Shown here: piece after piece, positions 1 to 64,000 of the stretch
Numbering within the stretch: the stretch's first letter is position 1
Layout of the letters: each line of letters starts with the position of its first letter
Assembly: GCF_032598905.1 (NCBI RefSeq)
Contig: NZ_CP122458.1
Coordinates: forward strand, 10,069,001 to 10,133,000
Direction of reading: 5' to 3'
Length of the DNA stretch: 64,000 nucleotides
Origin: Streptomyces sp. 11x1
GTDB taxonomy: Bacteria; Actinomycetota; Actinomycetes; Streptomycetales; Streptomycetaceae
Notes under the pieces: generated by a model
What the model was told of the DNA's origin: nothing
The model's input: the letters and a program-made list of their open reading frames with translations, nothing else
Databases searched by the model: none
Made by a program: the position numbers and the translations under genes

Positions 1-2
1 GG

Positions 3-944
3 GGTGAGACGGCCGGACTCCCCCTGGAGGAAGACGAGTTGGTCACCGGTGAGCACTCCGGCATGAAGGTGCTGCCGCAACAGCCCGCGGACAACCCCAA
101 CCTGGCGCTCGCCCTCGACGACAACGACATCGCCTGGCTCGGCTCCGACAACTCCCGCGAGCCCGTCCAGCGGCAGGTCGGCCCCGCCACGACCGTGCCC
201 CGCCACCCGATGAACGTCTTCTACAACGCCGGCCGCGCGGCCGAACAGGTCGACGAGTACAACTGGATCTACACCGGCCGCGCACAGGGCGGCAGCGGCA
301 TCTGCGAGGACAACCCCGCCACCACCACCTGCCTCACCGCACCGCTGGACCCGGCCACCGGGTACGAAGAGGTCATCGTGCCGCTGGAGAAGCGGATCGC
401 TCTCGGCCACGTCCTCGCCGGCGACCCCAAGCCGCACTTCATCCACCAGTCGAACCTGGCCGAGGACCGCATCGCCTACCCGGTGCTCGACGGCGTCCTC
501 GACGGCTATGCGGCCCTGTTCGCCGAGAACACCCCCGTGGTCAACCTGCGGATGAAGGACATCGGCGCCGAACTCCGCCGCAGGGCCGCCTGGCAGGCCG
601 CGCTGCAGGCCGGTGACGTCACCGCCCATCGCATCGGCGACACCGTCACCGTCGAGGCACCGGACGGCCTGGCGATCACCGTCACCGCGCCCACCGGCAG
701 CACCCTCGCCGGTTCCGCCTTCGGCGACGCCTACGCGGGCTCCGTCTCCGGCTGGACCCCCTCCACGGGCGCCCCCCTCTCCCTCGGCCTGCCCGCCTCC
801 GCCGGCCCCTCGGCCGCCGACGCCTCCGGGCCCGTCGAGACCACGGCCCCCGCACCGGACACCCGAGTTCCAGCGGGCGTGAGCGAGAGAGTGCCGTACA
901 CCGCGGAATCCGTCACCTCGGACTCCACCACCGCGGACGACTGA
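3..944 (+). CDS. Agd3-like polysaccharide deacetylase, C-terminal part (5' end outside window)
   Basis: The reading frame is open from the window edge (base 3) to TGA at 942-944, so this is the last ~313 residues of a larger protein. The visible part has a conserved-looking block (PRHPMNVFYN, DEYNWIYTGR, KPHFIHQSNL) and ends in a Ser/Thr/Pro/Ala-rich tail of about 60 residues. These blocks resemble the C-terminal half of the Agd3 (CE18) exopolysaccharide deacetylases that act on fungal galactosaminogalactan; that match is from memory. The inferred role is to partially de-N-acetylate an amino-sugar polymer outside the cell. The genes that follow (PelF-like GT4, spherulin-4, GH114) fit. The catalytic domain and signal peptide lie outside the window. 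It could instead be an unrelated secreted hydrolase. Confidence 0.6.
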   Translation, partial: GETAGLPLEEDELVTGEHSGMKVLPQQPADNPNLALALDDNDIAWLGSDNSREPVQRQVGPATTVPRHPMNVFYNAGRAAEQVDEYNWIYTGRAQGGSGICEDNPATTTCLTAPLDPATGYEEVIVPLEKRIALGHVLAGDPKPHFIHQSNLAEDRIAYPVLDGVLDGYAALFAENTPVVNLRMKDIGAELRRRAAWQAALQAGDVTAHRIGDTVTVEAPDGLAITVTAPTGSTLAGSAFGDAYAGSVSGWTPSTGAPLSLGLPASAGPSAADASGPVETTAPAPDTRVPAGVSERVPYTAESVTSDSTTADD

Positions 945-1036
945 CCCGCGGCACCCGCCCATCGAGCCGTCCCGGCCGCACTGCACCGGCCGGGACCGGC
1001 AGGAACCACCCCACACCACGGCCGTGGAGCACACCG

Positions 1037-2545
1037 ATGCCCGTTCCGCACGACGCGCGCCGACTCGGCGCGGCGCGCGTCACCCTCCTCACCGAAGGCA
1101 CCTATCCCCACAGCCACGGCGGCGTCAGCGTCTGGTGCGACCAACTCGTCCAGGGCATGCCGGACCTCGACTTCGACGTCATCGCCGTCACCGGCACCGG
1201 ACGCGAACCCCTCGTCTGGGACCTGCCCGCACACGTCGTCCGTGTGCTGTCGGTCCCCATGTGGGGCGACCCGCCCGAGGGCCGCGAGCCCCGGGGCCGT
1301 GCCCGTCACCGGCTCGTCGGCGCCTATGAGCGGTTCCTCACCGCCCTGCTCGACCCGGGGGCCGAGGACGGCTTCGCGCCCGCCCTGTACAAGCTGGCCC
1401 GGGCAGCGGAGGACGGCGCACTCAGCCCCTACCTGCGCTCGGACCGGGCCATCGCCCAGCTGACCGCCGTCTGGAACCGCCCCGGCCTCGCCGTCCGCGA
1501 GGCCCGCCCCACGCTGCACGACGCGCTCACCGCGACCTCCCTGCTCGAACACGCCCTGCGCCCGCTCGCCGCACCGGCTCCCGAGACCGGCGTCGCGCAC
1601 GCCGTCAGTGGCGGTGTCGCCGTCCTGCCGGGCCTCACCGCTCTCGAACGGCACGGCGTCCCCCTGCTGCTGACCGAACACGGCGTCTATCTGCGCGAGC
1701 GCTACCTCGGCTACCGCACCGCCCCCTACCGCTGGCCCGTGAAGGCGGTCGTCCTCGGCTTCTTCCGCCTCCTCGCCGAGGAGACCTACCGGCGGGCGGC
1801 CCTGATCACCCCGGGCAACCGCTACAACCGGCTCTGGGAGGAACAGGGCGGCGCCGACCCCGAGTCGATCCGTACCGTCTACAACGGCGTCGACCCCGCC
1901 GCGTTCCCGCCCGCCGGGCCCGAACCGGAGACGCCCACCCTCAGCTGGGCGGGCCGCGTCGACCCCATCAAGGACCTGGAGACCCTCATCCGGGCGTTCG
2001 CCCTCGTCAGGGCGGAACTCCCGGGCGCGCGACTGCGGTTGTTCGGCGGGACGCCGCGCGGCGGCGAGGCCTACCGGGACCGCTGCGAGGCCCTCGCCGC
2101 CGAGCTGGGCCACGGCGACGCCGTCACCTTCGAGGGCCGCGTCGACGACATCAAGGACGCCTACGCCGCCGGCAACGTCGTCATGCTCTCCAGCATCAGC
2201 GAAGGCTTCCCCTTCACCCTCATCGAGGCCATGTCCTGCGGGCGGGCCACCGTCTCCACCGACGTGGGCGGTGTACGCGAGGCCGTCGGCGACAGCGGGC
2301 TCGTGGTGCCGCCGCGCGACCCGGAGGCGATGGCGAAGGCCGCGCTGGAGCTGCTGGGCGACCCGGCGCGCCGCCGGGCCATGGGGGAGGCGGCCCGGCT
2401 CCGGGTGATCGAGCAGTTCACCCTCCGCCGGACCATCGACACCTTCCGCTCCATCTACCTCGAACTGCCCACCCTGGAAAGGCGATCGGCGACCGTCGAC
2501 ATCCCGGCGCCGACGCCCGCTCCGATCAGCACGGTGGCCGGATGA
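1037..2545 (+). CDS. PelF-like GT4 glycosyltransferase (DUF3492 + GT4)
   Basis: A 502-residue cytoplasmic glycosyltransferase. The N-terminus carries the PelF/DUF3492 signature TEGTYPHSHGGVSVWCDQL. The C-terminal half is a GT-B GT4 domain with the nucleotide-sugar motif SEGFPFTLIEAMSCG (E-x7-E, near residues 389-397) followed by DVGGVREAV. PelF polymerises Pel from UDP-GalNAc/UDP-GlcNAc in Pseudomonas, and Gtb3 does a similar job for fungal GAG. This is therefore the likely polymerase of the locus, probably using a UDP-N-acetylhexosamine. The ATG at 1037 follows a GTGGAG ribosome site, and the stop overlaps the next start (ATGA). The fold is certain; the donor sugar is inferred. Confidence 0.85.
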   Translation: MPVPHDARRLGAARVTLLTEGTYPHSHGGVSVWCDQLVQGMPDLDFDVIAVTGTGREPLVWDLPAHVVRVLSVPMWGDPPEGREPRGRARHRLVGAYERFLTALLDPGAEDGFAPALYKLARAAEDGALSPYLRSDRAIAQLTAVWNRPGLAVREARPTLHDALTATSLLEHALRPLAAPAPETGVAHAVSGGVAVLPGLTALERHGVPLLLTEHGVYLRERYLGYRTAPYRWPVKAVVLGFFRLLAEETYRRAALITPGNRYNRLWEEQGGADPESIRTVYNGVDPAAFPPAGPEPETPTLSWAGRVDPIKDLETLIRAFALVRAELPGARLRLFGGTPRGGEAYRDRCEALAAELGHGDAVTFEGRVDDIKDAYAAGNVVMLSSISEGFPFTLIEAMSCGRATVSTDVGGVREAVGDSGLVVPPRDPEAMAKAALELLGDPARRRAMGEAARLRVIEQFTLRRTIDTFRSIYLELPTLERRSATVDIPAPTPAPISTVAG

Positions 2546-3960
2546 GCGGCCCCCTGTCACTCGAACCCGGCGGCGTCGAACAGGACACCCTCGCCATCCG
2601 GCTGGCCGACCGGCGCCGCCCGCGCCGCCGCCCCAGCTGGGCCTTCGGTGACGACACCACCCTCACCATCCGGCTCCCGCACCAGGGCCCGGACGAGGAC
2701 GCGGTCAACGCACTCGCCGCCGAACTGGCCGACCGCGTCGGCCCCGCCGTCCACCCGTACGAAGTGGCCGCCCTGCTGGAGGCGGAGGGCCTGTCCGCCT
2801 CCCTCATCAAGGAACGCTACGGCCACCCGAACCTGTTCTCGCTGGCCTCGGCCCTGTACGAACGGGTGCCGAGGACGTTCCCCGAACCCGCGCCGGGCGT
2901 CGACCCCTGGCGCCCGGACACCCCGCGCTGCCTGCTGCGGGGCCTCCTCTTCGCACTGCCAGGCCTCGCCTATCTGCTGACCGCCCCGCTGTGGAACCCC
3001 GGCGCGCACGCCCCCGCGCTCATCGTGGCGGGACTCGTCTCCTGGGCCTGGGGCCAGGCCCTCGGCCACCGTGCCCATCTGCGGATGGCGACCGGGCCGC
3101 GTGAGGCGGGCCGTACGCTCCTGACCGGCGCGCCCGTCGGAGCGCTGCTCGCCACGGCCGTCGCCGCGCTGCCCGCCGACGGCGGACCCGTGACCCTGGT
3201 GGCCGCCGCACAGTCCGCGTACCTCGCGGCGGCCGGCGTCCTGCTGGTACTCGGGCGGGAACGCCAACTCCTCGCCGCGCTCAGCCCGTTGATCGCCGGG
3301 GCCGCCGTCCTCCCCTGGTGGGAACCGGGACCGTGGCTCCGCGCCGGACTGCCCCTCCTCGCCCTGCTCGCCACCCTCGCCGTCACCGGCCGGACCCTGC
3401 GGACCACCCACGCCGCACCGGCCGTCCCGGACGCCCGCCGCCCCCGCCCGCTGTGGTCCCTGCCGTACGGCCTCTTCGGACTGGCCGCCGGTGTCCTCGT
3501 GCTGCTGGAGGGCCGGCAGGAGCCGTACGCGGTGATCGTGCTGACGGTGAGCATGGGCCCCGCGGAATGGCTGCTCCACCGCTACCGGGGACTGTCCGTC
3601 TCCGCGCTGCGTGCCGTCGCGACCCCCGCCGGGTTCCTGCTGCGCTCGGCAGGCATCCTCGGCCTCTGCCTGCTCGCCTACCTGCTGCCGCTGCTGCCCG
3701 CAGCCCTGCTCACCGACGCCGACCCCGTCCCGCTGCTGCTGCTCGCCGCCGTCCTGTGGACCGCGCTGCTGCTGCAGGCCTTCGGGGCGGCCTGGCCGTC
3801 GGCCGCCATCTGTCTCGCGGCGGCCGGCGCCGCCGGGACGGTCACCCTGCTGCGCCTGCCACCGGGCGACCTGGCGCTGCCCCTGTGCTGCGCCGCCGCC
3901 GCGCTCTGTCTGTCGGCGTGCGCGCTGCGGCTGCTCGGCCGGCCCGCACCGCACGCCTGA
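2542..3960 (+). CDS. Polytopic membrane protein with N-terminal cytoplasmic domain (candidate export/synthase partner)
   Basis: A 472-residue protein translationally coupled to the GT4 gene by an ATGA overlap. Residues 1 to about 135 are hydrophilic, with many Arg and acidic residues. From about residue 138 to the end it alternates Leu/Ala/Val-rich hydrophobic stretches with short polar loops, giving roughly 10-12 membrane segments. I do not recognise a named family. Its place beside the PelF-like transferase suggests it fills the role of PelG (the MATE-like membrane partner of PelF) or another exporter, but I see no convincing PelG signature. The cytoplasmic head could dock the glycosyltransferase. 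Function is inferred from context only. Confidence 0.6.
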   Translation: MSGPLSLEPGGVEQDTLAIRLADRRRPRRRPSWAFGDDTTLTIRLPHQGPDEDAVNALAAELADRVGPAVHPYEVAALLEAEGLSASLIKERYGHPNLFSLASALYERVPRTFPEPAPGVDPWRPDTPRCLLRGLLFALPGLAYLLTAPLWNPGAHAPALIVAGLVSWAWGQALGHRAHLRMATGPREAGRTLLTGAPVGALLATAVAALPADGGPVTLVAAAQSAYLAAAGVLLVLGRERQLLAALSPLIAGAAVLPWWEPGPWLRAGLPLLALLATLAVTGRTLRTTHAAPAVPDARRPRPLWSLPYGLFGLAAGVLVLLEGRQEPYAVIVLTVSMGPAEWLLHRYRGLSVSALRAVATPAGFLLRSAGILGLCLLAYLLPLLPAALLTDADPVPLLLLAAVLWTALLLQAFGAAWPSAAICLAAAGAAGTVTLLRLPPGDLALPLCCAAAALCLSACALRLLGRPAPHA

Positions 3961-4039
3961 GCCCCGTGCTCACCACGACCACCGCACACCCCCCCACGTG
4001 CCACCCCCACACAACCGACCGACCGGAAGGACACACCAG

Positions 4040-5041
4040 TTGACCTCCGCACCGCTCGCCGCCGTCACCGGAGCCGAGGGCTTCATCGGCTCGCACCTGA
4101 CCGAGGCGCTCGTCGCCTCCGGACACCGGGTCCGGGCCATGGCCCAGTACAACTCCTTCTCCTCCTACGGCTGGCTGGAGACCCTGCACCCGGACGTCCT
4201 GGACCAGGTCGAGATCGTCCTCGGCGACGTCCGCGACCCCGGCTCCGTTCGCGGTCTCCTCGACGGCGCCGACACCGCGTACCACCTGGCCGCCCTCATC
4301 GCGATCCCGTACTCCTACCAGGCGCCGCACAGCTACGTGGACACCAATGTCACCGGCACCCTCAACGTCCTGGAGGCCGTCAGAACCCTCGGCACACCCC
4401 GCCTGGTGCACACCTCCACCAGCGAGACCTACGGCACCGCGCGGACCGTGCCGATCACCGAGGACCACCCCATCAACACCCAGTCCCCGTACGCCGCCTC
4501 GAAGGCCGGCGGGGACCGACTGGCCGACAGCTACCACGCGAGCTTCGACACCCCGGTCGTCACCCTGAGACCCTTCAACACCTTCGGGCCCCGCCAGTCG
4601 ATGCGCGCGGTGATCCCCACGGTGATCGGGCAGGTCGCGGCGGGGGAGCGCACCATCACCCTCGGCGATCTGCGCCCCACCCGGGACTTCACCTTCGTCA
4701 AGGACACCGCGCAGGCGTTCCTGACCGTCGGCACCGCTCCCGCCGACAAGGTCGTGGGCCGCACCTTCAACGCCGGCACCGGGTGCGAGATCTCCGTCGG
4801 CGACCTAGTCGCGCTGATCGGCAAGGTCATGGACAGCGCACTCGACGTCCGCGAGGACGAGGCACGCATCCGGCCCGCGAACTCCGAGGTCATGCGGCTC
4901 GTCGCCGACGCGAGCCGGCTGACCGCCGCCACCGGCTGGCAGCCCGCCCACACCCTGGAGGAAGGCCTCGCGCACACCGTGGAGTTCTTCCGCGACCCGG
5001 CCAACCTCGCCCGCTACAAGACCGGCATCTACAACATCTGA
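4040..5041 (+). CDS. LegB-like NDP-sugar 4,6-dehydratase (extended SDR)
   Basis: A 333-residue extended short-chain dehydrogenase. It has the NAD-binding motif GAEGFIGSHL near residues 11-20, TSTSETYG, and the catalytic YAASK (Tyr ~151, Lys ~155). The patterns YNSFSSYGWLETL, AALIAIPYSY and VPITEDHP are characteristic of LegB-type UDP-GlcNAc 4,6-dehydratases of the legionaminate pathway rather than plain GalE epimerases. It should make a 4-keto-6-deoxy UDP-amino sugar. The TTG at 4040 is chosen because GGAAGGA sits 9-15 bases upstream and the Rossmann motif begins soon after; an open frame running further upstream overlaps the membrane protein and is not used. A reductase gene follows two genes later. 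Confidence 0.8.
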   Translation: MTSAPLAAVTGAEGFIGSHLTEALVASGHRVRAMAQYNSFSSYGWLETLHPDVLDQVEIVLGDVRDPGSVRGLLDGADTAYHLAALIAIPYSYQAPHSYVDTNVTGTLNVLEAVRTLGTPRLVHTSTSETYGTARTVPITEDHPINTQSPYAASKAGGDRLADSYHASFDTPVVTLRPFNTFGPRQSMRAVIPTVIGQVAAGERTITLGDLRPTRDFTFVKDTAQAFLTVGTAPADKVVGRTFNAGTGCEISVGDLVALIGKVMDSALDVREDEARIRPANSEVMRLVADASRLTAATGWQPAHTLEEGLAHTVEFFRDPANLARYKTGIYNI

Positions 5042-5082
5042 CTCCCGTCCACGCACGGCACGAAGCACGAAGGAGGAGCACC

Positions 5083-5796
5083 ATGCACGCAGTGATCCTG
5101 GCGGGAGGCAAGGGCGTCCGGCTGCGGCCCTACACGACCGCGCTGCCGAAGCCGCTCGTCCCCATCGGCGACCAGCACGCCATCCTGGAGATCGTGCTGC
5201 GCCAGCTCTCCACGGCCGGCTTCACCCATGTCACCATCGCCATCGGCCACCTCGGCGAGATCATCCGTGCCTACGTCGGCGACGGCTCCCAGTGGGGCCT
5301 GACCGTCGACTACGCCCCCGAGGAGAGCCCGCTGGGCACCATGGGCCCGCTGCTCAACCTGCGCGAGAAGCTGCCCGAGTCGTTCCTCGTGATGAACGGC
5401 GACATCCTCACCGACCTCGACTACGCCGACGTCCTGCGCCGGCACCGGGATTCCGGGGCGCCGCTCACCATCGCCACCTACACCCGCGAGGTCCACATCG
5501 ACTTCGGTGTCCTGACCACCGACGACAGCAAGGTCGTCGCCTTCACCGAGAAGCCGAGCATGGACTACCGCGTCTCCATGGGCGTCTACGGCGTCTCCCG
5601 CTCCACCCTGGAGGGCTACACCCCCGGACTGCCGCTGGGTTTCGACGAGTTGGTCCTCGATCTGATAAGCACTCAGAACCAGCCGCACGCCTACGACTTC
5701 GACGGGTACTGGCTGGACATAGGCCGACCGGACGACTACGACCGGGCCAACGCCGAGTTCACCACCCGCAAGTCGCTTCTGCTCAAGGGAGCCTGA
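5083..5796 (+). CDS. Sugar-1-phosphate nucleotidyltransferase
   Basis: A 237-residue GT-A-like nucleotidyltransferase. It has the signature GGKGVRLRPYT at residues 8-18, LPKPLVPIG at about 21-29, and the metal-binding NGDILTD near residue 105. It activates a hexose- or hexosamine-1-phosphate with NTP. Length is typical of the short RfbA/PtmE-like group that lacks the C-terminal beta-helix of GlmU. The ATG at 5083 is preceded by a strong AGGAGG. It lies 41 bases after the dehydratase and 7 bases before the second SDR, so it is clearly in the operon. It presumably supplies the NDP-sugar for the PelF-like transferase; which base and sugar it prefers cannot be read. Confidence 0.85.
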   Translation: MHAVILAGGKGVRLRPYTTALPKPLVPIGDQHAILEIVLRQLSTAGFTHVTIAIGHLGEIIRAYVGDGSQWGLTVDYAPEESPLGTMGPLLNLREKLPESFLVMNGDILTDLDYADVLRRHRDSGAPLTIATYTREVHIDFGVLTTDDSKVVAFTEKPSMDYRVSMGVYGVSRSTLEGYTPGLPLGFDELVLDLISTQNQPHAYDFDGYWLDIGRPDDYDRANAEFTTRKSLLLKGA

Positions 5797-5803
5797 GCAC
5801 CAC

Positions 5804-6874
5804 ATGCGCATTCTCGTCCTGGGTTTCACCGGCTATCTGGGCACCCATGTCGTCGAGGGGCTGCGTGGCCTGCCGGGCGCGCTGGTCCTCGGCGGGGGAC
5901 GCGGACCCACCGCCGACCACACCGTGGACCTCGCCACCATCGGCCCACCGGAACTGGCGAAGATCCTGGCCTCGGCCGCACCCGACACCGTGGTCAACTG
6001 CGCGGGTGCGACCGGCGGCGATCCCGTGACCCTCGCCGAGGTCAACGCCCGTGGCCCCGCCGTTCTGTGCGCCGCGCTCCGCGAGGCCGCCCCGGGCGCC
6101 CGGCTGGTGCACCTGGGCTCGGCCGCCGAGTACGGGCCCGGTGTCCCGGACATCCGGGTCACGGAGTCGGCGGCCACCCGTCCGGTCGCCCCCTACGGCG
6201 CTACCAAGCTCGCGGGCACGGTCGCCGTCACCGCCTCCGGCCTGGACGCGGTGGTACTGCGCGTCGGCAACCCGGTCGGCCCCGGCGCGCCCCCGGCCGG
6301 CCTCCCCGGCCGCATCGCCACGCTCCTCCGCACGGCCGGCCCCGACCCCGACGCGGTCCTGCCTCTGGGCGACCTCTCCGCGTACCGCGACTTCGTCGAC
6401 GTACGCGACGTCACCCGGGCGGTCGCCCTCGCGGCCACGGCTCCCGGTCCGCTGCCCCGCATCCTCAACATCGGCGGAGGCAGGGCCGTCCCGGCCCGCG
6501 AGGTGGTCCGGGGCCTGGCGGCCAAGGCCGGCTTCCGCGGCCGCATCGAGGAGAACGCGCTGGGCGCGGGGGCGCGCGGCCGCCCGAGGGCGGTGGGTGT
6601 CGCGGGGCCGGGTAGGGGTGGGGCCGGTCCCTCCTCCCCTGCGACGCCCGCCGAGGCCGGGGTGGTGACAGCCCCTGGGGCTGCCGTCCCGGCGTCGACG
6701 GCCGGTTCCGTCCGATCGGCGGACGTGTCGTGGCAGTGCTCCGACATCACCGCCGCCGAGGCGGCGCTCGGCTGGCGGCCCCTGCACAGCCTGGACGACG
6801 CGCTCACCACGCTGTGGGAGAGCGGACGGGAAGACAACGGCGGGGGCGGCGGGAAAGGTGACCGTACGTCGTGA
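5804..6874 (+). CDS. SDR NDP-sugar reductase/epimerase with internal low-complexity linker
   Basis: A 356-residue extended SDR with the N-terminal glycine motif GFTGYLGTHV, an NCAG segment, and catalytic YGATK. It resembles 4-ketoreductases/epimerases (RmlD- or GalE-like) and would logically reduce the 4-keto sugar made by the LegB-like enzyme. The Rossmann core runs to about residue 255. A Gly/Ala/Pro-rich stretch of about 45-50 residues then separates it from a final segment (ALGWRPLHSLDDAL) typical of the SDR C-terminus. Such an insert is unusual within the substrate domain. The stop overlaps the next gene (GTGA). Confidence 0.75.
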   Translation: MRILVLGFTGYLGTHVVEGLRGLPGALVLGGGRGPTADHTVDLATIGPPELAKILASAAPDTVVNCAGATGGDPVTLAEVNARGPAVLCAALREAAPGARLVHLGSAAEYGPGVPDIRVTESAATRPVAPYGATKLAGTVAVTASGLDAVVLRVGNPVGPGAPPAGLPGRIATLLRTAGPDPDAVLPLGDLSAYRDFVDVRDVTRAVALAATAPGPLPRILNIGGGRAVPAREVVRGLAAKAGFRGRIEENALGAGARGRPRAVGVAGPGRGGAGPSSPATPAEAGVVTAPGAAVPASTAGSVRSADVSWQCSDITAAEAALGWRPLHSLDDALTTLWESGREDNGGGGGKGDRTS

Positions 6875-7533
6875 GTCTGCTGATCCCGCTCTACGTCCAC
6901 CCGGCCGAGGACCCGGGCGCCTGGCACCGTCTGATCACGGCGGCGCCCCGCACCTACGCCGTCGTCCTCAACCCCGCCAACGGCCCCGGCGACGTCCCCG
7001 ACCCCGCCTTCACCGCGGCGGCCGGGGCCCTGCGCGCGGCCGGGGCCCGGCTGCTCGGCTACGTCGACACCGACTACGGGGTGCGCGACCGCGCCGAGAT
7101 CGCCGACGACGTACGCCGTCACCGGGAGTGGTACGCGGCCGACGGCTGCTTCCTCGACCAGGTGACGGCGACCCCGGACGGCCTGCCCGCCTGCCGCAGG
7201 CTCGTCCGGGCCGTCCGCCGGCTCGGCGCCGCCACCGTCGTCCTCAACCCCGGCGTCCACCCGGCGCCGGGCTACGCCCGTCTCGCCGACCTGACCGTCA
7301 CCTTCGAGGGACACTGGTCGACGTACGTGTCGGCGTTCAGCCGGCCCGCCTGGGCCGCCCGCCACCCGCCCGAGCGGCTCTGCCACCTCGTCTACGGCGT
7401 CCCCGAGGCCCTCGTCCCGCTCGCCGTGCGCACCGCGCACGACCGGGGCGCCGCCGTCTGCGGCCCGGTGACCGGGGAACCACCCAACCCCTGGGCCCAG
7501 TTGACGCCCGCCCTCACCGGGACGGACCGATGA
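6871..7533 (+). CDS. Spherulin-4 family protein (GH135-like hydrolase)
   Basis: A 220-residue protein starting LLIPLYVHP, with VVLNPANGPG, a central DGCFLDQV segment and VVLNPGVHP. This is the spherulation-specific family 4 (PF12138) pattern, which includes Aspergillus Sph3, the GH135 enzyme needed for galactosaminogalactan synthesis. No signal peptide is visible, so unlike Sph3 it may be cytoplasmic or leave by another route. GTG at 6871 overlaps the upstream stop and its own stop overlaps the next start (ATGA), implying co-translation with the GH114 gene. Its likely job is to cleave the N-acetylated polymer during synthesis or length control. Confidence 0.8.
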   Translation: MSLLIPLYVHPAEDPGAWHRLITAAPRTYAVVLNPANGPGDVPDPAFTAAAGALRAAGARLLGYVDTDYGVRDRAEIADDVRRHREWYAADGCFLDQVTATPDGLPACRRLVRAVRRLGAATVVLNPGVHPAPGYARLADLTVTFEGHWSTYVSAFSRPAWAARHPPERLCHLVYGVPEALVPLAVRTAHDRGAAVCGPVTGEPPNPWAQLTPALTGTDR

Positions 7534-8333
7534 GGAGGCCGACGTTCGCGTACGCGGCGCTGCTGGCCGCCCTGGTGGCCTCGACCCTGGCGGGCTGCGG
7601 CGACTCCGAGCCGGACAACGAATCCACGTCCGGGCCACGCTGGAATCCCCGGCCCGGTCTCGCCTGGCAGTGGCAGCTGGACGGCAGGGTCGACCCCTCG
7701 GCGGACGTCCCCGTCTACGACATCGACGGCTTCGAGAACTCCGCCGCCGACGTGGCCCGGCTGCACCGGGACGGCCGCAAGGTCATCTGCTACATCAACG
7801 TCGGAGCCTGGGAGGACTTCCGGCCCGACAAGGACGCCTTCCCGCGCTCGCTGCTCGGCGAGGAGAACGGCTGGGCGGGCGAGCGCTGGCTGGACATACG
7901 GCAGGTGGACGTCCTGCGGCCCCTCATGGAACGCCGCTTCGACATGTGCCGGGACAAGGGCTTCGACGCGGTGGAGCCCGACCTGATGGAAGGCTACGGC
8001 GACGACACCGGCTTCCCCCTCACCGCGCGCGACCAGCTGACCTACAACCGCATGATCGCCGACATCGCCCACGAGCGCGGCCTGGCGGTGGGCCTGAAGA
8101 ACGACCTGCCCCAGATACCCCAGCTGCTGGCCGACTTCGACTTCGCGGTCAACGAGGAGTGCGCCCAGTACGACGAATGCGCGCGGCTCTCGCCCTTCAT
8201 CGAGGCCGGCAAGGCGGTTTTCCACGTCGAGTACACCGAACCCAGGAGCCGCTTCTGCGCGGAGTCCCGCCGGCTCGGGCTCTCGTCCATGGTCAAACGA
8301 CTGGAGCTGGGGGTGTGGCGCCAGCCATGCTGA
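7530..8333 (+). CDS. Endo-alpha-1,4-polygalactosaminidase family lipoprotein (GH114)
   Basis: A 267-residue protein with a lipoprotein signal (about 20 residues, lipobox LAGC, Cys near residue 23), so it is probably anchored outside the membrane. The mature part is a GH114 (beta/alpha)8 domain: WQWQLDG, VPVYDIDGFEN, VICYINVGAWEDFRPD, and the diagnostic FDAVEPDLMEGY with acidic catalytic candidates. GH114 includes Aspergillus Ega3 and the hydrolase domain of PelA, which cut alpha-1,4-linked galactosamine polymers. Its coupling to the spherulin-4 gene is the strongest sign that the polymer is galactosaminogalactan- or Pel-like. It is the last intact gene of the locus. Confidence 0.88.
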   Translation: MRRPTFAYAALLAALVASTLAGCGDSEPDNESTSGPRWNPRPGLAWQWQLDGRVDPSADVPVYDIDGFENSAADVARLHRDGRKVICYINVGAWEDFRPDKDAFPRSLLGEENGWAGERWLDIRQVDVLRPLMERRFDMCRDKGFDAVEPDLMEGYGDDTGFPLTARDQLTYNRMIADIAHERGLAVGLKNDLPQIPQLLADFDFAVNEECAQYDECARLSPFIEAGKAVFHVEYTEPRSRFCAESRRLGLSSMVKRLELGVWRQPC

Positions 8334-8706
8334 GCGCGGGCCGCCCAGGTGGACGCCGCCCCGCGGCCGCCCCACACCGCGTTCCGCCGGGGCGTGCATC
8401 TGCCCGACGGGCCCACCCCCGAGGGGTTCCGGCGCGTGGGGATCGACATCGGTCCCCTCCTGCGGGAGGCCGCCGAGCTGTGTCCGGCCACGAGGACACG
8501 TACGGCATGGGCTCGATGCGCGACTTCCTCCCGCGCACCGCCCGCTGACGACCTCCGGCGGCGCCCCCTCGCGTCCGCGACGCTGTGTCGTCGCTCGTGC
8601 AACCGTGCGTGACGGACGGTTCTCCTGGAACGAGAACCGCGCCCACGCGGCTCTCGGCTCCTATGGTGGAGATCACAGGCTGGCAACGGACGCTGAGGCG
8701 GCGACC
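8334..8706 (+). other. Intergenic region with a possible gene remnant (8358-8548)
   Basis: This 373-base gap contains no intact gene. One plus-strand frame reads RRVGIDIGPLLREAAEL up to about 8482. A second frame, starting at about the same point, continues with HEDTYGMGSMRDFLPRTAR and stops at 8548. Joined by a frameshift these look like one C-terminal protein tail, so a decayed gene is plausible, but I cannot name the family. The remaining 150 bases before the phosphatase probably carry its promoter; I see no convincing -35/-10 pair. Confidence 0.3.
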
Positions 8707-9936
8707 ATGGCGGATACGGCGATCGACTACGCGGCGGTGTTCCAGGCACTGCCGGGCATGGTGGCGCTGCTGACACCCGAGCTGGTGTACGCGGACGCGA
8801 ACGAGGAGTTTCTGCGGATGTCGGGGCGCACCCGCGAGCAGGTGGTGAACCGGTATCTCTTCGACGTCTTCCCCGACAATCCCCGGGACCCGTCCGCGAG
8901 CGGGATGCGGAATCTGGCGGCCTCGCTCAACCGCGTGGTGGAGACCGGTGAGAGGGACTCGATGGCGTTGCAGCGCTACGACGTGGAGTCGGTGGAGCGG
9001 CCGGGGGAGTGGGAGGAGCGGTACTGGAGCCCCGTGAACGCGCCGGTGCTCGACTCCGACGGGAAGGTGGTGCTGCTGATCCACAAGGTGGAGGAGGTCA
9101 CCGAGCTGATCCGCGCCCGCGAGCGCGCCCCCGGCGACCGGGCCCGCGTCATGGAGGCCGAGCTCTACACCCGCGCGCGGGAGCTGCAGGAGGTCAACGA
9201 ACGGCTGCGCGAGGCACACGCCCATGAACGGGACGTCGCGCTCACCCTGCAGAAGGCGATGCTGCCCGCGCCCGACCCGATCGGGAACCATCGGGCGGCC
9301 GTCCGCTACCAGCCGGCGACGGACGCCCTGAACGTGTGCGGCGACTGGTACGACCTGGTCGACCTGTCCGGCGTCGACCGTGTCGGGATCGCCGTCGGTG
9401 ACGTGGTCGGTCACGGTCTGGCCGCCGCCTGTGTCATGGGCAAGCTCCGCAGCGCGCTGAGCGCCGCGTCCCTGGTGGCCGACGGTCCCGCCCAGGCGCT
9501 GGACGCGCTCGGCCTGTACGCCCGCTCCGTCGACGGCGCCGAGAACACCACTGTCGTGCAGACCTGCGTCGACTGGGACACCCACACCATCAGCTACAGC
9601 AGCGCGGGCCATCTGCCACCCGCCCTGCTGTGCCATGACGGCACGGTCGTCTTCCTCGACGGGGCCACCGACCCGCCGCTCGGCGCCCGCCCCGAGCACA
9701 CCCCCCGCCCCGAGGCCACCCTGGACTTCACCGAGGGCGACACCCTGGTCCTCTACACGGACGGTCTGATCGAACGCCGTGACGAGGACATCTACGCCGG
9801 CCTCGGCCGCCTCGCCCAGGCGCTCACCCGCCATCGCCGCTCCGCCCCCGAGCTTCTCGCCGACGCCCTGCTCCTCGACCTCCTCCACCACGGCCGCGCC
9901 ACCGACGACACGGCCCTCGTGATCCTTCGGCTGTGA
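8707..9936 (+). CDS. PAS-PP2C (SpoIIE-type) serine phosphatase
   Basis: A 409-residue regulator of the RsbP type. Residues ~8-120 form a PAS sensor (FQALPGMVALLTPEL, ADANEEFLRMSGRTREQVV). A helical linker of about 50 residues (ELQEVNERLREAHAHE) leads to a PP2C/SpoIIE catalytic domain from ~residue 175, with GDWYDLV, GDVVGHGLAAA and LYTDGLIERR carrying the metal-binding Asp residues. Such proteins dephosphorylate anti-anti-sigma factors in partner-switching cascades. No anti-sigma or anti-anti-sigma gene adjoins it, so the target is elsewhere. The ATG at 8707 is preferred over upstream in-frame GTGs because the PAS domain begins immediately after it. It converges on the ligase gene. Confidence 0.88.
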   Translation: MADTAIDYAAVFQALPGMVALLTPELVYADANEEFLRMSGRTREQVVNRYLFDVFPDNPRDPSASGMRNLAASLNRVVETGERDSMALQRYDVESVERPGEWEERYWSPVNAPVLDSDGKVVLLIHKVEEVTELIRARERAPGDRARVMEAELYTRARELQEVNERLREAHAHERDVALTLQKAMLPAPDPIGNHRAAVRYQPATDALNVCGDWYDLVDLSGVDRVGIAVGDVVGHGLAAACVMGKLRSALSAASLVADGPAQALDALGLYARSVDGAENTTVVQTCVDWDTHTISYSSAGHLPPALLCHDGTVVFLDGATDPPLGARPEHTPRPEATLDFTEGDTLVLYTDGLIERRDEDIYAGLGRLAQALTRHRRSAPELLADALLLDLLHHGRATDDTALVILRL

Positions 9937-10027
9937 GACGCACTGCCGGTGGCCGCCACGGGCACCGGCCGCCGAGCCACCCCGAGGCCCCGCCGCGTGA
10001 CGCCGCTCACCGCGGCGCCACGAACGG

Positions 10028-12130
10028 TCAGTCCAGGAAGTCGGCCACCAGCGCGGCGAACTCGTCCGGGCCGGCCAGGCGGATGCCGAGGGCCTCGGCC
10101 TTGGCACGCTTGGAGCCGGCGTTCTCTCCCGCGACGACCAGGGACGTCCTCTTGGAGACGCTGGAGGAGGCGCGGCCCCCGGCGCGCTCGACGAGTTCGT
10201 TCATCTGGTTGCGGCTGAGCTTCTCCAGGACGCCGGTCATCGCGCCCGTGACCACCACGGCCATCCCGGCGAGCGGCCCGCCCGGGGCCCCGGCGCCCTC
10301 CTCGGCGGCGGAGTCCTCGGCGTCGGGGGAGTCCTCGCCGGCCGGCGCGGGAGGTGTGGCGCCCGGCTCGGTCATGTTCACCCCGGCAGCCACGAGCTTG
10401 TCGATGAGCGGGGCGAGCTCGGAGAGTTCGGCCACGATCGACGGGGCCTTCTCGGTGCCGATGCCCTCGACCCGCTGGATCGCCTCGGCGTCCGCGGCCC
10501 GGATGTTCTCCATGGTGGCGAAGTGGCGGGCGATACGGCGGGACATGGAACGTCCGGTGCCCCGCACCCCCAGCGCGCACAGCACCCGCGACAACGGCCG
10601 CCCCTTGGCAGTCTCCAGCGCGGCGAGGAGATTGTCGGTGCTGGTCTCCCCCATGCGCTCCAGCCCGAGGAGCTGCTCCCGGGTGAGGGCGAACAGGTCC
10701 GCGAGGTCGGCCACCAGGCCCGCCTCGACGAGCTGGACGACCCGGGTGTGCCCGAGCCCCTCCACATCGAGCTGGTCGCGGCCGACGGCGTACGACAGGG
10801 AGGCCACCAGATGGCAGTTGCGGCCGTTCTCGCAGCGCCAGCGCTGCTCGCCGGTGTCGATGCCGGACCCGCATCTGGGGCACACCTCGGGGAACACGAT
10901 GGGCTGTTCCTCGCCGGTGCGCAGATGGGCGACGGGCGCCTCCACGCGGGGGATCACGTCACCGGCGCGGTGCACCATGACATGGTCGCCCAGCCGCAGG
11001 TCGCGGCGCGTGATGTCGGCCGGGTTGTGCAGGGTGGCGTACGTGATGGTGGAGCCGTCGATCTCGACGGGTTCCAGCACACCGCGCGGCGCGATGATGC
11101 CGGTGCGGCCGACGTTCCACTGCACCTCCAGAAGCCGCGTGATCTTCTCGACGGCGGGCAGCTTGTAGGCGATCGCCCAGCGCGGGGCTCGGGAACCTGA
11201 CCCGGCGGCCCGCTGGTCGGCGGCCAGGTCGGCCTTGACGACGATCCCGTCGATCCCGAAGGGCAGCCCGGCCCGCAGCGCGGCGATCTCCGTCACCCGG
11301 GCGAGCACCTCCTCGACGGAGGCGGCGGTGACACCGGGCACGGCCGTGCTCGCGGTGGTGTTGACGCCCAGTTCTGCGGCTCGCGACATCAGCTCGCTGT
11401 GGGCGAGTTCGGTCAGCCGGGCGGCGTCGACGGCGTCCGTGCCCGGCAGGGCCAGCAGCCCGTACCCGAAGAACGTCATCGGCACGGTGTAGGCACGCTC
11501 CTTGGCGCGCAGGGTGCCCGCCGCGGCGTTGCGCGGGTTCGCGAACGGCTGCCCGCCGTGCTCGGTGCGTATCTCGTTGGCGTGCTCGAACTGGGCGGTG
11601 GTCATGAGGACTTCGCCCCGCACCTCGACCGTGACCGGCTCGGTGAGCTCGTCCGGCAGCCCCTCGATGGTGCCGATGGCGTGCGAGACGTCCTCCCCGG
11701 CCGTTCCGTCGCCACGGGTGATCAACCGCGTGAGCCGGCCCCGTGTGTAGCGTGCGGCGACCGCGAGCCCGTCGAGCTTGGGCTCCACGCTGAACCGCTC
11801 CACGTCGTGCCCGATACGCCGGGCCAGCGACGCCGTCCACGCGGTGAACTCCTCGCCCGAGAACACGTTGTCCAGGCTCAGCATCGCCGCCGTGTGGGGC
11901 ACGTCCCCCTCGACCGCGCCACCGGCGACCTTGCCGGTGGGCGAGTCGGGCAGGACCAGATCGGGATGCTCGGCCTCCCACGCCGCGATGCCGCGCACGA
12001 GCCGGTCGTAGGTGTCGTCGTCCAGCGCCGACGTACCCCCGGTGTAGTAGGCGGCCGAGGCCCGCACCGCGTCCTCGACGGCCTGTGCGTAGGCGGCGGC
12101 ATCCACGATCACTGCAGCTGATGTCGTCAT
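10028..12130 (-). CDS. ligA: NAD+-dependent DNA ligase LigA
   Basis: A 700-residue bacterial DNA ligase that seals nicks with NAD+. It has the Ia-type N-terminus ([10 protein letters not shown]), the adenylation site [13 protein letters not shown] with the AMP-accepting Lys, and the RGDG motif. These are followed by an OB fold, a four-Cys zinc site (CPRCG near residue 416 and a later CENGRNC), helix-hairpin-helix repeats and a C-terminal BRCT domain ending ADFLD. An acidic linker of about 35 residues ([16 protein letters not shown]) precedes BRCT. Streptomyces commonly carry more than one ligase gene; the sequence alone does not say whether this is the essential copy. No operon partner. Confidence 0.95.
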
Positions 12131-12187
12131 GCCCCCATCCTGCCGCCCACCACTGACAACGCCCCCGAACCGGCGGCGCGCGGGGCC

Positions 12188-12640
12188 TCAGCCCTTCGGC
12201 CGGGTGCAGCGGACACTGTTGCCGAAGGGGTCGCGCAGACCGCAGTCGACGCCGTAGGGGCGGGCAGCCGCGGCGCCTCCTTGCGGTACTGCCGCGGCGA
12301 AGTGCCGCGATGTCGCGGAAGGTGCGGCTGAAGGTCCCCGGGCCGGCGAAACGGAGCCGCACGTCCGTCAGGTCCATTCGCACGGGGAGGCGTTCCGCGT
12401 CCAGCAGTGCGCGTCGGCTGTTGAACCACGGTGTGTCGGCTCCGGCGAACGCCTCTCCTTGCCACAGTCCCAGAGCCTCCTCCCCGCACGCCACCGCCCG
12501 CTCGTCCGCGCCCGCCGGCGCGGCCCGGCTCGTCAGCTCGCGGAACCGGTGCGCGTCGACCGCCGACGGCTCGACGGCGATGCGGTAACCGCCCTGCTCG
12601 CGCACGATGTCCACGCCACCGGGGTCAACGCCCGGCCCCG
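12188..12640 (-). pseudogene. Fused remnants: SARP BTAD domain, AraC HTH end, VOC C-terminus
   Basis: Read on the minus strand, 12640-12400 encodes part of a bacterial transcriptional activation domain (GGYRIAVEPSAVDAHRFREL, LGLWQGEAFAG, SRRALLDAERL). Near 12357 this runs into the end of an AraC helix-turn-helix (AGPGTFSRTFRDI), which needs a frame change to continue as GTSPRQYRKEA. A third frame then gives a VOC/glyoxalase C-terminus (YGVDCGLRDPFGNSVR) ending at 12188. None has a start or full domain. This is a deletion scar joining at least two former loci. Confidence 0.6.
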
Positions 12641-12707
12641 AGGATCCGCCGTTGATGCGCGGGGCCGACCTCCAGGGCCCGTTCGTCAGGGTTCCGTGGA
12701 ACGCGAA

Positions 12708-12738
12708 CCGCCCGCCGGGCGGAAGGCCCGGCGGGCGG
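12708..12738 (-). terminator. Stem-loop terminator downstream of the GAPDH gene
   Basis: A perfect 13-bp inverted repeat (arms 12708-12720 and 12726-12738) with a 5-base loop lies 36 bases past the GAPDH stop on the minus strand. No U-tract follows, as is usual for Streptomyces terminators. Confidence 0.6.
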
Positions 12739-12773
12739 CGGGTGTCACATGGGAGGGCGCTCGGCCCGGTGGA

Positions 12774-14228
12774 TCAGACCGCCGGTGCCGGGTACGTCGG
12801 GTACTCCACCCCGGAGACGTGCTGGACGACCCGGATGACCTGGCAGGAGTAGCCGAACTCGTTGTCGTACCAGAGGTAGAGGATCGCGTTGTCGCCGTCG
12901 ACCTTGGTGGCACCGGCGTCGACGATCGAGGCGTGGCGGGAGCCGATGAAGTCGCTGGAGACCGAGTCGGGCGCGTTGGTGAAGTCGATCTGGCGCTTGA
13001 GCGGCGAGGTCAGCGAGACGCCCCGGAGGTAGTCGAGGACCTCCTCGCGGTCCGTCTCACGGCCGAGGCGCAGGCTGAGGATCGCGATGGAGACGTCCGG
13101 GACGGGGACGCGGATCGAGCTGCCGGTGATCGGCGCCTTCAGGTCGGGCAGCGCCTTGGCGACGGCCGAGGCGGCACCCGTCTCGGTGATGACCATGTTG
13201 AGCGGCGCGGAGCGGCCACGACGGTCCGACTTGTGGTAGTTGTCCAGCAGGTTCTGGTCGTTGGTGAACGAGTGGACGGTCTCCACGTGACCGCGCAGCA
13301 CACCGAACTCGTCGTCCATCGCCTTCAGCGGCGGCACGATCGCGTTGGTCGTGCAGGACGCGCAGGACAGGATCTGCTCGTCCGGCTTGATCGTGTGGTG
13401 GTTGACACCGTGCACGATGTTCGGGACGTCGCCCTTGCCGGGCGCGGTCAGCACGACCTTGTCGATACCGGGACGCAGGTGTTTCGACAGCCCCTCGCGG
13501 TCGCGCCACTTGCCCGTGTTGTCGATGAGGATGGCGTTCTTGATGCCGTACTCGGTGTAGTCGACCTCGGACGGGTCGCCGGCGTAGATCACCCTGATCT
13601 CGTTGCCGTTGGCGTTGATCGTGCTGGTGGCCTCGTCGACGGTGATCGTGCCCTGGAACTGGCCGTGGATGGAGTCCCGGCGCAGCAGCGAGGCGCGCTT
13701 GACGATATCCTCTGCGGCCCGACCCCCACCGCCGCGCACGACGATGGCCCGCAGCCGCAGGCCGTTGCCGGAGCCGGCCTTCTCGATGAGCAGGCGGGCG
13801 ACGAGGCGGCCGATGCGACCGAAACCGTAGAGGACGACGTCGCGGCCCTCGCCGCCCTCGATCTTGTTGGCGCCGGTGGCACCGGCGACGGCCTCGGCGG
13901 TGAACTCCGCGACCGACAGTCCCCGGTCGTCGGCCTGGTGGGCCTCGGCGAGCAGGCCGATGTCGATCTGCGAGGGGCCGAGGTCGAGCGTGGTGAGGGC
14001 CTGGAGGAACGGCAGGGTGTCGGTGACCGAGAGCTCCACGCCGGCGATCTGGCGGGCGAACCGGTGGGTCTTCAGGATGCTGACCACCGACTTGTTCACC
14101 AGGGAGCGGCTGTGCAGCAGAACCGTCACGTCCCGCTCGCGGTGCAGCTTCCCGATGATCGGGATCATCGATTCCGCGATCTCCTCGCGGTGCTTCCAGG
14201 CGGTGAACGAGTCCTCGTTACGAGTCAC
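12774..14228 (-). CDS. gap: Glyceraldehyde-3-phosphate dehydrogenase, long form
   Basis: A 484-residue GAPDH, about 150 residues longer than the classic enzyme. Residues 1 to ~128 are an N-terminal extension (HREEIAESMIPIIGKLHRERDV...). The Rossmann domain then starts with VVLYGFGRIGRLVARL. The catalytic cysteine lies in SCASCTTNAIVP near residue 290. It interconverts glyceraldehyde-3-phosphate and 1,3-bisphosphoglycerate. Streptomyces genomes often hold this long form beside a conventional Gap, so it is probably an auxiliary or gluconeogenic isozyme; cofactor preference cannot be read reliably. The start is GTG at 14228 with only a weak GAAAG upstream. The gene is flanked by decayed DNA on both sides and stands alone. 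Confidence 0.9.
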   Translation of the reverse strand: MTRNEDSFTAWKHREEIAESMIPIIGKLHRERDVTVLLHSRSLVNKSVVSILKTHRFARQIAGVELSVTDTLPFLQALTTLDLGPSQIDIGLLAEAHQADDRGLSVAEFTAEAVAGATGANKIEGGEGRDVVLYGFGRIGRLVARLLIEKAGSGNGLRLRAIVVRGGGGRAAEDIVKRASLLRRDSIHGQFQGTITVDEATSTINANGNEIRVIYAGDPSEVDYTEYGIKNAILIDNTGKWRDREGLSKHLRPGIDKVVLTAPGKGDVPNIVHGVNHHTIKPDEQILSCASCTTNAIVPPLKAMDDEFGVLRGHVETVHSFTNDQNLLDNYHKSDRRGRSAPLNMVITETGAASAVAKALPDLKAPITGSSIRVPVPDVSIAILSLRLGRETDREEVLDYLRGVSLTSPLKRQIDFTNAPDSVSSDFIGSRHASIVDAGATKVDGDNAILYLWYDNEFGYSCQVIRVVQHVSGVEYPTYPAPAV

Positions 14229-14331
14229 AGGTTTATCTTTCGAGCTAGGCGGCGCTCATATGCTAACCATCCCGCTCGGAGGAGACGCACCGAGGGGTGC
14301 GGATCGCATCCCGCCCTCTGGGCCACGCGGC

Positions 14332-15572
14332 TCAGGCGCCGCCCTCGCGCAGCTCGTCGCGGGTCTGCAGGGCCGCCAGTGCCGCCCGGGACATGACGCC
14401 CGTCTTGCGGTAGATGCGGGACAGGTGGGTCTCGACCGTGCGCGGACTGAGGAAGAGCCGCTCGGCGATGGGGCGGGACTGGTCAGGCCCTTCGCGACGA
14501 GGGCGGCGATCTCCCGCTCCCGCGCGGACAGCACGGCCAGCTCCTCGGACACCCTGTCGCGCGCCGACGCGCCGGCGTCCCCGCCCGTGCCCTGCGACGT
14601 CGCCGACTCCACGAAGACCGCCGGGCGGATCACCTCCGCGAGGCCCGTCAGCAGGTGTGCACCGGTCCCCTCGCTCAGCCGCACGGCGCGCTCCCACATG
14701 GCGCGGGCCGGGCGGCCTCCGTGAGCACGGCCACGGCATCCGGGGCGAAGCCGGTCAGCGCCCGCTCCATGTGGTGCGCACACTCGCTGACCGGCGCTTC
14801 GATCCGGGCCAGTTCGACGGCGGCGAGGTGGTGCATCCGGGTGCGCAGCGTGGGATCGATGCTGTCGTGGACTACGGACCGCAGCACCGGATGCCGGAGC
14901 GTCCAACGGCCGTCGGGCCCCGGCCACGCGAGATCCCGGGCGGTCAACTCACCGAAGTCCGCTTCGAGTTCGTGCTCGGGACGGCCGGTGACGGCCGCCA
15001 CCAGAGCGGGTGCGGCGTGGCCGCCGAGCACGGCCACGGCCTGGACCGTCCGGCGCGGGCCGTCGGTGAGGGGTGTCAGTTCGTCCAGCAGCAGCGAGCT
15101 GAGCCCCGCCGGCCTGCCGGCCTGGAGCAGGGCGAGGAAGTACAGCGGTGCACCGTCCCGGCCTCCACTCCCCGGGTGGGGGAGGCCGCGGGCCGGGGCG
15201 CGGTCTGCCGTTCACGCCGGGCCACCACGATCACCACGGGAGCGCGCCGCGGCGGATGCCGGACGCGGTGGTCGAGGAGTTCCAGGGAGGCCGGGTCGGC
15301 CCAGTGCACGTCGTCGAGGGCCACCACGAGACCGTCGCCCGCGCGCTGTCCGGGCCAGGAAGGCCGCCGCCGCGCGTTGCAGGGCGAAACGGTCCATGCT
15401 GTGGACCGGTCGCCCGGCGGCGCAGCACCGTCATGCCCCTGTCCCGCGCCCGTGCGCAGAACTCGGAGACCAGCCTGCTCTTGCCGATGTCACCGGTGAG
15501 TGCGTCGAGTACGCCGGTGAGGCGGGCCAGCTCGGTCTCCCGGCTCACCAGAGGAGCCACGTCCCACGGCAA
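14332..15572 (-). pseudogene. LuxR-family (LAL-type) regulator, frameshifted and deleted
   Basis: Pieces of one large ATP-binding LuxR regulator appear in order on the minus strand but in different frames. They are an N-terminus LVSRETELARLTGVLDAL with a damaged Walker A (DIGKSRLV, lacking the usual GxxG start), a Walker B block VALDDVHWADPASLELLDH near 15300, a middle region around 14700-15037, and a C-terminal HTH split between LSAREREIAALVAKGL and LFLSPRTVETHLSRIY, stopping at 14332. Intact relatives are about 2.7 kb; this is 1.24 kb, so deletions as well as frameshifts have occurred. Confidence 0.8.
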
Positions 15573-15615
15573 TGCGATTCCCCCCGAAGCGGGCCCTGGG
15601 CCGTCCCGGGCCGAT

Positions 15616-15643
15616 CCGGAGGTTCATGAACGCGAACCTCCGG
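15616..15643 (-). terminator. Stem-loop between fucosidase and LuxR remnant
   Basis: A perfect 10-bp inverted repeat, CCGGAGGTTC (15616-15625) and GAACCTCCGG (15634-15643), with an 8-base loop. It lies 60 bases past the end of the fucosidase gene and is the likely terminator for it. Confidence 0.5.
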
Positions 15644-15702
15644 TCGATTCCCGAGGACTGTACGTAGCCGCCGACACGCCCCCGCCGACGTGTCCCCGCC
15701 GG

Positions 15703-16992
15703 TCAGTCGCGCCCCGCGCCCCGGTAGAGGTCCAGCTCTCCCTCCAACTCCACGGCGAGGACGGTCGCGTACGGGTCGAGGTCGGCCTCGGCGGGCGCGT
15801 CGATCCACGTCACGCCGGGCACCGCGTCGAGACCGCCGACGACCCGGTGGTCCAGCTCGGTGCCCGCGCCGAGGACGGTGACCCTCTTGACCGGATTGCG
15901 CAGCCCCCGTACCGCCACGGACTCACGCGGTACGTCGAAGCACATCAGGTACAGGGTGCGCCGGTCGGCGGAGAGGGTGCTCGGACCGTAGTGGTGGCCT
16001 GCGGGGAGCCCGGCGACCGTGCCGTACACGGCGTCGGAGTGCCGCCCGATCCACGCCCCGAGCCCCTCCAGCCGCTCGACCTGCTCGGCGGGGATCGTCC
16101 CGTCCGCCCTCGGCCCGACGTCCAGCAGCAGATTGCCGCCCATGCCGATCGTCTCGGCGAAGTAACGCACCAGCTGCCGCACGGATTTGTGGTTGTGGTC
16201 CGCGTGCTGGAAACCCCATGAGTCGTTGATGGTCAGACACAACTCCCAGGGCCCTTCGGGCGCTTCGAGTGGCACACCCTGTTCCGGGGTGGCGTAGTCG
16301 CCGTACGAGAGCATGCGGGCGTTGAGCACGGTGTCCGGGTTCTCGCTGAGGATCAGCTCGGCCAACTCCCTTAGTCGCCACTGCTGTTCGGTGCGTTCCC
16401 ACTCGCCGTCGAACCACAGCAGGTCGGGGCGGAACCGCTCGACCAGCTCGCCCACCTGGCCGTCCCGGTAGGCGAGATAGCGGTCCCAGGCGGCCGGGTC
16501 CTCCTCGCCGGGGGCGGCGTGGGAGTAGGGATTGGCGTCGTTGCCGCCCGGGTGCTCTTTCGTCCACCGGTCGATCTCGGGGTGGCGGGCACTGGCGTAG
16601 TCCGGGTGGTTCCAGTCGGAGTGCGAGTAGTAGAGGCCGACCTTCAGGCCCCGTTCGCGCAGCGCGTCGACGTAGTCGGTGATCAGGTCCCGACCCGCCG
16701 GCGTGCGGCGGACGACGCCCAGGTCGCCGTGGGCGGTGTCCCACAGGGCGACACCGTCGTGGTGGCGTGCCGTGAGCACCGCGTACCTCGCGCCCGCCCG
16801 GGCGAACAACTCGGCCCAGGCCGTGGGGTCGTACGCGGACGCGGTGAAGCCGTCGAGCTGTTTCATGTACTGCTCGTGCGTCACCTCGCCCCAGTAGAAG
16901 GACCAGGACTCCGGCACGCCGTCCACGGCGTAGATGCCGTAGTGGATGAAGATGCCCAGCTTGGCGTCGGGAAACCAGGGTTGCATGGTCAT
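15703..16992 (-). CDS. Alpha-L-fucosidase family glycosidase (GH29)
   Basis: A 429-residue GH29 enzyme: PWFPDAKLGIFIHYGIYAV, YWGEVTHEQY, the Tyr/His-rich YAVLTARHHDGVALWDT, and the nucleophile motif RPDLLWFDGEWE, whose Asp attacks the fucosyl bond. The catalytic barrel is followed by a beta-rich C-terminal domain. No signal peptide is seen, so it probably works on oligosaccharides inside the cell. The start is ATG at 16992 or 16986 (both in MTM). No transporter or regulator adjoins it. Substrate could be fucosides or related 6-deoxy-galactosides; the family is certain, the physiological substrate is not. Confidence 0.9.
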   Translation of the reverse strand: MTMQPWFPDAKLGIFIHYGIYAVDGVPESWSFYWGEVTHEQYMKQLDGFTASAYDPTAWAELFARAGARYAVLTARHHDGVALWDTAHGDLGVVRRTPAGRDLITDYVDALRERGLKVGLYYSHSDWNHPDYASARHPEIDRWTKEHPGGNDANPYSHAAPGEEDPAAWDRYLAYRDGQVGELVERFRPDLLWFDGEWERTEQQWRLRELAELILSENPDTVLNARMLSYGDYATPEQGVPLEAPEGPWELCLTINDSWGFQHADHNHKSVRQLVRYFAETIGMGGNLLLDVGPRADGTIPAEQVERLEGLGAWIGRHSDAVYGTVAGLPAGHHYGPSTLSADRRTLYLMCFDVPRESVAVRGLRNPVKRVTVLGAGTELDHRVVGGLDAVPGVTWIDAPAEADLDPYATVLAVELEGELDLYRGAGRD

Positions 16993-17426
16993 GCGGCCAC
17001 GCTAGGACCGGGACCCCGGCGGGCGCGTGGGCGCGGGTCACCACTACTGGTTCATTCTCACCTGCCTCGGGCGCCGGCGAAGTCCCCGAGGCGCTTCGGC
17101 GGAGCGCCGGCCGCGCGACCTCTTCACACGGCGTCGCCGCCCCCGGCAAGAGCAGTCTGCGCATGTACGTCCTCGACGGCCCCGGGAAGATCGGCGCGGT
17201 CGGGCCCTACCTGAGTGACATCCGTAGCCCGAGGAGACATCCGGGGTGCCTCCGAGGCGACCACCCCCGTCGTGACCGGGGCTCTCGGCCCCCGGCGGCC
17301 CCTCGAGTTCCGTATGCATCGGCCAGGCAGAGGAATGCCCGCCCCGCCGTCGGGTACGCGAGGGGCGCAGCGCCCGGGACGGACGCCGTCCCGGGCGGCC
17401 TTTCCGCTACTAGCTGGGATCTTCCG
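16993..17426. other. Intergenic region with strong hairpin and a possible protein tail
   Basis: This 434-base gap holds no intact gene. A plus-strand segment at ~17136-17225 reads RMYVLDGPGKIGAVGPYLS, which looks protein-like but has no start or recognisable family; it may be a remnant. The perfect hairpin at 17371-17397 lies just before the SseB gene. Confidence 0.4.
17371..17397 (+). terminator. Perfect 12-bp hairpin upstream of SseB gene
   Basis: Arms 17371-17382 and 17386-17397 pair perfectly around a 3-base ACG loop, followed by GCCTTTCC. It ends 29 bases before the SseB start. It may terminate upstream transcription or act in the 5' leader. Confidence 0.5.
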
Positions 17427-17849
17427 ATGGACATACCCGCCAATGGCCACACCCCGCACCAGGCCGTCTCGCCGGCCCAGCGGGCGCTGACCGCGCTCGC
17501 CTTCGACACCCATGACGCGGCCGCGCTCCACACGCTCGCCGACACCGACGTGCTGATCCCGGTCCCGGACGACGCCGACGAGGCGGCCGTCAACGATCCG
17601 ACGGCCGTGGCGCTGCCCGTGCTGGAGCAGCCCGGCGGCGAGCAGATCGTGCCGGTCTTCACCTCGGAGCCCGCGATGGCCGAGCTCCTGCCCTATGTGT
17701 CGCGCTACCGGCTGGTGCCACTGGGCGCCCTGGCCTCCCAGTGGCCCGCCGACGCCGACCTCTCCCTCACCATCGACGCCGGCTCCCCGCACGGCCTCAC
17801 CCTCGACGCCCACGACGTGGGCACCCTCCTGGGAGGTCAAGGAATCTGA
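17427..17849 (+). CDS. SseB family protein
   Basis: A 140-residue protein with the SseB N-terminal-domain pattern: ALTALAFDTHDAAALHTLADTDVLIPVP, then VFTSEPAMAELLPY and ADLSLTIDAGSPHGL. SseB-domain proteins are small cytosolic proteins of poorly known role in actinomycetes, some near type VII or conjugation genes; none is visible here. The ATG at 17427 is preferred because an earlier in-frame ATG (17163) would add a low-complexity Arg/Pro-rich leader across the hairpin. It converges on the MarR gene. Confidence 0.75.
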   Translation: MDIPANGHTPHQAVSPAQRALTALAFDTHDAAALHTLADTDVLIPVPDDADEAAVNDPTAVALPVLEQPGGEQIVPVFTSEPAMAELLPYVSRYRLVPLGALASQWPADADLSLTIDAGSPHGLTLDAHDVGTLLGGQGI

Positions 17850-17900
17850 TCCGCACGGGGGAAACTCGCCCGAGGACGAGGGGACGGCCCGCAGACCGTT

Positions 17901-17916
17901 CCCGCGGCTCCGCGGG
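17901..17916. terminator. Short stem-loop between convergent SseB and MarR genes
   Basis: CCCGCG and CGCGGG pair around a GCTC loop in the 71-base gap between two convergent genes, so it could stop transcription from both sides. Confidence 0.4.
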
Positions 17917-17920
17917 CGGG

Positions 17921-18322
17921 TCAGTCCTGCCGCAGCATGCGGGCCAGGACCTCACGCTGCAGGGGCTGGACCTCCGTGTGCAGTTCGCGGCCCTTGTCCG
18001 TCAGGGCCACCCACACACCCCGCCGGTCCTCCGCGCACACGGACCGCTCCACCAGGCCGTCCTTCTCCAGCCGGCCGATCAGCCGGGACAGCGCGCTCTG
18101 GCTGAGGTGAACCTTCTCGGCGATGTTCTGCACCCGGCACAGGTCCCCGGACGCGCTTGCGGCGGCCATCCCCGACGCGAGGATGTCGAGCACCTCGAAG
18201 TCGCTGGCGCCCAGCCCGTGCGGATGCAGCACGCGGTCGATCTCGCACATCGTGCGGGCGTGCACGGACAGGATGTCCCGCCACTGGTCCTCGAGCCGGA
18301 CACCGGTCGTGTTCGCTGCCAT
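17921..18322 (-). CDS. MarR family transcriptional regulator
   Basis: A 133-residue winged-helix regulator. It has the MarR dimerisation helix, HGLGASDFEVLDILAS, the recognition helix region LSQSALSRLIGRLEKDGLVERSVCAEDRRG, and the wing VALTDKGRELH. The DxRG wing motif is present, as DRRG. It presumably represses a nearby or divergent target. It lies 66 bases downstream of the VOC gene on the same strand and may be read with it. Ligand unknown. Confidence 0.88.
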   Translation of the reverse strand: MAANTTGVRLEDQWRDILSVHARTMCEIDRVLHPHGLGASDFEVLDILASGMAAASASGDLCRVQNIAEKVHLSQSALSRLIGRLEKDGLVERSVCAEDRRGVWVALTDKGRELHTEVQPLQREVLARMLRQD

Positions 18323-18388
18323 ATGTGCACGGTAACAGAGGGCGAAGCATTCGTTGTCCGTGCAACTAGTGCAGACGCAACCATCGCG

Positions 18389-18742
18389 CTACTCGGCAGC
18401 CGTGTCCTCCACCAGCCCGATCAGATTGCCGTCCGCGTCCTTCACCGAGGCGATCAGTCGGCCGCCGCCCACGTCGTGGACGTCCTCCAGCGTCTGCGCC
18501 CCGGCCTCCAGCAGCGCCGCGAACCTCGTGCGGATGTCGGTGACGTGCCAGTACGGCACCGGTCCCGTCATCCCCTTGGCGTGGCCGTTCGGGTCCAGCC
18601 CCACGTCCTGCCCCGCGTCCTTGAAGCCGACGTAGTACGCCGAGTCCGCGTACGGCTCGACCTGCAGCAGGGCGCTGAACAGGGCCTTCGCCCGAGCCAG
18701 GTCCTTGACGGGGTAGATGACGGTCTTCAGTCCGGCAGTCAT
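18389..18742 (-). CDS. VOC (glyoxalase/bleomycin-resistance) family protein
   Basis: A 117-residue single-module VOC protein: [21 protein letters not shown] at the start, [18 protein letters not shown] in the middle, and [13 protein letters not shown] at the end. Members bind a metal or small molecule; specific activity cannot be told. Its ATG overlaps the GlgB stop (ATGA), an odd coupling to glycogen genes that may be incidental. Confidence 0.82.
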
Positions 18743-21093
18743 GTCGCACTCCTACGGGGTGATCTCCGGTCGCCCGGATCAGCCCCCACGCTAGGGCGCA
18801 CCGGCGCCGCCGGGCTTCTCCGATCCTGATCGGTCGCCCCGGGGCCGGGGGACCGCTCGGGGCGGAGCCACACCGTGGCCAGCGGGGGCAGCGTCAGCCG
18901 GACACTGGCCGGCCGCCCGTGCCAGGCGTGCGGCTCTGACTCGACGGGATGGGGATGCGTGACCCCGCCGCCCCCGTAGACGACCGCGTCCGTGTTCAGC
19001 ACCTCGTGCCACACCGCGACGTCGTCCGGTACCCCGAGGCGGTATTCCTCCCGCACCACCGGGCTGAAGTTCGAGACGGCCAGCAGCGGCGTCCCGTCCG
19101 CGGCGAGCCGCAGGAACGCGAAGACGTTGTCCTCGGCGGCGTCCGCACTCACCCACTGGAAGCCGGCCGGGTCGGTGTCCCGCTGCCAGAGGGCCGGCGT
19201 CTGGCGGTAGGTCATGTTCAGGTCGCGGACGAGGTCCCGCACCCCCCGGTGGTCGGCCTCCGCGCCGTACCCCGGATCGAGCAGCCACCAGTCCGGCCCC
19301 TGAGCCTCCACCCACTCCCCGCCCTGGGCGAACTCCTGCCCCATGAAAAGGAGTTGCTTGCCGGGGTGGGCCCACATGAAACCCAGGTACGCGCGGTGGT
19401 TGGCGCGCTGCTGCCACCAGTCGCCCGGCATCTTCGACACCAACGCCCGCTTGCCGTGCACGACCTCGTCGTGGGAGATGGGCAGGACGTAGTTCTCGCT
19501 GTACGCGTACACCATCGAGAACGACATCTCGTTGTGGTGGTACTTGCGGTGCACGGGTTCGTGCTCCATGTAGCCCAGCGAGTCGTGCATCCACCCCATG
19601 TTCCACTTCAGCCCGAAACCCAGCCCCCCGCTGTCGGTCGGGCGGGTCACGCCGTCCCAGGCCGTGGACTCCTCCGCGATGGTCACCACACCGGGCGCCC
19701 GCCGGTACACGGTGGCGTTCATCTCCTGGAGGCAGGCGACCGCGTCCAGATCCTCGCGCCCGCCGAACACATTGGGCGACCACTGTCCGGAGTCCCGCGA
19801 GTAGTCGAGGTAGAGCATGGAGGCGACCGCGTCCACCCGAAGCCCGTCGACGTGGTACTCCTCGCACCAGTACACGGCGTTCGCCACGAGGAAGTTGCGC
19901 ACCTCGGTGCGGCCGAAGTCGAACTCGTACGTCCCCCAGTCCGGATGCTCCGCCCGCCTGCTGTCCCCGGGCTCGTACAGCGGCTCCCCGTCGAAGCGGC
20001 CGAGCGCCCAGTCGTCCTTGGGGAAGTGGGCGGGCACCCAGTCCACGATGACCCCGATCCCGGCCCGGTGCAGGGCGTCGACCAGGTACTTGAAGTCGTC
20101 CGGGGTGCCGAGACGGGCCGTCGGGGCGTAGAAGCCGGTGACCTGGTAGCCCCAGGAGCCGCTGAACGGGTGCTGGGCGACCGGCATCAACTCGACATGG
20201 GTGAACCCGAGATCAGAGACGTACCCGGGCAGCACATCGGCGAGTTGACGGTACGTCAGTCCCGGTCGCCAGGACGGGAGATGGATCTCGTACACGGAGA
20301 ACGGCGCCTCGTGCACCGGGACGTCACCGCGCCGAGCCATCCACTCCGCGTCACTCCACTCGTAGCGCGAGGCGTGGACGACGGACGCCGTCGCGGGGGG
20401 CACCTCCGCGCGGCGGGCCATCGGGTCGGCCTTCAGCAGACGCCGGCCGTCGCGCGCGGTGATCTCGAACTTGTAGAGGGCGCCCTCGCCCACCCCCGGC
20501 AGGAACAGCTCCCAGACCCCGGAGGAACCCAGGGACCTCATCGGGAACGCCGTCCCGTCCCAGCAGGCGAAGTCCCCGACCACCCGTACCCCCCGGGCGT
20601 TCGGTGCCCAGACGGTGAAGCGGGTGCCGGTGACGCCCTGGTGGGTCATGGGCTCGGCCCCGAGCGCCTTCCACAGCTGCTCGTGCCGCCCCTCCCGGAT
20701 CAGATGCAGGTCCAGCTCACCGAGCGCGGGCAGGAACCGGTACGGGTCCTCCACCTCGTGATCGGCGTCCTCGTACGACACGAACAGCGTGTACGCGGGC
20801 ACGGCGTCGAGCGGCAGGAGCACGGAGAAGAGACCGTCGCCCTCCGAGGCGAGATAGGTGCGCTCACCCGCGATCACGACGCTCACGGCGTGGGCGTACG
20901 GGCGCAGGGCCCGCACGGCGACCCCGCCGCCCGGCACCGGGTGGGCGCCCAGCACGGAGTGCGGATCGTGGTGTGTGCCGGAGAGCAGCCGTGCGCGCTC
21001 CTCGGGGGGCAAGGGAGGGGCGGCCACGGTCAGCCGGGGGCGGCGCCGGGGCGGGCCGGCGGACTCGGGGGGCGTGGTGTCACGCAGAGCCAC
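18739..21093 (-). CDS. glgB: 1,4-alpha-glucan branching enzyme GlgB
   Basis: A 784-residue GH13 branching enzyme that makes alpha-1,6 branches in glycogen-like alpha-glucan. It has an N-terminal CBM48-like region ([40 protein letters not shown]) and the (beta/alpha)8 barrel with nucleophile Asp in [18 protein letters not shown], acid Glu in TIAEESTAW, and [13 protein letters not shown] beta-sandwich C-terminus and a Pro/Arg-rich tail of about 30 residues follow. The start is GTG at 21093 with GAGGAGA upstream, 4 bases after the maltokinase stop. It is the last pathway enzyme of the TreS-Mak-GlgE-GlgB route in this operon. Confidence 0.96.
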
Positions 21094-21097
21094 GGCT

Positions 21098-22486
21098 TCA
21101 GTCTCCTCTCACGGCGAGACGCTCGATCGCCGCCATCGGTACGGGGAGCCAGTCGGGACGGTGACGAGCCTCGTAGAGAACCTCGTACACCGCCCGGTCC
21201 GTCTCGTAGGCGCGCAGGAGACCGTGCTTCTCGCGCGGGTCCCAGCCGGCGCGGGCGGCGTAGCCCGCGCAGTACTCCTCCCGGCAACCGCGCGCCCACT
21301 CCGGGCGCCAGGGCCGGCGCTGCCGGGCGGCGTAGTCGAAGGAGCGCAGCATCCCGGCGATGTCCCGCACCGGAGACTGCGTGCCGCACCGCTCGGCGAG
21401 CGGACGGGACGGCTCGCCCTCGAAGTCGATGACGAACCAGTCGGGACCGGCCCGCAGCACCTGCCCCAGGTGCAGGTCGCCGTGGACGCGCTGCGCCGGC
21501 GGCCCCGGGTCGCAGGCGAGCAGCGCGCGGAAGGCCGTGCGCAGCCCGGGGACGTACGGCCGCAGGGCCGGTACGGAGCGTGCGGCGGCGTCCAGCCGTT
21601 CGGTCATCGCGGCCGCCGTCCGCCCGGTCTCGTCGTGGGCCCCGGTGGGGAAGGCCGAGGCCAGCGCCAGATGCACCTCCGCCGTGGCCCGGCCCAGCTC
21701 ACGGGCCTGTGCCGTGAAGTCCTGTCCGGCGGCGAGTGCGCCGAGTGCCAGCGTCCAGCCGTCCGACGCGTCGGGCAGGAACGGCTGCAGCACACCGAGC
21801 GTCGCCGGGAACGGATCGGTCGTCCGGAACCAGGCCACCGGCGCCGGCACCCGGCCGCACCCCTGCCCGGCCAGCGCGCCCGGCACCTCCAGATCGGGGT
21901 TCACCCCCGGCTGGACGCGCCGGAAGACCTTCAGGATGTACGCGTCCCCGTACACCAGCGAGGAGTTGGACTGCTCGGCGTCCAGCAGCCTGGGCGCCAG
22001 CCCGGCCGGTACCCGTGCGCCGGGGTCCGCCTCGAAACGCAGCGGGCCCGCCGAGCCGGGATGCCGCAGCCGTTCGAGGAGCAGCTCGGCCGACCGGGGG
22101 TCGTACAGCGCGTCGTACACCGTCAGACCGGCGAGCGGTCCCCCGCGCGCCTGTCCGATGAGCGCCCGGGCCAGGCGCGGCACCGGATGCTCACGCACCC
22201 CGAGCAGGAGCTGGTAGCAGTCGCCGGCCGGGGGCAGTCCGCCCGGCGCGGGCACCCCGCCGTGAGCGGGATGGCTCGGCTGACCGGTGTGCACGAGCAG
22301 ATGCAGGCAGCCCGGATACAGCTCGGTCATCGACTGCAGGGCGAGCTCCGTGACCGGCCGGTCCTTGCCGGCGAACCAGCGCTGCCGCGGCAGCCATTCG
22401 CGCAGCATTCCCGCCAGCGAGGTCATGAGGCCGGCGGCGACCTCTTCGCCACTCGGCCGGAGCAGTGCGGATGCGGTCTTCGACAT
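21098..22486 (-). CDS. mak: Maltokinase (TreS partner)
   Basis: A 462-residue kinase that phosphorylates maltose to maltose-1-phosphate with ATP, the donor used by GlgE. The N-terminus has the maltokinase cap ([14 protein letters not shown]). The aminoglycoside-phosphotransferase-like catalytic loop is [12 protein letters not shown], with the metal motif [12 protein letters not shown]. The start at 22486 (MSKTAS) is chosen because GAAAGGA lies just upstream; an extra 11 codons upstream are possible but would cover that site. The gene lies 29 bases after TreS. Streptomyces annotations have also called this protein Pep2. Confidence 0.92.
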
Positions 22487-22515
22487 GGTGACGCGTCCTT
22501 TCGCCGGCCCGCGCT

Positions 22516-26246
<3,731 letters not shown>

Positions 26247-26306
26247 GGGTCTCACCTCCGCCGTGCTCGGGGATCGGCGCTGGGCCGAACGGGTGCTCTG
26301 CGGGTC

Positions 26307-26669
26307 CTACCGCCCTGCCGTGGAACGCCGACCGGGCGGCGGACCACCTGTGGCGGAACGGCTCTCGCCGGTCCGGGTCTTGCCGGCCCCTTTACGGGCC
26401 CGGTCTTTACGGGGCTTGCCGGCGGCCCCCTGCTCGGGACGGTCGCCCTGCTCCTGGAGACGGGAGGACGGGCTCGTCTGCAGATAGCGCTCGGCGGCCG
26501 CCACGGCCTCACGGGCGCAGCGTTTGCCCATGAGGACGCACAGCGTGTAGCCGGAGTCCTCGAAACTGTCCCGGGCCGCGCGGTCGGTCGGGGACGCGAG
26601 CATCACGCGTTCCCAGGTGCGGTAGCGCCGCAGATGTCTGGCCACCTCATTTTTGGCGGGCAGCAGCAT
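26307..26669 (-). CDS. DUF5133 domain-containing protein
   Basis: A 120-residue protein of the actinomycete DUF5133 type: MLLPAKNEVARHLRRYRTWE, then SFEDSGYTLCVLMGKRCAREAVAAAERYL. The last ~45 residues are a basic Gly/Lys/Arg-rich tail. The ATG at 26669 has GAGGGA just upstream; a longer frame to 26768 lacks a comparable site. No function is known for the family. It sits 60 bases before glgE on the same strand and is probably first in that transcript. The two Cys residues (TLCVLMGKRC) could sense redox or metal, which is speculative. Confidence 0.75.
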   Translation of the reverse strand: MLLPAKNEVARHLRRYRTWERVMLASPTDRAARDSFEDSGYTLCVLMGKRCAREAVAAAERYLQTSPSSRLQEQGDRPEQGAAGKPRKDRARKGAGKTRTGESRSATGGPPPGRRSTAGR

Positions 26670-26936
26670 GTGCTGGTCCCTCCCGGCACTCTCGGCGGAG
26701 CACGCTTCCCGGGGGAGGTCGTGCACGGAGGGGCATCGAACCCTCACGGAGCCGATGCCTTCACTCATGGTGCACGCGCAACCACCAGGCGTCTTGTTGG
26801 TTCTTCAACAACCTCGGGAGTCGCTCGTGTTGCACGAATGGCGTAGCCCTCCCACCCTGTAGGTGACTCAGAAGTAATCGGTGCTCACGCTTCGTGCATG
26901 CACGGAGGGAGCTTCGCCGGTGAGGAGCCCACGACG
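26670..26936. promoter_or_regulatory. Divergent control region of the alpha-glucan cluster
   Basis: This 267-base region separates the leftward glgE operon from the rightward HATPase-glgX pair. It contains an inverted repeat TTGTTG-N6-CAACAA (26794-26811) and a perfect 12-bp palindrome CGTGCATGCACG (26893-26904) located 32 bases before the HATPase start. Both are candidate operators. No clear -35/-10 boxes stand out. Confidence 0.45.
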
Positions 26937-27448
26937 ATGAAGACCGAAGTGCCTCGCTACTACCACCTCGACGTGGAAGTCAGTCCGGAACGGGTCGGGC
27001 AGGTCAGCCGCATCCTGGCCGCTCACCTCCGGTTCTGGGACCTGGAGACGCTCGTCCAGCCCGTGTGTCACAGCGCCGAACTCCTCCTGCACGCCATCGA
27101 GGAGCACGCGACGGACAAGAACACGTCGATCGAGATGTGGTGGAACGGCCAGCATCTCATCTCGGCCGTGGCCGAGAACGACCGAGAGCTGCGCCCCGAC
27201 CGGGAGTTGCGCCCCTGCCTGACCCGTATCGCCGCGCTCAGCGACGGCTGGGGCTGCTGTTCCACGGACACCGGCAGCACGGTCATCTGGTTCACCCAAC
27301 GGGCCCCCGTCGACCAGAGCGTGCCCCTGGTGCCGAGGGCACCCGAGCCGGCCCTGCGCGCGATGCTCCAGGTGCCCCGCGAGCTGCCCGTCGCGACGCT
27401 CGCCGGTGCGCCCGGCGGCGCGGCCCCGGACATCCTCGAAGACGCGCG

Positions 27449-27452
<4 letters not shown>
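26937..27452 (+). CDS. HATPase-type (RsbW-like) ATP-binding regulator
   Basis: A 171-residue protein: YYHLDVEVSPERVGQVSRILAAHLRFW, VCHSAELLLHAIEEHATDKN, and a C-terminal TGSTVIWFTQ. This is the GHKL/HATPase_c_2 layout of anti-sigma-factor kinases found in many Streptomyces. In place of the usual ELVTNA N-box helix it has SAELLLHAIEE, so ATP binding may be altered. GAGGAG precedes the ATG at 26937. Its stop overlaps glgX (GTGA), linking a regulatory switch to alpha-glucan debranching. Confidence 0.75.
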
Positions 27453-29575
<2,123 letters not shown>

Positions 29576-29592
29576 ATCCTCGGCCGTCCCGG

Positions 29593-30393
29593 TCAGCGTT
29601 CGCCGCGCGACGTGATGGTGAACTGGGCGCCGTCGGGGTCGCGGAGGACCGCCTCGTGCGCGTCCTGGGTGAGGATCGTGCCGCCGTGGTGCTGGGCGGC
29701 CTCGACACGGGCCGCCACGTCGGAGACGGAGAAGTGGACCTGCCAGTGCGGGCGGATCGTGGGGTCGGGGGCGGCCTCCAGAGCGCCGGAGGTGATCCGG
29801 GCGACCACCTCGCCCTCGCTGCGCAGGACGACCTCGTTCGCCTCGTAGCGCACCTCGCAGCAGCCGGGCTTCTCGGTGGCCCACTCCAGGACCTCGCCGT
29901 AGAAGATCGCCGCGTCGAAGGCGTCCCGGGTGTGCAGCCGAATGAAGGCCGGGGCGGCCTTGCGCCAGGTCTCCCAGTCGGTGAACAGTGCGCCCTCCCA
30001 GATCCCGAAGGAGGCGCCGTGCCGGTCCGCCAACAGGGCGGCGCGTCCGGGGGGGAAGGAGAGGGGGCCGACCGCGACCGTGCCGCCGCGCTCCCTGGCC
30101 CGGGACGCGGCCGCGTCGGCGTCCGACACGGCGAAGTACGGGGTCCAGGCCACTGCCATCTGCCACAGGGAGGCCACCCCGGCGATCCCGGCGACCGGCA
30201 CACCGTCGGCGAGCGCGATCCGGAAGTGGTCGCCGAGCTTGGCCGTACGCCACTGCCAGCCGAGCACGGCGGCGTAGAAGTCCTCCGTGGCCGGCAGGTC
30301 CCGGCTGGTGAGGCTCACCCAGCAGGGCGCGCCGAAGACGGAATGGCTGGAGACGATGTTCTCGTCGTCCCGGTGATCGCTGTCGCTGTTCAT
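29593..30393 (-). CDS. Two-module VOC family protein
   Basis: A 266-residue protein with two glyoxalase-fold halves: CWVSLTSRDLPATEDFYAAVLGWQW in the first and FIRLHTRDAFDAAIFYGEVLEW in the second, each ending in a short hydrophobic strand (ASFGIWEG; GAQFTITS). Tandem VOC proteins of this type are common in Streptomyces and usually uncharacterised (hydrolase, lyase or drug-binding). The ATG at 30393 begins MNSDSD. It converges on glgX with only 17 bases between. Confidence 0.82.
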   Translation of the reverse strand: MNSDSDHRDDENIVSSHSVFGAPCWVSLTSRDLPATEDFYAAVLGWQWRTAKLGDHFRIALADGVPVAGIAGVASLWQMAVAWTPYFAVSDADAAASRARERGGTVAVGPLSFPPGRAALLADRHGASFGIWEGALFTDWETWRKAAPAFIRLHTRDAFDAAIFYGEVLEWATEKPGCCEVRYEANEVVLRSEGEVVARITSGALEAAPDPTIRPHWQVHFSVSDVAARVEAAQHHGGTILTQDAHEAVLRDPDGAQFTITSRGER

Positions 30394-30575
30394 GGCAGTC
30401 GTGTCCTGGTCTCGTCCGTCGGCGCAACCCGGCCGCACTCCAGTGTCCAACCGGATCCGGGGCCGGTGCGCGTCGAGTACCCCGAGACGGGCTTCCGACC
30501 CCGGTCACAGCGCGATCTTCGGACGGCCGTTCGGGTGGTGACTGGGAGTCCCGGGTTCTTACCGGGCGTCGCAGC

Positions 30576-31607
30576 TCACGTCGACTCCCGCCGCACCAGC
30601 TCCGTCGGCAGGATCACGGCGGCCGGGGCCTCGCCGCCGATCTGCGCCAGCAGGACCCGCACCATCTCGTTGCTGATCCGGTCGTAGGGCTGGCGGATGG
30701 TGGTGAGAGCGGGGACGGATTCCGTCGCCGCGGCCGAGTCGTCGAAGCCGCCCACGGACACGTCCTCGGGGACCCGGCGGCCCGCCCGGCGCAGCGCCGT
30801 GAGGGCGCCCTGCGCCATCAGGTCGGAGGCCACGAACACGGCGTCCATGTCGGGGGCCCGCTCCAGCAGCAGGTCGGTGCCCGCCTCGCCACTGGCGCGG
30901 CTGTAGTCGCCGGAGGTGACGAGCCGCTCGTCGATCGCGACGCCCGCCTCGGTGAGCACCTCCTTGTAGCCGGCGAGGCGGTCGACACCGCCGGGTGAGT
31001 CCAGCGGACCGGTCACGACCCCGATCCGCCGACGGCCCAGCGACAGCAGATGGCGCACCATGTCACGGGCGCCGTCGCGGTCGTCGGCGGCCACGTAACT
31101 CACCTTCGAGCCGGGAGTCATGGGCTTTCCGCACTGGACGAGGGGGATGCCCGCCTCGCGGAGCTCCTGGGCGACCGGGTCCGCGGAGTGGCTGGACACC
31201 ACCAGCACACCGTCGACGTGGCCCGCCGTGATGTACCGCGTGATCCGCCGCCGCTCGTCCTCCGTGCCCGCCACCATCAGCAGCAGCGGGATGTCGTGCG
31301 CGGCCAGCGCCTGGGTGCAACACCGCAACAGGACATTGAAGTTGGGGTCCTCGAAGAGCTTCTCCTGCGGTTCCGTCAGCAGGAAGCCGATCGAGTCGGA
31401 ACGGCCCGTGATCAGCGAGCGGGCGTGCCGGTTCACCACGTAACCCGTCTTGCGGATCGCCGCGTTGACCGCCTCGGCCGCCGTCGGGCTGACGTAGTGA
31501 CCGCCGTTGAGCACGCGCGAGACGGTTCCCCGGGAGACTCCCGCCTCGCGCGCCACGTCGTGAATGGTCGGCGGTCTGCGCCTGCCCCCCGTGTTGCTCA
31601 TGGTCAT
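30576..31607 (-). CDS. LacI family regulator of the galactan/galactoside genes (GanR-like)
   Basis: A 343-residue LacI repressor: HTH and hinge TIHDVAREAGVSRGTVSRVLN, then a periplasmic-binding-type effector domain with DGVLVVSSHS and FVASDLMAQGALTALRRAG. It is the last gene of the ABC transporter operon, its ATG overlapping the permease stop (ATGA at 31604-31607); ATG at 31601 is an alternative. The most likely targets are the twin palindromes at 34803-34843, in front of the solute-binding protein and beta-galactosidase genes, which would make it an autoregulated galacto-oligosaccharide sensor. The link to these sites is inferred from location and palindrome type. Confidence 0.88.
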   Translation of the reverse strand: MTMSNTGGRRRPPTIHDVAREAGVSRGTVSRVLNGGHYVSPTAAEAVNAAIRKTGYVVNRHARSLITGRSDSIGFLLTEPQEKLFEDPNFNVLLRCCTQALAAHDIPLLLMVAGTEDERRRITRYITAGHVDGVLVVSSHSADPVAQELREAGIPLVQCGKPMTPGSKVSYVAADDRDGARDMVRHLLSLGRRRIGVVTGPLDSPGGVDRLAGYKEVLTEAGVAIDERLVTSGDYSRASGEAGTDLLLERAPDMDAVFVASDLMAQGALTALRRAGRRVPEDVSVGGFDDSAAATESVPALTTIRQPYDRISNEMVRVLLAQIGGEAPAAVILPTELVRREST

Positions 31608-32509
31608 GACTTTACGGCTCCGGAGAGCAGATCGAGGCTCCAGAACCGCTGGATGACCAGGAAGAGCGCGATCAGCGGGATCACCGCGAGCAGCGCGCCC
31701 GTGATCACCAGGGTGTACAGCGCCGGAGTGTTGGAGCCCTGTTCGAGGAGGGTGAACAGGCCCAGGGTGATCGGGAACTTCTCGTCGTCGCTGAGCATGA
31801 TGTACGGCAGCAGGAAGTTGTTCCAGACGGCCACGAACTGGAACAGGAAGACCGTCACCAGACCCGGCACCATCATCGGCAGCGCGATCCGGGTGAAGAT
31901 CCGCCACTCGCTCGCCCCGTCCATCCGCCCGGCCTCCACCACGTCGGCGGGGACGGCGGCCGCGGCGTAGATCCGGGACAGATAGACGCCGTAGGGGGAG
32001 AGGACCAGCGGCAGCAGCACCGACCAGTAGCTGTCCGCCAGGTCCGCCTTCGCCATCAGCAGGTACTGCGGGATCGCCAGGATCACCGGCGGCATCAGCA
32101 CGCCCGCCATCAGCACGTTGAAGACGGTCTCGCGGCCCTTGAAGCGGTAGATCGCCAGTGCGTAGCCGCTGATCGCGGAGACGGCGGTGGACAGCAGGGC
32201 GCCGACGCCCGCGTACAGCGCGGAGTTGCCCATCCACGTCCAGTACACGCCGTCACGGTAGGCGTTCAGGTCGGACAGGTTGTCCGCGAAGCCGGTGCCC
32301 GGCAGGAAGGTGAACGTGCTGAACAGCTCGCTGCCCGACTTGGTGGCCGCGATCAGCACCCAGGCGACAGGCAGCAGACAGTAGATCGCGCCCAGCAACA
32401 GGGTGAGCGTCGGGACGAGCGCGATCCGGCGGCGCAGCGGCGGGCCCTGGGCGGTGCCGGGGGTGGTGCCAGCCGCCGGGGCGGCCTTGGGTACGGCAAG
32501 AGAACTCAT
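31604..32509 (-). CDS. Sugar ABC transporter permease (GanQ/MalG type)
   Basis: A 301-residue inner-membrane permease with about six transmembrane segments and the cytoplasmic EAA loop VVEAGRMDGASEWRIFTRIALPMMVPG, which contacts the ATPase. It pairs with the permease encoded just upstream. No ATPase gene is present, so it probably uses a shared MsiK-type ATPase, as is common for Streptomyces oligosaccharide importers. The neighbourhood (GH42, GH53) points to galacto-oligosaccharides. It overlaps both neighbours by 4 bases. Confidence 0.92.
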   Translation of the reverse strand: MSSLAVPKAAPAAGTTPGTAQGPPLRRRIALVPTLTLLLGAIYCLLPVAWVLIAATKSGSELFSTFTFLPGTGFADNLSDLNAYRDGVYWTWMGNSALYAGVGALLSTAVSAISGYALAIYRFKGRETVFNVLMAGVLMPPVILAIPQYLLMAKADLADSYWSVLLPLVLSPYGVYLSRIYAAAAVPADVVEAGRMDGASEWRIFTRIALPMMVPGLVTVFLFQFVAVWNNFLLPYIMLSDDEKFPITLGLFTLLEQGSNTPALYTLVITGALLAVIPLIALFLVIQRFWSLDLLSGAVKS

Positions 32510-33429
32510 CGTGCTGCCTCCTGCTTGCTACGGGAGTTCGCGGCCTTCAGGAAGCCGAAGGAGAGGACGAGCGTCGCCACGGCGATGATCACGGCACCCG
32601 CGGCCGCCGAGTGGATGTCGCCCTCGCCGAACGCGTCCCGGTACACCTTCATCAGCGGACTCCACGTCGTGGAGACCGAGTTGGTGAGCGGCTTGAGGGT
32701 GGTGGGCTCGCTGAACACCTGGAGCGTGGCGATGATCGAGAAGAAGAAGGTCAGCACCAGCGAGGGCGCCACCATCGGGATCTTGATCCGCAGCGCGATC
32801 TGCAGCGGTGACGCGCCGTCCAGCTTGGCCGCCTCGTACACCTCGGCGGGGATCGCCTGCAGCGAGGTGTAGACGACGATCATGTTGAAGCCGGTGCCGC
32901 CCCAGATCGCGATGTTCGACAGCGCCGCGTACAGGCCGCCGCCGTCCAGCAGGTCCGGCTGCGGCAGGCCCAGCCGCTCCAGCACGAAGGAGAAGGGGCT
33001 GACGTCCGGGAGGTAGAGGAAGCCCCAGAGCAGGGCCGCCACGACACCGGGGATGGCGTACGGCAGGAAGATCGCCAGCCGGGTGAAGGGGGCCATCCGC
33101 ACCTTGTCGCTGTCGAGCATCAGGGCGAGTACCAGTGCCAGACCGAGCATGACCGGGACGACGATCGCGCCGTAGCCGAGGACGCGCAGGGCGCCGTCCA
33201 GCAGTTCGGAGTCGGTCAGCGCGTCGGTGTAGTTCTCCAGGCCCGCCCACACCTCGCTGCGCGCGCCCGAGCCGAGGCCGAGCCCCTTGACCTGCACCTT
33301 GTGCAGACTGAGCCAGACCGCGTAGCCGATGGGCAGCGCGAAGAAGAGGGCGAACAGGATCGTCGCGGGGAGGAGGAAGGCATACGGGGCCCCCTTGACC
33401 CCGTACGACCTCCGGCGTGCCGTCGTCAC
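32506..33429 (-). CDS. Sugar ABC transporter permease (GanP/MalF type)
   Basis: A 307-residue permease with six predicted membrane segments and the EAA loop EVYEAAKLDGASPLQIALRI. The start is GTG at 33429 (MTTARRRSYGVKGAP), overlapping the stop of the binding-protein gene. This start is preferred over a longer frame whose first 50 residues are Arg-rich and lie inside that gene. It forms the heterodimeric pore with the next permease. Confidence 0.92.
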   Translation of the reverse strand: MTTARRRSYGVKGAPYAFLLPATILFALFFALPIGYAVWLSLHKVQVKGLGLGSGARSEVWAGLENYTDALTDSELLDGALRVLGYGAIVVPVMLGLALVLALMLDSDKVRMAPFTRLAIFLPYAIPGVVAALLWGFLYLPDVSPFSFVLERLGLPQPDLLDGGGLYAALSNIAIWGGTGFNMIVVYTSLQAIPAEVYEAAKLDGASPLQIALRIKIPMVAPSLVLTFFFSIIATLQVFSEPTTLKPLTNSVSTTWSPLMKVYRDAFGEGDIHSAAAGAVIIAVATLVLSFGFLKAANSRSKQEAAR

Positions 33430-34748
33430 TGAGCGACCTCGAAGCCCTGCTTCTTCATGTCGGCGACCGTGTCGTCCTGCATCGTCTTCAGGGCGGCACC
33501 GAAGTCCGACTTGTTCTTCGCGGCGGCGCCGAACGCGTCCTTGAAGGTGGTGTAGGCGACGTTCACGTTCGGGCCCCACGCGGACGGCGCGGTGGTCTTC
33601 GCGATCTCGGAGGCCACGGTGTAGAAGTCGGCCTGGTTGGAGAAGAAGGCCGGCGGCTGGGCGAACGCGTCACTGGTCTGCGCGGTGGTGGCGGCCGGGT
33701 AGATGCCGCCCTCCTTGGCCAGCGCGGTCAGGGCCTCGGGGTCCGTGTTCAGCCAGGTGGCGAACTTCGCGGCGGCACCCTTGTTCTTCGAGTCCGTGGT
33801 GACGGCGGTCGAGGAGCCGCCCCAGCTGCCGGTGGTGTTCTCGGAGGCCGACCACTGGGGCAGCGGCGCCACCTTCCACTTGCCCTCGGTGTCGGGCGCG
33901 GCGGTGGTCAGTGTGCCCGGAGCCCACACGGCGCTGACCCAGGCGATCTGCTTGCCGGTGTTCAGGGCCTTGTTCCAGGCCGGGGTGTACATCGGCTGGT
34001 TGTCGATGGCGCCCTCCTCGACCAGCCCGCCCCAGAAGTCGGCGACGCGCCGGGTGGCCGCGTCGTCGATGCCGACCTTCCACCTCTGGCCCTCGGTGGT
34101 CCACCACTTCGCGCCCGCCTGCTGGGCGAGACCGGCGAAGAGACCGGAGTCGTTCGCGGAGAAGGTGGTGAGGTCGACGTCCGGGTCCGCCTTCTTCAGC
34201 TTGCGCGCGGTCTCGGCGAACTCGTCCCAGGTCTTCGGGACGGTCAGGGCGTGCTTCTCGAAGAGGTCCTCGCGGTAGTAGAACATCATCGGCCCGATGT
34301 CCTGGGGTATCGCGTAGACGGCGTCCGTGCCCAGTGTGGTCTGCTGCCAGACACCGTCGGCGAACTTGCCCTTCGCGTCGCCCGCCTCGCCCGCGATGTC
34401 GGCGACGGCGTCATTGCTGACCAGGGTCGGCAGCGCCTGGTACTCGGCCTGCACCAGGTCCGGGCCCTTGCCCGCCTTGTGCGCGGTGAGGATCTTGGTG
34501 ACGAGGGTGTCGCCGGAAGCCTGCTTCTTCGCCGTGACGGTGATCTGCTGCTCCTTGCCGGGACCCTTGTTCCAGAGGTCGACAACCTTGTCCATGCCCG
34601 GCGTCCAGGTCCAGTACGTCAGCTTGGCGGGCCCCGACTGAGCCTCGCTGTCGTCGGCGGACCCGCCGCAGGCGGCGAGTGTGGTGGCGCCGAGCGTGAC
34701 GGCGACGGCGGTGGCCACAAAGCGCCGGTGCTTCGTGATGTTGGGCAT
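33426..34748 (-). CDS. Extracellular sugar-binding lipoprotein of the ABC importer
   Basis: A 440-residue solute-binding protein with a lipoprotein signal (about 26 residues; LAACGG lipobox) and a family-1 binding fold: LTYWTWTPGMDKVVDLWN, YAIPQDIGPMMFYYREDLFEK, and a C-terminal clamp. It captures the sugar outside the membrane and passes it to the two permeases. The ATG at 34748 follows GGAGAA. The upstream region holds the twin LacI operators, so this is the first gene of the repressed operon. Substrate (galactobiose or larger galacto-oligosaccharides) is inferred from the adjacent hydrolases. Confidence 0.92.
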   Translation of the reverse strand: MPNITKHRRFVATAVAVTLGATTLAACGGSADDSEAQSGPAKLTYWTWTPGMDKVVDLWNKGPGKEQQITVTAKKQASGDTLVTKILTAHKAGKGPDLVQAEYQALPTLVSNDAVADIAGEAGDAKGKFADGVWQQTTLGTDAVYAIPQDIGPMMFYYREDLFEKHALTVPKTWDEFAETARKLKKADPDVDLTTFSANDSGLFAGLAQQAGAKWWTTEGQRWKVGIDDAATRRVADFWGGLVEEGAIDNQPMYTPAWNKALNTGKQIAWVSAVWAPGTLTTAAPDTEGKWKVAPLPQWSASENTTGSWGGSSTAVTTDSKNKGAAAKFATWLNTDPEALTALAKEGGIYPAATTAQTSDAFAQPPAFFSNQADFYTVASEIAKTTAPSAWGPNVNVAYTTFKDAFGAAAKNKSDFGAALKTMQDDTVADMKKQGFEVAQ

Positions 34749-34802
34749 GGATCGTTCTCCCCTGACCTGGGTCCTCGTCTGCTGCGAGGACCATGCCATG
34801 CT

Positions 34803-34843
34803 CTGTGAGCGTTCACAGACAGTGCGTCTGTGAGCGTTCACAG
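34803..34843. promoter_or_regulatory. Twin LacI-family operators
   Basis: The 16-bp palindrome CTGTGAGCGTTCACAG occurs twice in identical form, at 34803-34818 and 34828-34843, 25 bases centre to centre. The CG centre is typical of LacI-family sites. The inner copy overlaps the predicted -10 and start point of the leftward transporter operon. The tandem spacing would allow two dimers or one tetramer to bind. Confidence 0.8.
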
Positions 34844-34893
34844 TAGAGAAACATCCCGGACACTTGTCAATGGTTGTTGCTGTGCGGTTATGT
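34842..34893. promoter_or_regulatory. Back-to-back divergent promoters with overlapping -35 boxes
   Basis: Leftward: TTGACA (34870-34865), a 17-base spacer, then TCTACT (34847-34842). Rightward: TTGTCA (34864-34869), an 18-base spacer, then TTATGT (34888-34893). The two -35 boxes occupy the same six-base site, so polymerases would compete. They serve the transporter operon and the GH42 gene. Confidence 0.55.
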
Positions 34894-34957
34894 GGGGCCC
34901 CGCACCGCGTCGCTGTGTGTGCACGTTCCCAAATGATCGATAAAACGGGAGAGATCC

Positions 34958-36979
34958 ATGCCGGAGACCACCCCCACGGGCCTGACCGGGCTCGCCTTCG
35001 GTGGGGACTACAACCCCGAGCAGTGGCCGGAAACCGTCTGGCACGAGGACGTCCGGCTGATGCGCGAGGCCGGCGTCACGATGGTCAGCGTCGGCATCTT
35101 CTCCTGGGCTCTGCTGGAGACCTCTCGGGGCACCTACGACTTCGCGTGGCTCGACCGTCTGCTCGACCTGCTCCACGACAACGGCATCCGCGTCGACCTC
35201 GGCACCCCCACGGTCGTACCGCCGGTCTGGTTCTACCGCGAGCATCCCGAGGCGCTGCCCGTGGCCGCCGACGGCACCCGCTACGAGTTCGGCTCGCGCG
35301 GCGCCATCTGCCACAGCAACACCGACTACCGGGCCGCCGCCGCGAACATCACCACGAAGCTCGCCGAGCGCTACGCCGACCACCCGGCGCTCGCCCTGTG
35401 GCACGTCCACAACGAGTACGGCGTCCCCGTCTCCGCCTGCTACTGCGACTCCTGCGCCGCACACTTCCGCCGCTGGCTGGAGCGGACGTACGGCGACGTC
35501 GCGGCGGTCAACGAGGCCTGGGGCACCGCCTTCTGGGGCCAGCACTACACCGACTTCGCGCAGATCAACCCGCCGCGCACGACCCCCACGGTCGGCAACC
35601 CCGGGCAGGCCCTCGACTACAAGCGGTTCGCCGACGAGACCATCCGCGAGAACTTCGTCGCCGAGCGGGACATCCTGCACCGCCTCGCCCCCGGCATCCC
35701 GGTCACCACCAACTTCATGACCGCGCTCAGCCAGTGCGACTCCCTGGACTACTGGGCCTGGGGCCGTGAGGTCGACCTCGTCACCAACGACCACTACCTG
35801 ATCACCGACGGCCGCCGCACCCATGTCAACCTCGCGATGGCCGCCGACCTCACCCGCTCGGTCGGCGGCGGCGCCCCCTGGCTGCTCCTGGAGCACTCCA
35901 CCTCGGGCGTCAACTGGCAGGCCCGCAACCCCGCCAAGGCCCCCGGCCAGATGGCCCGCAACTCCCTCGCCCACGTGGCACGCGGCTCCGAGGGCGCCAT
36001 GTTCTTCCAGTGGCGGCAGTCCCGGCGCGGCGCCGAGAAGTTCCACTCGGCGATGCTGCCGCAGGCCGGCACCGAGTCGCGCGTGTGGCGCGAGGTCGTC
36101 GAACTGGGCGCGTCGCTGGACTCGTTGAGCCAGATCAGGGGCAGCCGGACCGTCGCCGACGTGGCTGTCGTGTGGGACTGGCACTCCTGGTGGGCGCAGA
36201 ACCTCGCCTGGCGCCCCAGCGAGGACCACGAGGCCCGCGAACGCGCCGACGCCTTCTACGAGGCCCTCTACGACCGCCACCTCACGGTCGACTTCGCCCA
36301 CCCGGAAGCCGACTTGTCGGCCTATCCCCTTGTCGTCGTTCCCGCGCTGTACCTGATGACGCGAGCGGCGGGGGACAACCTCAAGGCGTACGTCGAGAAC
36401 GGCGGCACCCTCGTCGTCTCCTACTTCTCCGGGATCGTCGACGAGCACGACGCCGTCCACGAGGGCCCCTACCCCGGCGCCCTGCGGGACGTACTCGGCC
36501 TGACCGTCGAGGAGTTCTCGCCCCTGCTCGGCGGCGAGAGCGTCCGCGTCACAGGCCCCGACGGCTCCGAACTGACCGGCGACGTGTGGACCGAGATCGT
36601 GGTGCCGCGCGGCGCCGAGTCCGTGTGGACCTACGCCGACGGACTCGCCGCCGACCAACCCGCCGTCACCCGGCACCGGCTCTGCGAGGGCTCCGCCTGG
36701 TACGTCTCCACCCGCCTCGACGCACACGGCCTCGACGCGCTCCTCGGCTGGGCCGCCGACGACGCGGGCATCGCCCCCCGCGCCGACCTGCCGCGCGACG
36801 TCGAAGTGGTGCGCCGCGCGGGGGAGTCGGGCGACTTCCTCTTCGCGATCAACCACACCGCGCTCGACGCGAAGGTGCCACTGGACACGGCCGGCACCGA
36901 ACTCCTCACCGGCGAACGCACGGCGGGCCGCCTCGCCGTACCCGCCGGCGGCGTCAGGGTCGTACGCCTCGACCCCTGA
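34958..36979 (+). CDS. Beta-galactosidase (GH42)
   Basis: A 673-residue GH42 enzyme: GGDYNPEQWP at the start, acid/base Glu153 in HVHNEYG, nucleophile Glu312 in LLLEHST, then a trimerisation domain and a C-terminal beta domain. The Cys-rich loop CYCDSCAAHF (metal-binding in several GH42 enzymes) is present. No signal peptide, so it acts in the cytoplasm, releasing galactose from imported galacto-oligosaccharides. GGGAGAG precedes the ATG. It is transcribed divergently from the transporter and lies within reach of the same operators. Confidence 0.94.
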   Translation: MPETTPTGLTGLAFGGDYNPEQWPETVWHEDVRLMREAGVTMVSVGIFSWALLETSRGTYDFAWLDRLLDLLHDNGIRVDLGTPTVVPPVWFYREHPEALPVAADGTRYEFGSRGAICHSNTDYRAAAANITTKLAERYADHPALALWHVHNEYGVPVSACYCDSCAAHFRRWLERTYGDVAAVNEAWGTAFWGQHYTDFAQINPPRTTPTVGNPGQALDYKRFADETIRENFVAERDILHRLAPGIPVTTNFMTALSQCDSLDYWAWGREVDLVTNDHYLITDGRRTHVNLAMAADLTRSVGGGAPWLLLEHSTSGVNWQARNPAKAPGQMARNSLAHVARGSEGAMFFQWRQSRRGAEKFHSAMLPQAGTESRVWREVVELGASLDSLSQIRGSRTVADVAVVWDWHSWWAQNLAWRPSEDHEARERADAFYEALYDRHLTVDFAHPEADLSAYPLVVVPALYLMTRAAGDNLKAYVENGGTLVVSYFSGIVDEHDAVHEGPYPGALRDVLGLTVEEFSPLLGGESVRVTGPDGSELTGDVWTEIVVPRGAESVWTYADGLAADQPAVTRHRLCEGSAWYVSTRLDAHGLDALLGWAADDAGIAPRADLPRDVEVVRRAGESGDFLFAINHTALDAKVPLDTAGTELLTGERTAGRLAVPAGGVRVVRLDP

Positions 36980-37111
36980 CCAGCAGATGTGGGCGGCGGC
37001 CCGTCACCGAGCCGCACGGGTGACGGTCGCCGCTCCCTGCCCGGGGGGCGTTTCCCGGCCCCGGGTCATCCCCGACCCCGACCGGATCTCTGGGGACATC
37101 CGGTCGGTCCG

Positions 37112-37150
37112 GGCGGCGCCGCGCCCAGGGCCTTCGGGCGCGGCGCCGCC
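37112..37150 (+). terminator. Perfect 15-bp stem-loop between GH42 and GH53 genes
   Basis: Arms 37112-37126 and 37136-37150 are perfectly complementary around a 9-base loop (AGGGCCTTC). It lies 47 bases before the GH53 start, so it either ends the GH42 transcript or lowers read-through into GH53. Confidence 0.65.
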
Positions 37151-37196
37151 ACAGCACCGCATCACCCGGCTCCCCACCTCCGTCGAAGGGACGACG

Positions 37197-38765
37197 ATGT
37201 TCCACGCGAGACGTGCCCTCAGGGCCCTGCTCATACCGCTGTTCGCGGGCCTTGCGCTCACCACCGTGCCCGCCGGCCCGGCACACGCCGCCTCCACGCT
37301 CACCAACGGGGGCTTCGAGTCCGACGGCACCGGGACCGCGACGCCGGCCGGCTGGTCGACGTACTCGGCGGGCGGGCAGAACGCCGCCTCCTTCACCGAG
37401 TCCGGCGGCCACGGCGGCAGTCACCGCCTCACCCACTGGTCGTCCTCCGCCTACAAGGTGGAGACGTACCAGTACCTGTCCGGCCTGACCAACGGGAACT
37501 ACAAGCTCACCGCGTGGGTGCGCTCCGGCGGCGGCCAGAACTCCGCGTACCTCGCGCTGAAGAACTGCGGCAGCGCCGAGCAGCGCACCGACATCCCGGT
37601 CTCCGCCAGTGGGTGGATCCGGATCGTCACCTCGATCGCGGTCACCAACAACCAGTGCACCATCAGCGTCAACTCCGACGCCCGTGCCGGGAACTGGATC
37701 AACGTCGACGACCTGACCTTCGCGTCCGGGACGACGGGCGTGCCCGTCAAGGGCTCCGACGTGTCCTCGCTCGTCAAGAGCGAGGCCAAGGGCGGCGTCT
37801 ACAGGAACAGCTCCGGCGCCACCGGCGACGCCCTCGCCATCCTCAAGGGCGCCGGACAGAACTACGCACGCCTCAAGGTCTGGGTGAACCCCGCCGACGG
37901 CTACAACAACAAGACCCGTGTGCTCGCCGCCGCCAAGCGCGTCAAGGCGCAGGGCATGAAGCTCCTGGTCGACTTCCACTACTCGGACACCTGGGCCGAC
38001 CCGGGCGCCCAGACCGTGCCGTCCGCGTGGACCGGTCACTCGTACAGCGAGCTGCGGACGGACGTCTACAACCACACCTACGACGTCCTCAACGCCCTCA
38101 AGGCGCAGGGCACCACCGCCGACATGGTCCAGGTCGGCAACGAGATCAACGGCGGCATGCTGTGGTCGGCGGGCTCCACCTCCAACTGGTCGCAGCTCGC
38201 CGGACTGCTCAACTCCGGCTACGACGCGGTCAAGGCGGTCAACTCCTCCACCCAGGTGGCGCTGCACCTCGCCAAGGGCGGGGACCTGTCCGGCACCCGC
38301 TGGTGGTTCGACAACGCCGTCTCCCAGGGTGTGAAGTTCGATGTCATCGGCCTGTCGTACTACGGCTACTGGCACGGCACGCTCGCCGACTTCCAGACCA
38401 CGCTGGACGACGCGGCGTCCCGCTACGCCAAGCCGGTGTTCGTCGCCGAGACGGCGTACCCGTTCCGGCTGGACAGCGAGGACGCGCACGAGAACATCAT
38501 CGACCTGAGCAGCGAACTCGTGTCCGGCTACCCGGCCACCACCGCCGGTCAGACCCGGTGGATGAAGGACATCGCGAGCATCGTCGAGGCCGTCCCGAAC
38601 GGCCGTGGTCTCGGGATCTTCTACTGGGAGTCGACGTGGACCGCGGTCAACGGCAACGGCTGGGACCCGACGGACGCGGCCTCCGGGAACGGGTGGGAGA
38701 ACCAGGCGCTGTTCGGGTACGACGACAGGCTGCTGCCGGCGGCGGCGTGGTTCAGCCACCGGTGA
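37197..38765 (+). CDS. Secreted arabinogalactan endo-beta-1,4-galactanase (GH53) with N-terminal CBM-like domain
   Basis: A 522-residue exported protein. A Sec signal (~residues 1-31, ending AHA) precedes a beta-sandwich module (residues ~32-180: NGGFESDGTGTATPAGWSTY ... NWINVDDLTF) that looks like a carbohydrate-binding domain. The GH53 barrel follows (~185-520) with acid/base Glu316 in QVGNEINGGMLW and nucleophile Glu418 in FVAETAYP. It cuts beta-1,4-galactan of pectin side chains outside the cell, making oligosaccharides for the ABC importer and GH42. The ATG at 37197 follows GAAGGG. No second copy of the LacI palindrome lies in front of it. Confidence 0.93.
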   Translation: MFHARRALRALLIPLFAGLALTTVPAGPAHAASTLTNGGFESDGTGTATPAGWSTYSAGGQNAASFTESGGHGGSHRLTHWSSSAYKVETYQYLSGLTNGNYKLTAWVRSGGGQNSAYLALKNCGSAEQRTDIPVSASGWIRIVTSIAVTNNQCTISVNSDARAGNWINVDDLTFASGTTGVPVKGSDVSSLVKSEAKGGVYRNSSGATGDALAILKGAGQNYARLKVWVNPADGYNNKTRVLAAAKRVKAQGMKLLVDFHYSDTWADPGAQTVPSAWTGHSYSELRTDVYNHTYDVLNALKAQGTTADMVQVGNEINGGMLWSAGSTSNWSQLAGLLNSGYDAVKAVNSSTQVALHLAKGGDLSGTRWWFDNAVSQGVKFDVIGLSYYGYWHGTLADFQTTLDDAASRYAKPVFVAETAYPFRLDSEDAHENIIDLSSELVSGYPATTAGQTRWMKDIASIVEAVPNGRGLGIFYWESTWTAVNGNGWDPTDAASGNGWENQALFGYDDRLLPAAAWFSHR

Positions 38766-38793
38766 GTACGGGCGACGGGTCCGTGGTGACAAC

Positions 38794-38842
38794 GCGGGCC
38801 GGTGGGGGCCGGTCGCGCAGCTGCCCGCGCTCCTGAAGGGGC
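38794..38842 (+). repeat. Degraded copy of a GC-rich intergenic repeat
   Basis: This stretch (GGGCCGGTGGGGGCCGGTCG followed by GCGCAGCTGCCCGCGCTCCT and GAAGGGGC) matches most positions of the arm of the long inverted repeat at 46685-46755. It lies just past the GH53 gene. Confidence 0.5.
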
Positions 38843-38852
38843 GTGTCGGAGG

Positions 38853-38881
38853 GGCCGTACGTTTCGACGTGCGGCCTCTTT
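38853..38881 (+). terminator. Intrinsic terminator with TTCG tetraloop after GH53
   Basis: GGCCGTACGT (38853-38862) pairs with ACGTGCGGCC (38867-38876), one G-T wobble, around the stable tetraloop TTCG, followed by TCTTT. A good factor-independent terminator for the galactanase gene. Confidence 0.7.
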
Positions 38882-38887
38882 GGCCGT

Positions 38888-39848
38888 TCAGCCGCCGAGG
38901 AACGCGTGCAGTGAGGCGGTCATGGCCGTGACGAAGGTGTCCCGGACCCGCTCGGGGAGGCGGTCCAGGGTGAGGTAGGGGTTGCCAACTGCTTGCCGGG
39001 GAGTGTGTACGAGGGTGGATTAGCTCGATCGTGTGGTGATCGGCTTCCGGGCTTTCGGGGGTGTGGGCTGTTCGGGCTACGGTGAGCGGGCGATCTGGGA
39101 CACCGGGAACGGAGCCGGCGTGCGGAGCCCCCTTTCCTCCGGAGAGAAGGTCGGGGGCCTCTCCGTCGCCTTCTGTCCGTACCCACCTGGCCAGGTCGTG
39201 AGGGAACCGGCCTCCCGGGATCGGACCACGTACAGGATGCGTGTCGCCGCCCCGGGGCTGAGTACGCCGGGGACCAGTACGCCCAAGACCGTTCGGGGCG
39301 TGCGGCTGGGCGGACTCACTCATGCTCAGTCCCCAGGAACGGTTGAGGTCCTCCAGTTCGACCAGGAGGACGTCGCCCCAGGTCAGGCCCGTCAGCTCGG
39401 GGCCGGTCAGGAAGCGCAGGCCGAGGGAGTCCGCGCCGGCCTTCGGCTTCACCGCGTACGAGGCGGACTTCGGCAGCCGCGTGAGGTCCTCGGGCCGGTC
39501 GACGGTGGGGATGACCGGGTACCCGGCGCCGGTGAGGTCCAGCAGGTACTGCTTGCCGACCATGTCGGCGCGGCCGGTCGGTGGGTTGTAGACGCGGGTG
39601 CCGAGCGCCGTCGCCCGCTCGCGGAAGGCGTCGTACGCCTCCTGGTGGTGCAGGACGGGCCCGCTGTTGCGGACCACGACCGCGTCGAAGCCCTCCATCA
39701 GAGCCACCGTGTCCAGGGGGTGGCACAGGGCGATGTCGAACTCCGCGCGCAGCCGGGAGGTGAGGAAGATGTCCTCGTCGCAGTACCGCCGCCCCCGGGC
39801 CGGATAGGCGAGGTCGGTGACGTACAGCAGGCGGGGGCGGCCGGGCAC
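38888..39848 (-). pseudogene. ATP-grasp protein gene with internal deletion and 356-bp insertion
   Basis: The minus strand from GTG at 39848 encodes an ATP-grasp-like protein (PRLLYVTDLAYPARGRRYCD, GKQYLLDLTGAGYPVIPT, SYAVKPKAGADSLGLRFL). The frame runs to LLVELEDLN at 39346, then enters foreign sequence. The natural continuation, NPYLTLDRLPERVRDTF to AFLGG, resumes at 38984 and stops at 38888. Removing 38985-39340 with one GGTTG copy restores the reading frame exactly. In addition, the ~70 residues expected between the WGDVL block and LLVELEDLN appear to be missing. The gene is therefore inactive. Intact homologues resemble small glutathione-synthetase-like ATP-grasp enzymes of unknown substrate. 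Confidence 0.75.
38985..39340. mobile_element. 356-bp insertion flanked by 5-bp direct repeat GGTTG
   Basis: The insert sits between two copies of GGTTG (38980-38984 and 39341-39345) inside the ATP-grasp gene, and its removal rejoins that gene in frame. Its ends are weakly inverted: near the left CCGGGGAGTGTG, and from the right, complemented, CTGGGGACTGAG (9 of 12 identical). It has no credible coding sequence. The length and target duplication fit a small non-autonomous (MITE-like) element. The family is not recognised. Confidence 0.5.
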
Positions 39849-39961
39849 GGCGGTCTCCCTGGTAGGCGACGGCCAACCTAACCCGAGTGGCCTGTGGGGC
39901 GGCTCGGCCCCTGCCAGGATGGAGCGGCGCGGGCGATCGGGCGGACCTTCGGGAGGCGGAC

Positions 39962-40963
39962 ATGACGGGCAGCACGGTTTCACGGGGCGCCGCACTGGTA
40001 CCGGAGGCGTTCGTCGGGATCGGCGGGCGCGGGCCCGAGGACGTGGTCGCCGACGGACGTGGGCGGGTGCTGACCGGTGTCGAGGACGGCCGGGTCCTGC
40101 GGGTGGACGGGCTCGCGGAGCCGGGGCGGGCCCGGGTCGAGACGCTCGCCGAGACCGGCGGCAGGCCCCTCGGTCTCGAACTCCTCGCGGACGGCGACCT
40201 GTTGGTGTGCGACGCCGAGCGGGGGCTGCTGCGGGTGGGGACCGGCGACGGCACGGTGCGGGTGCTCGCCGACGAGGTGCGCGGCGAGCGGCTGCGGTTC
40301 TGCAGCAATGCCGTGGCGCTTGCCGACGGGACGGTCTTCTTCACGGTCTCCAGCCGCCGATACCCCCTCCACCACTGGATCGGCGACATCGTCGAGCACA
40401 CCGGTACCGGGCGGCTGCTGCGTCTCGCGCCGGGGGCGGGGGAACCCGAAGTCGTCCTGGAGGGGCTCCAGTTCGCCAACGGCCTCGCACCTTCCGCCGA
40501 CGAGTCCTTCCTCGTGGTCGCCGAGACGGGCGCCCGCCGCCTGACCCGCGTCCACCTCACGGGGGCTGGGGCCGGCACGAGCGAGCCCTTCGTCGAGGAC
40601 CTGCCGGGCACGCCCGACAACATGTGGCGCGACCCCGGGAGCGGACTGCTGTGGGTGGCGCTGGCCGGACCGCGCATCGGCGCCCTCGACCGGCTGCACC
40701 GCGCGAGTCCGGCCGTGCGCGGCGCCGCGAGCCGGGTGGCGGTCCGGGCGCCGTTCCGGCCCCTCGGGTTCGCCGGGGTCGTCGCGGTCGACGACGAGGG
40801 ACACGTGGTCCACACCCTCGTCGACCGCCGTTCCCACTACCGCATGGTCACGAGCGCGTGCGTGACCGGGGGGCGACTGATCCTCGGAAGTCTGTGGGAA
40901 CGGGGCATCGCGGTGTGCGAGCTGCCGGGGGAGGCGGGCCGAGGACGGCCCGAGGCCGGGTAG
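39962..40963 (+). CDS. SMP-30/strictosidine-synthase-like beta-propeller protein
   Basis: A 333-residue six-bladed-propeller protein: GPEDVVADGRGRVLTGVEDGRVLRV, RPLGLELLADGDLLVCDAERGLL, LQFANGLAPSADESFLVVAETGARR and TPDNMWRDPGSGLLWVALAG. This is the SMP-30/gluconolactonase/strictosidine synthase superfamily pattern, whose members are often lactone hydrolases. The FANGLA and PDNM segments match the usual metal-site blades. The ATG at 39962 follows GGGAGG. No signal peptide. Substrate unknown. Confidence 0.85.
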   Translation: MTGSTVSRGAALVPEAFVGIGGRGPEDVVADGRGRVLTGVEDGRVLRVDGLAEPGRARVETLAETGGRPLGLELLADGDLLVCDAERGLLRVGTGDGTVRVLADEVRGERLRFCSNAVALADGTVFFTVSSRRYPLHHWIGDIVEHTGTGRLLRLAPGAGEPEVVLEGLQFANGLAPSADESFLVVAETGARRLTRVHLTGAGAGTSEPFVEDLPGTPDNMWRDPGSGLLWVALAGPRIGALDRLHRASPAVRGAASRVAVRAPFRPLGFAGVVAVDDEGHVVHTLVDRRSHYRMVTSACVTGGRLILGSLWERGIAVCELPGEAGRGRPEAG

Positions 40964-41143
40964 GGGCGGCGCGTGCGGTGCTGTGAGGGCCCGCGTTACG
41001 CTGGTGAACGGCCACGAGACTCCTCGCGGCGCGGCGGTGGGGCCCGCCGTACCCGAACCGCGGCATCGATGCCGCCAACGGTCCCTGCTTGCGACGGATC
41101 GCGCCCGGACACCCGGGCCCCGGCGAGTAGGAGACGTCTGCGC

Positions 41144-41617
41144 ATGACAGTGCCCCCCACCGACAGGGTCCGGTCCTCCACGACCACCCGCCCGTCGCCC
41201 CACGGACCGTCCCCCTGGCGGGGCCAGGGACTCGTTGTCGGCTGTGTCGCCGTCGGCGGTGCCCTCGGCGCCTCGGCCCGCTACGGCGTGTCGCTGCTGT
41301 GGCCCGCGCAGCCCGGTCACTTCCCGTGGAGCACGTTCTGGGCGAACATCGTCGGCTGCTTCGTGATCGGCCTCTTCATGGTCGTGATCACGGACGTCTG
41401 GGCAGCCCATCGGCTCGTGCGGCCCTTCTTCGGCACCGGTGTGCTCGGCGGCTTCACCACCTTCTCGGCGTACGTCGTCGACGTCCAGCGGCTGGTGGAC
41501 GAAGGGCACCCCCGTACTGCCCTCGCCTATCTCGCCGCCACCCTTCTCGCCGCCCTGGCCGCCGTCTGGCTGGCGGCCGCCACGGCACGCCGGGCCCTCG
41601 CGCGGAGGCGGCCATGA
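41144..41617 (+). CDS. crcB: Fluoride exporter CrcB/FluC, first subunit
   Basis: A 157-residue four-helix channel subunit: [37 protein letters not shown], and [20 protein letters not shown] (the GGxTTFS core with the fluoride-pore Phe/Thr). About 35 hydrophilic residues precede the first helix. GAGTAGGAGA precedes the ATG at 41144. In two-gene systems two unlike CrcB proteins form an antiparallel heterodimer that lets fluoride leak out; the second partner is two genes on. The stop overlaps DUF190 (ATGA). Confidence 0.94.
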
Positions 41618-42003
41618 CAAGCCCTGGACGGCAGTGGCTCACCGGTCCGGCACTCCGTCTCACCGTGGTGATCGGCGAGCAGGACACCTGGCACCACAAG
41701 CCGCTCTACAGCGAGATCGTGCACCGCGCACACGCCGCGGGTCTTGCGGGCGCCAGTGTCTTCCGGGGCATCGAGGGTTTCGGTGCCTCCTCGGTCGTCC
41801 ACACCTCGCGGCTGCTCTCGCTCAGCGAGGACCTGCCGGTCGCGGTGATCATCGTGGACACGGAGGAGCGCGTCCGGGCCTTCCTGCCCCGACTGGAGGA
41901 AGTGCTCAAGGAGGGGGAGGGGCTGGTGGTCCTGGACGAGTGCGAGATCGTCGGTCGGCACGACCCGGCCGCGCGCTCGGCGGAAGGTAAGAGGTCCACG
42001 TGA
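41614..42003 (+). CDS. DUF190 domain-containing protein
   Basis: A 129-residue protein of the DUF190 family: [45 protein letters not shown] and [21 protein letters not shown]. The fold is ferredoxin/PII-like, and members often sit between crcB genes. Both its start and stop overlap the flanking crcB genes by 4 bases, so it is translated in step with them. It may regulate or assist the fluoride channel; no biochemical role is known to me. Confidence 0.9.
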
Positions 42004-42374
42004 ACTGGCTGCTCGTCGTCGTCGGCGCGATGGTGGGCGCGCCCCTGCGCTATCTCACCGACCGGGCCGTGCAGTCCCGCCACGACACGGTCTTCCCCTG
42101 GGGGACCTTCATCGTGAACGTCGCCGGATCGCTGGTCCTCGGAGTTCTCACCGGTGCCGTGGCGGCCGGTGCCGCCTCCTCCCACCTGCAGCTTCTCCTG
42201 GGCACGGGACTCTGCGGGGCGCTCACCACGTATTCGACCTTCTCGTACGAGACCCTGCGCCTGGCCCAGGACGGCGCGCGCCTGCACGCCGTCGTCAACG
42301 TGACGGCGAGCGTGGTGGCCGGGCTGGGCGCGGCCTTCGTGGGGGTGTCGGTGGCGGAGGCCCTGTGGAGGTGA
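42000..42374 (+). CDS. crcB: Fluoride exporter CrcB/FluC, second subunit
   Basis: A 124-residue Crc[40 protein letters not shown], and [19 protein letters not shown]. The core here reads [10 protein letters not shown] instead of [10 protein letters not shown] in its partner, the usual asymmetry of dual CrcB systems. The start is GTG at 42000 overlapping DUF190 (GTGA). Confidence 0.94.
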
Positions 42375-42486
42375 GCCGGGATCTTACCCGGCTGTAGTAC
42401 GACTGCCTGTGCCGATACGACCCTGCGTCGTACCCGTGTACGTCGGCCACCCCCGCCCTCGCCCTCGCCGAGCAGAACTGGACCCC
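42374..42486. other. Stem-loops between crcB and uppP
   Basis: AGCCGGG-N6-CCCGGCT (42374-42393) immediately follows the crcB stop and is a likely terminator. A second palindrome TACGAC-N5-GTCGTA (42416-42432) lies 55 bases before uppP and could be an operator. No fluoride riboswitch is seen here. Confidence 0.45.
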
Positions 42487-43320
42487 ATGAGCACCATCAG
42501 CGTCGGTCAGGCAGTCGTCCTCGGAGCGGTGGAGGGGGTGACGGAGTTCCTGCCGGTGTCCTCCACCGGCCATCTGAAGATCACCGAGGGGCTGATGGGG
42601 ATCCAGGTGGACGACAAGGCGGTGGTCGGGTTCTCGGCGGTCATCCAGGTCGGCGCGATCTCCGCGGTGCTCGTGTACTTCCGTCACGACATCGCGCGCA
42701 TCGGGTCCGCCTGGTTCCGGGGGCTGTTCGACGCGGGGGAGCGGCAGGAGCGCGACTACCGGTTCGCGTGGTGGGTGATCGCCGCGACGATCCCGATCGT
42801 CGTCGTGGGGCTGGTCGCCCGGTCGCTGATCGAGGGGCCGCTCGCCTCCCTGTGGGTGGTGGCCGGCTCCCTGATCGTGGGCAGCGGCGTGATGTGGGTC
42901 GCCGAGCAGGTGGGCCGGCGCAGGCGCGCGGAGGAGGACACCCGGTTCCGGGACGCGATGCTCGTCGGCGGTTCGCAGATCCTCGCTTTGCTGTTCCCCG
43001 GTTTCTCCCGCTCCGGCGCCACCATGTCCACCGCGCTGCTGCTCGACCTCGACCGCGTCGCCGCCACCCGACTCTCCTTCTTCCTCGGCATCCCGGCTCT
43101 CACCGGCGCCGGTCTGTACGAGCTGAAGGACGCCCTCGGCGCGGGGGTGGGCGCGGCTCCGCTGATCGCCGGCACCACCGTGTCGTTCGCGGTCGCGTAC
43201 GCCTCGGTCGCCTGGCTGCTGAAGTTCGTGACCAGGCACTCCTTCCAGGTGTTCGTGTCCTACCGGATCGTCGTCGGCGTGCTGCTGTTCGGGCTGCTCG
43301 CGGCCGGTGGCCTCAGCTGA
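42487..43320 (+). CDS. uppP: Undecaprenyl-diphosphatase UppP (BacA)
   Basis: A 277-residue membrane phosphatase that recycles undecaprenyl pyrophosphate to the monophosphate carrier for cell-wall and polysaccharide synthesis. Both family motifs are present: EGVTEFLPVSSTGHL near the N-terminus and FPGFSRSGATMSTALLLDL. About eight membrane segments. The ATG at 42487 has no strong ribosome site. Streptomyces usually carry more than one copy. Confidence 0.95.
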   Translation: MSTISVGQAVVLGAVEGVTEFLPVSSTGHLKITEGLMGIQVDDKAVVGFSAVIQVGAISAVLVYFRHDIARIGSAWFRGLFDAGERQERDYRFAWWVIAATIPIVVVGLVARSLIEGPLASLWVVAGSLIVGSGVMWVAEQVGRRRRAEEDTRFRDAMLVGGSQILALLFPGFSRSGATMSTALLLDLDRVAATRLSFFLGIPALTGAGLYELKDALGAGVGAAPLIAGTTVSFAVAYASVAWLLKFVTRHSFQVFVSYRIVVGVLLFGLLAAGGLS

Positions 43321-43403
43321 CGTGGCCCACAGGGCGCGGCCGGCGCCCGGCACACAGCTGATCCACCACCGCCCATGACCTGGAAGATCGAGTACGGACC
43401 CCC

Positions 43404-43440
43404 TTGACAGCCCCCTCCGGTCACCCGCAGGATCACCCCC
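43404..43440 (+). promoter_or_regulatory. Promoter giving a leaderless GntR transcript
   Basis: TTGACA (43404-43409), an 18-base spacer and CAGGAT (43428-43433) place the start point at or next to the GTG at 43441. No ribosome site precedes that GTG, which agrees with a leaderless mRNA. Confidence 0.6.
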
Positions 43441-44172
43441 GTGAACCTGTCAGACAGCCAGACAGGTGGCTCGGCACCCCGGCGCGTCAGCGCCATGGAA
43501 GCGGTGCTCACCCACCTCCGCGACGCCATCGAGCGCGGCAAGTACACCATCGGGGACAAGCTCCCCTCGGAGGCGGAGCTCTGCCGGCAGCTCGAAGTGA
43601 GCCGACCGGTCCTGCGCGAGGCGCTGCGCGCCCTTCAGGTGATGGGGCTGACCCAGTCCCGCACCGGCAAGGGCACCTTCGTGATCGCGAACGCCGTCGA
43701 GGACCCCACCTTCGGCGACTACGCGGCCAGCGACCTGCTGGAGGTGCGCCGGCACGTGGAGATCCCGGTCGCCGGGTACGCGGCGGTGCGCCGCACCCCG
43801 GAGAACCTGGACCATCTGGCCCACCTGCTGGACCGGATGGAGCGGGAGACCGACACCACCGCCTGGGTCGCGATGGACACCCTCTTCCATCTGGCCGTGG
43901 CGGAAGCCGCCCAGAACCCGGTGTTCCGCCGGGTGATCGAGGAGATCCGGGACGCACTGGCCCGCCAGTCGGCCTTCCTCAACGAACTGGGCGGCCGGCG
44001 CGAGCAGTCCAACCGAGAGCACCGGGCCATCGTCGAGGCGCTGATCGACGGTTCCGAACACGACGCGGTGGAGGCCATGTCCCACCACCTCGACCGCGTC
44101 GAGACCACCCTCACCGACATCGTGCGTTCCCCGCGCACGGACAGCTCCACGGAAGGCGGACCCGAGGCGTGA
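43441..44172 (+). CDS. GntR-family (FadR subfamily) regulator of the amino-acid operon
   Basis: A 243-residue regulator. The winged helix ([33 protein letters not shown]) is followed by an all-helical FCD domain with metal-site residues in [24 protein letters not shown] and [11 protein letters not shown]. It is the first gene of a five-gene operon with permease, asparaginase, aspartase and glutaminase, so it probably senses Asp, Asn or a related acid. The perfect 11-bp palindrome at codons 3-6 would let it repress itself and the operon. Its stop overlaps the permease start (GTGA). Confidence 0.9.
43447..43467 (+). promoter_or_regulatory. FadR-type operator inside the first codons
   Basis: CTGTCAGACAG (43447-43457) is a perfect palindrome of the GTC-N-GAC type used by FadR-subfamily regulators; a further GACAGGT half-site (43461-43467) pairs with ACCTGTC at 43445-43451. 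It starts about 7 bases downstream of the predicted start point. Confidence 0.6.
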
Positions 44173-45617
44173 GCGAGCAGTCCCTCGAAAAAGACGCCGT
44201 ACAGGCCGGGCAGCCGGCGGCCCACGTCGACGCCGGAGACGCCGGCTACAGCAAGTCCCTCAAGTCCCGCCACGTCAACATGATCGCCATCGGCGGCGCG
44301 ATCGGCACCGGCCTCTTCCTCGGCGCCGGCGGCCGTCTCGTCGACGCCGGCCCGTCCCTGTTCATCGCGTACGCGGTCTGCGGAGTCTTCGCCTTCCTCG
44401 TCGTCCGCGCCCTCGGCGAACTGGTCCTCTACCGGCCCTCGTCCGGCGCCTTCGTGTCCTACGCCCGGGAGTTCCTGGGGGAGAAAGGCGCGTACACGGC
44501 CGGCTGGATGTACTTCCTGAACTGGGCCACCACCGGTATCGCCGACATCACCGCGGTCGCCCTCTACACCCACTACTGGGGCATGTTCTCCGACATCCCC
44601 CAGTGGGTCATCGCGCTCATCGCGCTCGGGGTCGTCCTCGCCGTGAACCTGATCTCGGTGAAGATGTTCGGCGAACTGGAGTTCTGGTTCGCGATCATCA
44701 AGGTGGGCGCGCTCGTCACCTTCATGCTGATCGGCATCTTCCTGCTGGTCACCCAGCAGCCGGTCGACGGCCACACCCCCGGCCCGTCCCTGATCACCGA
44801 CAACGGCGGCATCTTCCCCAACGGTCTGCTGCCCATGCTGCTGATCATCCAGGGTGTCGTCTTCGCCTACGCCTCCGTCGAACTGGTCGGCGTCGCGGCG
44901 GGCGAGACGGAGAACCCCGAGAAGGTCATGCCGAAGGCGATCAACTCGATCATGTGGCGCGTCGGTCTGTTCTACGTCGGCTCCGTCCTGCTGCTGGCGA
45001 TGCTGCTGCCCTGGTCCTCGTACAAGGCCGGCGAGAGCCCCTTCGTCACGGTGCTCTCCAACATCGGCGTCCCGGCGGCCGGCGGCATCATGAACCTGGT
45101 CGTGATGACCGCGGCCATGTCCTCGCTCAACTCGGGCCTGTACTCCACCGGCCGCATCCTGCGCTCCATGGCGATGGCGGGCTCCGCCCCGAAGTTCACC
45201 GGCGTGATGAGCCGCAACCAGGTCCCCTACGGCGGCATCCTGCTCACCAGCGGTATCTGTGTGCTGGGCGTCGGGCTGAACTTCGTGGTCCCGGCCGACG
45301 CGTTCGAGATCGTGCTCAACTTCGCCGCGATCGGCATCATCTGCACCTGGGGCATGATCATGATCTGTCACCTGGTGTTCTGGCAGAAGACCGAGAAGGG
45401 CGAGCTGACCCGGCCGAGCTACCGGCTGCCCGGCTCCCCGTGGACCGAACTGGTGACCCTGTTCTTCCTGGCGTCGGTCCTGGTCCTGATGTACGCGGAC
45501 GGCGGCGCGGGCCGCACGACCGTGCTGTGCCTGCCCCTCATCGTGCTGGCGCTGATCGCGGGGTGGTTCGGCGTACGTCGCCGGGTCGCCCAACAGTCGG
45601 CCGGAGTGAAGAAGTGA
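44169..45617 (+). CDS. Amino-acid permease, AnsP-like (APC superfamily)
   Basis: A 482-residue transporter with about 12 membrane segments: [20 protein letters not shown] (helix 1), [45 protein letters not shown] and a charged C-terminus. The helix-1 GGAIGTGLF motif binds the substrate backbone. The pattern fits the asparagine/GABA/aromatic permease group; asparagine uptake is inferred from the asparaginase gene it overlaps (GTGA). Confidence 0.9.
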
Positions 45618-46672
45618 TCCACGCAGTGACGTACGACCCCACGACCACCGGCGCCGCGGCGATCCCTGCGGCTCCGGTGGCCGCGGCCCCCGCGATCCGG
45701 GAACCGCTCCACGCCCCCGTCGCCCACCTCGTACGCGGAGGTGTCATCGAGGGCATCCACCACGGCTCCGTCGTGGTGCTGGGAGCCGACGGGGAGGTGG
45801 AACTCCAACTCGGCGACATCGAGGCGGCGTTCTACCCCCGGTCGGCGCTCAAGCCGGTCCAGGCCGTGGCGATGCTGCGCGCCGGACTCCCCCTGGACGG
45901 CGAACTGCTGTCGCTGACCGCCGCCAGCCACTCCGGCGAGGAACGCCACCTCGCCGGAGCCCGGCGGATCCTGGAGCTGGCCGGCCTCACCGAGGCCGAC
46001 CTGCGCAACGTCACCGACATGCCGTACGACCCGGCCGTCCGCGACGTGTGGATACGCGAGGGGAGGCAGCCCTCCCGTCTCGCGCAGAACTGCTCCGGCA
46101 AGCACGCCGCCATGCTCTACACCTGCAAGCTGAACGGCTGGTCCCTGGACGACTACCTCGACCCGGCCCACCCCCTGCAGCAGGCCATCGCGGAGATCGT
46201 CGAGGACCTCACCGGGCAGGCCGTCGCCCGGGTGACCGTCGACGGCTGCGGCGCGCCCCTGTTCTCCGTCTCCCTGCACGGTCTCGCCCGCGCCCTCGCC
46301 CGGATCACCACCGCCGCCGAGAGCACCCCCGAGCGCACCGTCGCCGACGCCATGCGCGAGCACGCCGAGATGGCCTCCGGCGCCGGACGCGACGTCGCCG
46401 AGCTGATGCGGGCCGTGCCCGGACTGCTCACCAAGGACGGCTTCGAGGGCGTCCAGGTCGCCGCGCTGCCCGACGGCCGGGCCGTCGCCGTGAAGATCGC
46501 CGACGGCGCGAACCGGGCCCGGGTGCCGGTGACCGCGGCGGCGCTCGTATGGGCCGGGGTCGATCCCGAGACTCTCGCCGGGTTCTCGGGTGAGGCGCTG
46601 CTCGGGGGCGGGCGGGAAGTGGGTCGGGTCAGTGCGGTGCGGGCGCTGGATCCGATGCCGCGTCTGCCCTGA
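45614..46672 (+). CDS. Asparaginase, rhizobial (plant-independent) type
   Basis: A 352-residue L-asparaginase of the type described in Rhizobium, not the classical bacterial type: [19 protein letters not shown] (catalytic Ser-Lys region), [35 protein letters not shown] and [19 protein letters not shown]. It hydrolyses Asn to Asp plus ammonia. The N-terminus has an Ala/Pro-rich stretch of about 25 residues. The start is GTG at 45614, overlapping the permease stop. Confidence 0.9.
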
Positions 46673-46684
46673 CGGGTGGCTGCG

Positions 46685-46849
46685 TTGTCGGGTGCGGGCC
46701 CGGTGGGGCTCCTCGCGCAGTTCCCCGCGCCCCTGAAAACGCGGGGCTGCGCCCTGCTTTTTCGTGCCCGAAGAGCACGGGGCGCAGCCCCGGCTCCAGG
46801 GGCGCGGGGAACTGCGCGACCAGCCCCCACCCGCCCGCACCCGACGACG
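46685..46849. repeat. Long (165-bp) imperfect inverted repeat between asparaginase and aspartase genes
   Basis: Arms of about 71 bases (46685-46755 and 46778-46849) face each other across a 22-base centre. The inner block 46714-46735 (CGCGCAGTTCCCCGCGCCCC) is nearly identical to the complement of 46799-46818. Only a few mismatches interrupt the whole length. It is one of the GC-rich intergenic repeats found in Streptomyces and a candidate bidirectional terminator; a degraded single arm is at 38794-38842. Confidence 0.8.
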
Positions 46850-46907
46850 CACCCACCCCACCCCGACCACCAACTCACCCGCAGCTCACGAAAGAAGGCC
46901 CCCTGCC

Positions 46908-48323
46908 ATGACCGCCGCCGCAGCGACCCGCAGCGAACACGATCTGCTCGGAGACCGTGACGTCCCCGCCGACGCGTACTGGGGCGTCCACACCCTGCGC
47001 GCCACGGAGAACTTCCCCATCACGGGCACCCCGATCTCCGCCTACCCCCACCTGGTCGACGCCCTGGCCGCCGTCAAGGAGGCCGCCGCCCGCGCGAACG
47101 AGGAACTCGGCCTGCTCGCCCCCCAGAAGGCCGCCGCGATCATCGAGGCCTGCCGGGAGATCCGCGACGGCAAGCTGCACGACCAGTTCGTCGTCGACGT
47201 GATCCAGGGCGGCGCCGGCACCTCGACGAACATGAATGCCAACGAGGTGATCGCGAACCGGGCGCTGGAGCTGCTGGGCCACCCCAAGGGCCGGTACGAG
47301 CACCTGCACCCGAACGAGGACGTCAACCTCGGCCAGTCCACCAACGACGTCTACCCGACCGCCGTCAAGGTCGCCACGGTCTTCGCGGTGCGCGGGCTGC
47401 TCCGGGCGATGGCCGTCCTCCAGGACTCCTTCGCGGCCAAGGCCGTCGAGTTCCGCGAGGTGCTCAAGATGGGCCGCACCCAGCTCCAGGACGCGGTCCC
47501 CATGACGCTCGGCCAGGAGTTCTCCGCGTTCGCCGTCATGATCGACGAGGACCGCAGCCGCCTCGCCGAGGCCGTCGAGCTGATCCACGAGATCAACCTC
47601 GGCGCCACCGCCATCGGCACCGGCCTCAACGCCCCCGTCGGCTACGCCGAATCGGCCCGCCGCCACCTCGCCGAGATCACCGGTCTGCCGCTGGTCACCG
47701 CCGCCAACCTCGTCGAGGCCACCCAGGACTGCGGCGCCTTCGTCCAGATGTCGGGCGTGCTCAAGCGCATCGCGGTCAAGCTCTCCAAGAGCTGCAACGA
47801 CCTGCGGCTGCTCTCCTCCGGGCCGCGCGCCGGCCTCAACGAGATCAACCTGCCGCCGGTGCAGGCCGGTTCGTCGATCATGCCCGGCAAGGTCAACCCG
47901 GTGATCCCCGAGGTCGTCAACCAGGTCGCCTTCGAGGTCATCGGCAACGACGTCACCATCACCATGGCCGCCGAAGCCGGACAGCTCCAGCTCAACGCCT
48001 TCGAGCCGATCATCCTGCACTCCCTCTCGGAGTCCCTCACCCACCTCCGCGCGGCCTGCCTCACCCTCGCCGAGCGCTGCGTCGACGGCATCACCGCCAA
48101 CGAGGACGAACTCCGCGCGGCGGTGGAGAACTCCATCGGCCTGGTCACCGCCCTCAACCCGCACATCGGGTACACGGCGGCCACCGACATCGCCAAGGAG
48201 GCCCTCGCCACCGGCCGGGGCGTGGCCGAACTCGTCCAGGAGAGGGGCCTGTTGCCCGCCGAACGCCTCCGGGAACTGCTGCGGCCCGAGGTCCTCGCGG
48301 GCAGCGGCGCACCGCTCGCCTGA
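46908..48323 (+). CDS. aspA: Aspartate ammonia-lyase
   Basis: A 471-residue fumarase/aspartase-superfamily enzyme: DAYWGVHTLRATENFPITG, GGAGTSTNMNANEVIANRA, TQLQDAVPMTLGQEFSA and the signature loop AGSSIMPGKVNPVIPE. It deaminates aspartate to fumarate. The leading HTLRATENFPITG favours aspartase over fumarase, and the neighbours (asparaginase, glutaminase) agree. The ATG at 46908 follows AAAGAAGG. It lies 235 bases beyond the asparaginase gene, across the long inverted repeat. Confidence 0.92.
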   Translation: MTAAAATRSEHDLLGDRDVPADAYWGVHTLRATENFPITGTPISAYPHLVDALAAVKEAAARANEELGLLAPQKAAAIIEACREIRDGKLHDQFVVDVIQGGAGTSTNMNANEVIANRALELLGHPKGRYEHLHPNEDVNLGQSTNDVYPTAVKVATVFAVRGLLRAMAVLQDSFAAKAVEFREVLKMGRTQLQDAVPMTLGQEFSAFAVMIDEDRSRLAEAVELIHEINLGATAIGTGLNAPVGYAESARRHLAEITGLPLVTAANLVEATQDCGAFVQMSGVLKRIAVKLSKSCNDLRLLSSGPRAGLNEINLPPVQAGSSIMPGKVNPVIPEVVNQVAFEVIGNDVTITMAAEAGQLQLNAFEPIILHSLSESLTHLRAACLTLAERCVDGITANEDELRAAVENSIGLVTALNPHIGYTAATDIAKEALATGRGVAELVQERGLLPAERLRELLRPEVLAGSGAPLA

Positions 48324-49243
48324 TGGGGGCCCCCGCCTTCGGGCCGATCCTGGAACGCATCGCCGAGGAGATCGAACGGACCCCGGGCCGGGGCCGGCCC
48401 GCCGACTACATCCCGGCGCTCGCCGCCCGCGACCCGCGCAGCTTCGGCATGGCCGTCGCGGAGCCCGACGGCACGGTGTACGGCGTGGGGGACTGGCGTG
48501 AGCCGTTCTCCACGCAGTCCATCACCAAGGTCTTCACCCTCGCGCTCGATCTGGAGCGCGAGGGTGACGCCCTCTGGGAACACGTGGGCCGCGAGCCCTC
48601 AGGCAACCCGTTCAACTCCCTGGTCCAGCTGGAGTACGAGAGCGGCATCCCGCGCAACCCGTTCATCAACGCGGGCGCCCTCGTCGTCACCGACCGCCTG
48701 CACACCCGGACCGGCGACGCCTCCGGCACGCTGCTGTCCTTCCTCCGCACGGAGAGCGGCAACCCCGACCTCGAATTCGACCCGGAGATCGCCGCCTCCG
48801 AATCCGCCCACGGCGACCGCAATGCCGCCCTCGCCCACTTCATGGCGTCGTACGGCAACATCGACAACCCCGTACCGGTCCTCCTCGACCAGTACTTCCG
48901 CCAGTGTTCCCTCACCGCTTCCTGCGCCGACCTCGCCCTGGCCACCACCTTCCTGGCCCGGCACGGCGTGCGCGCCGACGGCACACGGCTGCTGACCCGC
49001 AGCCAGGCGAAGCAGGTCAACGCGGTGATGCTCACCTGCGGCACGTACGACGCGGCCGGTGACTTCGCGTACCGCGTGGGCCTGCCCGGCAAGAGCGGGG
49101 TGGGCGGCGGCATCATCGCGGTCGTGCCCGGCCGTTGCACACTCTGCGTCTGGAGCCCCGGGCTGGACGAGCGGGGCAACTCGGTGGCCGGAGTGGCGGC
49201 CCTGGACCGGTTCACCACCCTGACGGGACTGTCGATCTTCTGA
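48323..49243 (+). CDS. glsA: Glutaminase A
   Basis: A 306-residue serine-dependent glutaminase of the beta-lactamase-like fold: the catalytic Ser-x-x-Lys is STQSITKVFTLALDL (SITK), then NPFINAGALVVTD and LLTRSQAKQVNAVMLTCGTYD. It hydrolyses Gln to Glu plus ammonia. The start overlaps the aspartase stop by one base (TGATG), so the two are co-translated. It completes a transport-and-deamination set for amide amino acids. Confidence 0.94.
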   Translation: MGAPAFGPILERIAEEIERTPGRGRPADYIPALAARDPRSFGMAVAEPDGTVYGVGDWREPFSTQSITKVFTLALDLEREGDALWEHVGREPSGNPFNSLVQLEYESGIPRNPFINAGALVVTDRLHTRTGDASGTLLSFLRTESGNPDLEFDPEIAASESAHGDRNAALAHFMASYGNIDNPVPVLLDQYFRQCSLTASCADLALATTFLARHGVRADGTRLLTRSQAKQVNAVMLTCGTYDAAGDFAYRVGLPGKSGVGGGIIAVVPGRCTLCVWSPGLDERGNSVAGVAALDRFTTLTGLSIF

Positions 49244-49274
49244 CCTTCCCCACCCAGGGCCTCCCCGCCCAGGG

Positions 49275-49315
49275 CCCGCCGCCCCGGTACCGCGGTCGCC
49301 GGTCGGGGCGGCGGG
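49275..49315 (+). terminator. Stem-loop after the amino-acid operon
   Basis: CCCGCCGCCCCG (49275-49286) and CGGGGCGGCGGG (49304-49315) pair perfectly around a 17-base loop, 32 bases past the glutaminase stop. Confidence 0.6.
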
Positions 49316-49396
49316 TTCGCTCCTGGTCACATGCCGGTACCCGCCCGGAAGGCGCGGCGTCGCTTCCGCGCCACCCGGCGTTGACAGCCTGACCGA

Positions 49397-50794
49397 GTGT
49401 TGGCCATCGCTTTTCCCGTCGATCCGCGCCGCTGTCAGGCACTCGGCCTGGCCGGAACCGCCTTCCTCGCCCTCGGAGGCGAGACCGCCGGAGCCCTGCC
49501 CGTGCGAGAACTGCTGTCGCCGACCTCGGGGCGCGGCGCGCTGGGGCTCGTCGGCGTCTACTTCGGCGTCGTCCTGCTGACAGCCGCCTGGGCGCTGCTC
49601 GGCAAGGTGATACGCGGCCCGGAACCACCGACTCCGCGCGCCCTGCTGCTCGTTCTGGCCGTCTGGGCGGCACCGCTGCTGCTCGCGCCCCCGCTGTTCA
49701 GCCGGGACGTCTACAGCTACCTCGCCCAGGGCGCCATGGTCGACGCGCACATGGACGTCTATCTGCACGGGCCCGCCCGGCTCGGCGGACCGCTCGCCGA
49801 CGAGGTGGCCCCGATGTGGCGGCACACCGCGACCCCGTACGGCCCGGTCTTCCTCGCCCTGGCCTCCGGGCTGTCCGCTCTGACCGACGGCCGGATCCCG
49901 GCCGGGCTCATCGGGATGCGCCTGATCGCGCTGCTCGGCGTGGCGCTGATGGCCGTGGCACTGCCCCGCCTCGCCCGGCACAGCGGAGCCGACCCGGCGG
50001 TCGCGCTCTGGCTCGGCGCGCTCAACCCGCTCGTGCTCCTGCACCTGGTGGCCGGGGCCCACAACGACGCGATGATGCTGGGGCTGCTGGGCGTCGGGCT
50101 GGTGCTCGCGCGGGGCCGGTGGTACCTCGTCGGCGTCGTCCTGGTCACTCTCGCCGCGCTGGTGAAGGCACCCGCCGCGCTCGGGCTGGTGGCGGTGGTC
50201 GTGATGCGCGGCCGTACCGGATGGGTCCGGACGGTCGCGGGCACCCTGGCCGTCGCCGCCGGCACCACGGCCGCCGCGACCGCCCTGACCGGCACGGGGT
50301 ACGGCTGGATCGCCGCGCTGCGCACCCCCGTGTCGGCCCAGAATTGGTCACCCACCACCGTCCTGGGCCGCGCCACCACCACCCTGCTGCACGACCTCGG
50401 CAGCGACCTGGCCCCCCTCGCCCTCCCGGCCTGGCGCGCCGCCGGACTGCTGCTGACCCTCACCGTCGTCCTCCACATATGGTTCCGGCTGCGACCCGGC
50501 CCCGTGTACGCGCTCGGCCTCAGCCTGGCGGCCGTGGCCGCGCTGGGCCCGGCGATCCGCCCCTGGTACGCCCTGTGGGGGCTGTTCCTCATCGCCGCCG
50601 CCGCCCGGGACGTCTCCGTGCAGCGCCGGGTCGCGGCCGCCAGCGGGGTGCTCGCGCTCGCCGTCCTGCCGAGCGGGAACCCGGCGGACACCGAGCAGTT
50701 CGTCCTCGCGGTGTGCGGGGGAGTGCTCGCGGTGGTCGTGCTCTGGCAGGCCGAACTGGTCTCCCGGGCGCCGGCCCTGGAGCGCACGGTATGA
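49397..50794 (+). CDS. MptB-like polyprenyl-phosphomannose-dependent mannosyltransferase
   Basis: A 465-residue GT-C enzyme with about 12 membrane segments. The first periplasmic loop holds FSRDVYSYLAQGAMVDAHMDVY (Arg-Asp catalytic pair) and PMWRHTATPYGPVFLALASGL, as in the actinobacterial MptB family that adds alpha-1,6-mannose from polyprenyl-phosphate mannose. Mycobacteria use it for lipomannan; Streptomyces homologues likely decorate a glycolipid or wall polymer. The GTG at 49397 has no clear ribosome site; a TTGACA box lies 11 bases upstream. Its stop overlaps the next mannosyltransferase (ATGA). Confidence 0.82.
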   Translation: MLAIAFPVDPRRCQALGLAGTAFLALGGETAGALPVRELLSPTSGRGALGLVGVYFGVVLLTAAWALLGKVIRGPEPPTPRALLLVLAVWAAPLLLAPPLFSRDVYSYLAQGAMVDAHMDVYLHGPARLGGPLADEVAPMWRHTATPYGPVFLALASGLSALTDGRIPAGLIGMRLIALLGVALMAVALPRLARHSGADPAVALWLGALNPLVLLHLVAGAHNDAMMLGLLGVGLVLARGRWYLVGVVLVTLAALVKAPAALGLVAVVVMRGRTGWVRTVAGTLAVAAGTTAAATALTGTGYGWIAALRTPVSAQNWSPTTVLGRATTTLLHDLGSDLAPLALPAWRAAGLLLTLTVVLHIWFRLRPGPVYALGLSLAAVAALGPAIRPWYALWGLFLIAAAARDVSVQRRVAAASGVLALAVLPSGNPADTEQFVLAVCGGVLAVVVLWQAELVSRAPALERTV

Positions 50795-52086
50795 GCGAAC
50801 CGCGCCCGAGGGGGCTTCGGCCACGCACCGAGCGGGCCCGCGTCCTCCTCGTCCTCGCGTCGGCCCTGGCAGTCACCGCCTTCACCGCCACCGTCCCGCT
50901 GTTGCGCGGCTTCTTCGACCTGCGCGTCTACCACGGCACGATCGACCACTGGGTCCACCACGACGGCCGCCTCTACGACTACCTGGTGCCGGGCACGACC
51001 TACGGCTTCACCTATCCGCCGTTCGCGGCCGTCGTCATGCTGCCGATGGCGCTGGTCGGGCTGCGCACCGCGATCGTGCTGTGCCTGGGGCTGAACCTGG
51101 CAGCACTCGCGGCCGTCCTGCGGCTACTGGCCGGCCCGGCGCCGAGTCGCCACGGCTGGTTCGGTGTTTCCCTGCTTCTCTGCGCGCTCGCGCTGTTCGA
51201 ACCGTTGCGGGACACCTTCGGCTTCGGGCAGGTGAACCTCCTGCTGCTGGCCCTGGTCCTCGCCGACGCCCGGCTGCTGGCCACGGGCCGGGGCCGCTGG
51301 GCGGGCGTCGGCATCGGCCTGGCGGCGGCGGTCAAGCTGACGCCCGCGATCTTCATCGGACTGCTGCTGCTCGCCTGGCGGTGGCGGGCCGCCGGGCTCG
51401 CGACGGCCGTCGCCGCGGCCGCCACCGCGGCGGCGGCCTGGATCGCCCCGGCCGCCTCGCGCTTCTACTGGACCGAGGCGCTGTGGGACACCAGCCGCGT
51501 CGGCCGCCTCGACTACGTCTCCAACCAGTCGTTGCAGGGTGTCCTGGCCCGGCTCGTGGCCCCGCACGAGCCGAGCCGAGCCGTGTGGGCGGGGCTGGTG
51601 CTCGTGGTGCTGTGCGTGTGGGCGTGGCGGACCCGTGCGGCGGTACGCGCCGCCGATTGGACCGCCGCCTTCGCCCTCACCGGGCTGACCGGCGCTCTGG
51701 TCAGCCCGATCACCTGGGTGCACCATCTGGTCTGGCTGCTGCCGGCCTTCGCCGTCCTGCTCAGGCACCGTCGGCTGCTGCCGCTCACGGCGGCCCTGTA
51801 CGCGGTGCTGTGCAGCAGCGTCGTGTGGCTGTGGTTCGACGACGCGTCCGGCGTCGGCGGCTTCATCGGCAGCAACACCTATGTGTGGATCACGCTCGGT
51901 CTGCTGCTGTGGCTGCCGGTCGGTCAGCCCCGGGTGGACCGGCCGATCCTGAGCCGCAGTGCCAGGGCCACGGCCGCCGCGCCCACCCCGACCGCGCCCG
52001 CGATCGTACCCACCACCGGCCAGTCGGGAACGGTCACCTCGGCCGCCTCCGCGCGGGTCACGGGCCGCGATCCGGGACCGGCTTGA
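50791..52086 (+). CDS. GT87-family membrane mannosyltransferase
   Basis: A 431-residue polytopic GT-C protein: FFDLRVYHGTIDHWV (Asp of the first loop), YGFTYPPFAAVVMLPMAL, FGFGQVNLLLLALVLADARLLA and a Lys-containing AAAVKLTPAIFIGLLLLAW, typical of GT87/DUF2029 enzymes such as PimE. It probably adds a mannose from polyprenyl phosphate outside the membrane. It is coupled to the MptB-like gene. Its last 163 bases overlap the end of the convergent carboxypeptidase gene; the last ~50 residues are Ala/Thr/Pro-rich and may be dispensable or a misplaced stop. Confidence 0.85.
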   Translation: MSEPRPRGLRPRTERARVLLVLASALAVTAFTATVPLLRGFFDLRVYHGTIDHWVHHDGRLYDYLVPGTTYGFTYPPFAAVVMLPMALVGLRTAIVLCLGLNLAALAAVLRLLAGPAPSRHGWFGVSLLLCALALFEPLRDTFGFGQVNLLLLALVLADARLLATGRGRWAGVGIGLAAAVKLTPAIFIGLLLLAWRWRAAGLATAVAAAATAAAAWIAPAASRFYWTEALWDTSRVGRLDYVSNQSLQGVLARLVAPHEPSRAVWAGLVLVVLCVWAWRTRAAVRAADWTAAFALTGLTGALVSPITWVHHLVWLLPAFAVLLRHRRLLPLTAALYAVLCSSVVWLWFDDASGVGGFIGSNTYVWITLGLLLWLPVGQPRVDRPILSRSARATAAAPTPTAPAIVPTTGQSGTVTSAASARVTGRDPGPA

Positions 52087-53135
52087 GGCGCCGCCGCCGG
52101 GCGCGGCGGCAGGAGCGAGCCCACGGCGTCCACCTGCCCTGCGGCGTCGAACCCCCAGTCGAGCAGGGAGCGCGTCTCCTCGTACACGGCGTAGCCGCCG
52201 GACTCGGGGCGCATCACCGTCACCACGAGGGTGCGTCCGCCCCGTTTCGCGGCGGCGATCAGCGTGTTGCCCGCGTGGGTGGTGTAGCCGTTCTTGACGC
52301 CGATCAACCCCGGATAGCGTTCCACTCCGGCGCCGGTGAGCAGCCGGTTGGTGTTCTGGATGCCGTACGACCAGCCGCCCGCCGGGAACTTGGCGGTGGC
52401 GGTGGCGCAGTACCCGGCGAACTCGGCGTTGCGCAGCCCCGCCCGTCCGAACACCGCCAGGTCGTAGGCGGACGACACCTGGCCGGGCGCGTCGTAGCCG
52501 TCGGGGGAGACGACGTGCGTGTCGCGGGCGCCCAGGGCGCGGGCCTTGTCCCGCATCTGACGGGCGGTAGCCTTCCAGCCGCCGTTGAGGTGGGCCAGGA
52601 CGCGTACGGCGTCGTTGCCCGAGCTGAGGAAGACCCCGCGCCACAGGTCGGCGACGGTGTACGTGCTGCCCTCCTTGACGCCTACCAGGCTGCTCCCGGC
52701 GCCGATGCCCGCCAGTTCCTCGCTCTTCACGGTGTGTCTCAGGCCCGCCGGGAGGCCCGGCAGCACGGTGAGCGCGAACAGGGTCTTCAGGGTGCTCGCG
52801 GGCGGCAGTCTGCGGTGCGCGTCGTGCGCGGCGAGGACCGCGCCGCTGTCGGCGTCGGCCACCAGCCACGACACCGCGGACACGTCCGGCACCTCGGGCG
52901 CCCCGGCCCGCAGCCGCACCTGTGTCCCCTGCCGGTACAGGGACGTTGACCCCTGCGCGGCCTTGGCGTCCTGCGCGTCCGTCACGGACCGGGGGCCGGT
53001 GGCTTCCGGGTCGGTCACGACGGCCAGGGCCCCGACCGCGCAGGCGGCGGTGCAGCACACGGTGAGGCGGGCCGCGCGGGAAGCGCGGGCGCCACGGGCG
53101 GTGCGGGGAGCACGGGATGGGAATCCGATGGTCAT
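51924..53135 (-). CDS. D-alanyl-D-alanine carboxypeptidase
   Basis: A 403-residue low-molecular-weight penicillin-binding protein that trims the terminal D-Ala of peptidoglycan stems. It has a signal/anchor stretch at residues 20-45, catalytic Ser114-x-x-Lys117 in PPASTLKTLF, SSGNDAVRVLA (SxN motif), and IGVKNGYTTHAGNTL where the family's KTG box reads KNG. The C-terminus has a membrane helix (GTIAGAVGVGAAAVALAL) and a short basic tail. It lies 80 bases downstream of the Rho gene. Confidence 0.92.
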   Translation of the reverse strand: MTIGFPSRAPRTARGARASRAARLTVCCTAACAVGALAVVTDPEATGPRSVTDAQDAKAAQGSTSLYRQGTQVRLRAGAPEVPDVSAVSWLVADADSGAVLAAHDAHRRLPPASTLKTLFALTVLPGLPAGLRHTVKSEELAGIGAGSSLVGVKEGSTYTVADLWRGVFLSSGNDAVRVLAHLNGGWKATARQMRDKARALGARDTHVVSPDGYDAPGQVSSAYDLAVFGRAGLRNAEFAGYCATATAKFPAGGWSYGIQNTNRLLTGAGVERYPGLIGVKNGYTTHAGNTLIAAAKRGGRTLVVTVMRPESGGYAVYEETRSLLDWGFDAAGQVDAVGSLLPPRPAAAPQAGPGSRPVTRAEAAEVTVPDWPVVGTIAGAVGVGAAAVALALRLRIGRSTRG

Positions 53136-53215
53136 ACCGCAAACGTAGGAAGGGGGGTGCCGTACTCCCGGATGCCAGGGCCGAGCGCACGGATCGAGCA
53201 CCCGGATGCCGCATG

Positions 53216-54358
53216 TCATGCCGCCGGCAGCGTGGGCCGCACCTGCCGCAGGAAGGCGGCGTTGTCCGGCGTGGCGCGCATTCGCTCCAGCAGTGTCTCC
53301 AGGTTCGGCTGCCCCTCGCGCGAGCGCAGCGCCTGCCGCAGACCGCGTACGGCCGCCAACTCGCCGACTGTCAGGAGGAGTTCCTCGCGGCGGGTGCCGG
53401 AGGGGGTGATGTCGACGGCGGGGAAGACCCGCCGGTCGGCGAGGGCGCGGTCCAGACGGAGTTCCATGTTGCCGGTGCCCTTGAGCTCCTCGAAGAAGAA
53501 GCCGTCGGCGCGGGACCCGGTCTCCACCAGGGCGGTGGCCAGGATGGTGAGGGAGCCGCCCTCCTCGGTCAGACGGGCGGCGCCGAAGAGCCGCTTGGGG
53601 CCGTGCAGGGCGGCGGCGTCCACCCCGCCGCTGAGGGTGCGGCCACCGGACGCGGCCGCGTTGTTGTGGGCCCGGCACAGCCGGGTCAGGGAGTCCAGGA
53701 GGATCACCACGTCCTCGCCCTGCTCGACGAGCCGCTTGGCGCGCTCCACGACGAGTTCGGCGAGCGCGATGTGCTGCTTGGGGGACCGGTCGAACGTCGA
53801 GGCGTACACCTCGCCCCGCACGGAGCGCCGCATGTCGGTCACCTCCTCGGGCCGTTCGTCGAGCAGCACCACCATCAGGCGGGCCTCGGGGTGGTTGGCG
53901 GCGATCGCGGCGGCCACCTGCTGCAGCAGGACGGTCTTGCCGGTCTTGGGCGGGGCCACGATCAGCCCGCGCTGTCCCTTGCCGACGGGGGCGACGAGGT
54001 CGACCAGACGGCCCGTCAGACCGCTCGCCGGGTGTTCGAGCCGCAGCCGCTCGCGGGGGTGCAGCGGGGTGAGGTCGCGGAAGTGCGGGCGGGCGTGCAG
54101 CTCCCCGGGCGTACGGCCGTTGATCCGCTCGACCTCGATGAGGGCGCGCCGGCCGTCGCGCAGGCCCTCGACGGTGTCGCCCTTGCGCAGGCCGTACCGG
54201 CGGACGAGCGCCGCGGAGACCTGCGGGTCGGAGGGGGTCGGCAGGCAGCCGGCGACGCGCAGCTGCCCCTGCCCGCCCTGCGTGGTCTCCAGGACGCCGG
54301 TGACCCGGACCGGCTGCCGAGGTTCGGTGGAAGTGCGTTCGAGTGTGGTGGTGGTCAT
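53216..54358 (-). CDS. rho: Short transcription termination factor Rho (paralogue)
   Basis: A 380-residue hexameric RNA-dependent ATPase. The N-terminal RNA-binding region (VRVTGVLETTQGGQGQLRVAG; LRKGDTVEGLRD) is compact. Then come Walker A (APPKTGKTVLLQQV), the Q-loop region, VVILLDSLTRLCRAHNN, GGVDAAALHGPKRLFGAAR and LDRALADRRVFPAVDI. Main actinomycete Rho proteins carry a long, charged N-terminal insertion; this copy lacks it. The ATG at 54358 follows AAAGGACCTCCC. A C-rich, G-poor leader suggests self-regulation. Its role beside the main Rho is unknown. Confidence 0.92.
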   Translation of the reverse strand: MTTTTLERTSTEPRQPVRVTGVLETTQGGQGQLRVAGCLPTPSDPQVSAALVRRYGLRKGDTVEGLRDGRRALIEVERINGRTPGELHARPHFRDLTPLHPRERLRLEHPASGLTGRLVDLVAPVGKGQRGLIVAPPKTGKTVLLQQVAAAIAANHPEARLMVVLLDERPEEVTDMRRSVRGEVYASTFDRSPKQHIALAELVVERAKRLVEQGEDVVILLDSLTRLCRAHNNAAASGGRTLSGGVDAAALHGPKRLFGAARLTEEGGSLTILATALVETGSRADGFFFEELKGTGNMELRLDRALADRRVFPAVDITPSGTRREELLLTVGELAAVRGLRQALRSREGQPNLETLLERMRATPDNAAFLRQVRPTLPAA

Positions 54359-54743
54359 GAAGGGAGGTCCTTTCGAGGACGTGAGGAAAGCGCGTGGGAA
54401 GGGGGAGGGGAAGGCGCACACCCGGAGCGAGGCCGAGCCGTGCACGGCCGCGTTGCGAGAAGCGGCCCGTGCGTCGCGGGTGGTTGCGCTGAAGCCGACG
54501 GCCGGTCGGGAATCGACGGGCGGCGCGGCGAGAAAGATCTCAGGATCCACGGGATCCGGGAGAGAGTGGCAACGGCGCCCGGGAAAGGGCGATACACACG
54601 TGCCGACTTGAGCTTACCATCATCGGTGGCCGCCTGTGGAGAGTTCCTTACCGATGGCTTACCCGTGGTCGTTGAACTGATCTCGCGGAGCTCCCGTACA
54701 GATGGGGGCACCGCCAGCGGTCTTCGCACGGAAGGAACGTCGC
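54359..54743. promoter_or_regulatory. Divergent rho/sulfatase control region with pyrimidine-rich leader
   Basis: On the minus strand, TAAGCT at 54616-54611 is a possible -10 for rho, giving a ~245-base leader. Bases 54417-54376 of that leader are nearly all C and T. Such C-rich, G-poor RNA next to the start codon is the classic kind of rut site by which Rho limits its own synthesis. No clear -35 is seen. For the rightward gene a good GGAAGGA ribosome site lies at 54731-54737. Confidence 0.5.
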
Positions 54744-56528
54744 GTGTCGCTCTTCACGCGCTCCAGCCCCTCGTCCGACACGGACGAGACGAGCAAGCCC
54801 TCGACCGAGGACACACCGCCGAAGACCGTCGGCCCCGTCCGCCGATGGCGCGGTCACCGGACGGCGTTCCGGACGAAGTACCCCGGCGCGGCGCGGAGCG
54901 TGTCGTGGGGCGTCACGGGCCTGGCCGCCGCCCTCGTGCTCTTCGCGCTGCTGATGCCCGGCAAGGCCGAGTACTTCGAGGCGCGGCAGTTCCTGCGGCT
55001 GCCCGTGGAGCCGATCCTCGCCGCCGCCCTGATGCTGGTGCTGCCCCGGCGGCCGAGGCTGGTCGCGGCGGTCGTCATCGGGCTCGGCCTGGCCGCGCTG
55101 GTGGTCGTGAAGGCACTCGACATCGGCTTCAACCAGTTCCTCGGCCGAGGGTTCAACGTCGTCCTCGACTGGGGCCTGCTGGACGACGCCGAGTCGTACG
55201 TCCAGGACACGCTCGGCCCGACGGGCGCGACGGCTGCCGTGGTCGGCCTCGTGGTTCTGGTGCTGCTGCTGTTCGTCGTCATGGCGCTGGCGGTGGTGCG
55301 GCTCGTCGCCGTCCTGGTCCGCGACCGGGACCGGGCGACCCGGGGCACCATCGTCGCCGGGACCGTGTGGATCACCTGCGCCGCGCTCGGTCTGACGCCG
55401 ATCCAGAACACGGCGGTCGCCTCCAGGAACACCATCGGTTTCGTGCAGGACCGGCTGGACCGGGTGCGGGAGACCCTGCGGGACGAGGCCGCGTTCGCCA
55501 GGGAGGCCAAGAAGGACGAGTTCGCCGATGTGCCCGCCGACCGGCTGCTGACCGGGCTGCGCGGCAAGGACGTCATGATCACCTTCATCGAGAGCTACGG
55601 GCGCGCGGCCCTGGAGGACCCGGCCATCGCACCGGGCGTGACCGCGGCCCTCGACGAGGAGGACAAGGCCCTGACCGAGGCCGGGTTCGCGGCGAAGAGC
55701 GGCTGGTTGACCTCGGCGACGTACGGCGGCAGCAGCTGGCTCGGCCACTCCACGTTCCTGACGGGCCTGTGGATCGACAACCAGAGTCGCTATCGCACGG
55801 TCACCGCCGGCGAACGCCTCACGCTGCCCGGCGCGTTCAGCAAGAGCGGCGCCTGGCGGACGGTCGGCATCGTGCCCGGCGTGCAGAAGAACTGGCCGGA
55901 GGGCGACTTCTACGGCCTCGACAAGGTCTACGACTCCCGTGATCTCGGCTACCAGGGGCCGAAGTTCAGCTGGTCGACCATGCCCGACCAGTACGCCCTC
56001 ACCGCCTTCGAACGCCTGGAGGCCGCCAAGAAGGGCGACAAGCCGCTGATGTCGGAGATCATCCTGACCTCCAGTCACCAGCCCTGGGCGCCGCTGCCGA
56101 AGATGGTCGGCTGGGACGAGGTCGGCGACGGCTCCGTCTACCGGGACATCGAGAAGGCCGGCAAGGACCCCGCCGATGTCTTCACCGACCCCGTCAAGGT
56201 CAAGGAGGAGTACGGCAGGTCCGTCCAGTACTCGCTGCACAGCCTCCTGCAGTACGTGGAGAAGTACGGCGACGAGAACACCGTCCTGGTCTTCCTCGGC
56301 GACCACCAGCCCATGGCGAGCGTCAGCGGCAACGGCGCGAGCCACGACGTACCGGTCACCGTCGTGGCCCACGACCCGAAGGTCCTCGACCGGATCGCCG
56401 ACTGGGGCTGGTCCGACGGCCTGCGGCCCGGCGACGACGCTCCGGTCTGGCGCATGGACACCTTCCGCGACCGCTTCCTGACGGCCTACGGCGAGGAGCC
56501 GAAGAAGGCCGGCTCGCCCGCGCCGTAG
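54744..56528 (+). CDS. Sulfatase / LTA-synthase-like membrane phosphotransferase
   Basis: A 594-residue protein with about five N-terminal membrane segments (residues ~50-235) and an extracytoplasmic alkaline-phosphatase-superfamily domain. Metal and nucleophile motifs are VMITFIESYGRAAL, TYGGSSWLGHSTFLTGLW (Ser/Thr nucleophile), SEIILTSSHQPW and VFLGDHQPMASV. These resemble LtaS and phosphoglycerol transferases that move head groups onto glycolipids or wall polymers. The N-terminal 45 residues are a charged cytoplasmic stretch. The start is GTG at 54744. Neighbouring mannosyltransferases suggest a shared envelope glycopolymer. Confidence 0.85.
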   Translation: MSLFTRSSPSSDTDETSKPSTEDTPPKTVGPVRRWRGHRTAFRTKYPGAARSVSWGVTGLAAALVLFALLMPGKAEYFEARQFLRLPVEPILAAALMLVLPRRPRLVAAVVIGLGLAALVVVKALDIGFNQFLGRGFNVVLDWGLLDDAESYVQDTLGPTGATAAVVGLVVLVLLLFVVMALAVVRLVAVLVRDRDRATRGTIVAGTVWITCAALGLTPIQNTAVASRNTIGFVQDRLDRVRETLRDEAAFAREAKKDEFADVPADRLLTGLRGKDVMITFIESYGRAALEDPAIAPGVTAALDEEDKALTEAGFAAKSGWLTSATYGGSSWLGHSTFLTGLWIDNQSRYRTVTAGERLTLPGAFSKSGAWRTVGIVPGVQKNWPEGDFYGLDKVYDSRDLGYQGPKFSWSTMPDQYALTAFERLEAAKKGDKPLMSEIILTSSHQPWAPLPKMVGWDEVGDGSVYRDIEKAGKDPADVFTDPVKVKEEYGRSVQYSLHSLLQYVEKYGDENTVLVFLGDHQPMASVSGNGASHDVPVTVVAHDPKVLDRIADWGWSDGLRPGDDAPVWRMDTFRDRFLTAYGEEPKKAGSPAP

Positions 56529-56693
56529 AGGTGCGTACCAAGCCCCGCGGCCCGGGCGTCATCCGAACGACAGGCCCTAGAAGCGTCCTGAAGATCTTGA
56601 AAATGCGCCCGGCTTGCCCTACTTGATGGCGATTGACATTTACCGGCAATCCAGGGTGAGTCGGGCGGCCAGAGCAAGATCTTCAGCGGTCTC
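56529..56693. other. Intergenic region between convergent genes
   Basis: This 165-base stretch is unusually AT-rich in part for the window. It contains AGATCTTGAAAA near 56593 and its inverse AAGATCTTC near 56673, an inverted repeat AAGATCTT separated by about 75 bases. No terminator-like stem with a short loop and no coding region is apparent. Confidence 0.3.
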
Positions 56694-58280
56694 CTAGCCG
56701 TCGAGCTCGAAGATCCCGTATCCGAAGCCCTGCGCGGTGATCGTGCCGTCCCCGATCTCCACGCCCTGCCTCTCCAGGGTGCCGCGGACGGCGCGCCCGT
56801 ACGACCAACCGGCCGTGCTGCGCCGGGGGTTGATCACCACCAGATAGCGCCCGCCCCGGACGTACACGAACGGACCGCCGGTGTGCAGCACATCCACCGA
56901 GCCGCCGGAGCCCAGTTCGGGGGTCCGGCGGCGCAGGGCGATCAGGCGGCGGACGAGGTGGAGGAGCGAGGCGGTGTCGGCGCGCTGGGCGGCGACGGTC
57001 GGGCGGTCGGGGGAGGGGTCGAGGGGGAGGTAGAGACGGTCGGCGGGGGCGGTGGAGAAGCCCGCGTTCGGGGTGTCGTCCCACTGCATGGGGGTGCGGG
57101 AGCCCGCGCGGTTGTAGTCGGGGCCGAGGACGCTGCCCTCCTTGTCGGGCAGGCCCGGAAGGTAGCGCATGCCGATCTCGTCGCCGTAGTAGATCGCCGG
57201 CAGCGTCGGCCAGGTCAGCTGGAAGGCGAAGGCCGCGGGCAGCTGTTCGGGCGTACGGGGGCCGCAGTTGAGGCGGGAGAAGTCGTGGTTGGCACTGGGC
57301 AGGGAGATGAAGCCCGTGTCGCCGACGGCCGATGTCGCCTGCCGCCAGGCATCCACGAACGGGCCCGGTGAACCTCCACCGCTCGCGTCGAAGAAACAGT
57401 CGAGGGGGTCCCAGTGCTCGTGGACCGTGCCCGTGCCGTTGTTCCACAGCGAGCGCAGGGCGAGACCGTCGGTGGGGCCGCCGAAGTGCAGGAAGAAGTC
57501 GGCGTGGAAACCGGCCGGGATCGACACCTCCGGCTCGCCCCACTCGGCCAGCAGCACGGCGTCCGGGTGGGCGGAGTCCAGCCGGTGCCGCAGTTCCGTC
57601 CAGACCCGGGCGGTCTCGGCCCGGTCCGGATCGTCCTTCACGAGCGAGGCGGCCATGTCGACGCGGAAACCGGAGAGACCGAGGCCCAGCCAGTGGTCCA
57701 TGATCGTGCGGAGGGCCTCGCGGTTGGCGCGTGGCCCTTCGGCGTCGACCGGCAGCCGCCACGGCTCGGCCGGATTGCCGCGCGCGTAACCGAAGTTGAG
57801 GGCGGGCTGGGAGTCGAAGAAGTTCGGCAGGTACGCGCCCGGCCGGGTGCCGGGGGAAGCGACGAAGCCCTCGGGACGGCCCTCGGCCGTCCAGATGTAG
57901 CGGTGGTCGTCCGGGTCGTTCGCGGAGGCCCGGAACCACGGGTGGTCGATCGACGTGTGCCCGGCGACGAGATCCAGCAGGATCCGGATGCCCCGGCGGC
58001 CCGCCGCGTCGACGAGCCTCGCCAGGTCGTCGTTGGACCCGTAACGCGGGGCGACGTTCAGATAGTCCGCGACGTCGTACCCGGCGTCACGGAACGGCGA
58101 GACGAAACAGGGGTTCAGCCAGACGGTGTCGACCCCCAGCCAGGACAGATGGTCGAGGCGGTCGGTGATCCCGGCGAGATCCCCGATGCCGTCCCCGTCG
58201 GAGTCGGCGAAGGACTGCGGATAGATCTGGTAGAAGACGGCGTCGGCCAGCCAGGTCGGGGCGGGACGGAACGAAGTCAT
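56694..58280 (-). CDS. Alpha-glucosidase / oligo-alpha-glucan hydrolase (GH13)
   Basis: A 528-residue GH13 enzyme: WLADAVFYQIYPQSFADSDG, VDTVWLNPCFVSPFRDAGYD, LDLVAGHTSIDHPWF, the nucleophile in LSGFRVDMAASLV, acid Glu in AVLLAEWGEPEV and SANHDFSRLNCG. It lacks a signal peptide and is shorter than secreted amylases, so it probably hydrolyses maltodextrin or trehalose-like sugars in the cytoplasm. The ATG at 58280 starts MTSFRP. It is divergent from the methyltransferase gene and not near a transporter. Confidence 0.9.
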   Translation of the reverse strand: MTSFRPAPTWLADAVFYQIYPQSFADSDGDGIGDLAGITDRLDHLSWLGVDTVWLNPCFVSPFRDAGYDVADYLNVAPRYGSNDDLARLVDAAGRRGIRILLDLVAGHTSIDHPWFRASANDPDDHRYIWTAEGRPEGFVASPGTRPGAYLPNFFDSQPALNFGYARGNPAEPWRLPVDAEGPRANREALRTIMDHWLGLGLSGFRVDMAASLVKDDPDRAETARVWTELRHRLDSAHPDAVLLAEWGEPEVSIPAGFHADFFLHFGGPTDGLALRSLWNNGTGTVHEHWDPLDCFFDASGGGSPGPFVDAWRQATSAVGDTGFISLPSANHDFSRLNCGPRTPEQLPAAFAFQLTWPTLPAIYYGDEIGMRYLPGLPDKEGSVLGPDYNRAGSRTPMQWDDTPNAGFSTAPADRLYLPLDPSPDRPTVAAQRADTASLLHLVRRLIALRRRTPELGSGGSVDVLHTGGPFVYVRGGRYLVVINPRRSTAGWSYGRAVRGTLERQGVEIGDGTITAQGFGYGIFELDG

Positions 58281-58344
58281 GCCCCGGACCATAGGTGACA
58301 GTCCGCGTCCGGCGCTGCCCCGAGTCAGGGCCTAAGCTGAGGTG

Positions 58345-59145
58345 ATGTTCACCCCGCAAGGCCCCAGCCTCCGCGAACTCGCCGTTCAGGCACTCTCCTC
58401 CGTCGAACACGGCTACGACCTGCTCGCGCCCAAGTTCGATCACACCCCGTTCCGTACTCCGGACTCCGTGCTGGAGGCGGTCGAGGCGGCTCTGTCGTCG
58501 ATGGGCCCGTTCGAGGACGGCCTCGACCTCTGCTGCGGCACCGGGGCCGGGATGGAGGTGCTGCGCGAGGTCTGCCGGAAGAGCGTCACCGGTGTGGACA
58601 TCAGCGCCGGAATGCTGGCGGTGGGCAGGGAGCGGGTGGGCTCCGGCACCACCCGCTCCCCGGGTTCCGGAGAGTTCTCCGACGGTCGATCGGGCCCCGG
58701 GGGCGCGTCGGCCGGAGGCGAAGGCCCCGGCCTCTCCTGGGTGCGCGGGGACGCCCTCGCCCTGCCCTTCGCCTCGGCCTTCGACCTGGCCGTCAGTTTC
58801 GGCGCGTTCGGGCACTTCCTGCCCGAGGAGCTGCCGCGCCTGTTCTCCGAGGTCCACTCCGTCCTCAGGCCGGGCGGGCGCTTCGCGTTCCCGCTGCCGG
58901 CGCCCGCCCCGGCCCGCTCCCCCTGGTACTGGGCGGCTCTCGGCTTCGACACCGCGATGCGGGTGCGCAACGCGGTCTGGCGGCCGCCGTTCGTCATGTA
59001 CTACCGGCCGTTCCGGCTCGGACTCGTGCGAAGCGAGCTGGAACGCGCCGGCTTCGAGGTGGAGTTGTTCGCGCTGCCCGAGTTCGGCCGGCGGCCCGAC
59101 GGCAGCCCCCGCTGCCGCATGGTGGTGGCCACCCGCGAGGGCTGA
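58345..59145 (+). CDS. Class I SAM-dependent methyltransferase
   Basis: A 266-residue methyltransferase with motif I GLDLCCGTGAGMEVL, motif II TGVDISAGML, and VRGDALALPFASAFDLAVSFG. Between the SAM and substrate regions lies a Gly/Ser/Pro-rich loop of about 35 residues (RSPGSGEFSDGRSGPGG), unusual for the fold. C-terminal LFSEVHSVLRPGGRFAFPL completes the domain. The ATG at 58345 follows GAGGTG; a TAAGCT box 12 bases upstream could give a nearly leaderless mRNA. Substrate unknown. Confidence 0.87.
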   Translation: MFTPQGPSLRELAVQALSSVEHGYDLLAPKFDHTPFRTPDSVLEAVEAALSSMGPFEDGLDLCCGTGAGMEVLREVCRKSVTGVDISAGMLAVGRERVGSGTTRSPGSGEFSDGRSGPGGASAGGEGPGLSWVRGDALALPFASAFDLAVSFGAFGHFLPEELPRLFSEVHSVLRPGGRFAFPLPAPAPARSPWYWAALGFDTAMRVRNAVWRPPFVMYYRPFRLGLVRSELERAGFEVELFALPEFGRRPDGSPRCRMVVATREG

Positions 59146-59167
59146 CGCGGGACCCTCGGGTCGAGCC

Positions 59168-59973
59168 TCAACGCGTGGACTTCGCCGCCGACTTGATCAG
59201 TGCGGTCACCTTGTCCGGGTGGGACATCATCGCCACGTGCGAGGAGTTGACCTCGATCGTGTGCGAGCCCGCCCGCTTCGCCTGGAAGCGCTCCAGCGCG
59301 GGGGAGATGGTCTTGTCCTGGGTGGCCCCAGGAACCAGGAGGGAATCGTGCGCCACGCCGCGGCCCGCGCCGTGGACTCGAACGCCCCTACGTTGACCGG
59401 GCGTTGGGACACCGCCAGCACCGATGTCGTGGAGCGCGGCAGATCGGCCGCGAACACGTCGTGGAACTTGTCCGGCTTGATCGCCACGTCGTGGCGGCCG
59501 CCCCCGTCCGGAAGCGCCTCCAATGCCGGGTTGAGCTCGGAGCCCGGGAAACGGTTCGCCAGTTCGCCGAGCACGTCGCCCTTGTCGGGCATGAAGGCCG
59601 CCACGTACACCGGCGCCTTCACCTCGGGCACGGACGCGGCGGCCTCGGTGATGACGGCGCCGCCGTACGAGTGCCCGACGACGATCTTCGGACCGTCGAT
59701 CGTGCCCAGGAGCGAGGAGAGGTACGCGGAGTCCGACTGCAGGCCCCGCAGCGGGTTGGCCGGGGCGACGACCGGATAGCCGGCCTTCTTCAGCCGTGAG
59801 ACGACGCCGGACCAGCCGGAGGCGTCCGCGAACGCGCCGTGCACCAGGACGACCGTGGGCTTCGGTGACGTCCGGTCGGCCGAGGGGGCGGCGGCCGACG
59901 GCATGACCGTGGCGGCCGGCACCCCGACCGTGACGGCGACGCCCAGGACCAGAGGACGGTGACGTCTGCGCAT
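59168..59973 (-). pseudogene. Secreted alpha/beta hydrolase gene with single frameshift
   Basis: From ATG at 59973 the protein has a signal peptide (RRRHRPLVLGVAVTVGVPAA; AAPSADRTSPKPTVVLVHGA) and the hydrolase nucleophile elbow VVGHSYGGAVI. It reads in frame to TIPSWFLG near 59332, where the frame slips. The correct continuation, TQDKTISPALERFQAKRAGS through MMSHPDKVTALI, is in another frame and stops at 59168. A one-base deletion near 59330 explains the break. Intact relatives are ~260-280 residues. A sequencing error is possible. Confidence 0.75.
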
Positions 59974-60178
59974 GCGTGTGTCAGCTCCCGACGAAGACGA
60001 GAAAACGGCGTCGAAGGACCGCTGCTCGCCGCGGGAGCGGCGATGGACCGCAGTTCGCTCGGAGTCGATACTGGCGCCGGTCGAGGTGCGGGAATCGACT
60101 GAGCGTGCACTGACGCGGGACTCTCCGTGCAGGGGGAGCACACATCCCGGACCTACGTGGGGTGGGTCGCCCCTTGGG
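59974..60178. other. Intergenic region
   Basis: A 205-base gap between two same-strand (minus) genes. It should hold the promoter for the alpha/beta hydrolase. I see no strong promoter, hairpin or coding feature. Confidence 0.3.
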
Positions 60179-61339
60179 TCACAGCGCGCCGTAGAGCGCG
60201 TCGACGAGCGCCATCTTGCGCGGGTCGTCGGCGATGTGTGGACCCATCCGGTTCATGACGTAGCCGAGGGAGACACCGGCCTCCGGGTCGGCGAGTCCGC
60301 AGGAGCCGCCGTAGCCGTCGTGGCCGAAGGCCCTGGGATTCGGCCCGTACGAGCCGTGCGGGCCGCTCAGCCACAGCCCCAGCCCGATCTCCGTGTCCCG
60401 GCCGAATCCCGCGCCGAGCACCAGGTCGCGGCAGGCCCCCTGTCCCTCACGGACCCGCTCGGCCGCCTGCGCGGACAGCACCTCCCGGCCGCCCCAGGTG
60501 CCGCGCAGCGCGAGGATCCCGTACAGCGCGGCCACCGCCCGCGCGGTGCCGTGGCCGTTGGCGGCCGGCACCTCGGCGGCCCGCCACTCGGCGGTGTTGG
60601 CCTCGGCCGCGCCGACCAGCGGGTTGGCGAGCGCGGCCAGCGCGGTGGGCGTCAACTGGGCGAAGACCGCCGCTTGTTCACTGGTCGTCGCGGCCGGCGG
60701 ATGCACCAGCTCGGCCGCGCGTGACGCCTGCGCCTCCGGCAGCCCGATGGTGAAGTCGACGCCGAGCGGGCCGGTCACCTCCCGCGCCAGGAACGCGCCC
60801 GGCAGCAGCCCCGACACCCGCCGGACCACTTCGCCGACGAGGAAGCCGAACGTCATGGCGTGGTACCCGGACGCCGTGCCCGGCTCCCACCACGGCTCCT
60901 GCGCGGCGAGCCGCTTGACGGTCAGCTCCCAGTCCAGGAGCTGCTCGAACGGCAGGGGCTCACGCGGTCCCGCGAGCCCCGAGCGGTGCGACAGAAGATG
61001 CCGGACGAGGACGCCCTCCTTGCCGGCCGCCGCGAACTCCGGCCAGTACGCGGCCACCGGGGCGTCCAGGTCGAGCAGACCCCGGTCGGCGAGGAGGTGA
61101 GCGCACAGCGCGGTCGGGCCCTTGGTCGTCGACCAGACGTTGACCACGGTGTCCCGCTCCCAAGGGCGGGTCCGCGCCGCGTCGGCCCAGCCGCCCCACA
61201 GGTCCACCACGGTCTGCCCGCGCAGTGTCACCGTGACCGCCGCCCCGAGCTCGTCGCGCCCTGCGAAGTTCTCCTCGAACGCGCTGCGCACGGCCTCGAA
61301 CCGCGCCTCGCAGTGACCCCGCACCAGAGACTGAGACAT
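60179..61339 (-). CDS. Serine beta-lactamase/esterase-type hydrolase (EstB-like)
   Basis: A 386-residue protein of the class C beta-lactamase/penicillin-binding fold: AAVTVTLRGQTVVDLWGGWAD, catalytic WSTTKGPTALCAHLL (SxxK), and YHAMTFGFLVGEVVRR (the Tyr motif). No signal peptide, which favours esterase activity over antibiotic breakdown. The ATG at 61339 follows GGAGGG and is chosen over an upstream ATG. Common in Streptomyces; substrate unknown. Confidence 0.88.
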   Translation of the reverse strand: MSQSLVRGHCEARFEAVRSAFEENFAGRDELGAAVTVTLRGQTVVDLWGGWADAARTRPWERDTVVNVWSTTKGPTALCAHLLADRGLLDLDAPVAAYWPEFAAAGKEGVLVRHLLSHRSGLAGPREPLPFEQLLDWELTVKRLAAQEPWWEPGTASGYHAMTFGFLVGEVVRRVSGLLPGAFLAREVTGPLGVDFTIGLPEAQASRAAELVHPPAATTSEQAAVFAQLTPTALAALANPLVGAAEANTAEWRAAEVPAANGHGTARAVAALYGILALRGTWGGREVLSAQAAERVREGQGACRDLVLGAGFGRDTEIGLGLWLSGPHGSYGPNPRAFGHDGYGGSCGLADPEAGVSLGYVMNRMGPHIADDPRKMALVDALYGAL

Positions 61340-61442
61340 GAACCCTCCGTCGTCCACGGCTGTGCGCCGGGACGGACGTCGCCGGCCCCCCAGAACGTAC
61401 CGACTGGTCGGACAGGAGGGAAGGCGTGCGACGGAACCGCGG

Positions 61443-61871
61443 CTACCGCTCCGGCCGCTCCGGTCGCCCGAGCAGGAACATCGGCCGGGCGGGCTCCGTG
61501 TGGACCGGGATCAGATGCCAGTAGTCCCGGGACTCCACCGCCAGGCCGGACGCGTCGAACCGGACGAAGACACAGCCCGCGAGGGTCTGCGGGTCCTCGT
61601 TGAACTCGGACAGCACCCGGAACTCGGCCACGGCCACGCCGTCCGGGCCGACCATCGGCTCCGAGAACCGCACGTCCACCACCCTCTCGTCGGTGAACGA
61701 CCAGCGCAGGTACTCGGCGAGTTCGTCGTGGCCCCGGTGCGGCTCCCGGAAGGGCATGGAGCGGTGTACGCAGTCCCGCGCGTACAACTCCAGGACCGCG
61801 TCGACGTCATGGGCCGCCCACGCCTGCTGCCACACCACCACGAACCGCTCCGCGGCCTCGGCCGTGTCCAT
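61443..61871 (-). CDS. SnoaL-like / NTF2-fold protein
   Basis: A 142-residue protein: ERFVVVWQQAWAAHDVDAVLELYARDCVHRSMPF, HDELAEYLRWSFTDE and GCVFVRFDASGLAVESRDYWH. The NTF2-like cone fold houses small isomerases, cyclases or ligand-binding proteins. It starts 10 bases after the acetylxylan esterase stop and is likely co-transcribed with it. Function cannot be assigned. Confidence 0.8.
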   Translation of the reverse strand: MDTAEAAERFVVVWQQAWAAHDVDAVLELYARDCVHRSMPFREPHRGHDELAEYLRWSFTDERVVDVRFSEPMVGPDGVAVAEFRVLSEFNEDPQTLAGCVFVRFDASGLAVESRDYWHLIPVHTEPARPMFLLGRPERPER

Positions 61872-61881
61872 CAGGTCCCCC

Positions 61882-62850
61882 TCAGATCTGTGCGGCCAGC
61901 CAGCGCAGCTTGACCGCCTCCTGGAACGGGCCGCCGCCCTCGTGGTCGTTGAAGTCGTAGACCTCGATGCGCTTGTTGGCCTCGGCCCACGCGTTGAAGG
62001 CCGCGAAGACCGTGGACGGCGGGCAGGTCTGGTCCTCCAGGGCCGCCGAGAACAGCGCGGCGGCCCGGCCGCGCGCGGCGAAGTGCACGGCGTCGAAGTA
62101 GGCGAGGGTGCGCCCGACCTGCTCCGTGCGGCCGCGGTGGGTCTTGAGGTACTTGCCGATCTCGCGGTACGGATCCCGGTCGGTGATCGTCGTGGAGCGC
62201 GGGAAGTCGCACAGGAACGGCACGTCGGGCGCGACCGCGACCAGGTCGGGGACGAGTCCGCCGACCGCGATGGCGATACCGCCGCCCTGGCTGGAACCGG
62301 TCACGGCGGTGCGCGCGGCGTCGGTGCGCGGATGCGCGCGGGCGGCCTCCACCGCGCGTACGGCGTCGGTGTAGACCCGGCGGTAGTAGTAGTTCTCGGG
62401 GGCGTCGATGCCCCGGGTCATGAAGCCGGGGAAGGCGGGCGCGCCCGCCACCGGGTCGGGGGTGTCGCCGCCCCCGCCCCAGGCGCTGCCCTGTCCCCGG
62501 GTGTCCATGACGAAGTGCGCGTAGCCCGCCGAGGCCCACAGGAGGTGGGTGTGGGGCAGGTTGCGCCCGCCGCCGTAGCCGATGAACTCCACGACGGTGG
62601 GCAGCGGTTCGGTCGCTCCGGCCGGAAGGACCAGCCAGCCCTTGACCGGGTGGCCGCCGAATCCCGAGTAGGTGACGTCGTGGACCTCGACCGTCTTCAG
62701 ATGGGTCTCGACCGGCTCGAAACGGGCGTCCAGGTCGTGCGCGCGGGCCTCCTGGAGCGTCTTCGCCCAGAAGGCGTCGAAGTCCTCGGGCTCCGTCGAA
62801 GCGCTTCGATAACCATGGAGCTCGTCCAACGGCAGGTCGAACAGGGCCAT
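61882..62850 (-). CDS. Acetylxylan esterase (CE7)
   Basis: A 322-residue CE7 esterase: DLPLDELHGYRSASTEPEDFD, YSGFGGHPVKGWLVLP, RNLPHTHLLWASAGYAHFVMDTRGQGS and the nucleophile elbow VTGSSQGGGIAIA (Ser). It removes acetyl groups from xylo-oligosaccharides and from drugs such as cephalosporin C in related enzymes. No signal peptide, so it acts inside the cell. The ATG at 62850 begins MALFDLP with AGGTGG upstream. Confidence 0.93.
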   Translation of the reverse strand: MALFDLPLDELHGYRSASTEPEDFDAFWAKTLQEARAHDLDARFEPVETHLKTVEVHDVTYSGFGGHPVKGWLVLPAGATEPLPTVVEFIGYGGGRNLPHTHLLWASAGYAHFVMDTRGQGSAWGGGGDTPDPVAGAPAFPGFMTRGIDAPENYYYRRVYTDAVRAVEAARAHPRTDAARTAVTGSSQGGGIAIAVGGLVPDLVAVAPDVPFLCDFPRSTTITDRDPYREIGKYLKTHRGRTEQVGRTLAYFDAVHFAARGRAAALFSAALEDQTCPPSTVFAAFNAWAEANKRIEVYDFNDHEGGGPFQEAVKLRWLAAQI

Positions 62851-62950
62851 GAAGGACCACCTTCTGGGTTCTGGGGTGCGGATGATCACACCGTACGTGG
62901 GGCGTCGCGGCCCGCCAAGGGGCTTTTTCCCGGGTGCGACGCCCCACGGT

Positions 62951-64000
62951 TCACCCGTGGCCGGTACCGGCGCCGGTGCTCACCTCTGGTCGGCCGACCA
63001 GGGCTTGGACCTCGAAGTCCGCGTAGACGTTCTCCCGCTCCCGGGGACCGAGGCGGGAGCCGAGCCATCCCAGCAGGAAGCCCGCGGGGATCGACACGAT
63101 GCCGGGGTTCTGCAGCGGGAACCACGCGAAGTCGGCCTGCGGATAGACCGACCCGGGGGTGGAGGAGACCACCGGCGAGAACAGCACCAGCAGTACCGAG
63201 GTGGCCAGACCGCCGTACAGGCTGAGCAGGGCGCCGCGCGCCGTGAACCCCCGCCAGAACAGGCTGTAGACGAGGGTCGGCAGGATGGCGGACGCGGCGA
63301 TCGCGAAGGCCAGGAACGCGAGCGTGGCGGTGTTGGTGCCCCAGGCGAGGAGGGCGAACAGCATGCTCAGGGCCCCCAGGATCACCGCGGCGATCCGGGC
63401 CACGGTCAGTTCCTGCGTCTCCTTGGCCCTGCCCTTGCGGATCACCTCGCCGTACAGGTCGTGGGCGACGGACGAGGCCGCGGCGAGCATGAGACCGGCG
63501 GCGACCGCGAGCAGGGTGACGAAGGCCAGGGCCGAGACGATCGCCGTGAGCACCTCACCGCCCAGTTCGTGGGCGAGGAGCAGGACGGCCGCGTCGCCCT
63601 TGTGGTCGATGTCGGCGATGGCCTCACGGCCGACGACGGCCGTGGCGCCGAGGCCCAGCACGCCGGCCATCAGGCACACGAACCCGACCAGCCCCACCGC
63701 CCACACCACCGAGGCGCGCAGCACCCTGGTCCGGCGCGGTGCGAACAGTCGCATCATGACGTGGGGGAGCGCGGCGAGCCCGAGCACGATGGCCAGTTGG
63801 AGACTGAAGAAGTCGATCTTGCTGATCGGTCCCGCCCCGTAGCGCAGACCGGGCTGCAGGTACTGGTCGCCCAGTCCGCTGCCCGCGGTGGCGGACGCCA
63901 GGAGGCCGTCGATGTTCCAGTCGAAGCGGTTCAACACCAGGAACGCGACCACCGTGACCCCGGCGACCAACATCACGGCCTTGATCACCTGGATGAACGT
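62951..64000 (-). CDS. Sodium:solute symporter, ActP-like (5' end outside window)
   Basis: The reading frame is open to the right edge of the window, so the N-terminus is missing; ~349 residues are visible. It shows about ten hydrophobic segments, an RRTRVLRASVVWAVGLVGFV region, and the C-terminal ENVYADFEVQALVGRPEVS. The GVLGLGATAVVGREAIADIDHKG loop between helices fits the acetate/pyruvate-type (ActP, SSS family) symporters. The C-terminal half of the transporter is complete and stops at 62951. Confidence 0.88.
   Translation of the reverse strand, partial: TFIQVIKAVMLVAGVTVVAFLVLNRFDWNIDGLLASATAGSGLGDQYLQPGLRYGAGPISKIDFFSLQLAIVLGLAALPHVMMRLFAPRRTRVLRASVVWAVGLVGFVCLMAGVLGLGATAVVGREAIADIDHKGDAAVLLLAHELGGEVLTAIVSALAFVTLLAVAAGLMLAAASSVAHDLYGEVIRKGRAKETQELTVARIAAVILGALSMLFALLAWGTNTATLAFLAFAIAASAILPTLVYSLFWRGFTARGALLSLYGGLATSVLLVLFSPVVSSTPGSVYPQADFAWFPLQNPGIVSIPAGFLLGWLGSRLGPRERENVYADFEVQALVGRPEVSTGAGTGHG

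What the first reader, a model, noticed from the sequence alone, without database searches (positions are those of the whole stretch)
3..8333. Bacterial counterpart of the fungal galactosaminogalactan cluster, with a PelF polymerase
In one packed operon lie an Agd3-like deacetylase end, a PelF/Gtb3-like GT4, epimerase/dehydratase-type SDRs, a spherulin-4 (Sph3/GH135-like) hydrolase and a GH114 (Ega3/PelA-like) lipoprotein. The fungal GAG cluster is known to contain five matching activities (uge3, sph3, gtb3, ega3, agd3), and Pel clusters share PelF and a GH114 domain. Finding all of them together in an actinomycete suggests a secreted, partly deacetylated amino-sugar polymer, and a possible link to the origin of the fungal cluster.
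Basis: partly seen in the sequence, partly recalled or inferred. Interest (0 to 1): 0.88.

Follow-up and report, generated by a model that had tools for sequence, protein, structure and literature searches.

The report
Bacterial cousin of fungal biofilm-sugar cluster
This Streptomyces gene cluster is a bacterial relative of the fungal and Pseudomonas machinery that makes sticky, positively charged amino-sugar polymers; such operons were already reported, but this version carries an extra sugar-making module and a matching enzyme change that point to a second, chemically different polymer.

Summary
The genes are real. The headline is not new: Agd3 operons with a glycosyltransferase, membrane protein, GH114 and sometimes spherulin-4, and the bacteria-to-fungi idea, are in PMC7229062. 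New here: (1) two cluster types share the core A-B-C-G-H; type I (this window) adds D-E-F and lacks a Uge3 counterpart. (2) In 10 of 10 genomes with two classifiable clusters, there is one of each. (3) The GH114 residue after the nucleophile is Leu/Val/Thr in 75 of 75 type I copies and Asn/Gln in 15 of 15 type II copies; Ega3 has Asn. (4) PelF and the membrane protein occur fused. (5) GH135 lacks an export signal. (6) One GalE-bearing sister cluster has all five GAG-type functions. Best reading: a Pel/GAG-type system whose type I form makes a partly deacetylated 6-deoxy-aminosugar polymer.

The parts
3..944 (+). Gene A, 3' part: CE18/Agd3-type secreted deacetylase (full gene starts 1,216 bases before the window, G000:C1:10067785)
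   Evidence: full gene; Pfam; motifs, profile chain to 6nwz
1037..2545 (+). Gene B: GT4 glycosyltransferase PelF (DUF3492)
   Evidence: E 2.1e-61; NCBIfam PelF 173.1 bits, cut-off 100
2542..3960 (+). Gene C: membrane protein, about 120-aa N-terminal domain plus about 12 helices of MATE/MOP fold; putative polymer exporter (PelG-like by fold only)
4040..5041 (+). Gene D: LegB-like NAD-dependent sugar 4,6-dehydratase (TTG start)
   Evidence: TIGR04180 452.4 bits, cut-off 475; STSETYG and YAASK/YAATK in 107 of 107 copies, duplicates included
5083..5796 (+). Gene E: sugar-1-phosphate nucleotidyltransferase
   Evidence: PF00483 E 7.4e-39
5804..6874 (+). Gene F: SDR, Rmd-like 4-keto-6-deoxy-sugar reductase
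   Evidence: best solved hit 2pk3, GDP-6-deoxy-D-lyxo-4-hexulose reductase, E 1.1e-14; fused to E in L136
6871..7533 (+). Gene G: GH135 / spherulin-4 hydrolase without signal peptide
   Evidence: no hydrophobic N-terminus
7530..8333 (+). Gene H: GH114 lipoprotein, endo-galactosaminidase-type; Leu after the nucleophile Asp

Best explanation
A Pel/GAG-type synthase-dependent exopolysaccharide operon. E activates a hexosamine 1-phosphate, D makes the 4-keto-6-deoxy sugar and F reduces it, giving an NDP-6-deoxy-N-acetylhexosamine, most likely FucNAc-like because the processing enzymes belong to galacto-specific families. PelF (B) polymerises it and the MOP-fold protein (C) carries the chain out. 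The secreted Agd3-type enzyme (A) removes some N-acetyl groups, making the polymer cationic. The GH114 lipoprotein (H), where present, trims deacetylated stretches at the surface, and the signal-less GH135 (G) acts in the cytoplasm on acetylated chains that are stalled or not exported. Shown by computation: gene identities, conserved order, B-C and E-F fusions, two cluster types, the GH114 residue switch. Inferred: the sugar, the linkage, each enzyme's substrate, and the cytoplasmic role of G.
For: Family assignments. Agd3 profile chain and four catalytic motifs. MATE/MOP fold of C (84) and natural PelF-C chains. D keeps STSETYG and YAA(S/T)K in 107 of 107 copies (107; their role in 4,6-dehydratases is recalled); F's nearest solved relative is an Rmd-type reductase; E and F are one chain in L136. 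None of the eight genes is an aminotransferase, so legionaminic acid or bacillosamine is unlikely. Type I, defined by having D, E and F, makes up 100 of 142 distinct loci; 23 others (type II) have B and C with G or H but no D or E (101, 116). In an unbiased scan of 231 GH114 columns, the residue after the nucleophile is the only one with no overlap between types.
Against: No chemistry: a 6-deoxy product is inferred from families, D is just under the LegB cut-off, and E's sugar and nucleotide are unknown. The residue switch is largely inherited: the PelF tree forces only two changes of type, the GH114 tree two or one, and one of L136's two GH114 copies falls inside the Streptomyces type I group. 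Leu next to the nucleophile could change something other than tolerance of C6. The Agd3-like and GH135 proteins show no fully type-specific column. GH135 has Gln or Arg where Sph3 has Glu after the catalytic Asp. GH114 is dispensable: 27 of 100 distinct type I loci show no GH114 hit, and 24 of those have 1 kb or more of fetched sequence beyond the last gene.
Confidence: 0.58

Rival explanations
1. The type I polymer is an ordinary GalNAc/GalN (Pel/GAG) polymer; D-E-F merely supply a side-chain, capping or co-monomer 6-deoxy sugar.
For: The processing enzymes belong to GalN/GalNAc-active families; fungal GAG is itself a heteropolymer (PMC4817252 passages); Agd3-like and GH135 proteins have no fully type-specific column.
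Against: GH114 and PelF do carry fully type-specific residues, which suggests that the backbone sugar differs; several genomes keep a separate type II system.
Confidence: 0.27
2. The operon makes a wall-bound glycan (teichuronic-type or glycoprotein decoration) rather than a secreted matrix polymer.
For: Streptomyces walls are reported to hold low levels of galactosamine-containing polysaccharide (PMC7229062 passage); no outer export machinery is needed in Gram-positives.
Against: A secreted polymer deacetylase with endo-hydrolases is typical of synthase-dependent exopolysaccharides; no LCP-type attachment enzyme is among the eight genes.
Confidence: 0.12
3. The operon degrades other microbes' Pel/GAG rather than making a polymer.
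For: Three of eight genes are hydrolases or a deacetylase; a signal-less GH135 could process imported oligosaccharides; the same genome has a separate GH114 gene.
Against: PelF, an exporter-type membrane protein and a sugar-nucleotide module are biosynthetic; no sugar importer is among the eight genes.
Confidence: 0.03

Closest known systems
Bacterial agd3-containing operons (Bamford et al. 2020, PMC7229062)
   Same: Agd3 homologue, cytoplasmic GT, multi-spanning membrane protein, GH114, and spherulin-4 in some Actinobacteria (passages)
   Different: Its main text has 0 occurrences of 'dehydratase' and of 'deoxy'; figures and supplements were not seen, so overlap with this exact operon is possible
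Fungal galactosaminogalactan cluster (uge3, sph3, gtb3, ega3, agd3)
   Same: Counterparts of agd3, sph3 and ega3, and of gtb3 as B plus C
   Different: No UDP-glucose 4-epimerase; 4,6-dehydratase, nucleotidyltransferase and reductase instead; synthase split in two genes; GH135 without export signal; GH114 Asn to Leu
Pel systems (P. aeruginosa pelABCDEFG; Gram-positive pelDEADAFG, PMC7112168, passages)
   Same: PelF; MOP-fold membrane partner (PelG as MOP-type is recalled); deacetylase
   Different: CE18 rather than PelA-type deacetylase; GH114/GH135; no PelD or PelE among the eight genes; C matches no Pfam family
MatAB / PNAG system of Streptomyces (PMC5972031, search listing and abstract start only)
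   Same: Hyphal aggregation polymer in the same genus, as a functional comparison
   Different: Unrelated synthase (recalled) and poly-beta-1,6-GlcNAc product

Membership tests
CE18 / Agd3 | Sequence-profile kinship to Agd3 | tested here: met
   Single protein below Pfam cut-off; 11 of 16 family members match Agd3_CE at E<=0.01, best 9.2e-7; no direct PDB hit but a profile chain to 6nwz
CE18 / Agd3 | Catalytic motifs CM1-CM4 (D377 D378; H510 H514; R613; H668) | tested here: met
   D269 D270; H360 H364; R473; H554. M666 is Phe or Tyr in this group
CE18 / Agd3 | N-terminal CBM87 domain | tested here: inconclusive
   PF25116 matched by 3 of 16 members, best E 3.4e-4; four intermediates exceed the cut-off; AF2 model too poor (pLDDT 47)
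CE18 / Agd3 | Metal-dependent GalNAc-polymer deacetylation | not testable with these tools
   needs enzyme assay
GH114 | PF03537 over cut-off; nucleophile Asp and acid/base Glu | tested here: met
   286.5 bits; D151 and the Glu kept
GH114 | Asn after nucleophile, as in Ega3 | tested here: not met
   Leu in the window; this is a consensus feature seen here, not a published family criterion
GH135 / Sph3 | PF12138 over cut-off; catalytic Asp and Glu | tested here: met
   122.9 bits; FLDQ and TFEG aligned to 5c5g
GH135 / Sph3 | Extracytoplasmic location (as proposed for Sph3) | tested here: not met
   Crude hydropathy test: 7 of 126 GH135 copies have a stretch >=1.8 near a possible start, against 70 of 93 GH114 and 111 of 143 Agd3-like copies (duplicates included)
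PelF | NCBIfam equivalog NF038011 | tested here: met
   173.1 bits, cut-off 100
Fungal GAG cluster | UDP-glucose 4-epimerase (Uge3) | tested here: not met
   GalE model 140 bits, cut-off 262; met in sister locus L135, 337 bits
Fungal GAG cluster | Single-chain membrane GT (Gtb3) | tested here: not met
   B and C are separate here; single-chain versions are P0294, P0298, P0300, P0303
Pel operon | PelG by sequence; PelD and PelE | tested here: not met
   No Pfam family on C at E<=0.01 or, for 20 relatives, any PelG match at E<=1; no PelD/PelE match among the eight genes; C shares the MOP fold
LegB (TIGR04180) | Score over curated cut-off | tested here: not met
   452.4 of 475 bits; best model by far
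MATE/MOP fold | 12-helix fold match | tested here: met

The most novel reading that the evidence does not exclude
Streptomycetaceae make two parallel cationic matrix polymers with related machinery: a GalN/GalNAc (Pel/GAG-like) one from type II clusters and a new 6-deoxy one, partly deacetylated alpha-1,4-poly-FucNAc, from type I clusters. One GH114 position (Asn to Leu beside the nucleophile) tunes the hydrolase to the missing O6, so each polymer resists the other's, and fungi's, galactosaminidases.
Probability: 0.35. Interest if true: 0.8.

Novelty: new variant of a known kind. Interest (0 to 1): 0.6.

Why it matters
If the type I polymer is a 6-deoxy Pel/GAG analogue, it would be a new class of bacterial matrix polymer in an antibiotic-producing genus whose hyphal clumping is an industrial problem. 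It would also supply hydrolases with new specificity and a simple test of how GH114 reads C6. The type II and GalE-bearing clusters are the closest bacterial matches to the fungal GAG cluster found here, so they are the right comparison set for the open question of where the fungal cluster came from.

Tried and rejected
AF2 of the Agd3-like protein failed (pLDDT 47; 33 rows, 72% or more identical to the first) and was not used. Single-protein and A2-profile searches of PDB found no Agd3; only the intermediate family did (113). A PelG match for C by sequence was not found. The idea that D is the Uge3 equivalent was rejected. The idea of one universal cluster was replaced by two types. The loci called 'other' (19 of 142 distinct) hold truncated, fragmented or variant clusters and were left out of the type tallies. 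Seven loci were duplicates between collections and were removed for the final counts; still contain them. The GH114 rule is not strictly Leu against Asn: one Thr (L147), one Val (L136) and one Gln (L152) occur. One distinct type I GH114 copy (L011) has lost the nucleophile and looks decayed. Motif patterns missed some copies; for GH135 I looked at the 10 missed ones and the Asp and Glu are kept in all, for the Agd3-like protein most misses were not followed up. PDB searches of D, E and F gave family, not substrate. PMC6746457 and the Sph3 paper are not held; Sph3 residue numbers are partly recalled.

Full report
WHAT IS THERE. The window lies at G000:C1:10069001-10133000 of a 10.7-Mb genome; the closest named proteins are from Streptomyces. 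Eight genes on the + strand form a tight operon, four of whose seven junctions overlap or lie within 10 bases: A (cut by the window edge), B 1037-2545, C 2542-3960, D 4040-5041, E 5083-5796, F 5804-6874, G 6871-7533, H 7530-8333. With the upstream sequence fetched, A is 719 codons with a signal-peptide-like start.

GENE A IS CE18. Alone it reaches only 17.5 bits against Pfam Agd3_CE (cut-off 27.6), and neither it nor its family profile finds Agd3 in PDB. Eleven of 16 relatives match Agd3_CE at E<=0.01, best 9.2e-7. Four intermediates from the same phylum match Agd3_CE and CBM87 over cut-off (L110-L113). Their profile aligns with A's family at 100% probability, E 1.6e-58, 513 columns and finds solved Agd3 6nwz at E 9.7e-51. 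The four catalytic motifs described for Agd3 (passages) align: HVDD, NHTYSH, PRHP, FIHQSNL; one intermediate (L112) lacks the Arg of CM3.

TWO CLUSTER TYPES. Samples: 41 genus genomes (C found in 22); phylum (A in 9 of 296, C plus fusions in 18 of 396, some only to the GT part or a short domain); class (C in 35 of 345, some only to a short N-terminal domain); family (A in 29 of 61); and 80 named loci (the best 80 of 562). From these I examined 149 loci, 142 after removing duplicates: 100 type I (D, E and F present), 23 type II (B and C with G or H, no D or E) and 19 truncated or other. Among type I, 66 read exactly ABCDEFGH and 21 ABCDEFG. Type II read mainly ABCGH (9), ABCG (7) and ABCH (3). 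Sampling leans heavily to Streptomyces: in the 80 named loci 71 have at least A-F, and the other nine end at a contig end. GH114 is missing from 27 of 100 type I loci, mostly not because of contig ends, and from 8 of 23 type II loci. In 10 of 10 genomes with two classifiable clusters (G006, G034, G167, G221, G452, G482, G491, G578, G602, G610) there was one of each type. G626, G017 and G678 have a type I plus an incomplete second locus without D-E-F. Second copies in G024, G038 and G641 were seen but not fetched. No genome with two of the same type was seen among those fetched.

PRECURSOR MODULE. D scores 452 bits on LegB (cut-off 475) and 140 on GalE (cut-off 262). Four relatives give 451-458 on LegB. 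STSETYG and YAA(S/T)K occur in 107 of 107 copies (duplicates included); a glutamate in this motif is typical of 4,6-dehydratases rather than epimerases (recalled). F's best solved relative is an Rmd-type 4-keto reductase, 2pk3. E is a sugar-1-phosphate nucleotidyltransferase of unclear specificity. E and F are one chain in L136, which links them to one pathway. None of the eight genes is an aminotransferase. The simplest product is an NDP-6-deoxy-HexNAc. In the sister locus L135 (another family of the class), the SDR is a GalE over cut-off (337 bits), beside PelF, C, two GH135 genes (one with a signal-like N-terminus), GH114 and an Agd3-like protein (47% identical to A); that locus holds all five GAG-type functions.

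MATCHING CHANGE IN GH114. The catalytic Asp and Glu (Ega3 Asp189/Glu247 in PMC12054363, passage) are kept. The next residue after the Asp is Asn in Ega3. Over distinct loci plus the window it is Leu 73, Val 1, Thr 1 in type I (one of the Leu copies has lost the Asp) and Asn 14, Gln 1 in type II; two incomplete clusters and the genome's own separate GH114 have Asn. A scan of 231 columns ranks this position first and as the only one without overlap. PelF has three such columns of 462 (window residues S26, G260, I372), the Agd3-like protein 0 of 621 and GH135 0 of 205; C was not scanned. Much of this is shared descent: the PelF tree forces at least two changes of type, the GH114 tree two or at least one with other sampling. 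L136, from a distant family with D-E-F, has Leu and Val. One of its GH114 copies sits beside L135 (GalE, Asn) in both trees (97/86, then 89/56); the other is a long branch whose place shifts, inside the Streptomyces type I group. The link to a missing O6 is my inference.

GH135 WITHOUT EXPORT SIGNAL. G starts at the barrel, overlapping F's stop. In a crude hydropathy test only 7 of 126 copies have a hydrophobic stretch near a possible start, against 70 of 93 GH114 and 111 of 143 Agd3-like copies. Sph3 is thought to work where the polymer leaves the membrane on the outside (PMC12054363 passage). A cytoplasmic enzyme would instead clear or size nascent acetylated chains; this is inferred.

WHAT IS KNOWN. 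PMC7229062 (passages; figures and supplements not seen) reports Agd3 homologues in 45 bacterial species. Of the 35 in its tree, 30 are in or near operons with carbohydrate-active enzymes; the operons identified all have a cytoplasmic GT and a multi-spanning membrane protein, very often GH114, and in some Actinobacteria spherulin-4. It also argues for transfer from bacteria. The main claim of the finding is therefore known. Searches showed, in the titles and abstract starts of their capped lists, nothing on a 6-deoxy variant, paired cluster types, PelF-membrane fusions or the GH114 switch; only open-licence PMC text is held.

VERDICT. A confirmed observation, mostly known in kind, with a new variant: a probable 6-deoxy-aminosugar branch of the Pel/GAG polymer family. 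Core system (secreted, partly deacetylated amino-sugar polymer) about 0.85 likely; 6-deoxy sugar in the polymer about 0.6; 6-deoxy backbone with tuned hydrolase about 0.35.

Noticed in passing
G000:C1 about 3.600 Mb (L137:7240-12798, - strand): A third related cluster in the same genome: PelF (107 bits, cut-off 100), a protein with C's N-terminal domain, an F-like SDR, and a GH135-like protein whose acid/base Glu is Ala (VTFAGPW). Short matches to C's N-terminal domain recur in about 30 of the 33 same-genus genomes listed (counted by eye; those loci were not fetched).
   Followed up: partly
G000:C1:7949746-7950555 (L107:9247-10056): A stand-alone GH114 lipoprotein gene of type II character (EPDNMDGY), far from any cluster, next to leucyl aminopeptidase-like and cobS-like genes (neighbours named by eye).
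   Followed up: partly
G000:C1:4948806-4949447 (L003): GH114 domain in one frame with a Ser/Thr protein kinase-like domain (named by eye); it too has Asn after the Asp.
   Followed up: no
L135 (G338, another family of the class), 224-11035: Cluster with GH114, two GH135, C, PelF, GalE and an Agd3-like protein with fibronectin repeats: the fullest bacterial match to the fungal five-gene set seen here.
   Followed up: partly
L112 (G243), 8735-19264: Variant with A, B, C, E, F, then a nucleotide-sugar dehydrogenase-like gene (named by eye) and another SDR: the precursor module looks exchangeable.
   Followed up: partly
L109 (G333): Agd3-like gene broken into five frames beside GH114 and PelF: a decayed cluster or poor assembly.
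   Followed up: no
window 8605-9936 and L004:5853-6375: Flanking genes: a PAS plus PP2C/SpoIIE-like phosphatase downstream and a small secreted protein upstream (both named by eye); not examined for a link to regulation.
   Followed up: no
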